Shown: positions 1 through 32,539 of the stretch, piece by piece
Position numbering within the stretch: position 1 is the stretch's first letter
Layout: every line of letters begins with the position of its first letter
Origin: Pseudomonadota bacterium
GTDB taxonomy: Bacteria; Pseudomonadota; Gammaproteobacteria; Steroidobacterales; JBCBZW01
Reading direction: 5' to 3'
DNA: 32,539 nucleotides
Assembly: GCA_039815145.1 (NCBI GenBank)
Contig: JBCBZW010000052.1
Span: forward strand, 1-32,539
Notes under the pieces: generated by a model
What the model was told of the DNA's origin: nothing
Database searches by the model: none
What the model saw: the letters and a program-made list of their open reading frames with translations, nothing else
Translations under genes and position numbers: made by a program

Positions 1-243
1 AGCCACGTGTGGCTGTACGACTCGTCGGGGCAACGCCGCCAGCTCACGATTTTCGGCGACAGCAGCCGCATCGACCGACTCGCTGAAAACGGAGAAGTCA
101 TGCTGACGAGCGGAGGTCGGCGATACCGCGCGCTGCCGGATGGTCAGCTTGATGAGGTGGGAACCAGCGCCGGTCGGGCGATCTACATAGACGGGCAGTG
201 GTTCGTCGCCATCGGCAGCAGCCTGTTCCGCGTCTTGCTTTGA
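1..243 (+). CDS. C-terminal end of an unidentified protein (5' truncated by the window)
   Basis: The frame is open from the first base, so this is the last 80 codons of a longer gene. The visible residues alternate short hydrophobic strands with turns (WLYDSSG, RRYRALPDG, GQWFVAIGSSLFRVLL), which is typical of beta-propeller or other all-beta repeat proteins, but no family motif can be assigned. It runs in the same direction as the polysaccharide locus that starts 273 bases downstream, and a separate promoter lies between them, so it need not be in the same operon. The tandem repeat look is weakly reminiscent of the BNR-type protein at 17114-18178, but I cannot show homology. The gene call is fairly sure and the function is unknown. 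Confidence 0.6.
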   Translation, partial: SHVWLYDSSGQRRQLTIFGDSSRIDRLAENGEVMLTSGGRRYRALPDGQLDEVGTSAGRAIYIDGQWFVAIGSSLFRVLL

Positions 244-334
244 GAAAGCCACAAAATCAACGCGACAGGTCCGACGTGCCGCGGCATAATCGCGCGCGCC
301 TGCTGCTGATGAGCGGATCGCTGCCGAATGCCCA

Positions 335-352
335 GCCGGCTTTTTCGCCGGC
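335..352. other. Short perfect hairpin after the truncated first gene
   Basis: GCCGGC (335-340) and GCCGGC (347-352) flank a TTTTTC loop, giving a 6-bp GC stem 91 bases after the stop of the first gene. No T-tract follows, so it is not a canonical intrinsic terminator. It could still be a weak 3'-end or pause structure. Confidence 0.25.
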
Positions 353-481
353 GGATTTCGGTCCCGCTGGCACCGCCCGGGTTGGCTGGTGACCGTAAGA
401 CGCGACGCCTCGGCGCGTCCTCGGTCCGCGGCGCCGCTGCAACGGTGAGTGTGTCCGAATACCGATTCGCCATCCCTTACT

Positions 482-490
482 TGCTATAAT
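482..490 (+). promoter_or_regulatory. Extended -10 promoter for the polysaccharide operon
   Basis: TGCTATAAT is a perfect -10 hexamer (485-490) with the TG extension (482-483). No good -35 hexamer lies 16-18 bases upstream, which is usual for extended -10 promoters. The expected transcription start is near 497, about 20 bases before the ATG at 517. This also argues against the in-frame TTG at 490 as the translation start of the epimerase. Confidence 0.6.
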
Positions 491-516
491 TGGCAAATCA
501 ATGCTTTGGAGAACCT

Positions 517-1482
517 ATGCTTAACACGTGCATAGTCACGGGAGGCGCCGGCGCCGTCGGATCCCGCCTGACCCAGCGCTTGCTCGACGCGGGTGCCGAG
601 ACCGTCTACGTGGTGGACGACCTCTCTTCCGGTTACCGCTGGCTGTTGCCGGACGACCCGCGGGTGCAGTTCATCCAGGCGGACGTGGTGGATTTCTTCG
701 GCGGTGACTTCGATGCCGCCGACGCTCACATCTTCCACTTGGCGGCGTTTTTCGCTAATCAGAACAGCGTCGACCACCCGCTGGACGACCTCCACACGAA
801 CGGGGCCGGCACGCTGCAGGTGTTGAAATGGGCGGCCGAGCACAACGCCAAGCGCGTCGTGTACTCGTCCGCTGGCTGTTCGATCGCTGGGCACGGCATC
901 GAGGGTCCGATCGCTGAAGACATGCCGGTCAGCCTGCACCTGGACACTCCGTACCAGATCACCAAGGCGCTCGGCGAGTTCTACTGCAACTACTACCTCG
1001 AGCGCGTCTCCAGCGTCCGCTGCCGTTTCTTCAATTCCTACGGCCCGGGTGAAGTGCCGGGGCGCTACCGCAACGTCATTCCCAACTTTATCTGGCTGGC
1101 GCTCCACGATCGCCCGCTGACGATCACCGGCACGGGTGAGGAGACCAGAGACTTCATCTTCGTCGATGACCTCGTTGAGGGTCTCATCCGTTGTGCGAGC
1201 GTGGAGGCGGCGCACGGCCAGGCGATCAACCTCGGCACCGGGCGGGAAACGCGGGTGATAGACCTGGCCAAGATGGTCATCGCGCTCACCGAGTCCAGCA
1301 GCGAGATCCTCTACGCCCCGCGGCGTTCATGGGATAACAGCAAGACCCGCCAAGCGGATATCACCCGAGCGCGAGAGATCCTCGAACTCGCCCCAGACAC
1401 GGTGCTGGACACCGGTTTGGCGCACACCGTTGATTGGTTCCGCCAACATCGACCGTCGATTGCGCAAGCCACCGACTTCTGA
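517..1482 (+). CDS. NAD-dependent sugar epimerase/dehydratase (extended SDR)
   Basis: This 321-residue protein is an extended short-chain dehydrogenase of the GalE/RmlB type that acts on nucleotide sugars in the cytoplasm. Seen in the sequence: the Rossmann motif GGAGAVG at residues 9-15, a serine-rich strand YSSAG around 116-120, the catalytic YQITK (Tyr146, Lys150), and the family motif TRDFIFVDDLVEGL toward the C-terminus. The ATG at 517 was chosen because GGAG (508-511) sits 5 bases upstream. An in-frame TTG at 490 overlaps the -10 box and is rejected. It is the first gene of the plus-strand run, 67 bases before the amidotransferase gene. Family membership is sure. Whether it is a 4-epimerase, a 4,6-dehydratase or another enzyme cannot be told from sequence alone. 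Confidence 0.92.
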   Translation: MLNTCIVTGGAGAVGSRLTQRLLDAGAETVYVVDDLSSGYRWLLPDDPRVQFIQADVVDFFGGDFDAADAHIFHLAAFFANQNSVDHPLDDLHTNGAGTLQVLKWAAEHNAKRVVYSSAGCSIAGHGIEGPIAEDMPVSLHLDTPYQITKALGEFYCNYYLERVSSVRCRFFNSYGPGEVPGRYRNVIPNFIWLALHDRPLTITGTGEETRDFIFVDDLVEGLIRCASVEAAHGQAINLGTGRETRVIDLAKMVIALTESSSEILYAPRRSWDNSKTRQADITRAREILELAPDTVLDTGLAHTVDWFRQHRPSIAQATDF

Positions 1483-1490
1483 TTTAGTAC

Positions 1491-1507
1491 GCGCGCCTTC
1501 GGCGCGC
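1491..1507. other. GC-rich hairpin between epimerase and asnB genes
   Basis: GCGCGCC (1491-1497), loop TTC, GGCGCGC (1501-1507) forms a 7-bp stem beginning 8 bases after the epimerase stop. There is no T-run, so it is more likely an RNA-stabilising or attenuating element than a full terminator. It separates the first gene from the strongly coupled genes that follow. Confidence 0.3.
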
Positions 1508-1549
1508 CAGACCCTCGACGATCACCTGCCGACCTAGGTTCCTACCCAT

Positions 1550-3310
1550 ATGTGTGGACTGTTAGCTATTGCCGGCCTCGACCGCCCCTTCTCTCACAGT
1601 TTGCTGGAGAGTTTGCGCAATCGCGGACCCGATGCCATCGGATTTTGGAGCAATGGCAAGCTCAATGTGGGCCACACCCGGCTCGCGATCCTGGGGTTGG
1701 GGCACGACAACGACGAACCGATGGAAAATGATCGGTTCGTCCTCGCTTACAACGGTGAGATCTACAACTTCGGGGACCTGAAGCAACGCCTCGCCGGGGA
1801 TCGCCCGATCGGATCCCACGCCAACGACGCCGGTGTTCTCCTCGAGGGTTGGACGGCGATGGGAGAGGCGATCCTCACGCAGCTCGAGGGGTTTTGGGCC
1901 TTCGTCCTATACGACAAGCTCGAAAACAAGCTGTTCCTGGTGCGCGACCAGATCGGTATTAAGCCGCTCTACTACTACAAGTCGGGTAGTCAGATCGTGG
2001 TGTCGTCTATGCTGGGCACGATCAGTGACACGCTCGGCGGTGGCCTCACGCTCGACTATCTCGCGCTCTCCGAATACGTGCGCTATCAGTACACGTTCGG
2101 CGACAAGACGTTCTTCAAAGACGTGAAGAAGGTGCTGCCGGGGCACGTCGTCGAGATTGACCTCGACACCGGCGAGCTCGAGATGCGCTGCTACGAGGAT
2201 CTGCTCACTTCGCTCCACGGCGGCAAAGGGGTGGCGCCGGACGAGGCCTGGATGGACGAGACGCGTGCGCTACTGCGCGACTGCGTGGTGTCCGCCACGA
2301 TCAGCGACACGTCCTTTACCACCTTCTGCAGCGGCGGCATCGACTCCAGCCTGATCACCAGCATCGCGGCGCCCGAGATCGCCTATCACTGTAACTTCTC
2401 CGACCCCGACTGCAATGAGACGTTCTACGCGCAGCAGGTGGTGCGCGACATGGACACCCGGCTGTTCACGGTGAATGCGCAGGAAGACTTCGAGCTCGTG
2501 CCGAAGTTGGCGAGCATCGTGGAAGACTTCGACGAGTTGACCATCGGTTCGGTGATCCTGCCCTTGGAAGACCTGCTTTCCCAGGTCAAGCGCCGTTACA
2601 AGGTGATATTGACGGGCACCGGCGGCGATGAGCTGTTCGCCGGCTATGTGCGGTTTATGCTGGCGCGCGGCGAGTGTCGACAGGACAGTTATCGCGGTCT
2701 GTTCGAGCGCGTCATGAAGCTGGAGGGCGCCGCGCAGCGTTTTGAGCTGACCCACAAGAAAGGCGATCTCGACCTCTACCCCTTCTACGACGATGCCGCC
2801 AAGCATTCCTTCGAAACGGAGTTCGACGCCACCCTGGAGCGGGAGAAAGATGAACTCGCCGCCATGATGCGCTTCGATCAGCGCAACTTCCTGCGTGGGC
2901 TCCTCAACATCGACGACAAGATGGGCGGGCGTCACTCCCTCGAGAGTCGTCCTCCGTTGCTGCATCAGCGGCTCCTGCGTCATCTGCAGCACGTCGATCT
3001 GGGCGCCTTCCTGGAAGATGGTGAATTGAAGTCAAAACTGCGCAAGATCGCCGGTGGCCAGATCCCCGACTCGGTGATCTACCGCAAGGACAAGATGGGC
3101 TTCACGACGCCGATCGGCACCTTCGTCAATAAGTCTGCCGATCGCATCCGCGAGACCATTATGGATTCCCCCTTCCGCGACCACTACAACCTGAAGAAGG
3201 CGCGGTTCACGGCGGATTCCAAATTCTCCCGTGAGGTGTTCGGTCTGCTGATGCTGGATCTCTGGCTCAATCGTTACGCGACCCCCAGCGCCGCGCGCTT
3301 CAACGGATGA
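1550..3310 (+). CDS. asnB: Asparagine synthase-type glutamine amidotransferase (AsnB family)
   Basis: This 586-residue protein has the two-domain layout of glutamine-hydrolysing asparagine synthase. The N-terminal class II glutaminase domain begins MCGLLAIAG with the nucleophile Cys2, followed by RNRGPD (about 24-29) and YNGEIYN (about 67-73). The C-terminal synthetase domain has the PP-loop SGGIDSS (261-267) and a later GTGGDELFAGY. The ATG at 1550 is fixed because Cys2 must become N-terminal. The gene overlaps the next by ATGA. Family members inside O-antigen loci (for example Pseudomonas WbpS) are thought to amidate sugar uronic acids rather than aspartate. That role is my inference here, based on the position inside the sugar locus. 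Ordinary asparagine synthesis remains possible. Confidence 0.92.
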   Translation: MCGLLAIAGLDRPFSHSLLESLRNRGPDAIGFWSNGKLNVGHTRLAILGLGHDNDEPMENDRFVLAYNGEIYNFGDLKQRLAGDRPIGSHANDAGVLLEGWTAMGEAILTQLEGFWAFVLYDKLENKLFLVRDQIGIKPLYYYKSGSQIVVSSMLGTISDTLGGGLTLDYLALSEYVRYQYTFGDKTFFKDVKKVLPGHVVEIDLDTGELEMRCYEDLLTSLHGGKGVAPDEAWMDETRALLRDCVVSATISDTSFTTFCSGGIDSSLITSIAAPEIAYHCNFSDPDCNETFYAQQVVRDMDTRLFTVNAQEDFELVPKLASIVEDFDELTIGSVILPLEDLLSQVKRRYKVILTGTGGDELFAGYVRFMLARGECRQDSYRGLFERVMKLEGAAQRFELTHKKGDLDLYPFYDDAAKHSFETEFDATLEREKDELAAMMRFDQRNFLRGLLNIDDKMGGRHSLESRPPLLHQRLLRHLQHVDLGAFLEDGELKSKLRKIAGGQIPDSVIYRKDKMGFTTPIGTFVNKSADRIRETIMDSPFRDHYNLKKARFTADSKFSREVFGLLMLDLWLNRYATPSAARFNG

Positions 3311-4668
3311 CCCATCCCGTGACACCTGATATGCCGTCGTCGCCTGCCGCCGTCGCGACGCACGACGCCGAGTCGTCTGACCTGGGAACGGGGGGGCGCA
3401 AGCTGCGGGTCCTGTTCCTGACCCAGTGGTTCGATCCTGAGCCTGGGGCGATCCGAGGTCTGCCGCTAGCCAAATGGCTGCTCGCGCGCGGCCATGAGGT
3501 GGAAGTCATCACCGGCGTGCCGAACTACCCTGGCGGCAAGGTCTACGACGGGTATCGTGTGCGACCCTTACAGCGTGAGGTAATGGACGGCGTTCCCGTC
3601 ATCCGTGTGCCGCTCTACCCCAGTCACGATCAATCGGCGCTGAAGCGTGTTGCGAACTACGTGAGTTTCGCACTATCGGCGGCTACGATCGGTGCTGCCG
3701 CTGCCAAGCGCGCAGACATCTGCTTTGCCGTGAGCCCGCCGCCTACCCTGGGCATTCCCGCTTTGGTGCTGAAGTACCTGCGGCGTATCCCTTACGTCTA
3801 TCACGTGTCCGATATGTGGCCCGACTCGGCCGTGGAATCAGGCATGTTCGGCGACGGCTGGGTAAAGCGTGTGTCCACGAGCGTGCTCCATTGGTGGTGC
3901 AATCTGCTCTATCGGCAGGCGGATGCGGTCACCGTGCTGGCTGATGTCCCGCGCGAGGTGCTCGCGGAACGAGGCGTGCCGAAGGACAAGATCGAGGTGG
4001 TGTACAACTGGGCGGACGAGTCCTTGTTCCATCCGATGGAGCGCGATGACCAGCTGGCACAGGAGTTAGGTCTCTCGCCTGGCGACTTCAACCTGATCTA
4101 CGCCGGCAACTTCGGCGTCTTTCAGAACCTGGAAGTGGCCATACGGGCGGCCCATCAGATCGCCGAGCGCGCGCCCAAGCTCAAGCTGGTGCTCATCGGC
4201 ACGGGTACGGAAGAGGCGCGACTCAAAGCGCTCGTCGCAGAACTCGGTGCGACGAACGTCAGCTTCCATGGGCGCCGTCCTTACACCGATATGCCGGCCA
4301 TCTCGGCGCTCTCGGACGCCATGCTCGTGCACCTCAGCGACATTCCGCTGCTCCGATGGACCGTGCCCAGCAAGACCCAGGTGGCGTTGGCGATGGGTAT
4401 TCCCATGCTGATGGCTGCCACCAGCGATACCGCCAGATTGGTGTCGGAGAGTGGCGCAGGCGTTGTGTGTACGCCCGACGATCCCGATGCCATGGCCGGT
4501 GCGATGCTCGAACTCGCGGCTTTGGATCGGGCCGAGCTCCACCACATGGGGCAGGCGGGGCTGGAGTTCTACCGCCGGCGCATCTCTCTCGATCGAGGCG
4601 GCGAGATCATGGAGGGTGTGTTCGCCAACAGCCTGCAACGGCGCGCCGGACGGCGGCGCACGGCTTAA
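3307..4668 (+). CDS. Glycosyltransferase family 4 (GT-B fold, WbuB/WcaI-like)
   Basis: This 453-residue protein has the start of a GT-B N-terminal domain (LRVLFLTQWFDPEPG, about 33-47), then GHEVEVITGVPNYPGGK, a hallmark of WbuB/WcaI-like transferases. A second Rossmann domain (LIYAGNFGVFQNLEVAIRAA) and the tail SKTQVALAMGIPML match the donor-binding half of GT4 enzymes. It should transfer a sugar from a nucleotide donor to a lipid-linked intermediate on the cytoplasmic face. The start ATG overlaps the asnB stop (ATGA), and the next gene begins one base after its stop, so all three are probably translationally coupled. About 30 residues at the N-terminus are low-complexity Ala/Ser/Pro. Donor and acceptor are unknown. 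Confidence 0.92.
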   Translation: MTHPVTPDMPSSPAAVATHDAESSDLGTGGRKLRVLFLTQWFDPEPGAIRGLPLAKWLLARGHEVEVITGVPNYPGGKVYDGYRVRPLQREVMDGVPVIRVPLYPSHDQSALKRVANYVSFALSAATIGAAAAKRADICFAVSPPPTLGIPALVLKYLRRIPYVYHVSDMWPDSAVESGMFGDGWVKRVSTSVLHWWCNLLYRQADAVTVLADVPREVLAERGVPKDKIEVVYNWADESLFHPMERDDQLAQELGLSPGDFNLIYAGNFGVFQNLEVAIRAAHQIAERAPKLKLVLIGTGTEEARLKALVAELGATNVSFHGRRPYTDMPAISALSDAMLVHLSDIPLLRWTVPSKTQVALAMGIPMLMAATSDTARLVSESGAGVVCTPDDPDAMAGAMLELAALDRAELHHMGQAGLEFYRRRISLDRGGEIMEGVFANSLQRRAGRRRTA

Positions 4669-4669
4669 G

Positions 4670-5209
4670 ATGCAGTATTTGCTGTACAGGCTGGACCCTA
4701 AGCCAGATCGCGAGGCCACGACGCCTCTGCTCGAGGGCGAGGTGGTCGAGTTCTCGCCCTTCAATCTGCGCTGGCTGGTGACGGGGCTGCGCGCGGCCGG
4801 GGTGGAGTACGTGAAGATGCTCGCCCTGGCAACGCTTTACGCCGCCACGCACCTCAGTCAGGTCGGCGCGGTGAGGGTTTGGGCGTACGTCGGCGGCGGA
4901 CGCTCGATCCTGCATTACAGCGTGGTCACCCCGACGGACTTGCACATGCCTTGGCTGGACAGCACCCAGTCAGGTGTGGAGATCGGCGGATGCTTTACCG
5001 TACCTGAGGCTCGCGGCAAGCGTCTGTATCCCTACGTGCTGGATCGCATTGCAGCTTGGGCTGGTGAGAGCAGACCGATTTACATGATCGTCGAGGCGTC
5101 CAACAGCGCCTCCCGCGCGGGCATGGGGCGGGCCGGCTTTGCCGTGGCGGGTGAACTCCGTCGCGAGGGTAGGCTGGCCAGATTGCCCTGTTACCGCTTG
5201 TGCCACTGA
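4670..5209 (+). CDS. GNAT-like N-acyltransferase
   Basis: This 179-residue protein resembles the GNAT fold. The stretch EIGGCFTVPEARGKRLYPYVLDRIA contains a beta strand followed by the acyl-CoA phosphate-binding loop (ARGKRLYP in place of the usual R/Q-x-x-G-x-G/A), and IYMIVEASNSASRAGMGRAGF matches the conserved later strand and the N-x-x-S-x-x-x-x-x-x-GF element. The ATG at 4670 is chosen because it directly follows the glycosyltransferase stop. A longer upstream extension would lie entirely inside that gene. It lies 24 bases before an aminotransferase gene, so the natural guess is that it N-acylates the amino sugar made there. The substrate is inferred only. Confidence 0.75.
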   Translation: MQYLLYRLDPKPDREATTPLLEGEVVEFSPFNLRWLVTGLRAAGVEYVKMLALATLYAATHLSQVGAVRVWAYVGGGRSILHYSVVTPTDLHMPWLDSTQSGVEIGGCFTVPEARGKRLYPYVLDRIAAWAGESRPIYMIVEASNSASRAGMGRAGFAVAGELRREGRLARLPCYRLCH

Positions 5210-5233
5210 CAATCGATATTTGAGGCGAGTTGC

Positions 5234-6337
5234 ATGAGGAAGATCCCCTTTTTTGACTATCCGGCGTTGTTTGCCCGCGATGAAACCCAGTACCTGGCGA
5301 CCCTTCGTGAGGTCCTGCGAAGCGGCTTCTACATCATGGGTCCGGAACTGGCGGAGTTCGAGTCTGCGCTCGCGAATTACCTGGGTGTGAAGCACGTGAT
5401 CGGCGTGGCTGACGGCACCATGGCCTTGCTGATCGGATTGCGCGCAGCGGGGATCCAGCCCGGGGACGAAGTACTCGTGTCCGGTCACACATTCGTCGCT
5501 TCCGCGGCAGCGATACACCATTGCGGCGCCACCCCCGTGCCCGTCGACTGCGGGCCGGATCATCTGATCAGCGGCGACGCGGTGGCAGCGGCGATAACCC
5601 CGCGTACGCGCGGCATCATGCCCGTGCAGCTGAACGGTCGGACCACGAACATGGATCGCATCAATGAGGTCGTTGCAGAGCACGACCTCATCATGGTGGA
5701 AGACTCCTGCCAGGCGCTTGGATCGAGCTACGCAGGGCGCTTCGCGGGAACCTTCGGGAAGGCGGGTGCGTTCAGCTTCTATCCGTCCAAGACGCTCGGC
5801 TGCTTCGGTGATGGCGGCGCCATGTGCACCGACGACGACGCCGTTGCTGAGGCGGCGCGCTCGCTGCGCGATCACGGTCGCGGCAACGATGGAGATGTGG
5901 CCCGCTTTGGCTATAACGCTCGCTTGGACAATCTGCACGCCGCCATCCTCAACACCAAACTTGCCAACTACGACAACGAGATCGAGCGGCGTCGCGCGTT
6001 GGCGAGCATCTACCAGGCGCGCCTCGCCTCCATCGATGCGCTGCGTCTACCGCCAGCGCCGGATGCTGATTCGCGCCACTTCGATATCTACCAGAACTAC
6101 GAGGTCGAAGCGGACGATCGCGACGGCCTCAAGGCCTTCCTGGCGGAGCAGGGCGTCGGCACGATCCTGCAGTGGGGTGGGCAGATGCTCAACGACCTTA
6201 GTGCCGTTGGAAAAGACGTGAAGCTGCCCACCCTCGACGAGATGGCGAAGCGCTTCCTCATGTTGCCGATGAACACGGCGTTGGCCGACGAAGACGTGCA
6301 CTACGTGTGCGACCAGATTGAGCGGTTCTACGGTTGA
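5234..6337 (+). CDS. DegT/DnrJ/EryC1/StrS sugar aminotransferase (first copy)
   Basis: This 367-residue PLP enzyme of the aspartate aminotransferase fold transaminates a keto-sugar nucleotide, usually from glutamate. Seen: GVADGTMALLIGL (57-69), GDEVLVSGHTFVAS (77-90), VEDSCQALGS (155-164) with the PLP-pyridine Asp157, and SFYPSKTLGCFGDGGA with the Schiff-base Lys186. The length is normal for the family. The ATG at 5234 has a GAGG-like site shortly upstream. It is followed after 33 bases by the TylF-type methyltransferase gene. A second, divergent family member is at 11272-12372, so the locus probably makes two amino sugars, or the two copies act in different steps. The keto-sugar substrate is unknown. 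Confidence 0.93.
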   Translation: MRKIPFFDYPALFARDETQYLATLREVLRSGFYIMGPELAEFESALANYLGVKHVIGVADGTMALLIGLRAAGIQPGDEVLVSGHTFVASAAAIHHCGATPVPVDCGPDHLISGDAVAAAITPRTRGIMPVQLNGRTTNMDRINEVVAEHDLIMVEDSCQALGSSYAGRFAGTFGKAGAFSFYPSKTLGCFGDGGAMCTDDDAVAEAARSLRDHGRGNDGDVARFGYNARLDNLHAAILNTKLANYDNEIERRRALASIYQARLASIDALRLPPAPDADSRHFDIYQNYEVEADDRDGLKAFLAEQGVGTILQWGGQMLNDLSAVGKDVKLPTLDEMAKRFLMLPMNTALADEDVHYVCDQIERFYG

Positions 6338-6370
6338 GCCACACGAAGCAAGCACTAGGGGGACCCCACG

Positions 6371-7129
6371 TTGAGTAAGGAAACGAAGGTCTCGGGCGGC
6401 CTGCGAACGCAGACTGAGGCGGAAGAGGGGGCGCGCAACAAAGCGTGCTTCGACTCCAATCCGACCAGTTGGGAGGCCAAACTCGAGAACTTCCCAAAAT
6501 ACGTTCGTCGGCAGAATCTCACGCGTTTCCTCGCGCTGTACGAGATCTTCAAGCTGGTGCTCGAGGTGAAGGGCTCCATTGTCGAGTGCGGCGTCAACCA
6601 GGGGTATGGGGTGATGTCCTGGTGCAAGTTCTCGTCGATCCTGGAACCCGTCAACCTCACCCGACGGGTGTACGGTTTCGACACTTTCGCGGGCTTCCCC
6701 AGCTTGTCCGAGAAAGATCGATCCGAGCGCTCCCAGCACGTGCGCGAGGGGGACTTGGCCGCCGATGCGAAGGAAGAGCTCGAAGAGCTTGCCTCCGTGC
6801 ACGACTCAACGCGCTTCTTGGGTCACGTCCCCAAGCTGACCCTGATCAAGGGTGATGCGACTCAGACGATCCCCGAGTTCGTCGAGCAGAATCCGCACGT
6901 GGTCGTGAGCCTGCTGTTCATGGATTTCGATCTGTACGAACCGACGCGGGTGGCTCTCGAGACGTTTTTGCCTCGGATGCCACGGGGAGCGGTAGTCGCC
7001 TTCGATGAGCTGGACAACCCTCTGTGGCCCGGCGAGACCCAAGCGATGCTCGAGTTTCTCAAGGACCATCGCTTCCGGCTGCAGCGCTGCTCGTTCGACC
7101 CTTATATCGGCTACGCCGTACTCGACTGA
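6371..7129 (+). CDS. TylF/MycF-type class I SAM-dependent methyltransferase
   Basis: This 252-residue protein resembles the TylF/MycF family of sugar O-methyltransferases, which need SAM and a divalent metal. Seen: SIVECGVNQGYGV (69-81) as motif I of the SAM-binding Rossmann fold, VYGFDTFAGFPSL (100-112), which corresponds to the family's conserved acidic strand, and LLFMDFDLYEPTRVAL with clustered aspartates suited to metal binding. The start is TTG at 6371 with a purine-rich AGGGGG stretch about 8-13 bases upstream. No ATG lies close by in frame. It sits between an aminotransferase and the split transketolase genes, so it probably methylates a cluster-specific sugar or its precursor. The family is sure, the substrate is not. 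Confidence 0.85.
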   Translation: MSKETKVSGGLRTQTEAEEGARNKACFDSNPTSWEAKLENFPKYVRRQNLTRFLALYEIFKLVLEVKGSIVECGVNQGYGVMSWCKFSSILEPVNLTRRVYGFDTFAGFPSLSEKDRSERSQHVREGDLAADAKEELEELASVHDSTRFLGHVPKLTLIKGDATQTIPEFVEQNPHVVVSLLFMDFDLYEPTRVALETFLPRMPRGAVVAFDELDNPLWPGETQAMLEFLKDHRFRLQRCSFDPYIGYAVLD

Positions 7130-7159
7130 TCCACCACAGGAACCTGGGAACATCTGCCG

Positions 7160-7975
7160 ATGACATCTAGTGAGCACTCGCGAGATCTCGCCCACAGGAT
7201 TCGCCGTAGCGTGGTGAGGATGACGCATCTAGGCAAGAGCTCCCACGTTGGATCGGCGCTGTCGATGAGCGACATCATGGCGGTCCTGTACGGGCGGGTG
7301 TTGCGCGTGGACCCCGAACGACCGGATTGGCCGCAACGTGATCGCTTCATCCTGAGCAAGGGGCACGCCGGAGCAGCGGTCTACGCCGCCCTCGCGCATA
7401 CGGGGTTCATGGATGTGGAAACCCTGGACCAGCACTACCAGAACGGCTCGATCCTGAGCGGTCACGTCTCGCACAAGGGCGTGCCGGGCGTTGAACTCTC
7501 AACGGGTTCCTTGGGCCATGGTCTTGGCGTCGCCGTGGGTATGGCCAAGGCAGCGATGCTCAAGAACGCTGAGCACCGCGTGGTGTGCCTGTTGAGCGAC
7601 GGTGAGTGCGATGAAGGCTCTAACTGGGAAGCGGCGATGTTCGCCGCCCACCATCGCCTTCGCAATCTCACTGCGATCATCGACTACAACAACATGCAGA
7701 GCCTGGCGACGGTGGAAGAGACGCTCGCCCTCGAGCCGTTCGTGGACAAGTGGGAGGCCTTCGGTTGGACCGTGCGCGATGTGAACGGCCACGATCACGA
7801 GGCGATCGCCAACGCCTTGGCGCGTGAGCCCGATGATGACAAGCCGCTCTGCGTCGTTTGTCGCACGACGAAGGGCAAGGGCGTCTCCTTCATGGAAGAT
7901 GCGGTGCTCTGGCACTACCGCACACCGCAGGGTGAGGAGTACGACGCAGCCATGGGTGAACTCGGCGATGCGTGA
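7160..7975 (+). CDS. Transketolase, N-terminal (thiamine diphosphate-binding) subunit
   Basis: This 271-residue protein corresponds to the first domain of transketolase. Seen: GKSSHVGSALSMSDIM (25-40), FILSKGHAGAAVYAAL (63-78), GSLGHGLGVAVGMAKA (116-131), and a ThDP/Mg motif LLSDGECDEGSNWEAA running on to DYNNMQ (about 144-180). The motif begins SDGE rather than the more common GDGE. The partner is encoded immediately downstream with an 8-base overlap, so the two subunits must be made together. Central-metabolism transketolase is usually one chain of about 660 residues, whereas split forms are common in specialised sugar and natural-product loci. Context therefore points to transfer of a two-carbon ketol unit in cluster-specific sugar synthesis rather than to the pentose phosphate pathway. 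Confidence 0.9.
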   Translation: MTSSEHSRDLAHRIRRSVVRMTHLGKSSHVGSALSMSDIMAVLYGRVLRVDPERPDWPQRDRFILSKGHAGAAVYAALAHTGFMDVETLDQHYQNGSILSGHVSHKGVPGVELSTGSLGHGLGVAVGMAKAAMLKNAEHRVVCLLSDGECDEGSNWEAAMFAAHHRLRNLTAIIDYNNMQSLATVEETLALEPFVDKWEAFGWTVRDVNGHDHEAIANALAREPDDDKPLCVVCRTTKGKGVSFMEDAVLWHYRTPQGEEYDAAMGELGDA

Positions 7976-8897
7976 TCATGTCGTCAAGCGCCTGACCGAA
8001 CTGGCGCTCGAGGATCCGAGGATCATGCTGATCACCGGAGATCTGGGGTTTGGCGTGCTCGACGAATACCGCAGCAAGTGTGCGTCGCAGTTCATCAATG
8101 CCGGTGTGGCCGAGCAGAACATGACGGGCATGGCCGCTGGGTTGGCGCTGGAAGGCTTCGTCGTATTCACCTACTCGATCGGCAACTTCCCGACGCTGCG
8201 GTGCCTGGAACAGCTGCGCAACGACGTGTGCTATCACGACCTCAACGTCAACGTGCTTGCCGTTGGGGGCGGATTTTCCTACGGCCAGCTGGGCATGTCC
8301 CACCATGCCACGGAAGACCTCAGCATTATGCGGGCGCTGCCCGCTATGCAGGTGGTGGTGCCGTCCGATCCGTGGCAGGCCGCCACCGCCGTAGACGCGC
8401 TCGTGGCGCATCCGGGGCCCAGCTACATGCGCATCGACAAGTCGTCCGCCGGCCTCGAGCAACCCGCCGATGGCGGATTTGCCCTGGGCAAGGGCCGCAC
8501 GCTAGTCGCAGCCGATGGTGTCACCCTGGTGGGCACCGGAGGCATCCTCGCCGAATGCCTGGAGGCAGCTGAGCGATTGGGCGGGCAGGGTATCTCCTGT
8601 GGTGTAGTTGAACTCTCTACGATCAAACCGATCGACGTCGAGACGATCCTGGGAGCAGCGGCCCGCTCGAACTTGATCGTCACGGTCGAGGAACATTCGG
8701 TCGTCGGTGGACTTGGCGGAGCGGTCGCCGAGGTACTGGCAGACCACGGATGCGGCGTGCGTTTGCTACGCGTAGGACTCGACGATGTGTACTCGAGCGT
8801 GGTTGGCTCGCAGACCTATCTGCGGCGCCACTACCAGTTGGACGCCGAGAGCATCGTCTCGCGTATCAAGCAAGTCGTCGCGCAGAATCACCCGTGA
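7968..8897 (+). CDS. Transketolase, pyrimidine-binding and C-terminal subunit
   Basis: This 309-residue protein carries the second and third transketolase domains. Seen: LITGDLGFGVLDEY (21-34), FINAGVAEQNMTGMAAGLAL with the catalytic Glu49 that activates thiamine diphosphate, VVVPSDPWQAATAV, GPSYMRIDK, and a C-terminal domain with IVTVEEHSVVGGLGGAVAEVL. The ATG at 7968 lies 8 bases inside the upstream subunit gene. Reading further upstream would only extend into that gene. Together with the preceding protein it adds up to a complete enzyme of about 580 residues. The stop overlaps the GTG start of the sugar transferase gene, so coupling continues. Confidence 0.9.
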   Translation: MRDHVVKRLTELALEDPRIMLITGDLGFGVLDEYRSKCASQFINAGVAEQNMTGMAAGLALEGFVVFTYSIGNFPTLRCLEQLRNDVCYHDLNVNVLAVGGGFSYGQLGMSHHATEDLSIMRALPAMQVVVPSDPWQAATAVDALVAHPGPSYMRIDKSSAGLEQPADGGFALGKGRTLVAADGVTLVGTGGILAECLEAAERLGGQGISCGVVELSTIKPIDVETILGAAARSNLIVTVEEHSVVGGLGGAVAEVLADHGCGVRLLRVGLDDVYSSVVGSQTYLRRHYQLDAESIVSRIKQVVAQNHP

Positions 8898-9625
8898 AAC
8901 GAGTTCTCGACATCGTTGTCTCCGGTGCTGGCTTGCTCGTGACCTCGCCCGTTCTACTCCTCGCCGCTTTCGCCGTGTGGCTACAGGATCGCCATTCTCC
9001 CCTGTACATCGCCGATCGCGTGGGCAAGGGAGAGGTGAACTTCCGCATGGTGAAGATGCGCTCGATGGTCAAGAACGCGGCGAAGACCGGGGTGACCTCG
9101 ACCTCCGATGCCGATCTTCGCATCACCCAGGTTGGTCGACTCATCCGCAAGCTGAAGCTCGACGAGGTCACGCAGCTAATCAATGTACTCATAGGTGACA
9201 TGAGCCTGGTGGGTCCGCGACCGAACGTCATGAAATGGGGTGTGGAACTCTACACGGAGGAGGAAAAGCGGCTCCTCTCGGTGCGCCCCGGCATCACCGA
9301 CTTCGCTTCTGTGGTCTTTGCCGACGAGGGGCACATCCTCAGTCGAGAGTCCGACCCGGATCTTGCCTACAACCAGAAGATCCGTCCCTGGAAGAGTCGC
9401 TTGTCACTCTTCCACATCGATCATGGATCGTTATGGCTGGACATCAAGGTGGTGCTCTACACCGTGGTGTCCATCGTCTCTAGGGCTACCGCACTTCGGC
9501 TGGTGGCTGGTGAGTTGCGGCGCTTGGGAGCGCCTGAGCAATTGGTGGAGGTCGCGTCGAGGCGTGATTTGCTGACCGCGTACCCCCCGCCCGGTAGCAC
9601 CGAGATAGCGACGTTGGAGAGGTGA
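8894..9625 (+). CDS. Initiating sugar-1-phosphate (phosphoglycosyl) transferase
   Basis: This 243-residue protein belongs to the bacterial sugar transferase family (PglC/WcaJ/WbaP catalytic domain), which loads the first sugar-1-phosphate onto undecaprenyl phosphate at the inner membrane. Seen: an N-terminal hydrophobic segment (about 5-30), FRMVKMRSM (50-58), the catalytic Asp90-Glu91 pair in KLKLDEVTQLINVL, GDMSLVGPRP (101-110), and RPGITDFASV. It lacks the long multi-spanning N-terminal part of WcaJ/WbaP and is the compact monotopic type. The start is GTG at 8894, overlapping the upstream stop as GTGA. The last 50 or so residues extend beyond the core and are unassigned. It is the last gene before a 114-base gap with its own promoter candidate. 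Confidence 0.92.
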   Translation: MKRVLDIVVSGAGLLVTSPVLLLAAFAVWLQDRHSPLYIADRVGKGEVNFRMVKMRSMVKNAAKTGVTSTSDADLRITQVGRLIRKLKLDEVTQLINVLIGDMSLVGPRPNVMKWGVELYTEEEKRLLSVRPGITDFASVVFADEGHILSRESDPDLAYNQKIRPWKSRLSLFHIDHGSLWLDIKVVLYTVVSIVSRATALRLVAGELRRLGAPEQLVEVASRRDLLTAYPPPGSTEIATLER

Positions 9626-9654
9626 TCGTACCTCTCGTAACCGAGGCGCATCGC

Positions 9655-9684
9655 TTGACCCGCCCGATGACCGAACTGTCTAAT
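9655..9684 (+). promoter_or_regulatory. Sigma70-type promoter candidate before the dehydrogenase gene
   Basis: TTGACC (9655-9660) is followed after 18 bases by TCTAAT (9679-9684), in the 114-base gap after the sugar transferase gene. Transcription would start near 9691, about 49 bases before the TTG start at 9740. This would let the three diamino-sugar-type genes be expressed on their own as well as by read-through. Confidence 0.45.
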
Positions 9685-9739
9685 TGCGGCCTCGGATCAA
9701 GTGCTTGCGAGATGTCTGCGAGCAAAATGGGAGACACCA

Positions 9740-10801
9740 TTGATTAGATTTGCGTTGGTCGGTTGCGGTCGCATAGCCCGGCGCCATGCTGACCTGCTCG
9801 GCAAGGGCCAGATTCGCGGCGCGCAGCTGGCGGCCGTGTGCGACCAAGACCTTTCCCGAGCCCAAAAGTACGCGGATGAATTCGACGTCCCTTGCTTCAG
9901 TGACATGTGCGAGATGGCGCAGCAGGACTACGTTGACGGTCTGGTCGTGCTGACGGAAAGCGGTCACCACGCGGAGCACGTCATCGAGCTGGCGCGCTTT
10001 GGCAAGCATCTCATCGTCGAGAAGCCGATGGCGCTCACCCTCGAAGACGCCGATCGAATGATCGAAGCCTGCGACCGCAATGACGTGAGGCTGTTCGTTG
10101 TGAAGCAGAACCGCTTCAATCGACCCGTCGTCAAGCTCCGCGAGGCGCTCGATGCAGGGCGCTTTGGCCGTATGGTGATGGGGACAGTGCGCGTTCGTTG
10201 GTGTCGCACGCAGGCGTACTACGACCAGGATGCCTGGCGCGGTACGTGGGCCCTGGACGGTGGTGTCCTCGCCAACCAGGCCAGCCACCATGTCGATCTA
10301 CTCGAGTGGATGATGGGCAGCGTTCGCAGTGTCTACGCACTCAGTTCGACTGCCCTGGTCGATATCGAAGCAGAAGACACGGCCGTCGTGGCGCTGCGTT
10401 TTGCGAGCGGCGCCCTCGGCGTCATCGAGGCGACCACCGCCGTGAGACCCCGCGACCTGGAGGGCTCCCTATCGCTACTGGGCGAGCGCGGCGCTGTGGA
10501 GATCGGCGGCTTCGCCGTGAACGAGATTCGCCACTGGCACTTTGAGAATCCTCTGGCTGAGGACGACACGGTGCTGAAAGAGTTCTCGACCAACCCGCCA
10601 AACGTTTACGGTTTTGGCCACAACGAGTACTACCAGCACGTGGTGGAGAGCATCGAGAACGAGACTCAGCAGCTTGTCGACGGTCTCGAAGGTCGGAAGA
10701 GTCTCGAGTTGATCACTGCGATCTACGAGTCGATCGAAACCGGCAAGGAAGTGCCCCTGCGCTTCTCGCCGCAGCGGTGTCGGCTCGGTGAACGTGATTA
10801 G
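9740..10801 (+). CDS. Gfo/Idh/MocA family sugar dehydrogenase (WbpB-like)
   Basis: This 353-residue NAD-dependent oxidoreductase begins IRFALVGCGRIARRHADLL, a Rossmann GxGxxA/G-type motif at residues 8-13, and continues with the family motif IVEKPMALTLEDADRMI. It also has VKQNRFNRPVVKLREAL and a C-terminal GFGHNEYYQHVVESI. The TTG at 9740 was chosen because GGGAG (9729-9733) lies 6 bases upstream. A GTG at 9701 would add 13 unrelated residues. Only 6 bases separate it from the acyltransferase gene, and a DegT aminotransferase follows. In Pseudomonas, WbpB oxidises UDP-GlcNAcA at C3, WbpE transaminates and WbpD acetylates. The same three families in a row suggest a 3-amino sugar pathway here, by inference. 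Confidence 0.88.
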   Translation: MIRFALVGCGRIARRHADLLGKGQIRGAQLAAVCDQDLSRAQKYADEFDVPCFSDMCEMAQQDYVDGLVVLTESGHHAEHVIELARFGKHLIVEKPMALTLEDADRMIEACDRNDVRLFVVKQNRFNRPVVKLREALDAGRFGRMVMGTVRVRWCRTQAYYDQDAWRGTWALDGGVLANQASHHVDLLEWMMGSVRSVYALSSTALVDIEAEDTAVVALRFASGALGVIEATTAVRPRDLEGSLSLLGERGAVEIGGFAVNEIRHWHFENPLAEDDTVLKEFSTNPPNVYGFGHNEYYQHVVESIENETQQLVDGLEGRKSLELITAIYESIETGKEVPLRFSPQRCRLGERD

Positions 10802-10807
10802 GCGCAC

Positions 10808-11275
10808 ATGAACAGGCCGACGCTATTGCAGAGCGGCCTTCGAGACGTCACCTTCGGCGAGCGCGTCAAGGTGGTCGAGCCGGTCAATCTTTACGAGTGC
10901 GAGATTGGGGACGATAGCTTCATCGGCCCCTTCGTGGAGATTCAGGCTGGCGTGATCGTTGGCAAGCGGTGTCGTATCCAATCTCACTCGTTTCTATGCG
11001 AACTGGTGAGCATCGGTGACGACTCGGTCGTGGCGCACGGTGTCATGTTCATTAACGACTCGTTTAGTTCCGGTCGACCCGCCGGCGGCGATAAGTCGAA
11101 GTGGGGCGAGACGGTGATCGGTCAGCGCGTGTTCATTGGTAGCAATGCCACCTTGATGCCCGTGACCGTGTGCGACGACGTCGTCATCGGCGCCGGGTCG
11201 GTGGTAACGAAAGATATTTCCAAGCCGGGCATTTATGCCGGCAACCCAGCTAGATTTATCCGGGGGTTGGCGTGA
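10808..11275 (+). CDS. Hexapeptide-repeat N-acyltransferase (WbpD/FdtC-like)
   Basis: This 155-residue protein is a left-handed beta-helix acyltransferase. Isoleucine/valine-led hexapeptide turns recur through NLYECEIGDDSFIGPF, VEIQAGVIVGKRCRI, VSIGDDSVVAHG and VFIGSNATLMPVTVCDDVVIGAGSVVTKDI, and it ends GIYAGNPARFIRG, the standard tail of sugar acyltransferases of the WbpD/NeuD/FdtC type. It should transfer an acyl group from acyl-CoA or acyl-ACP to the amine installed by the adjacent aminotransferase. The ATG at 10808 follows the dehydrogenase stop by 6 bases, and its TGA overlaps the GTG of the next gene (GTGA). The enzyme is shorter than WbpD (about 190 residues), closer to FdtC-type enzymes, so the exact sugar is uncertain. 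Confidence 0.9.
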   Translation: MNRPTLLQSGLRDVTFGERVKVVEPVNLYECEIGDDSFIGPFVEIQAGVIVGKRCRIQSHSFLCELVSIGDDSVVAHGVMFINDSFSSGRPAGGDKSKWGETVIGQRVFIGSNATLMPVTVCDDVVIGAGSVVTKDISKPGIYAGNPARFIRGLA

Positions 11276-12372
11276 TCCGATTTCTTGATCTGCCTGGTCA
11301 GTACCAGTCATTACGGCCGGAGATCGATACGGCCATTCAATCGGTCATCGAGACCGGTGCGTTCATTGGCGGCGAGGGGCTGAAGCGCTTCGAACAGGCA
11401 TTTGCCGAATACCAGGCCGTCGAGCACTGCGTCGGCGTGGCTAACGGCACCGATGCGTTAGAGATCGCCTTCGAAGGCCTGGGGCTGGCGCCGGGGAGCG
11501 AGGTGATCGTGCCGGCGAACTCCTTTGTTGCCTCCAGCGAAGCGGTGACGCGCGCCGGACTCAAGGTGGTGTTCGCCGATATCGGCGAGCGTACGTATCT
11601 GCTCGACCCTGCCGACGTCGAGCGACGGATCACCGACAAGACCTCGGCAATCGTGGCGGTGCACCTTTACGGGCAACCGGCACCCATGGAGGAATTGATC
11701 GCCATCGCGGATAGGCACGGACTGAAGATCATCGAGGACTGTGCGCAAGCGCACGGCGCTTCTATCGGTGGTCGTACCGTGGGGAACTTCGGTTCGATCG
11801 GCACCTTCAGCTTCTATCCCGGCAAGAACCTGGGCGCGTATGGCGATGCGGGTGCGATGGTGACCAACGATGCGGCACTGGCTAAGCACTGCCGCATGAT
11901 CGCGAACCATGGCCGTGTGGAGAAGTACAACCACGAGTTCGAGGGCCGCAACAGCCGCATGGATGGGCTGCAGGCGGCGGTGCTGTCGGTAAAGCTCACC
12001 AAGCTGGATGACTGGATCGACGCACGAAACGCTGTTGCTCGTGTCTACAGCCGCGAGCTCGAGGGGGTAGGGGATGTGGTTACCCCACAGGTGCGGCCTG
12101 ATGTACGGCACGCCTACCACTTGTACGTGATAAGAACGTCACGTCGCGACGCGCTCAAGAAGCACCTTGCTGATGCGAGTATCCAGAGCGGTATCCACTA
12201 TCCCATCGCGCTGCCGAGGCTACGCGCCTACGCCGACCATCCGCAGCACGAAGAGGCATTCGTCGCGAGTGAACAGGCCCCGACGCTCTTGAGCTTGCCC
12301 ATCGGGGAGCACATGGGTGAAGAGGACGCCCTTCAGGTCGTCGCCGCTGTCCGCGACTTTTTCCGAGGGTGA
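11272..12372 (+). CDS. DegT/DnrJ/EryC1/StrS sugar aminotransferase (second copy, WbpE-like)
   Basis: This 366-residue PLP enzyme has the full family signature: GVANGTDALEIAF (55-67), PANSFVASSEAV (81-92), IIEDCAQAHGA (153-163) and the Schiff-base lysine in SFYPGKNLGAYGDAGA (Lys185). The start is GTG at 11272, overlapping the upstream stop. It differs clearly from the copy at 5234-6337 in nearly all variable regions, so it is not a recent duplicate. Coming right after a Gfo/Idh/MocA dehydrogenase and a hexapeptide acyltransferase, it probably installs the amine that the acyltransferase then acylates. It is the last gene of the plus-strand run and converges on the glycosyltransferase gene at 12433-13527. 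Confidence 0.93.
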   Translation: MIRFLDLPGQYQSLRPEIDTAIQSVIETGAFIGGEGLKRFEQAFAEYQAVEHCVGVANGTDALEIAFEGLGLAPGSEVIVPANSFVASSEAVTRAGLKVVFADIGERTYLLDPADVERRITDKTSAIVAVHLYGQPAPMEELIAIADRHGLKIIEDCAQAHGASIGGRTVGNFGSIGTFSFYPGKNLGAYGDAGAMVTNDAALAKHCRMIANHGRVEKYNHEFEGRNSRMDGLQAAVLSVKLTKLDDWIDARNAVARVYSRELEGVGDVVTPQVRPDVRHAYHLYVIRTSRRDALKKHLADASIQSGIHYPIALPRLRAYADHPQHEEAFVASEQAPTLLSLPIGEHMGEEDALQVVAAVRDFFRG

Positions 12373-12391
12373 GGTGGCTGCACGTGTCTTG

Positions 12392-12422
12392 CCCCTCCAA
12401 TGCGAGTGACTCGCCTCAGGGG
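12392..12422. terminator. Possible hairpin terminator between convergent genes
   Basis: An outer stem CCCCT (12392-12396) / AGGGG (12418-12422) encloses an inner stem GCGAG (12402-12406) / CTCGC (12410-12414) with a TGA loop, in the 60-base gap between two convergent genes. It is symmetric, so it could act on both transcripts. No T-tract follows on either strand, so efficient intrinsic termination is doubtful. Confidence 0.35.
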
Positions 12423-12432
12423 GCGGCCTGCG

Positions 12433-13527
12433 TCAGGGGCTGACCGAGCTTGCACCTCGCGCCTCTCGCGCGGCGTTGACCGTTTGCATCAGCTGCTCGT
12501 AGCGCCGATCAACGGTGTGATCCACCAGGAATTCGGCGATCGCCGGCTGGGCGCGATCGAAGCTCTGTCGAATCGAGTCGATCTTGCTCAAGCAGTCGGC
12601 AGTGTCCGCATAGCGGTAGATGAGCCCTGGCGGCGCTTCGAGGACGTTGGGCAAGTTGCTGAACACGAGTGGAAAGCCGAAGCTGAGCAATTCGAAGCCC
12701 CGGTTGCTGATAGTGACCGCCGGGTTGTAGGGATTGGTCAGATCGTAGGGGATGAGGGCGCAGCAACAGCGCGATCTGACCTCCTCCAGTGCCTCCAAGG
12801 GCGTCGGTTCATAGACCCTAGCGTTGGCGTGAGATAGCACGCGCTTGGTCATCTCCGACTCGGTGATCGAACCCACGAAGTGGATCGTAGTGCCGGCGTC
12901 CATGATGCCCTGGACGACGCTTTCATCGATGCGCTCGTTGATGTAGCCCCAATACAGCACATCCGGTCTCGGCAGCCCCGGCGTGGGCGTCTCGTAGCGA
13001 TGTCGGGCCCAGGGGAAGAACAGCGATACCTTGTCCGTCGCTTCGCGGATCTGACGTTCGATCAGGTACGACACGACAAGATTGTAATCAGCGCCGGTGG
13101 CCGACTGGTGTAGCAGCCGTCGTGCCGATCGTTTGTGTGGCGCGATGGCGGCGGAGATGTAGTCGTCGTTTACGACGTGGACAATCGCGTTGTTAGGGAA
13201 CTTCTCGCGCAGAAAGAAGAAGTCGTAGCAGAAGCTCAGGATGACATCATCGTCATTGACGCTGACCTGACGCTTGATCATGGACGTGAGGAAAGCGGCG
13301 TCGATGCGATTGAGTAACGGAACGATCTTGAGCTGGTGATGCAGTAGGTGACCACCCGAGTGAAGGGTGAGCGACTCGGATGGCTGCTCGCTTTGCGCCC
13401 GTCGCCCGAAGCGCCGTTTCTGAAAGAAATGCACCTCGTGTCCATGCGCCAGCAGCATTTGTGCCACTTGCTTGCGTAGGCGCGGGGGCTCCGCCCAGCT
13501 GGTTCTCGTGAAGATCAGGAATCGCAC
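12433..13527 (-). CDS. Glycosyltransferase, GT-B fold (group 1-like)
   Basis: This 364-residue protein reads RFLIFTRTSWAEPPRLRKQVAQMLLAHGHEVHFFQ at its N-terminus, the beta1-alpha1 unit and GHEV turn of GT-B transferases. The second half has VLYWGYINERID, IHFVGSI, LEALEEVRSRCCCALIPYD and NRGFELLSFGFPLVFSNLP, which match the donor-binding region of group 1 enzymes. The GTG at 13527 is preferred because the family fold starts there. An ATG at 13644 would overlap the wzz gene by 46 bases and add a charged, non-homologous leader. No strong ribosome site precedes either start. It follows wzz on the minus strand and so is probably co-transcribed with it. Donor and acceptor are unknown. Confidence 0.82.
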   Translation of the reverse strand: MRFLIFTRTSWAEPPRLRKQVAQMLLAHGHEVHFFQKRRFGRRAQSEQPSESLTLHSGGHLLHHQLKIVPLLNRIDAAFLTSMIKRQVSVNDDDVILSFCYDFFFLREKFPNNAIVHVVNDDYISAAIAPHKRSARRLLHQSATGADYNLVVSYLIERQIREATDKVSLFFPWARHRYETPTPGLPRPDVLYWGYINERIDESVVQGIMDAGTTIHFVGSITESEMTKRVLSHANARVYEPTPLEALEEVRSRCCCALIPYDLTNPYNPAVTISNRGFELLSFGFPLVFSNLPNVLEAPPGLIYRYADTADCLSKIDSIRQSFDRAQPAIAEFLVDHTVDRRYEQLMQTVNAAREARGASSVSP

Positions 13528-13598
13528 AGTTCGGGGGCGCTCAAGGTGGGGCTCTTCACGGTCTTCATCGCGGTGCGTTGAGGCGCGGTGCGAGATGG

Positions 13599-14489
13599 TC
13601 AGCTCGCAAGCCGCTTCGCTCCGCCCCTGAAGAAGACCACCCATGCTGCGGCCAGCGCCGCACCGAAGAACGCTCCAAGCACGGCGAACAGGCCATGGCT
13701 CGGGAAATCGTACTCACTTCGTGGCGGGACCTGTGGCGGATCGATGGTCCGAAAGGCGAACTCATCCCGGATGTCGGCGAACATCATCGTCTCGATTTGC
13801 CCCTCGAGCAGTCCGGCAATAGTCCTTTGTAGTTCGACGTTTTGCGCCAGGTTGAGCTGCTGCGTCAGGTGTGCGATGGCTCGCTCGGTCTCCAGTACGG
13901 AGGTTTCGCGCAAGCGGGCATTGATCATGGAGACGATCTTCGTCGCCCACTGCGAGGCGATCTCGGGGTCGGTCCAAGTGATGTTGACGGTGACCAGGCC
14001 CGTGCGGATGTCATCGGACACGTACAGCACATCGCGTCGAAAACGCTTCGCTGTGAGCCACTCATTCGGTGGGTTGGACGGGTCCTTCCAGTCTTGCCGA
14101 CCCTCATCCCACTGCTCGGCGTTCAGGATTGGTGACAGCTCGTTCTCCGCGATGAATTCCTTAGCGAACTCCCACGAACGTAGCCTGGCCAGGGCGATTT
14201 CCTTGGGGTCTCCTGAGGAGCCGAGCGAAATGCCGGCGAGCGCGGTGAGTCCACCGAGGGCACCCCCGCCCGACGGCACGCGGTCGGCCTTGATCGGGTC
14301 GCCAGCGTACTCGAGCACTACGCGGATATCGTACGTAGGCTGCAGGAAGTAGGAGAGCCCGAGGGTACATGCGCCTAGGACAGCGCCGCCGATCATGCAG
14401 GGCAGCCACAAGCGCTTGAGGAGAGCGACCAGATCTATGAGTCCAAGATCCTCACTTGCCGCGGTCGGGGTCGGCGCTTGTGATTCCAT
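13599..14489 (-). CDS. wzz: Wzz-type polysaccharide chain-length determinant
   Basis: This 296-residue inner-membrane protein has the Wzz/PCP architecture: a short cytoplasmic N-terminus with DLGLIDLVALLKRLW (14-28), a first membrane helix at about 29-50, a periplasmic domain of about 210 residues rich in helices (NARLRETSVLETERAIAHLTQ), a proline-rich DPPQVPPRSEYDFPSHG before the second membrane helix (about 264-286), and a short basic tail. Such proteins set the modal length of Wzy-polymerised glycans. The ATG at 14489 has no clear ribosome site, but the start fits the expected N-terminus. The Wzy-like polymerase gene lies divergently 402 bases away. The family call is strong, and regulation is not evident. 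Confidence 0.88.
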   Translation of the reverse strand: MESQAPTPTAASEDLGLIDLVALLKRLWLPCMIGGAVLGACTLGLSYFLQPTYDIRVVLEYAGDPIKADRVPSGGGALGGLTALAGISLGSSGDPKEIALARLRSWEFAKEFIAENELSPILNAEQWDEGRQDWKDPSNPPNEWLTAKRFRRDVLYVSDDIRTGLVTVNITWTDPEIASQWATKIVSMINARLRETSVLETERAIAHLTQQLNLAQNVELQRTIAGLLEGQIETMMFADIRDEFAFRTIDPPQVPPRSEYDFPSHGLFAVLGAFFGAALAAAWVVFFRGGAKRLAS

Positions 14490-14891
14490 ACAAAATGTTG
14501 ACGCTGTGGGTCCACGGCAAACGGGCCGCTATGCTGCCACAAGGCTACCGCATTCACCAATATGGTCGACACGGTTTGGTTGAGGGCCGCATCTTGCTCA
14601 AATCCCTCATGTATCGGTGAAGTGGATTGCCCAGCAGGTAGGCGATAGTTCTCAGCGTTTGCGGTGCGTTTTCCTGTCGGCGCTGCTATGAGAGCATTGC
14701 GCGATGGAGACTCCCTCATCGCTGGCGCCGGGCGCCGGCTCGACATCAAGCGCGGCTACGGCGGTGCCTTCCCGTCGCCCCGGATCGTCCGTCGAGGCGG
14801 CTGGCTCCTCGCAACGCCCCGTGGTCGTCTCGCCAGGCAGGCTGCCGGGTCCTAGCGTTGGCCGCTTCCCGCGAGCCGCGAACGCCATCCG
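14490..14891. other. Divergent intergenic region between wzz and the polymerase gene
   Basis: This 402-base stretch separates two divergent genes and must hold their promoters, but I find no pair of -35/-10 hexamers with acceptable spacing on either strand. TTGACG at 14499-14504 on the plus strand has no matching -10. It contains short frames on both strands, of which only the 63-codon one at 14704-14895 has a feature of interest (stop overlapping the polymerase ATG). No RNA gene or repeat was recognised. Confidence 0.5.
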
Positions 14892-14895
14892 ATGA
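14704..14895 (+). CDS. Doubtful small Ser/Pro/Ala-rich ORF coupled to the polymerase gene
   Basis: This is a 63-residue frame starting at ATG 14704 with a weak AGAG site about 9 bases upstream. Its TGA overlaps the ATG of the polymerase gene (ATGA). The protein is rich in Ser, Ala, Pro and Gly without a hydrophobic segment or any motif I know. In this GC-rich DNA such a frame easily occurs by chance. The stop-start overlap is the only positive sign, and it could reflect a short leader peptide that couples translation. It could equally be plain 5' leader. Confidence 0.2.
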   Translation: METPSSLAPGAGSTSSAATAVPSRRPGSSVEAAGSSQRPVVVSPGRLPGPSVGRFPRAANAIR

Positions 14896-16178
14896 GACCT
14901 CTCAGCTTCGTCTGGGCTTGCGTGTTCGTGCTCGCTGTCGCCGGCGTACCGGTGGCCTATCTGCTCGATCGCGACGGCCTGTTCTTCTACCTGACCGCTC
15001 GCGTTGACGACAAGTACGTGATGCGCGCTTATATGTGGACGTGCATCGCCGTCGTCATCGTCATCGGCGTATCCGTGGGGTTAGGTGCGCACCGAAATCA
15101 GCGCGCGTTTCTGGCCAAACCCGTTCAGCATTTCTCGCAGCAGACCTACCATCTGGTCTGGGGCGGCACGATCGCGGTCTCCCTGCTGTTGACCGGGCTG
15201 GCGTGGCGCTCCAACGGCTACACCGTTCCGTTGCTGCAACTTCTGGCGGACCCCGTTCGCTACTTGTTTTTGCGCACGGAGGCTCGAGAGAACATCAGTC
15301 AGGTGTTGCTGAACGCAAATCTGCTCTTTCTGTGTTCTCTCAGCTTGGTGCTCGCGGCTTTCTTTCTGAAGCGAAACAAGCGACTCAAGCTCCTGATCAC
15401 GGTGCTGAATCTGTTGCTCGTCGGGAGCTTCACGTTGGCGAAGTCGCCGATCGCGAAAGTGGTGGTGATTACGCTCATCTTCTTCTCGTGCATGCGCCCG
15501 ATCCGCGTGGCGACGCTAGCCAAGTTCGGCGCCGTCTTCATACTGGCGGTCTTGCCGCTGTTCATCGTCGCTGAGGCGGGCTTGGGCAGCTGGGCCAAGG
15601 ATCGAACCTTGACGCAGACCCTCGCTTCGCGCGTGTTGTACGGGCAGTGGGCGGCCCTGCCGTTCTTCTTCGAGATATACGAGAAGAAGCGAGCCTCCCT
15701 GGGCACTCTTCAGCCGACCTACCTTGCCGGCAGCAAGGCAGAGCGTTGGTCCTACCGCGGCGAGGAGGCCCCCGCGCGGCAGGCCATGCGGCTGGTCACG
15801 GGGTATCGTGACCTCGAGAGTGCAGGTGTGGGTGTGGCCGTGACGTTCTTCATCGGCGATGCGTATGGAGTGTTCGGTTACCCCGGCATCGTGATGGCCG
15901 CGGTGGTCGTCGGATTGGAGATACTATTGCTCACCCTTGTCCTCCTGCACTGGCCACGCAACGTGCTGACGATGTTTCTCTTCACGTGGTTTTGCTTCAA
16001 ATTCGCCACTTCAGCCATCACGGGTTTCAGCGGATTCATGTTCGGTAGCGCCACCTATCTGTTGCTATTGCTAGCCATCACGACCTTCTTTGCGCAACGA
16101 AATCGAAGGAACAGCTTGGGGAGACCGCCGCCGGCAACGCCATCGGTGATTTCGCCTGTGGTCGACGGGGCGCGCTGA
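14892..16178 (+). CDS. Wzy-like oligosaccharide repeat-unit polymerase
   Basis: This 428-residue protein is strongly hydrophobic with roughly nine to ten predicted membrane helices (for example about 5-25, 46-66, 88-108, 138-158, 190-230 and several after 325). A large loop at about 230-320 contains TLTQTLASRVLYGQWAALPF. The stretch GVGVAVTFFIGDAYGVFGYPGI is of the kind seen in O-antigen polymerases. It should join undecaprenyl-linked repeat units on the periplasmic face, with chain length set by the Wzz encoded divergently. The ATG at 14892 is the only reasonable start before the first helix, though the ribosome site is weak. It abuts the sulfotransferase gene with no gap. Wzy proteins have little sequence conservation, so the call rests on topology and context. 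Confidence 0.75.
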   Translation: MRPLSFVWACVFVLAVAGVPVAYLLDRDGLFFYLTARVDDKYVMRAYMWTCIAVVIVIGVSVGLGAHRNQRAFLAKPVQHFSQQTYHLVWGGTIAVSLLLTGLAWRSNGYTVPLLQLLADPVRYLFLRTEARENISQVLLNANLLFLCSLSLVLAAFFLKRNKRLKLLITVLNLLLVGSFTLAKSPIAKVVVITLIFFSCMRPIRVATLAKFGAVFILAVLPLFIVAEAGLGSWAKDRTLTQTLASRVLYGQWAALPFFFEIYEKKRASLGTLQPTYLAGSKAERWSYRGEEAPARQAMRLVTGYRDLESAGVGVAVTFFIGDAYGVFGYPGIVMAAVVVGLEILLLTLVLLHWPRNVLTMFLFTWFCFKFATSAITGFSGFMFGSATYLLLLLAITTFFAQRNRRNSLGRPPPATPSVISPVVDGAR

Positions 16179-17132
16179 GTGCAGCCTGAGTTCCTGTTCG
16201 TCGTCGGCATCGGGCGCTCCGGTACGTCTTTGCTGCAGAACATGCTGGCGGGGCACAGCGCCATCAGCTTCCTCCCGGAGAGCAGCTTTCTGCGACGCTA
16301 CGCCTTCTCGCGGGCGTTCGACAAAGGCGTGGGCGCCGGTGATCTACCCGCGTTCGCGAAGACGCTCGCCGACGACGTAGCGTTCAAGCGCTTGGGCTTT
16401 TCCGCAGAGCAAGTGCAAGAGATGCTGGCGAGCCCGGAAGGTGGTAGGGGCGCTGGCTTTTTCAGGCGTGCTGCTTACCGCTTCGGCCCACCGACACAAG
16501 GCGCCGTGTATCTGGGGGATAAGGACCCGCGCTTGATCGAGTATCTACCCTCCCTGAAGGCCGCGTTCCCAAGCGCCAAGGTCGTGCACATCTACCGCGA
16601 CCCACGCGATGTGTTCCTCTCGAAGAGCCGGGCCGACTGGGCGAAGGGCCGCACGGCGTTTGCTTACGCGTTCGCTGGTCGTGTGCAGTGGGAGCTTGTT
16701 CGCCGCACGGGCGAGGCCCTGTTCGGCGAGAACTTCTACGAGCTTGCCTACGAGCGGCTGATTGACTCGCCCGACGAAGAGATGTCGAAGCTGTGCCGAT
16801 TCCTGTCGTTGAGTCTCGAGCCCGCCATGCTCCACCCCAGCGAGGGGGGCGGTGCGCTCGTGGCCAAAGACGAGCTAGCGTGGAAGAAGGAGACGCTCGG
16901 GCCTATTCTCGCCGCCAATACGGGAAAATGGCGCACTGGCCTCGCGCCCTCGCAGATCGTCCTCGTGGAGCGAATCTCTCGCCGTCTCATGCGTGATGTC
17001 GGGTATGAGACATCATCGCTGGCGGGCGATCTGGACCCAATCGCGCGTGCGTCCATCTCGCTGCAGGCACTGGCGGCCAACCTGCTTTCCACTGTCTATT
17101 GTCGGTTGAGGCTATGGTCACAGCACACGTAG
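16179..17132 (+). CDS. Sulfotransferase family protein
   Basis: This 317-residue protein shows both nucleotide-binding elements of PAPS-dependent sulfotransferases: the 5'-phosphosulfate loop FLFVVGIGRSGTSLLQNML (5-23) and the 3'-phosphate region VVHIYRDPRDVFLSKSRADW around 135-155. The central FYELAYERLIDSPDEEMSKLCRFLSL is also typical of the family. It would transfer sulfate to a hydroxyl or amine, here plausibly on the polysaccharide or its lipid-linked repeat. The GTG at 16179 directly follows the polymerase stop, so expression is coupled. The next gene overlaps it by 19 bases. No signal peptide is seen, so it is cytoplasmic. Other family members act on small molecules, so the target is an inference from the neighbours. 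Confidence 0.88.
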   Translation: MQPEFLFVVGIGRSGTSLLQNMLAGHSAISFLPESSFLRRYAFSRAFDKGVGAGDLPAFAKTLADDVAFKRLGFSAEQVQEMLASPEGGRGAGFFRRAAYRFGPPTQGAVYLGDKDPRLIEYLPSLKAAFPSAKVVHIYRDPRDVFLSKSRADWAKGRTAFAYAFAGRVQWELVRRTGEALFGENFYELAYERLIDSPDEEMSKLCRFLSLSLEPAMLHPSEGGGALVAKDELAWKKETLGPILAANTGKWRTGLAPSQIVLVERISRRLMRDVGYETSSLAGDLDPIARASISLQALAANLLSTVYCRLRLWSQHT

Positions 17133-18178
17133 CCCGACTCGGGCGTTATCGACCCCTGCTGCTCGATGCCAGGAATCGGTTGTGGGCGTCGCGCGGGTAC
17201 TCCCTTTACCGATCCGACGACGATGGCGACAGCTTCGAGATGGTGGCGCGTTTCAACCCCGGTTTGCCCTATGCGGCGGCGGCGTCGTTTCGCCTGAGCA
17301 CGCGCCTGCTGCGGGCGGGTTTCCATTCCTTGCGCGTGCTGGATTCCGGGGAAGCCGTGGCGGTCGTCAAGAACGGCATCGTGCACCTGGAACCGGGGGC
17401 ACGCGATTTCGTGCTCCGTTGCGGGTTCCGCAATGGCAGTCGACCGCTGAGCTTGTGCGCGACGCCCGGCGGGCACCTCTTTTTCGGCGAGTACTGGGGC
17501 AACCCGGATCGGCGCGAGGTGCACATCTACGGATCTTCGGACGGTGGCCGGTCCTGGGAGGTCGTGCACACCTTTCCGTCAGCGACCATCCGACACGTGC
17601 ACGGGGTGCACTACGATCCGTTTCGCCAAGGGTGCTGGGTGCTCACCGGCGACAGTGATAGCGAGAGCAGAATCTACTTCGCAGACCCTGAGCTGGCGCA
17701 GCTGGAACTCGTCGCGTCCGGCAGCCAGCAATGTCGAGCCGTCACTGTGATTCCACGCCACGATGGTCTCGTGGTGCCGATGGACTCCGAAGACAGTCAG
17801 AACTACATCCAGTGGCTGGATCCGGCGTCCGGGCGCTTGGAGCCGCTAGCGGCTGTGCCGGGCACCGTGTTCTACAGTGCGAGCGCTGGCGATAGCGTGT
17901 TGCTCTCCACGGTGGTGGAGCCTAGCGAGGTCAACCACTCGCGCGAGGCGACGATATGGGCGAGCGCGGACGGACAGTCTTGGTCACAGATCTACAGCCA
18001 GCGCAAGGACGCCTTGTCGCCGATTTACTTTCAGTACGGCACGTTTCTCCTGGCGCCTTCGCAGGGCACCAGCCCGTTCGCCTTCGCCAGCGGCCAGGCC
18101 GTGGCCGGGGATGATCAGCGCCTGTTACGCATCGGTCCAGTGGGGGACAGCGGATCTGCGGAGGAGGCAGGCGCTTAG
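17114..18178 (+). CDS. BNR/Asp-box beta-propeller protein, sialidase-like fold
   Basis: This 354-residue protein contains Asp-box motifs (S-x-D-x-G-x-x-W type): SSDGGRSWEVV near the middle, a diverged SDDDGDSFEMV near the N-terminus and SADGQSWSQI near the C-terminus. Repeated strand pairs (LWASRGYSLYRS, GVHYDPFRQGCWVLTGDSDS) fit a six-bladed propeller as in sialidases and photosynthesis-stability factors. I see no signal peptide or catalytic arginine triad, so enzyme activity is unproven. ATG 17114 was preferred to an in-frame TTG at 17099, but a GAGG lies too close for a clear ribosome site. Either way it overlaps the sulfotransferase gene and so belongs to the same operon. Its role in the glycan pathway is unknown. 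Confidence 0.75.
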   Translation: MVTAHVARLGRYRPLLLDARNRLWASRGYSLYRSDDDGDSFEMVARFNPGLPYAAAASFRLSTRLLRAGFHSLRVLDSGEAVAVVKNGIVHLEPGARDFVLRCGFRNGSRPLSLCATPGGHLFFGEYWGNPDRREVHIYGSSDGGRSWEVVHTFPSATIRHVHGVHYDPFRQGCWVLTGDSDSESRIYFADPELAQLELVASGSQQCRAVTVIPRHDGLVVPMDSEDSQNYIQWLDPASGRLEPLAAVPGTVFYSASAGDSVLLSTVVEPSEVNHSREATIWASADGQSWSQIYSQRKDALSPIYFQYGTFLLAPSQGTSPFAFASGQAVAGDDQRLLRIGPVGDSGSAEEAGA

Positions 18179-18340
18179 GCGTTGCGGGTCGGCCGGGTTC
18201 TTTCGATGCCCGCACGCCTGAGGTTCTCTACCTCGATGGGCAGGGGCGAATGTGCCGTGTTGTGACCTGTAAGCCCATGCTCGTCTGTCCGGTGCGAGCT
18301 GGCGTTATCATAGGCGGCGGATTACACGGAGGTTCCTGAG

Positions 18341-19189
18341 ATGCAGCTACGGTTCCCGAGTCAAATCAAGGCGCTTTGGATTGTGCCCGTGCTGGCGCTC
18401 GTTGTCGTGGCATGTACGACGAGCCCCACCGGTCGTACACAGCTGATGCTGGTGTCGCCGCAGACCGCGATCGCGGCCTCCCAGCAAGCCTACCTTTCGA
18501 CGGTCGGCGGATTCGCCCAGAAGGATCAGCTGTCGCGGGATCGCGACGTGGCGGCGCGTGTGCGCGAGGTTACCGGGCGCGTGGTCCACGTGGCGACAGA
18601 GCAGTTTCCAGCCACTGCGCAGTGGGATTGGAGCGTAGCGGTGATCGACGATCCGAAGACGGTGAACGCATGGTGCATGGCGGGTGGCCGTATGGCCGTC
18701 TACACCGGGTTGTTGGAGCAGTTGAAGCTCACGGACGACGAGCTCGCCCACATCATGGGTCATGAGGCGGCACACGCGATCGCGAACCACACCGCGGAGC
18801 AGATGTCTCGGGCGATGGCAACAGACCTGGTCCTCCAAGTCGGAGGCGTTGTGGTCGGCGCGAACCAGCAGCAGCTGAGCACCGCCGCTATGGCCGCTCA
18901 GGTGGGGTTGAGTTTGCCCAACAGTCGAACCGCCGAGTCCGAGGCTGACCAGATCGGCGCGGAACTCGCCGTCCGGGCGGGCTACGATCCCGACGCCGTA
19001 CTGACCCTGTGGCAGAAGATGGGGAGCATCGGGGGCGGGGAACGCCCGCCTGAATTCCTGAGCACGCACCCGGCGCCGGAGAGCCGTCAAGCTGCCTTGG
19101 CCGAACTCATCGAGGGGATGCGCGGGCTTAATCCGCAGGGCGCCAAGGCACCCACGCACCCTATTGACGTCATTACCGCCGCGCGTTGA
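18341..19189 (+). CDS. M48 family metalloprotease, lipoprotein (LoiP-like)
   Basis: This 282-residue protein has an N-terminal hydrophobic segment followed by a lipobox-like VVVAC, with the acylated cysteine at 25, so it should be anchored in a membrane facing the periplasm. The zinc site is MGHEAAHAIANH (HExxH at 141-145) with the third ligand in AESEADQIG (about 198-206). The C-terminal STHPAPESRQAAL is shared by LoiP/YcaL/BepA-like peptidases, which help outer-membrane protein quality control. The ATG at 18341 has GGAGG (18328-18332) 8 bases upstream. It is 162 bases from the preceding gene and likely transcribed on its own. The length fits LoiP. There is no TPR domain, so it is not BepA itself. 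Confidence 0.92.
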   Translation: MQLRFPSQIKALWIVPVLALVVVACTTSPTGRTQLMLVSPQTAIAASQQAYLSTVGGFAQKDQLSRDRDVAARVREVTGRVVHVATEQFPATAQWDWSVAVIDDPKTVNAWCMAGGRMAVYTGLLEQLKLTDDELAHIMGHEAAHAIANHTAEQMSRAMATDLVLQVGGVVVGANQQQLSTAAMAAQVGLSLPNSRTAESEADQIGAELAVRAGYDPDAVLTLWQKMGSIGGGERPPEFLSTHPAPESRQAALAELIEGMRGLNPQGAKAPTHPIDVITAAR

Positions 19190-19192
19190 TTT

Positions 19193-19218
19193 GCTCCGCG
19201 CGCTAGCCGGGGCGGAGC
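19193..19218. other. Hairpin between the M48 and aminomutase genes
   Basis: GCTCCGC (19193-19199) and GCGGAGC (19212-19218) form a perfect 7-bp stem with a 12-base loop, 3 bases after the M48 stop. There is no T-run. It sits directly before a GTG at 19219 and would bury the GGAG there, which is one reason to prefer the GTG at 19261 as the aminomutase start. Confidence 0.35.
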
Positions 19219-19260
19219 GTGCGCACGGAATCAGCTGCTCGCGACAGGACAGGACCTGAC

Positions 19261-20289
19261 GTGATCCGAGACGTCCAAGGGCTGATCGATGCGGGCCTGG
19301 CCACAGCGGAGGATCGTGACGCGTTGGAGGCGGTAGCGTCTCGTTTCTCGATTGGGCTCACCGAAGAGGTGACGGCGTTGGCGCAAACGTCGTCCCCGAT
19401 CTCGCGCCAGTTCGTTCCTCAGGCGGCTGAGCTACGTATCACCCCGGCCGAGTTGCAGGATCCGATCGGCGATCGGCACCATAGTCCCGTTGCAGGCGTG
19501 GTCCACCGATACCCGGACCGCGCCCTGTTGATGCCGCTGCAAGTCTGCGCCGTGTACTGCCGGTTCTGCTTCCGCCGCGAAACGGTCGGGGGGCAGCAGC
19601 CGGAAGCGCTGCTGCAGGCTGAACGTCTCGACGACTGCCTAGACTACATCCGTCAGACGCCCACACTCTGGGAGATCGTTCTGTCCGGCGGCGACCCCTT
19701 GCTCCTGGCGCCGCGGAGGCTGGAGAGTCTGATCGCTCGCCTGTCGCAGATCGAGCATGTTCGGGTGATCAGGGTTCACACGCGGATCCCCGTGGTCGCT
19801 CCGGGGCGTGTGAATACCGCCCTCCTTCATGCCCTACGCACCGATCGGGCCGTCTTCGTCGCCGTTCATGCCAACCACCCCGATGAGTTCACCGGCCAAG
19901 CGCGTGACGCCTGCCGACGATTGGCTGATGCGGGGCTCCCGCTCCTCGGACAGACGGTGCTTCTACGCGGTATCAATGACGATGAGGCCACCCTGGAGGC
20001 GCTCATGCGAGCGATGGTGGAGAATCGGATCAAACCGTACTACCTCCACCACGGCGATCTGGCGCAGGGCACCGGTCACTTTCGTGTAGGCATCGCGCGG
20101 GGGCAGCAGTTGATGGAGTCGTTGCGCGGCCGCGTGTCGGGCCTTTGTCAGCCCACCTATGTTCTAGATCTCCCCGGAGGTGGCGGGAAAGTCCCCGTTG
20201 GGCCGACCTACGCGACGCGTACAGATGACGGTGAATGGCTTCTGCGCGATCGATTCGGGGCTTCCCATCGGGTTGCTGATCTGGCCTGA
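19261..20289 (+). CDS. KamA-family radical SAM lysine 2,3-aminomutase-like protein
   Basis: This 342-residue protein belongs to the radical SAM/PLP aminomutases. The [4Fe-4S] motif is CAVYCRFC (Cys96, Cys100, Cys103), followed by FRRETVGG. SGGDPLLLAPRRLESLI lies in the SAM-binding region, and PTYVLDLPGGGGKVPVG provides the PLP lysine (Lys310). Relatives convert L-lysine to beta-lysine, either free or for elongation factor P modification (EpmB). The N-terminus (IRDVQGLIDAGLATAEDRDALEAV) matches the short lysine-2,3-aminomutase-like group. GTG 19261 was chosen with AGGA (19251-19254) 6 bases upstream. A GTG at 19219 would add 14 polar residues. No epmA or efp gene is in the window, so the EF-P role is a possibility only. 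Confidence 0.88.
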   Translation: MIRDVQGLIDAGLATAEDRDALEAVASRFSIGLTEEVTALAQTSSPISRQFVPQAAELRITPAELQDPIGDRHHSPVAGVVHRYPDRALLMPLQVCAVYCRFCFRRETVGGQQPEALLQAERLDDCLDYIRQTPTLWEIVLSGGDPLLLAPRRLESLIARLSQIEHVRVIRVHTRIPVVAPGRVNTALLHALRTDRAVFVAVHANHPDEFTGQARDACRRLADAGLPLLGQTVLLRGINDDEATLEALMRAMVENRIKPYYLHHGDLAQGTGHFRVGIARGQQLMESLRGRVSGLCQPTYVLDLPGGGGKVPVGPTYATRTDDGEWLLRDRFGASHRVADLA

Positions 20290-20371
20290 GCCTCGGGCGC
20301 GCTACAATTAGCGTCTCCAAGATCGCGGCCTGGGGCCAGGTTGCGATCATCATCGATGAGAAGAGGACGCG

Positions 20372-21139
20372 ATGACCGGTATCTTCGACCTATCTGGCCG
20401 CACCGCGCTGGTAACCGGCTCCACCCGAGGCATTGGCAAGTCGATCGCCCGCCAGCTCGCATTGGCGGGCGCACGTGTGGCGATCTCCTCTCGCGACGCG
20501 AGTAGCTGCGAAGCCACCGCTGCGGAGATCGCAGAGATTGCAGGCGACAGTGCGGTCGTCGGAATTCCCTGCAACGTAGCGCATCCCGGCGAACTCGATC
20601 GCCTCGTTGCGCAAACCGAGGAGCGACTGGGGCAAATCGACATCGCCGTGGGCAATGCCGGCGCCAATCCGCACTTTGGATCTCTGCTCGATGTGCCTGA
20701 TGAGGCCGTTCAGAAGATCTTCGACGTCAATGTCACCGCGAATCTGAAGTTGGCCAAATTAGTCGTGCCCAAGATGAAGGAAGCGGGGTGGGGGCGCATC
20801 ATCCTCAATGCGTCCAACACCGCCCTGGTGGGCCAACTGGGCCTCGGCGCCTACTCGGTTTCCAAAGCTGCCGTGATCCAGCTCGCCCGTAGTCTAGCCC
20901 GTGAGTTCGGGTCCGCCGGCATTACCGCGAACGCTATCGCCCCCGGTCTCGTGCCTACGGAGTTCTCGCGAGCGCTGTGGGAAGATCCGCGAATGAACGA
21001 GCGCTACGTGAAGGCCACGATGCTCAAGCGGACCGGCACACCTGATGAAATCGGCGGTGTCTGTGTGTTCCTAGCCTCGGAAGCGGGCGCCTACGTGACC
21101 GGCCAGACCATCGTCATCGATGGCGGGATGACCAGCTGA
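20372..21139 (+). CDS. Short-chain dehydrogenase/reductase (SDR)
   Basis: This 255-residue protein is a classical SDR. It has the cofactor motif TGSTRGIGKSIA (about 15-26), NAGANPHFG (about 93-101), the active-site serine in ILNASNT, YSVSKAAVIQLARSLA with the catalytic Tyr and Lys (YxxxK), and the C-terminal GAYVTGQTIVIDGGMTS found in FabG-like enzymes. The NAGANP signature is common in the DHRS4-like and related NADP(H)-linked carbonyl reductases. The ATG at 20372 has AGAGGA (20362-20367) 4 bases upstream. It is followed after 22 bases by the ATP-grasp gene and may share an mRNA with it. A TACAAT at 20303-20308 may be its -10 box, but I found no partner -35. The substrate is unknown. Confidence 0.9.
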   Translation: MTGIFDLSGRTALVTGSTRGIGKSIARQLALAGARVAISSRDASSCEATAAEIAEIAGDSAVVGIPCNVAHPGELDRLVAQTEERLGQIDIAVGNAGANPHFGSLLDVPDEAVQKIFDVNVTANLKLAKLVVPKMKEAGWGRIILNASNTALVGQLGLGAYSVSKAAVIQLARSLAREFGSAGITANAIAPGLVPTEFSRALWEDPRMNERYVKATMLKRTGTPDEIGGVCVFLASEAGAYVTGQTIVIDGGMTS

Positions 21140-21161
21140 TACACAGTCGCTAGGCAAGTCG

Positions 21162-22298
21162 GTGAAGGTCCTGCTCACTCTCGGACGGCTGCCGAAGGCG
21201 CTCGACATCGCGCGGGCGCTCGCCGCGGTGGGCTGCGAGGTGATCGTGGCGGAGCCGTTCGCCTGGCACCTCACGCGGCTGTCGCGCAGCGTCGAGCGTT
21301 GCGTGCGGGTTCCCGCGCCAAACGACGATGAGCAGGCCTACCATCAGGCGTTGATCTCGCTGATCGAGCGCGAGGGGGTCGATCTGGTCGTGCCTGTCTC
21401 GGACGAGACGATGCACGTCGGGGGACTGCATGCTCGCCTGCCCGCTTCCACGCGCCTTTTCTGTCCGCCTCAGCCAACGCTGCTCTCGTTACACGACAAG
21501 CTCGAGTTCATCCGCGTTGCGCAGGCCGCTGGCTTGCCCGTTCCGCGCACATGCGATGCGAGCGACCACGCTGGAGCTGAGGCTTTGCTGGCCGCCACCA
21601 GATGCATCTCGAAGCCTCGCTACTCCTCAGCAGGAAAGGGGCTGGTCGATCATCCTCAGGGAACTGAGCCGCCGGTGCACGGCCCAGACTCGGTGCCCAG
21701 GATCTTCCAGGAGTATCTGCCGGGTGAGGAGCTGAGCACCTTCGGGGTAGTGCGCAACGGGGAACTAGTCGCCAACGTCGTCTACCGTGGCTTGATCATG
21801 TCCGGCACGGTCGCCGTCAGCTTCGAGCGACTGGTGGAGTCGCCCCCGGGCCTTGAGGATTGGGTACGGACCTTCGCTAAGGCCGCCGGGCATGAGGGCT
21901 TTCTCTCTTTCGATTTCCGGCTGGATGAGGCTGGACGACCGCTGCCTATGGAGTGCAATCCGCGTGCGACCAGCGGTATCCACTTCCTCGATCCGTTGGG
22001 CCTGGCAGATGTCATGCTGGGTGATGCGGCGGCAGGCTCCGGTCGTCTGCGACCGGAAACCCGTTTGCAACAGTTCTACCCCGCCCTGACCGAAGTGCAA
22101 TCGTCATTCCTGCGCGGCGAGCGTTCGCCTGGTCGGCTAAAGCTTCTGTTCGGCCTTCGCGACGTGACCTGGCAGGCGAATGATCCGCTGCCGCTACTCC
22201 TGCAGCCTTTCGCCAGCGTGGACATCTTGTGGCGTACGATCCTGAAGGGCTGGACCTTCGGCGAGGCGGCGACCTTCGATATTGCCTGGGGCGAGTAG
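21162..22298 (+). CDS. ATP-grasp family protein (carboxylate-amine ligase-like)
   Basis: This 378-residue protein has the order of an ATP-grasp enzyme: an N-terminal Rossmann-like domain (VLLTLGRLPKALDIARALAAVG), a middle region with SLHDKLEFIRVAQAAGLPVPRT, the nucleotide-binding lysine strand RCISKPRYSSAGKGL, the IFQEYLPGEELSTFGVV strand and the metal-binding MECNPRATSGIHF. Such enzymes activate a carboxylate as acyl phosphate and join it to an amine or other nucleophile. The start is GTG at 21162, close after the SDR stop, with no strong ribosome site. About 90 residues follow the ATP-grasp core and are unassigned. It converges with the P450 gene across an 11-base gap. I cannot name the substrates. 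Grouping with the SDR in a small pathway is an inference. Confidence 0.8.
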   Translation: MKVLLTLGRLPKALDIARALAAVGCEVIVAEPFAWHLTRLSRSVERCVRVPAPNDDEQAYHQALISLIEREGVDLVVPVSDETMHVGGLHARLPASTRLFCPPQPTLLSLHDKLEFIRVAQAAGLPVPRTCDASDHAGAEALLAATRCISKPRYSSAGKGLVDHPQGTEPPVHGPDSVPRIFQEYLPGEELSTFGVVRNGELVANVVYRGLIMSGTVAVSFERLVESPPGLEDWVRTFAKAAGHEGFLSFDFRLDEAGRPLPMECNPRATSGIHFLDPLGLADVMLGDAAAGSGRLRPETRLQQFYPALTEVQSSFLRGERSPGRLKLLFGLRDVTWQANDPLPLLLQPFASVDILWRTILKGWTFGEAATFDIAWGE

Positions 22299-22309
22299 GT
22301 GTTCTTCAC

Positions 22310-23677
22310 CTAGGCGAGACGATCGCTGATCGTGCAGTAGACCTGCTCTGTGGGGCGCGTGGTCAGGCGGGCGGCGGGTCTTACTCGGTGCGCATCGATG
22401 GTGTGGAAGTCGAAGCGGCGCACGAGGCGCGCGAGGATCAGGGTGCTCTCCGTGGCGGCGAAGCCCGCGCCGACGCACACCCGGGGGCCGGTGCCGAACG
22501 GTAGGTACGCCCCGCTCGGAATCTCGTGTTCGCGTTCGGGCATGAAGCGATCCGGATCGAAGGCTTCCGGGTGCTTCCACATGCGCTGATGGCGATGCAT
22601 GGTCCAGGGGGCGATCATGATCATCGCGCCCTTGCGCAAGCGGAACCGACCAATCTTCGTAGGCTCAGCAGCGACCCTTGGGATGAAGGTGATTGGGGGG
22701 TAGAGGCGAAGCGTCTCGCGGAAGACGGCGCGCACGAAAGGCAGCTGCCTCACCTGATCAAAGGCAAGCTCGCCATCGCCGACCACCCGTGCCACTTCCT
22801 CACGCATGCGCGCAACCACCTGCGGCTGCATCGATAGGATGAAGAACACCCACGTGAGCACGCTCGCCGTGGTCTCGTGGCCCGCGAGGAAGAACACCCC
22901 CAACTGATCGATGAGCTCCTTGCGCGAGAGGCCCGGGCCGCCGTCGGGCCCGCGCGCGGCCACGCAGGCGGAGGCGATGTCGTTGTACTTCTCCTCCGGC
23001 GCGTTGAGATGACTGTCGACCAGGTGCCCCAGGTGACGCCGAATCTTCTCGCATGCCTCCAACACGGTGGGTGACTGCTCGTAGGTGCGAAACGGCGGAT
23101 CGAAGATCAGCGCCTTGAGCTCGACGTGGGCCACACTGCGCTCGAAGACGGTGAAGGCGTCGAACACCTCCCGCGCGATATTCGACTCCAGCGACGTGGA
23201 GAACACCGTGCGACAGATGATGTCGGCCGTGAGATGACTCATCGTCAGATCGAGCGAGATGGGCTCGCCGGATGCCGCCTGCTGAGCCAGGCGCTCTTCG
23301 TAGGCGTCGACGGCGGCGGTCATCGAGGCGAAGGCGCGCGTGATGCGGATGTGCGAGAAGGCCGGGTCCACCATCGCCCGCTGACAGCGCCAGCGATCGC
23401 CGCTAGAGACGAAGATCGAGTCGCCGACGAGCGGCTCGAGCGCACCCACCATGAGGTCGTTCTTCGGATAGATGTCCGCCGGGTCGGTCATCACCCCCTT
23501 CACGAGCTCCGGACGGTTGACCAGCAGGATCGAGCGACGGGAGTAACCGAGGTAGCCGACGTCGAACTGGTAGGCCTTGTCCGGCAGCAGGCTCAGCAGA
23601 TCACCCTCTCCGCGCATGGCGGTACGGACCAGGGCGGCAAGGGCGGGCAGGGGGCGAGGGCGAGGTGGAACGTACAA
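22310..23677 (-). CDS. Cytochrome P450 monooxygenase
   Basis: This 455-residue protein has all P450 marks: the I-helix FFLAGHETTASVLTW (oxygen-binding AGxET), the K-helix FRETLRLYPP (ExxR), the PERF-like region FDPDRFMPER, and the haem loop FGTGPRVCVG with Cys401 as axial ligand. It lacks a fused reductase, so it needs separate electron donors. The start is TTG at 23677 and keeps the proline-rich PPRPRPLPALAAL leader that is usual before the P450 fold. An ATG 20 codons later is an alternative. It is divergent from the DUF2306/crtD pair over 135 bases that contain a palindromic site shared with the crtI promoter. That placement suggests it oxidises a carotenoid, which is inference. Family identity is certain. 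Confidence 0.93.
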   Translation of the reverse strand: MYVPPRPRPLPALAALVRTAMRGEGDLLSLLPDKAYQFDVGYLGYSRRSILLVNRPELVKGVMTDPADIYPKNDLMVGALEPLVGDSIFVSSGDRWRCQRAMVDPAFSHIRITRAFASMTAAVDAYEERLAQQAASGEPISLDLTMSHLTADIICRTVFSTSLESNIAREVFDAFTVFERSVAHVELKALIFDPPFRTYEQSPTVLEACEKIRRHLGHLVDSHLNAPEEKYNDIASACVAARGPDGGPGLSRKELIDQLGVFFLAGHETTASVLTWVFFILSMQPQVVARMREEVARVVGDGELAFDQVRQLPFVRAVFRETLRLYPPITFIPRVAAEPTKIGRFRLRKGAMIMIAPWTMHRHQRMWKHPEAFDPDRFMPEREHEIPSGAYLPFGTGPRVCVGAGFAATESTLILARLVRRFDFHTIDAHRVRPAARLTTRPTEQVYCTISDRLA

Positions 23678-23765
23678 GAGGCGGCGAATTCAGTGCAGAT
23701 GAGCGTCGCAATGCGACTGGATTTGCGTACGGCGACCAAGCGTAGCAGACTTCTGACGGTAAAAG

Positions 23766-23783
23766 TGTCTAGTTAAATTGACG
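23766..23783. promoter_or_regulatory. Operator-like inverted repeat between P450 and DUF2306/crtD genes
   Basis: TGTCT-N8-TGACG (18 bases) lies in the 135-base divergent promoter region, 30 bases before the plus-strand start and 89 before the P450 start. It has the same 5-8-5 layout as the perfect site before crtI (27806-27823) and shares 12 of 18 bases with it, including AATTGAC. This placement would let one regulator control both divergent genes. The arms TGTC/GAC are the conserved part. It overlaps TTGACG at 23778-23783. Confidence 0.5.
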
Positions 23784-23812
23784 CTCCGTGCTAATCAGAC
23801 AGGACGCTAGCA

Positions 23813-24601
23813 ATGGTGTGGTTTGATCCCTTCGTAGTGCCGTTCCACTACTTCGTCGTGGCCCACATCCTGACCGGATCGGTCGGGTTGCTCGGATTCT
23901 GGGGCCCGATCCTCACCCGCAAGGGCGCCGCCGCCCACCGACAGACCGGCCGGGTCTTCACCCTCAGCATGCTGATCACGGGCACCTTCGCCATCTGCAT
24001 GAGTATCTGCACGATCCTCGACCCCGTGACCACCCATCCGCACGTGCACGAGTCCGCGGAGCTGATTCGAGGCATCTTCGGTTGGATGATGCTCTACCTG
24101 GCGATCCTTACGATCAACCTGGCGTGGTACGGATGGCTGTGCATCCTCAACCGCAAGCAGCGCGACGCCAATCGCGGCCCGATCAACCTGACCCTGCAAG
24201 GCGTGCTGCTGGTGGCTGCGGTGAACTGCGCCTGGCAGGGGTGGTTGCTGCGCCAACCCCTGATGCTGGGTATCTCCACGATCGGGTTCGCGACGGTCGC
24301 GACGAACCTCTGGTTCCTCTACAAGCCGCGGCCAAGTGCCATCGACTGGCTGCTCGAACACATCAAGGCGCTCGTCGGCGCCGGCATTTCCGTCTACACG
24401 GCCTTCTTCGCCTTCGGCGCCGTTCGTCTCATGCCGGAGTTGGCGCTCAATCCGTTGTTCTGGTCGATACCGCTGGTGATCGGCCTCGGTCTGATCCTGT
24501 TCCACTGGCGTCGCGTGATCGTCTCGCACCGTCGTGGACGGGCCCAGCGCCGGCCAGTTCGCCAGTCAGCCTCTGCGCCTGACGTGCCCCTCGCCACATG
24601 A
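23813..24601 (+). CDS. Integral membrane protein resembling DUF2306
   Basis: This 262-residue protein has about seven membrane helices (roughly 12-32, 48-68, 85-108, 125-142, 148-166, 190-208, 216-235) and a basic cytoplasmic tail. The segment HILTGSVGLLGFWGPILTRKGAAAHRQTGRVF, with conserved histidines and HRxxGRVF, is what I recognise from DUF2306-type proteins, whose function is not established. Other histidines (HPHVHES) follow the second helix. The ATG at 23813 lies 29 bases past the shared operator. Its stop overlaps the start of the CrtD-like gene (ATGA), so the two are co-translated and the protein probably works with that desaturase or its product. It lacks an obvious resemblance to the soluble hydratase CrtC. 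Confidence 0.8.
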   Translation: MVWFDPFVVPFHYFVVAHILTGSVGLLGFWGPILTRKGAAAHRQTGRVFTLSMLITGTFAICMSICTILDPVTTHPHVHESAELIRGIFGWMMLYLAILTINLAWYGWLCILNRKQRDANRGPINLTLQGVLLVAAVNCAWQGWLLRQPLMLGISTIGFATVATNLWFLYKPRPSAIDWLLEHIKALVGAGISVYTAFFAFGAVRLMPELALNPLFWSIPLVIGLGLILFHWRRVIVSHRRGRAQRRPVRQSASAPDVPLAT

Positions 24602-26190
24602 GTGGTAGAGGGCGGGCGATCGTCGTCGGCGCCGGCGTCGGGGGGCTCGCGGCTGCCTGCGATCTGGCGAACGCCGGTCTCGAAGTGACCGTACTGGAAC
24701 GTGCGAAGGCGCCTGGCGGCAAGATGCGCACCCTGCGCGCGGGAGCTTTCGATATCGATGCGGGGCCCACCGTGTTCACCATGCACTGGGTGTTCGACGG
24801 TCTTTTCGCGGACGCGGGGGAGTCCTTTGACGATGCGGTGAGCCTGGAAGCGGCCGAGGTGCTGGCGCGCCACGCGTGGACCGCTGGCGGCCGATTGGAT
24901 CTGTTCGCTGACACGGAGGCTTCCATCTCAGCCATCGACGATTTCGCCGGGCCCCGGGAGGCAGCCGCGTATCGTCGATTTGTCGAGCGCAGCGCTCAGG
25001 TCTACGCCACGCTTGAGCGACCCTTCATTCGCACGGAGCGACCCCGCTCGACCCTCGAGTTGGTCTCGCGTGTCGGGATCACCGGGGTGCCATCACTCGC
25101 CCGTACCCAACCGATGGTGTCCCTATGGAATACCTTGGGTGAGCATTTTCGCGACCCTCGCTTGCGCCAGCTTTTCGCTCGCTATTCCACCTACGTGGGG
25201 GCATCTCCCCTGAAGGCCCCAGCCACGCTGATGCTGATCGCCCACGTCGAGCAATCCGGCGTGTGGCTGGTCAAGGGGGGAATGCGTGAGCTGGCAAGGC
25301 AGATGCAGTTCCTGGGGGAGCGGCGAGGCGCGCAGTTTCGCTTCGGCGCTCATGTGGAGGAGATTCTGGTCTCCGGTGGGCAGGTGCGTGGGGTGCGTCT
25401 GCAGGACGGCGAGACCTTGAGCGCCGACGCCGTCGTTTTCAATGGCGACAGCGCCGCTCTGGCAGGCGGTCTGCTTGGGAAAGACGTGGTGCGGGCGGCG
25501 GTGCCTACGGCGCGTGCCCAGCGGTCTCTCTCGGCAGTGACCTGGTGTTTGGCAGCGCAGCCCGAGGGCTTCCCCTTACAGCACCACAACGTGTTCTTCA
25601 GCGACGATTACCCTAAAGAATTCAGAGAGATATTCGAGGCCAGAACGGTGACGCAGGCGCCCACCGTCTACCTCTGCGCTCAGGGGCGCTCGGCGAAGGT
25701 AGATGGACCTGCGCCGCAGGGTGACGAGCCGATGCTGCTCCTGATCAATGCGCCCGCCGACGGCGATCGCGGGTGGCCTGCTGCCGGTGCGCCGAGCGTC
25801 GAGGAATTGCAGGCGCGCACGATCGGTATGCTGGAGGCGTGCGGGCTGTCGTTGCCGCAGGAGAGTTTCTCTCATGGGCAGCGTACGACGCCGAGCGATT
25901 TCGCCGAGTGCTTTCCGGGCAATGGCGGTGCCCTCTACGGGCGGGCCAATCATGGTCCGTTCGCTATCTTCGAGCGACCGACTGCGCGCCTGGATGTGCC
26001 GGGGCTTTACCTCGCGGGTGGGTCAGCACACCCCGGTGCCGGTGTGCCCATGGCGACCTTGTCCGGCCGGATGGCCGCAGCGCGCCTGCTGAGTGATCAG
26101 CAAGGTAAGCGCAGGAGTAGCGCAGCGATCACCTTCGCTAAAGGACCTGCAGCTCAAGCGAAGCCGCGCACCAGCCTGCGCGGGCGCTGA
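24598..26190 (+). CDS. crtD: CrtD-like carotenoid 3,4-desaturase
   Basis: This 530-residue FAD-dependent protein belongs to the phytoene desaturase superfamily. Seen: the dinucleotide site AIVVGAGVGGLAAACDLANAG (8-28) ending in VLERAKAPGGKM, FDIDAGPTVFTM, and the C-terminal GLYLAGGSAHPGAGVPMATLSGRMAA. LFARYSTYVGASPLKAPATLMLIAHVEQSGVW matches the CrtD branch, which introduces a 3,4 double bond in 1-hydroxycarotenoids, more closely than CrtI. The start ATG overlaps the membrane-protein stop. It converges with crtI across 21 bases. CrtD normally acts after a 1,2-hydratase (CrtC or CruF), but no such gene is recognised here. The last 35 residues are basic and low complexity. Superfamily is certain and the subgroup likely. 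Confidence 0.83.
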   Translation: MSGRGRAIVVGAGVGGLAAACDLANAGLEVTVLERAKAPGGKMRTLRAGAFDIDAGPTVFTMHWVFDGLFADAGESFDDAVSLEAAEVLARHAWTAGGRLDLFADTEASISAIDDFAGPREAAAYRRFVERSAQVYATLERPFIRTERPRSTLELVSRVGITGVPSLARTQPMVSLWNTLGEHFRDPRLRQLFARYSTYVGASPLKAPATLMLIAHVEQSGVWLVKGGMRELARQMQFLGERRGAQFRFGAHVEEILVSGGQVRGVRLQDGETLSADAVVFNGDSAALAGGLLGKDVVRAAVPTARAQRSLSAVTWCLAAQPEGFPLQHHNVFFSDDYPKEFREIFEARTVTQAPTVYLCAQGRSAKVDGPAPQGDEPMLLLINAPADGDRGWPAAGAPSVEELQARTIGMLEACGLSLPQESFSHGQRTTPSDFAECFPGNGGALYGRANHGPFAIFERPTARLDVPGLYLAGGSAHPGAGVPMATLSGRMAAARLLSDQQGKRRSSAAITFAKGPAAQAKPRTSLRGR

Positions 26191-26211
26191 ACGATACTGT
26201 TGGGCAAGCGC

Positions 26212-27783
26212 CTACGCCGTTGAGGTGCTCGCGGCGCCGTGGCCGAACATCTCGGGGCGTGCCGCAAGGGCCGGCGGTGGCGCAGCATCAAGTACCTTCT
26301 CCAGCACCTTCGCGGACGCGATGACGCCGGGCACCCCCGCGCCGGGGTGGGTCCCCGCCCCCACCAGGTAGAGGCCGCTGACCTCCTCGGACACGTTGTG
26401 AGGCCGGAACCATGCACTCTGGAAGAGCTGTGGCTGCAGCGAGAATGCAGCTCCGTTGCGCGAGAGTAGATCGTCGTTGAAGTGCTGCGGTGTCATCACC
26501 TTGGAGCTGACCAGATGCGAGGTCAAGCCGGGGAGCAGCGTGCTCTCGAGGCGCTGCGCAATGGCCTGACGATACTCTTCGCCACGCTCCGCCCAATCCG
26601 TTCCGCTGCCAAGGTGCGGTACTGGCGACAGCACGTAGAACGCATCGCACCCCTCGGGGGCCAGGCTGCGATCACTTGCCGTGGGGCGATGGAGGTAGAG
26701 GCTGAAATCCTCGGCCAGGTGCTTGCGCTGGAAGATATCGTCGAGCAACTCGCGGTAACGTGGACCGAGGACAATGGTGTGGTGATCAACGTCGTCGTAG
26801 GTACGATCGGTGCCGAAGTACCAGACGAACAAACCCATCGAGTAGGCTGCGCTTGCCAGGCGACGCCGAGACCAGCGCCTGCGCGGTTCGCGTCCCAGCA
26901 GGTTATCGTAGGTGTAGGCAGCGTCCGCGTTGGAGACCACGATGTCCGCGTGGATCTTCTCGCCGGATGCCAGCGTGACGCCCGTCGCGCGGCCTTGCTC
27001 CACGTTGATCCGGGAGACCTCGGCACCGCAGCGAACCGTGTTCCCGTGCCGCTCGATCAGGCCCGCCAGGCCGCTGATGAGTTGGTTCGTTCCGCCCACG
27101 GCGTAGTGCACGCCATGCGCTCTCTCCAGGTGAGAGATGAGGCAGAAGTACGCGGTGGTGTTGAACGGGTTTCCGCCGATCAGCAGCGGGTGGAAGCTGA
27201 ACACCGTGCGCAGCTTTTCGTTGCGGAAGAACTGCGCCACCTTGCCGTAAACACTGCGAAAGCCACCGAGTCGCAGCATGTCCGGCACGGCGCGAACCAT
27301 CGTGCCGAATTCGGTGAAGGGTTGATCGACGAGTTGCGTGAAGGCGACGTCGAAGATGCGCTCGCTCTCGGCCAGAAAGCCGTTGAGTGCCTCGACGTCG
27401 GCGGGTTCGAACTTGGCCACTTCGCGACGCAGGAGCTCGAGATCTGCGCTGTAGGAAAAGCTGGTGCCGTCGTCAAAGCGGATGCGATAGAACGGGTCGA
27501 GCGAGCGCAGGGTGACGTCGTCACTCAGCTTACGGCCGCACAGTGACCACAGCTCTTCGAGCAGGTAGGGGGCGGTGATGATGGTCGGGCCGGCGTCGAA
27601 GGAGAAGCCATCCTGGCGGAATACGCGCGCTCTTCCGCCCGGACTGTCCAGGCGTTCCAACACCGTGACACGCATGCCTCGAGCGCCGAGGCGCACGGCA
27701 GCGGCGAGGCCACCAAAGCCGGACCCGATGACTACCGCATGCGGCTTAGCGGGGGAGCCCCCGTACGCACCGTCTGCGCCCAT
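26212..27783 (-). CDS. crtI: Phytoene desaturase, CrtI type
   Basis: This 523-residue protein is a bacterial CrtI-type desaturase that converts phytoene to lycopene or neurosporene using FAD at the membrane. Seen: AVVIGSGFGGLAAAVRLGARG (16-36), VLERLDSPGGRARVF, FSFDAGPTIITAPYLLEELW, FSFHPLLIGGNPFNTTAYFCLISHLE, HYAVGGTNQLISGLAGLIE, and the C-terminal GLYLVGAGTHPGAGVPGVIASAKV. ATG 27783 was chosen because GAGG (27791-27794) is 7 bases upstream. An in-frame GTG at 27789 is less well placed. The promoter region contains a perfect inverted repeat (27804-27825), only 20 bases from the start, so repression or light/redox control at this site is plausible. Phytoene synthase (crtB) and crtE are not in the window. 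Confidence 0.93.
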   Translation of the reverse strand: MGADGAYGGSPAKPHAVVIGSGFGGLAAAVRLGARGMRVTVLERLDSPGGRARVFRQDGFSFDAGPTIITAPYLLEELWSLCGRKLSDDVTLRSLDPFYRIRFDDGTSFSYSADLELLRREVAKFEPADVEALNGFLAESERIFDVAFTQLVDQPFTEFGTMVRAVPDMLRLGGFRSVYGKVAQFFRNEKLRTVFSFHPLLIGGNPFNTTAYFCLISHLERAHGVHYAVGGTNQLISGLAGLIERHGNTVRCGAEVSRINVEQGRATGVTLASGEKIHADIVVSNADAAYTYDNLLGREPRRRWSRRRLASAAYSMGLFVWYFGTDRTYDDVDHHTIVLGPRYRELLDDIFQRKHLAEDFSLYLHRPTASDRSLAPEGCDAFYVLSPVPHLGSGTDWAERGEEYRQAIAQRLESTLLPGLTSHLVSSKVMTPQHFNDDLLSRNGAAFSLQPQLFQSAWFRPHNVSEEVSGLYLVGAGTHPGAGVPGVIASAKVLEKVLDAAPPPALAARPEMFGHGAASTSTA

Positions 27784-27803
27784 GGACACACCTCATGAAA
27801 TCG

Positions 27804-27825
27804 ACTGTCAGTTACAATTGACAGT
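27804..27825. promoter_or_regulatory. Perfect operator-like palindrome upstream of crtI
   Basis: ACTGTCA (27804-27810), 8-base spacer GTTACAAT, TGACAGT (27819-27825) is a perfect 7-bp inverted repeat with AT-rich centre in GC-rich surroundings, 20 bases upstream of the crtI ATG. Its core TGT-N12-ACA fits the consensus published for PpsR/CrtJ, a repressor of pigment genes in purple bacteria, although other regulators use similar palindromes. A related site lies before the P450 and crtD operons (23766-23783). No regulator gene is in the window. Confidence 0.6.
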
Positions 27826-27867
27826 ACCATTCGATGCGGCGCTGCGCCAGCGCGCCACCCGGGTGCT

Positions 27868-28317
27868 TCAGGCTTCCGCGGCGCTGGCTTGGGGGATGCG
27901 GCGATGGCGGATCATGGTCAGCCGATTGCAGCCCGGCTGGCGGTCGTAAGTGAGCTCATCGCAGGCCATTTTGATCAGGGTCAGACCGAAGCCACCCTCG
28001 GGCAGTTGGGTGGGGTCGACGGGCGGCTCCGGGAAGCCGTCAGGCACCTGTTCGAACAGCGTGGGGTCCATGCCGTCGCCGCCGTCCTCGATGGCCAGCT
28101 CCAGCGTGTCTCCGTCAAAGGCGAGTTCGACGTGGATCGGCTCGTCTGTCCCGGCACCGTAACTGTGCTCGATGACGTTGTTGAGGGCTTCGCCGACAGC
28201 CGTCTCAAAGGAGCCGCTTTCCTCGCCGGTAATGTGGCTGGCGAGTGTAATGACGCATCGGGTGACCAACGCGACGTGTGAGAAGTCGCTCGGGATGGTG
28301 AAGGCTACGCTACGCAT
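27868..28317 (-). CDS. RsbW-like anti-sigma factor / serine kinase (HATPase_c)
   Basis: This 149-residue GHKL ATPase has the N-box EALNNVIEHSY (43-53, Glu43 and Asn47), the G1 box IEDGGDGMD (76-84, ATP-binding Asp78) and the G2 box GGFGLTLIKM (108-117). It is the size and order of RsbW/SpoIIAB-type kinases, which bind a sigma factor or other partner and phosphorylate a STAS antagonist. That antagonist is encoded 22 bases upstream on the same strand. The ATG at 28317 lacks a strong ribosome site. The N-terminus SVAFTIPSDFSHVALVTRCV is typical. No sigma factor or PP2C phosphatase lies in the window, so the output is unknown. It is followed after 84 bases by crtI, with the palindrome between. 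Confidence 0.88.
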   Translation of the reverse strand: MRSVAFTIPSDFSHVALVTRCVITLASHITGEESGSFETAVGEALNNVIEHSYGAGTDEPIHVELAFDGDTLELAIEDGGDGMDPTLFEQVPDGFPEPPVDPTQLPEGGFGLTLIKMACDELTYDRQPGCNRLTMIRHRRIPQASAAEA

Positions 28318-28339
28318 GATCGATCGACTGTGGCCGGGC

Positions 28340-28669
28340 CTAGGCCGCCAGTGCCGCTTCGGGAGAGGTGTGAATCGAGAACACCTGCGTCATGCGCGTG
28401 AGCTTGAAGATGGACATCACACTGTCCTGCAAGCGACATAGCTTGAGGGAACCGTCCTTCCCGACGCTCTTGAGGATGGAGACCACGGCGCCCAAGCCGC
28501 TACTGTCTATAAAGTCCACGGCTGCCAGGTCGAGCACCAGCTGTCGTTGGCCGGACTGAACTAGCTCCATCATTTCGGACTTGAACTGATCGGCGATCGC
28601 CGCGTCCAGGCGGGTTTCCTTGAGGGTGACGACGATTTGACCGTCGATGCTCTGCTGCTCCAGCTGCAT
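28340..28669 (-). CDS. STAS-domain anti-sigma factor antagonist (RsbV-like)
   Basis: This 109-residue protein is a single STAS domain. The strand-loop LVLDLAAVDFIDSSGLGAVVSIL (44-66) carries the conserved phosphorylatable serine region DSSGLG (55-60), and the C-terminal LCRLQDSVMSIFKLTRMTQVFSIHTS completes the fold. In the partner-switching scheme, the unphosphorylated form binds the RsbW-like kinase and frees its target. The gene lies 22 bases upstream of the kinase gene on the same strand, the usual RsbV-RsbW order. The ATG at 28669 fits the expected N-terminus (MQLEQQSIDGQIVVTL). A 10-bp palindrome TGATTAATCA lies at 28691-28700, near the likely promoter, with no assigned role. Confidence 0.9.
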   Translation of the reverse strand: MQLEQQSIDGQIVVTLKETRLDAAIADQFKSEMMELVQSGQRQLVLDLAAVDFIDSSGLGAVVSILKSVGKDGSLKLCRLQDSVMSIFKLTRMTQVFSIHTSPEAALAA

Positions 28670-28779
28670 GGTGTCCCCGTGTCAGAAGGGTGATTAATCA
28701 ATATGGGTATCGGCAGCGCCACTCGCTTCTTGAGCATTGCAGGGGGTGGGCAGCGGTAGGCGCGGTGCACAAAATTGAG

Positions 28780-28988
28780 GTTGCTCGTCGGCAGCGCAAG
28801 AATTACTTAATTGGCTTGCATCGCTGGGACGCAGTTCGTACCGTTGGTCGCGTCATCTCGTTGGGTAGCGCTCAGCGCAGTCCAGAGAGAGACACACTCG
28901 CGCCAGCGACCGGGGGGGATACGGGGTTGCCGCGCGCGAGGCGTCTACGGAAAAGCGGCAGTCGTTGTTCGGCTGCCGCTTTTCTTTT
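28780..28988 (+). ncRNA. Candidate small RNA ending at the orphan terminator
   Basis: The only direct evidence is the strong terminator at 28951-28988 with no protein gene upstream on its strand. The left boundary is a guess placed in the AT-richer segment. The sequence does not match my memory of 6S RNA, tmRNA, 4.5S RNA or RNase P RNA. It could instead be only a bidirectional insulator. Confidence 0.2.
28951..28988 (+). terminator. Intrinsic (Rho-independent) terminator
   Basis: AAAAGCGGCAG (28951-28961) pairs perfectly with CTGCCGCTTTT (28973-28983) across an 11-base loop, and CTTTT follows. This is a textbook terminator for plus-strand transcription. It would work more weakly on the minus strand, where it is followed by TTTTCC. 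No protein gene precedes it on the plus strand, so it may end a small RNA, or insulate the two neighbouring operons. Confidence 0.8.
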
Positions 28989-29142
28989 GTAGGTTGCCGG
29001 TCGACGAGATGACGTGGGGAGCTTTCACGCTGAGGGGGCACTCGCCGCCCGGCAGGGGGGTCGCTGATGCCGGCTGCCAGGTTCGTATCAGCGCCGTCGC
29101 ATCATGGGAGTTACCTTACGCGTCCTCCCCGCCCCACGCATG

Positions 29143-29179
29143 AACCAGCGCACAGTTCGCGATCTGCAGATCGCTGGTT
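29143..29179. repeat. Nested inverted repeats upstream of the sirtuin gene
   Basis: AACCAGCG (29143-29150) and CGCTGGTT (29172-29179) form a perfect 8-bp stem. Inside it, GCGATCTGCAGATCGC (29159-29174) is a perfect 16-bp palindrome that overlaps the right arm, so the two structures exclude each other in RNA. Either could be a protein-binding site or an RNA switch-like fold in the leader of the sirtuin gene, 70 bases upstream of its ATG. Confidence 0.4.
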
Positions 29180-29248
29180 GTCGCCGCCGCCGCCGGGGCG
29201 CGCCCGAGGTCGTGGGACTTGCCCTCGTGTCGAGTTAACCTCCCGCCC

Positions 29249-30133
29249 ATGAACGCAACCTTGTCCGCCGACGCCGCCCTGGGCGTCTTGCGTGATCTAC
29301 TGGAAAACGCCCACTCACCCCCCATGGTTCTCACGGGGGCGGGGTGTAGCACCCAAGCGGGTATTCCCGCCTACCGCGACCGACGGGGGGAGTGGGCCCA
29401 CCCTCAGCCGATCCAGTTCGCCCAGTTCCGCCGCTCGGAGGCGTCGCGCCGGCGCTACTGGGCTCGCAGCTTCACCGGCTGGCCACGCTTTCACGCAGCG
29501 CGCCCCACGCCTGCCCATCAAGCACTCGCCTGGTTGGCGGAGCGAGGGCGGGTCGTCCCACTGGTCACTCAAAACGTCGATCGCCTCCATTCGCGTGCTG
29601 GTGCTGAGGAGGTGGTCGATTTGCACGGTCGGCTCGACCGGGTCCGCTGCCTCGACTGCGGGATCGAAATGCATAGAGCTACCTTGCAGACGCACCTCGA
29701 GGCGCTGAACGGCACCTGGTCGGACTCGGTTGTCCGCGACGGTGCGACGCACCGCCCGGATGGTGATCGGGACGTGAGCGACGAGGCGGTCGCCCGCTTT
29801 CGCTACATCGACTGTGAACGTTGCGGCGGCATCCTCAAGCCGGATGTCGTATTTTTCGGTGAGAACGTCCCGGCCGAGCGCCTGGCCACGGCACGGGAGC
29901 GCCTGGCGAACGCCGGGGGGCTGCTCGTGGTGGGGTCATCGCTGATGGTATTGTCCGGCTATCGATTCGTGCGCGAGGCCCTCGCCGCACGAAAGCCCGT
30001 GCTGATACTCACTCAGGGGCGGACCCGGGCAGACGACGATGGAGTGGTCAAACTCGATCACGAGTGTGGCGAGCTGTTGAGCGCTCTGGTGCGAGAGCTC
30101 GGGGGCGGCTCTTCCGCGCCTGCCGGCCGCTGA
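29249..30133 (+). CDS. Sir2 family NAD-dependent protein deacylase, SIRT4-like (class II)
   Basis: This 294-residue sirtuin has MVLTGAGCSTQAGIPAYRD (26-44), TQNVDRLHSRAG (107-118), the catalytic His126 in VVDLHG, and a zinc ribbon with pairs CLDC (134, 137) and CERC (189, 192). The stretch RRYWARSFTGWPRFHAARPTPAHQAL and the tail VVGSSLMVLSGYRFV closely resemble human SIRT4, so it is of the SIRT4-like class II group, whose members remove acyl groups from lysines. The ATG at 29249 was chosen. An upstream TTG at 29219 would place the ribosome site too close. It converges with the small membrane gene across 3 bases. Its protein targets cannot be predicted. Confidence 0.92.
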   Translation: MNATLSADAALGVLRDLLENAHSPPMVLTGAGCSTQAGIPAYRDRRGEWAHPQPIQFAQFRRSEASRRRYWARSFTGWPRFHAARPTPAHQALAWLAERGRVVPLVTQNVDRLHSRAGAEEVVDLHGRLDRVRCLDCGIEMHRATLQTHLEALNGTWSDSVVRDGATHRPDGDRDVSDEAVARFRYIDCERCGGILKPDVVFFGENVPAERLATARERLANAGGLLVVGSSLMVLSGYRFVREALAARKPVLILTQGRTRADDDGVVKLDHECGELLSALVRELGGGSSAPAGR

Positions 30134-30136
30134 CGC

Positions 30137-30370
30137 CTATTGAGCCGTCGTCGTTGAGTCGTCCTGCTCAGGCTCCTTTTTATGCGCTCGTTCGCGCAGG
30201 GACGCGAGGACCGCCGTTACCAACCCGAGTAGCAGCTCGTCGGCGAAGGGAACTACGTCCGGCACCAACACGTCGATGATGAACAGGGCGGCGGTCACCG
30301 CCAGCAGTTTTGGAAACTTGAGACGCGATGCATAGCCAGTCAGCCAGCTCACGGGATTTGTTACGGCCAC
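30137..30370 (-). CDS. Small membrane protein (DUF6116-like)
   Basis: This 77-residue protein has a hydrophobic segment FPKLLAVTAALFIIDVLVPDVVPFADELLLGLVTAVLASL (about 19-58), probably two short helices, followed by a charged tail. The pattern VDxLxPDxxPFADELLLG recalls small proteins grouped as DUF6116, but I am not certain of the family name. The start is GTG at 30370, well supported by AAGAGGAG (30376-30383) 5 bases upstream. Its first 43 bases overlap the start of the divergent L,D-transpeptidase gene, and its stop lies 3 bases from the sirtuin stop. The function is unknown. Confidence 0.72.
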   Translation of the reverse strand: MAVTNPVSWLTGYASRLKFPKLLAVTAALFIIDVLVPDVVPFADELLLGLVTAVLASLRERAHKKEPEQDDSTTTAQ

Positions 30371-31377
30371 TCGGACTCCTCTTAGGATTGGGTTGCTTGC
30401 TCTGCGCCCTGCCGAAGGTCACCAAAGCAGCGGTGTTCGAGCTCGCCAACGAGGGCGATAGCGTTATCGGAACACCGATCAAACACACGGCTGCGCACGA
30501 GGATACCTTCGTCAGCATCGCGCGTACTTACGATGTCGGCTATCGGGAGCTAGTGTTGGCGAACCCCGAGGTGGATCCCTGGCTTCCCGGAGAGGGGACA
30601 GAAGTACTAGTGCCCTCGCAGTTCGTGCTGCCGGATGCGCCGCGCACGGGGATCGTTCTCAATGTGCCTGAGATGCGCCTCTACTACTTTCCGCCTGCTG
30701 CAGAGGGGGCAGGCCGGCAGGTCATGACCTTCCCCGTGAGCGTTGGGCGACAGGACTGGTCCACGCCTTACGGGCGCACCAAGGTCACCGCCAAGCAGCG
30801 CAACCCCACCTGGTATCCGCCGCAGTCGATTCGCGACGAGCATGCGGCCGATGGCCGTCCCCTGCCGAGGACCGTGCCGCCTGGACCGGACAACCCCCTC
30901 GGCAATCACGCGCTTCGCCTAGGCATCCCCGGCTACCTGATCCACGGGACCAATCGCCCCGCCGGTGTCGGTATGCGCGTGACCCACGGCTGCGTCCGGA
31001 TGTTCCCGGCCGACATCGCCGAGCTCTACGGCCTCGTAGGGGTGGGCACCACAGTGCGCATCGTGAACCAGCCCTTCAAGATGGGGTGGGTGGCCGATTC
31101 CCTGTACCTGGAGGTGCATCCGCCTCTGGAGGAGGACGTCGAGACCATCGACCGCGGGCTGACCGCGCTGATCGAGGTCTTCGTCTCTAGCACGGATGAG
31201 CGGCTGAAGCAGGTGGACTGGGGGTCGATGGAAGCGGTCTACGAGCGCGGCCTCGGAGTGCCGGAGCCGCTAGCGGTGGAGTTTTTGGAGGTGAAGCCGG
31301 AGGAGCCGGCGGCGCCGACGGTGGAGGGCGCGGCGGAAATCGTGCGTGAAGCTTCCGAAGCGCGCGCAGGCGTTTAG
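30328..31377 (+). CDS. L,D-transpeptidase (YkuD domain, ErfK/YbiS group)
   Basis: This 349-residue protein has a signal peptide (basic start, hydrophobic about 11-28, likely cut near KAAV), a LysM-like region (HTAAHEDTFVSIARTYDVGYRELVLANPEVD, about 53-83), and a YkuD catalytic domain with HGTNRPAGVGMRVTHGCVRM (206-225). His220 and Cys222 form the catalytic core, and Thr219 replaces the more common Ser. It should act in the periplasm. The group includes enzymes that attach Braun lipoprotein to peptidoglycan and ones that make 3-3 crosslinks. A lipoprotein with a C-terminal Lys is encoded convergently 28 bases away. A charged Pro/Glu-rich tail follows the domain. The ATG at 30328 overlaps the divergent small gene. 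Later starts such as TTG near 30357 cannot be excluded. Confidence 0.9.
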   Translation: MHSQSASSRDLLRPLGLLLGLGCLLCALPKVTKAAVFELANEGDSVIGTPIKHTAAHEDTFVSIARTYDVGYRELVLANPEVDPWLPGEGTEVLVPSQFVLPDAPRTGIVLNVPEMRLYYFPPAAEGAGRQVMTFPVSVGRQDWSTPYGRTKVTAKQRNPTWYPPQSIRDEHAADGRPLPRTVPPGPDNPLGNHALRLGIPGYLIHGTNRPAGVGMRVTHGCVRMFPADIAELYGLVGVGTTVRIVNQPFKMGWVADSLYLEVHPPLEEDVETIDRGLTALIEVFVSSTDERLKQVDWGSMEAVYERGLGVPEPLAVEFLEVKPEEPAAPTVEGAAEIVREASEARAGV

Positions 31378-31385
31378 CCTGCGCG
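31363..31385. terminator. Hairpin between the transpeptidase and lipoprotein genes
   Basis: CGCGCAGGC (31363-31371) and GCCTGCGCG (31377-31385) form a perfect 9-bp stem with loop GTTTA. The TAG stop of the transpeptidase gene lies in the loop and first arm base. It is placed where either convergent transcript would end. There is no T-tract, so it may be a processing or stability element rather than a full terminator. Confidence 0.45.
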
Positions 31386-31405
31386 ACTTCGGTCGCTCGG
31401 AAGGA

Positions 31406-31720
31406 CTACTTGCGCGTCACTTCCTCGAACATGCGGTCGATCTTGTCCGTATTGGCGTTGCAGCAGGCGTTGGCCCGGTCGGCTGCACGTTGGGCTGCGT
31501 TGGCGGCGCTCAAGGCCTGATCGGCCGTGCTCTGGGCGCTGCTAGCCGCGGATGCGGCCGAGTTAGCCGTCGACAGAGCACTGCTGGCGTCGGAAGAAGC
31601 CTGTTCTGCCAGCTGCAGAGCGCGGTCCACCTTTTCCTCAAGAGCAGTACAGCCGGTCAGGGTGGCAGCGGCAGCAACAACGGCGAGGGCGCGCGCGGCA
31701 CCCGTCAGCTGAATGCGCAT
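31406..31720 (-). CDS. Lpp/OprI-like alanine-zipper outer-membrane lipoprotein
   Basis: This 104-residue precursor has a signal peptide with lipobox LTGC and acylated Cys24, leaving an 81-residue mature protein. Residues 26-85 are a heptad-like coiled coil rich in Ala and Ser (SSALSTANSAASAASSAQSTADQALSAANAAQ), as in Lpp and OprI trimers. It ends DRMFEEVTRK, close to the OprI ending, and the terminal Lys104 is where Lpp-type proteins are joined to peptidoglycan by L,D-transpeptidases such as the convergent neighbour. It is longer than E. coli Lpp (58 mature residues). A Cys86-Cys87 pair is unusual. The ATG at 31720 has AGGGGA about 9 bases upstream, and a strong promoter candidate lies further upstream. 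Confidence 0.9.
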   Translation of the reverse strand: MRIQLTGAARALAVVAAAATLTGCTALEEKVDRALQLAEQASSDASSALSTANSAASAASSAQSTADQALSAANAAQRAADRANACCNANTDKIDRMFEEVTRK

Positions 31721-31757
31721 GTTTTCGAATCCCCTATATTTTTCGCGAAGGTCATGA

Positions 31758-31771
31758 GGCCGAAATCGGCC
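31758..31771 (-). other. Hairpin at the predicted 5' end of the lipoprotein mRNA
   Basis: GGCCGA (31758-31763) and TCGGCC (31766-31771) form a 6-bp stem. With the -10 box at 31779-31784 on the minus strand, the mRNA would start near 31772, so the stem would sit at its very 5' end. Such stems can slow decay of abundant mRNAs. That role is inference, and the AA loop is tight. Confidence 0.3.
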
Positions 31772-31778
31772 CCGGCGT

Positions 31779-31809
31779 ATTTTATTGGTTGTAAGCTGCG
31801 GTGTGTCAA
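31779..31809 (-). promoter_or_regulatory. Promoter of the Lpp-like gene
   Basis: On the minus strand TTGACA (31804-31809) is a perfect -35 and TAAAAT (31779-31784) a 5-of-6 -10 box. The spacer is 19 bases, a little long. The region is AT-rich relative to its surroundings, as expected for a strongly expressed lipoprotein gene, and the predicted start near 31772 leaves a leader of about 50 bases. Confidence 0.55.
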
Positions 31810-31908
31810 ACGCTCGCGTCTTGGCGTCACTTTCCTGGGTCTATCGGGCCCATCGGCACCTACCGTAGGCCCTTGAGAGCGCAGCGCCTCTTTAGTTCGA
31901 CGGAGCTG

Positions 31909-31937
31909 TTGACTTCCGCAAGATCGCGCCGGAAAAT
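31909..31937 (+). promoter_or_regulatory. Promoter of the tRNA-tuf operon
   Basis: TTGACT (31909-31914), 17-base spacer, GAAAAT (31932-31937), followed by the GC-rich discriminator GCCCGGC. This layout is usual for stringently controlled stable-RNA promoters. The start would fall near 31945, about 10 bases before tRNA-Tyr. Confidence 0.5.
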
Positions 31938-31954
31938 GCCCGGCTCCGTGATCC

Positions 31955-32039
31955 GGAGGGGTACTCAAGCGGTCAACGAGGGCAGACTGTAAATCTGCTG
32001 GCTATGCCTACGTAGGTTCGAATCCTACCCCCTCCACCA
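31955..32039 (+). tRNA. tRNA-Tyr (anticodon GTA)
   Basis: The acceptor arms GGAGGGG (31955-31961) and CCCCTCC (32029-32035), anticodon stem GCAGA/TCTGC with loop CTGTAAA (anticodon GTA at 31989-31991), and T-arm GTAGG-TTCGAAT-CCTAC fold as a class II tRNA with a long variable arm, as expected for bacterial tRNA-Tyr. CCA is encoded (32037-32039). It is the first of three tRNAs before tuf. Confidence 0.97.
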
Positions 32040-32116
32040 TCTCGAGCCGCCGCGGTTGGATCGTCGGCTGGCTGGGGAGCCTTGATTTCTCTGGTGTTTT
32101 GGTGCGGTGCGGCCTG

Positions 32117-32190
<74 letters not shown>

Positions 32191-32246
32191 ACACAGCCCC
32201 GCTGCGCGCTGGGTGCCCAGGTAGGCGCGATCGGCCACGGTTTAGC

Positions 32247-32321
<75 letters not shown>

Positions 32322-32398
32322 TATTTGTCACGGCGGTCGCCCAGCGGCTGCCACTTAAGAATAGTCATCGGACTCTATTCCGCAAGGGAGTTTGGCAG

Positions 32399-32539
32399 GT
32401 GTCGAAAGAGAAGTTTGAACGTACGAAGCCGCACGTGAACGTGGGAACTATCGGTCACGTTGACCATGGTAAGACGACGCTGACGGCGGCGATGACGACG
32501 GTGCTGGCGGCGGAGTTCGGTGGTGCCGCGCAGGCGTTC
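32399..32539 (+). CDS. tuf: Elongation factor Tu (3' end beyond the window)
   Basis: The 47 visible codons read [32 protein letters not shown] and onward, which is the invariant N-terminus of EF-Tu with the P-loop GHVDHGKT (residues 19-26) for GTP binding. EF-Tu delivers aminoacyl-tRNAs to the ribosome. The start is GTG at 32399 with GGGAG (32386-32390) 8 bases upstream. It lies 77 bases after tRNA-Thr and is surely co-transcribed with the tRNAs, as in the tufB operon of other gammaproteobacteria. The rest of the gene lies outside the window. Confidence 0.98.

Follow-up and report, generated by a model that had tools for sequence, protein, structure and literature searches.

A split transketolase recurring in surface-glycan loci is a candidate enzyme for branching nucleotide-activated sugars

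Results

A split transketolase lies among sugar-modifying genes

We analysed a window of 32,539 nucleotides, the whole stretch of DNA under study, in which all genes described here lie on the forward strand. Two of them, tktN (7160..7975, 271 aa) and tktC (7968..8897, 309 aa), have reading frames that share 8 bases and together encode the 580 residues of a split transketolase, referred to here as TktNC. TktN is the ThDP pyrophosphate-binding half (PF00456, E 2e-44) and TktC the pyrimidine-binding and C-terminal half; the PP, Pyr and C-terminal transketolase domains (PF00456, PF02779 and PF02780) were all over cut-off. An earlier, sequence-only reading of this DNA had described two coupled genes making a complete transketolase of about 580 residues, and that description holds.

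Upstream of the pair lie a WcaI-like GT4 glycosyltransferase (3307..4668; Pfam Glyco_trans_4_4/Glycos_transf_1), a putative GNAT-type acyltransferase (4670..5209), a DegT/DnrJ/EryC1/StrS aminotransferase of 367 aa (5234..6337; PF01041, E 6e-98) with Lys186 at the PLP site, and a TylF/CalS11-type O-methyltransferase (Methyltransf_24) of 252 aa with a TTG start (6371..7129; PF05711/PF13578). The closest solved relative of the methyltransferase is CalS11, a TDP-rhamnose 3'-O-methyltransferase (E 1e-45) of the calicheamicin pathway, which acts on a different sugar. Downstream, a polyprenyl-phosphate sugar-1-phosphate transferase (PHPT, 8894..9625; PF02397, E 5e-49) has as its nearest solved relative an N,N'-diacetylbacillosaminyl-1-phosphate transferase.

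The genes from 9701 onward form a trio that we take, from its gene pattern, to be WbpB-WbpD-WbpE-like and to serve a second amino sugar: a Gfo/Idh/MocA dehydrogenase (9701..10801; PF01408/PF02894), a WbpD-like gene (10808..11275) named from its position and this pattern, and a second, WbpE-like DegT (11272..12372). The WbpD-like gene falls in the same gene cluster (20) as genes of seven other loci, and a like trio stands in locus L107 after PHPT, two genes further on. The second DegT, with 33% identity to the first and closer than the first to 18 of 20 control DegT genes, is not regarded as a partner of TktNC.

The protein at 4670..5209 had no family match in Pfam or NCBIfam scans. Its alignment keeps G106, R115, N145, S148 and G156, and its AlphaFold model (pLDDT 85) has as best PDB match 3frm, a functionally uncharacterised protein (E 1.5e-5); most of the next matches are GNAT acetyltransferases, with TM to the query of about 0.4-0.6 for PDB matches. 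Based on the alignment and the model, we propose that it is an N-acetyltransferase for the amine made by DegT.

TktNC keeps the cofactor site and departs from other transketolases at the substrate site

The nearest solved structures are the two halves of the Carboxydothermus hydrogenoformans split transketolase, 6yak (the N half) for TktN (E 4e-73) and 6yaj for TktC (E 5e-58). Both halves matched transketolase models best. TktN scored 152.6 bits against PF00456, compared with 24.8 bits against E1_dh, just above the cut-off of 22, and a decarboxylase model was reached only by TktN, at no more than 18 bits. By these matches TktNC is not a member of the acetolactate-synthase-like decarboxylase superfamily to which YerE belongs, and E1 dehydrogenase alpha/beta is not its best family, unlike the AviB1/AviB2 type.

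Residue places follow the E. coli transketolase numbering. His29, His69, His102, D147-G148-E149, N177 and H252 of TktN are invariant in 79 TktN sequences, bar one ambiguous letter, and the ThDP and proton-relay residues (E. coli H26, H66, H100, D155, N185, H261, E411 and H473) are kept across 79 TktN and 81 TktC sequences, with one X at H66. The substrate site of the window TktC is changed (Gly29, Gly100 and Leu108). The same departure runs through the family: the H461 place is Gly in 80/81 TktC, the D469 place Leu or Val in 81/81, and the S385 place Gly in 75/81, while R358 is kept in 80/81 and R520, as K or R, in 81/81. As aligned, TktNC thus fails the ordinary sugar-phosphate transketolase pattern at H461, D469 and S385 and retains R358 and R520. 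The C. hydrogenoformans enzyme, which its depositors name a transketolase, differs from TktNC in having His and Asp at the H461 and D469 places of the alignment.

The ThDP motif of TktN reads SDGE (residues 146-149) in place of GDGE, as the sequence-only reading had pointed out. Its value as an oddity did not survive comparison, as Ser is usual at this place in DegT-type loci (38/39 TktN); Gly stands there in 4/4 TktN from RfbH-type and 18/22 from AKR-type loci, with types assigned by the looser of the two rules given below.

DegT and AKR partners of TktNC exclude each other under set limits

One genome collection held 386 matching relatives of TktNC, and we retained the best 80 (48-73% identity, several phyla), so that counts are over 81 loci including the window. 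The 80 were chosen via peptide patterns of the query, a selection that favours the query's own motifs. Partner genes were typed by fixed distance and identity limits, which were set after the partner table had been seen. An earlier, looser typing, used for residue counts and the tree, had counted L017 and L056 as DegT via distant DegT genes and L048 via a fragment of a DegT gene some 4 kb distant; the context counts rest on the stricter rule. L017 is AKR-type, with a 33% DegT on the opposite strand 78 bases away that would count at a lower identity limit, and the DegT of L056 (31%) lies about 3 kb away.

Glycan genes accompany TktNC in most of the 81 loci, and the GT4 gene cluster (5) is present in 24 of them, window counted. 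Under the fixed limits, the partner is DegT in 36/81 loci and AKR in 24/81, with both in none; 17/81 have no DegT, AKR or RfbH inside the limits. The PLP-site residue is Lys in the DegT of all 36 DegT-type loci and His in all 4 RfbH. DegT genes of the subfamily of the first DegT stood beside a ThDP pair in 6/6 resolvable survey cases, compared with 0/20 for other DegT matches. Putative amine-modifying genes were seen together with DegT only: a GNAT or Methyltransf_11 gene, searched with references taken from DegT-type loci only, is found in 23/36 DegT-type and 0/24 AKR-type loci. PHPT lies within 2.6 kb of TktNC in 67/81 loci. At the same distance, 24/36 DegT-type loci hold a TylF relative, and the earlier remark that this gene set lacks precedent was therefore too narrow.

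On the tree the types cluster without forming single clades (18 changes, compared with a mean of 41.7 after shuffling; looser-rule types), and the partner genes have therefore probably been exchanged more than once. Long frames in L035 and L022 had suggested DegT-TktN and TktC-PHPT fusions and proved to be overlapping frames. At E 1e-60, TktC matched nothing on plasmids. Only 15/36 DegT-type and 7/24 AKR-type loci have a CapD-type dehydratase within 11 kb, many of the stretches being shorter than 11 kb; in the window's genome, the sole strong CapD match belongs to a separate glycan locus on a different contig.

CDP-glucose genes and E1 pairs suggest a link of TktNC to activated sugars

CDP-glucose pathway genes occur at seven TktNC loci. 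In L043, L071, L082 and L087, rfbF, rfbG and rfbH form one run with TktNC, above NCBIfam cut-offs in L087, and three of these four have an SDR downstream of TktNC. L108 and L110 carry rfbF-rfbG and L109 carries rfbH; none of these genes was among the window genes scanned. The order RfbH-TktN-TktC-DegT in L109 at first seemed to favour amination following the branching step. However, LegC is the best match of this DegT, which probably belongs to the synthesis of a different sugar, and the locus is therefore not counted in favour of that step.

In L106, L107, L117 and L119, an E1-alpha/beta ThDP pair takes the place of TktNC beside a like DegT and PHPT. The alpha genes of L106 and L107 have E1_dh as their only Pfam match, and in L117 the pair stands upstream of DegT, not between DegT and PHPT.

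Discussion

A proposed route to a branched amino sugar

At the sequence level, the split enzyme is complete, its substrate site is changed, the operon recurs, and both the ThDP and the finishing enzymes are exchanged between loci. TktNC most likely serves not central metabolism but the attachment of a two-carbon side chain to an activated sugar. The CDP-glucose genes, the replacement by E1 pairs and the exclusion between DegT and AKR point to a nucleotide keto-sugar as the acceptor of the ketol unit. TktN and TktC would form one ThDP enzyme carrying a two-carbon ketol (glycolyl) unit, with a ketose phosphate or hydroxypyruvate as candidate donor. The acceptor would be the ring ketone of a nucleotide-activated keto-sugar, most likely at C-4, and the product a tertiary alcohol with a hydroxyacetyl branch. 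In the window operon, DegT would aminate the new branch ketone, the GNAT protein would acetylate the amine, and the TylF/CalS11-type enzyme would methylate a ring hydroxyl of the NDP-sugar; PHPT would then put the finished sugar on undecaprenyl phosphate, where it would start a surface glycan. Where related operons have an AKR or SDR, this enzyme would instead reduce the branch ketone. We consider this whole sequence of ketol transfer, amination, N-acetylation, O-methylation and undecaprenyl loading the probable explanation, and we infer its chemistry, donor, acceptor and order. To our knowledge, DegT amination of a branch ketone has no precedent, and we know of no polysaccharide structure linked to TktNC loci. 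The small share of loci with a CapD-type dehydratase nearby, the 17 loci lacking DegT, AKR and RfbH inside the limits and the position of the E1 pair in L117 also speak against the route. A two-carbon ketol transfer leading to a branched, methylated amino sugar had already been put forward in the sequence-only reading; the transfer has gained comparative support from the lines above and the changed substrate site, and the product remains putative.

Four other readings have to be weighed against this route. In one, TktNC branches a nucleotide keto-sugar, and DegT aminates this sugar or a different one at a ring ketone (C-3 or C-4); the amine then sits on the ring, and the branch ketone is kept or reduced by an enzyme encoded elsewhere. 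The nearest solved relatives of DegT point this way: they are 2oga, a transaminase that we take to be DesV, and WbpE, with QdtB also near, all three presumably aminotransferases acting on ring ketones. The best NCBIfam match of DegT, below cut-off, is PseC. We regard ring amination as doubtful, because a dehydratase product offers one ring ketone, for which the ThDP enzyme and DegT would compete; the mutual exclusion of DegT and AKR and the constant pairing of the DegT subfamily with ThDP pairs also stand against it. Alternatively, TktNC and DegT might produce a non-sugar decoration of the glycan, namely a small amino alcohol or an acyl group. A ThDP ligase with an aminotransferase could yield an amino ketone or amino alcohol, which a GNAT or methyltransferase could finish, yet the runs with rfbF/rfbG/rfbH and the proximity of PHPT tie TktNC to activated sugars, and we find this version very improbable.

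The remaining two place TktNC among sugar phosphates. It might build a longer or amino-bearing sugar phosphate ahead of nucleotide activation, much as in ansamycin clusters, where the split transketolase is thought to act in aminoshikimate supply beside AHBA synthase, aminoDHQ synthase and kanosamine kinase. With R358 and R/K520 kept, phosphate could still bind, and two loci of distant relatives have a gmhA-like gene (L113) or a nucleotidyltransferase-like gene (L112) nearby. The changed H461, D469 and S385 places argue against such a role, which we judge improbable; moreover, the annotated partner gene groups include no sugar kinase or isomerase, and CDP-glucose dehydratase, a CalS11-like methyltransferase and PHPT are what recurs. 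No AHBA synthase, aminoDHQ synthase or kanosamine kinase was found among NCBIfam matches of the ten window proteins scanned (490-10801), and the ansamycin precedent invoked by the sequence-only reading was dropped. Finally, the complete domain set would suit a spare transketolase of the pentose phosphate pathway. The genome has a second, full-length transketolase, a 684-aa frame on another contig (E 2e-160), and TktNC is therefore not the housekeeping enzyme. The sequence-only reading had named the lack of any other full-length transketolase as what would refute it, and this condition does not hold; with the glycan operon and changed substrate site, even a spare copy is extremely unlikely.

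Comparison with known branching enzymes

Better precedents than the ansamycin enzymes are YerE, the AviB1/AviB2-Pau11/Pau12 class with Pau7, and the proposed miharamycin and amipurimycin enzymes. YerE, a decarboxylase-superfamily protein also termed a flavoprotein in cited literature, transfers activated acetaldehyde to CDP-3,6-dideoxy-4-keto-glucose (PMC12247030). The route to yersiniose A of the Yersinia pseudotuberculosis O-antigen resembles TktNC loci in its CDP-glucose path to a 4-keto-sugar, ThDP-dependent C2 transfer and branch-ketone reduction. However, YerE uses pyruvate and adds acetyl, whereas TktNC, as a split transketolase, is expected to transfer glycolyl, and the window has DegT and PHPT, with CDP-glucose genes absent among the genes scanned.

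AviB1/AviB2, Pau11/Pau12 and EvdU5/EvdS3 are, like TktNC, two-subunit ThDP enzymes. Pau11/Pau12, homologues of AviB1/B2, are assigned the C-4 acetyl branch of paulomycin, which the AKR Pau7 was shown to reduce (PMC4753412). Unlike the transketolase TktNC, this class is of the E1 family, in antibiotic clusters, and makes an acetyl branch; the E1-alpha/beta pairs of our survey are likened to it by class, not by sequence. The miharamycin and amipurimycin split transketolases, for which transfer of hydroxyacetyl onto a keto-sugar has been proposed (PMC12247030), are like TktNC in split form and proposed ketone acceptor, as compared by description, but belong to secondary metabolism rather than surface-glycan loci.

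PMC12247030, a 2025 review of ketone-using ThDP enzymes, was the sole pertinent paper found on transketolases in glycan loci, and we found no biochemistry on any TktNC family member. According to the review, LPS sugars are branched by YerE-like decarboxylases, and transketolases belong mainly to specialised metabolism; it lists 13 further candidate split transketolases, all from Streptomycetes and none characterised in vitro.

A modular route to branched surface sugars

We tentatively suggest, as a possibility falling somewhat short of even, that several phyla share a modular, so far unrecognised route to C-branched surface sugars, in which a swappable ThDP ligase acts on UDP- or CDP-keto-sugars and a swappable finishing enzyme follows. 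The split transketolase would add glycolyl and the E1-alpha/beta pair acetyl, and the finishing enzyme would set the fate of the branch: an AKR or SDR would give an alcohol, DegT an amine that is then N-acetylated or N-methylated. The window sugar would then be a 4-C-(1-amino-2-hydroxyethyl) sugar, N-acetylated, O-methylated and the first glycan residue, and would represent a new sugar class. If so, split-transketolase gene pairs in glycan loci of several phyla would make branched surface sugars commoner than known, and strains with branched and possibly aminated sugars could be predicted from their TktNC loci. The family makes it directly testable whether a transketolase can use a ketone acceptor, and is a natural candidate set of such transketolases for the synthesis of chiral tertiary alcohols.

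A split transketolase in the glycan operon

The sequence-only reading had placed a DegT-family aminotransferase, a TylF-type methyltransferase and a transketolase in two halves next to each other, and our annotation agrees with it in coordinates. All four genes lie on the + strand: DegT at 5234-6337, the CalS11-like TylF-type methyltransferase at 6371-7129, TktN (Transketolase_N match) at 7160-7975, and TktC (matches to the pyrimidine and C-terminal transketolase domains) at 7968-8897, the last two reading frames sharing 8 bases. Among solved structures, both proteins come closest to the split transketolase of Carboxydothermus, TktN to its half 6yak (E 4e-73) and TktC to its half 6yaj (E 5e-58). 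The pair is not the sole transketolase of this 6.0-Mb, 295-contig genome, the case in which that reading would have made it the housekeeping enzyme: a separate full-length transketolase lies on contig C3.

Neighbors of the four genes include a GT4 glycosyltransferase, a polyprenyl-phosphate sugar-1-phosphate transferase (PHPT; 8894-9625) whose nearest solved relative is a diNAcBac-1-phosphate transferase, and a trio at 9701-12372 that we take to be WbpB/D/E-like. The gene at 4670-5209 has no family match; structure matches of its predicted model (pLDDT 85) are mostly to GNAT proteins, which places it in the GNAT group. We note that a sulfotransferase (16179-17132), a cytochrome P450 (22310-23677) and two facing FAD amine-oxidase-family genes (24598-26190 and 26212-27789) lie near the glycan locus.

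The TktNC family and its substrate site

We scanned for relatives in one genome per species, using TktC as query, and found 386. The best 80 of these 386 (48-73% identity, several phyla) and the window form an 81-locus set. TktN was also seen in 80 of the 81 loci, the exception being L062, where TktC stands at the very start of the available stretch. Within the window's class, TktC matches of E 1e-45 or better occur in 16 of 303 genomes; one of the 16 is the window's own, and the remaining matches share 33-52% identity. In L017, a Brevundimonas record that contains ambiguous bases, TktN and TktC form a single open frame of 598 codons (9116-10912); in its relatives L016 and L020, TktN is a separate frame. 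In L013 and L022, TktN is divergent and upstream of DegT-TktC-PHPT, so that the halves are encoded on opposite strands. An asparagine-synthase-like amidotransferase lies within the window's glycan operon (1550-3310); with the window counted, its cluster (17) is represented in 10 loci of the 81-locus set.

No ThDP or proton-relay residue varies among 79 TktN and 81 TktC sequences, apart from one ambiguous letter, although conservation within the six query peptides of the scan, MSHHATED and RNDVCYHD among them, was partly selected for. Three positions that we take to be phosphate and C2-OH contacts in E. coli TktA (presumed numbering H461, D469 and S385) are changed: TktC has Gly at the H461 place (80/81), Leu or Val at D469 (81/81) and Gly at S385 (75/81). 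At the H461 and D469 places, the Carboxydothermus enzyme carries His and Asp. Arg is kept at the R358 place (80/81), and the R520 place is Lys in 49 and Arg in 32. The catalyst has thus been retained and the sugar-binding part remodelled.

Partner genes

We typed loci by fixed limits chosen after the locus table had been inspected (DegT at no less than 36% identity within 1.2 kb; aldo-keto reductase, AKR, within 2.6 kb), which gave 36 DegT-type, 24 AKR-type and 4 RfbH-type loci, none with both DegT and AKR, and 17 with none of these partners. The mutual exclusion of DegT and AKR has a Fisher p of 3e-8, related loci not being independent. Two AKR-type loci also carry a DegT under the identity limit, in L017 (33%, opposite strand, 78 bases off) and L056 (31%, approximately 3 kb off). 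Among the 17 untyped loci, the available stretch reaches barely or not at all beyond the upstream end of the pair in L029 and L062; in L042 and L048, a DegT lies just beyond the limit or approximately 6 kb distant. Seven are clostridial PHPT-TktN-TktC sets (L040, L061, L065, L067, L074, L076, and L086) with no further sugar gene identified nearby; either their keto-sugar is supplied from elsewhere, or the pair works with PHPT alone. A ParB gene lies directly upstream of the set in L061. L070, L081 and L084 have a nearby gene of a short-chain-dehydrogenase cluster (one member family-scanned), as does L015, which with L011 and L045 fits no group.

In 67 of 81 loci, the pair has a PHPT no more than 2.6 kb away, and a TylF relative occurs within the same distance in 24 of the 36 DegT-type loci. 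Within 3.5 kb, a GNAT gene is found in 13 DegT-type loci and a Methyltransf_11 gene in 11, one locus having both; either occurs in 23/36 DegT-type versus 0/24 AKR-type loci (p 1e-7), with references taken from DegT-type loci, so that other families could escape detection. Together with the window's GNAT gene, this suggests that putative amine-modifying enzymes accompany the presumed amine-making enzyme. Six AKR-type loci contain genes from two clusters in which the members scanned proved to be Acyl_transf_3 proteins.

Exchange of the ThDP enzyme

In two class-survey genomes (loci L106 and L107), DegT and PHPT resemble those of the window (DegT at 54 and 50% identity, PHPT at 62 and 56%), with no TktC at E 1e-45; between DegT and PHPT, both encode E1-alpha (PF00676; 207 and 197 bits) and E1-beta. 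A phylum survey of 398 genomes added two E1 loci (L119 and L117) and one TktNC case (L120). Gene order in L119 is the same, and in L117 it is E1-alpha, E1-beta, DegT, PHPT; the three other E1 pairs share 52-65% identity with that of L106. Across both surveys, DegT of this subfamily (46% identity or more) adjoins a ThDP pair in all six resolvable cases, two TktNC (window included) and four E1; the seventh, L118, is at a contig end. As a control, we took all 20 other DegT matches (36-43% identity) together with flanks of at most 6 kb, shorter in some cases where the contig stops: none had TktNC or an adjacent E1 pair, one (L147) had a 26% E1-beta match approximately 4.8 kb off, and 18 were closer to the window's second DegT. 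Hence, two ThDP classes substitute for each other in this DegT context.

We take AviB1/AviB2 and Pau11/Pau12 to be E1-like. The C-4 acetyl branch found in antibiotic sugars is attributed to these two-subunit enzymes, and reduction of the branch ketone was demonstrated for the aldo-keto reductase Pau7 (PMC4753412); a pyruvate-dehydrogenase-like pair, EvdU5/EvdS3, is hypothesized for eurekanate in everninomicin (PMC10338323). Pau11/Pau12 with Pau7 and TktNC with AKR are thus two unrelated contexts in which an AKR accompanies a ThDP enzyme of two subunits.

CDP-glucose loci

In the four RfbH-type loci (L087, L082, L071, and L043), rfbF, rfbG and rfbH form a single run with TktN-TktC; rfbH directly precedes the pair, and a short-chain dehydrogenase (SDR) directly follows it in three. 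RfbF, RfbG and RfbH of L087 score 404, 459 and 719 bits, well above curated cut-offs, and at the position of the DegT lysine each of the four RfbH proteins has His. The product of this pathway, CDP-3,6-dideoxy-4-keto-glucose, is the sugar branched by YerE in Yersinia (PMC12247030). None of the four has a PHPT within 2.6 kb of the pair, as expected for a non-initiating CDP-sugar. In the class survey, rfbF and rfbG directly precede TktN in L108 and accompany TktNC with three genes intervening in L110, and L109 has rfbH with the pair; in L059 and the more distant L124, rfbF and rfbG are some kilobases away. Sulfotransferase-family and APH-type phosphotransferase-family genes (2018-4053) lie between rfbG and the SDR-TktN-TktC set of L110.

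A more distant clade of TktNC (L111 to L114, 38-46% identity) has a 4,6-dehydratase-kind gene directly before TktN in L111, L113 and L114, below curated cut-offs in the latter two. A gmhA-like gene is also present in L113, and L112 carries a nucleotidyltransferase-like one; the clade is perhaps a heptose variant.

A proposed branching pathway

C-4-branched shewanellose, built on a 2-acetamido-2,6-dideoxyhexose (PMC4052302), and ThDP branch formation by YerE and two-subunit E1-like enzymes are already known. A 2025 review attributes branching in LPS to YerE-like enzymes and sees transketolases chiefly in specialized metabolism; the 13 candidates that it lists all come from Streptomycetes, and none is described as studied in vitro (PMC12247030). 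Full-text transketolase-term searches of open-licence PMC yielded no paper that deals with split transketolases of glycan loci.

In the simplest account, whose chemistry, C-4 site, UDP carrier and donor are all inferred, TktNC would convert a keto-sugar nucleotide and a ketol donor to a 4-C-hydroxyacetyl sugar. If the keto-sugar has a single ring ketone, which the ThDP enzyme and DegT cannot share, DegT should use the ThDP-made ketone, aminating the branch. GNAT would then N-acetylate the amine, TylF would O-methylate after N-acetylation, and PHPT would load the finished sugar as undecaprenyl-PP-sugar. Against this pathway, the nearest solved DegT relatives are presumably ring aminotransferases, and a CapD-type dehydratase lies within 11 kb in only 15/36 DegT-type and 7/24 AKR-type loci, many stretches being shorter than 11 kb. 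The sole strong CapD match in the window genome, also counting against it, is in a different glycan locus on contig C33 (28000-45360), which encodes CapD in a frame of 671 aa, a DegT and a PHPT 30% identical to the window's. This second locus is a possible source of the UDP-4-keto-sugar.
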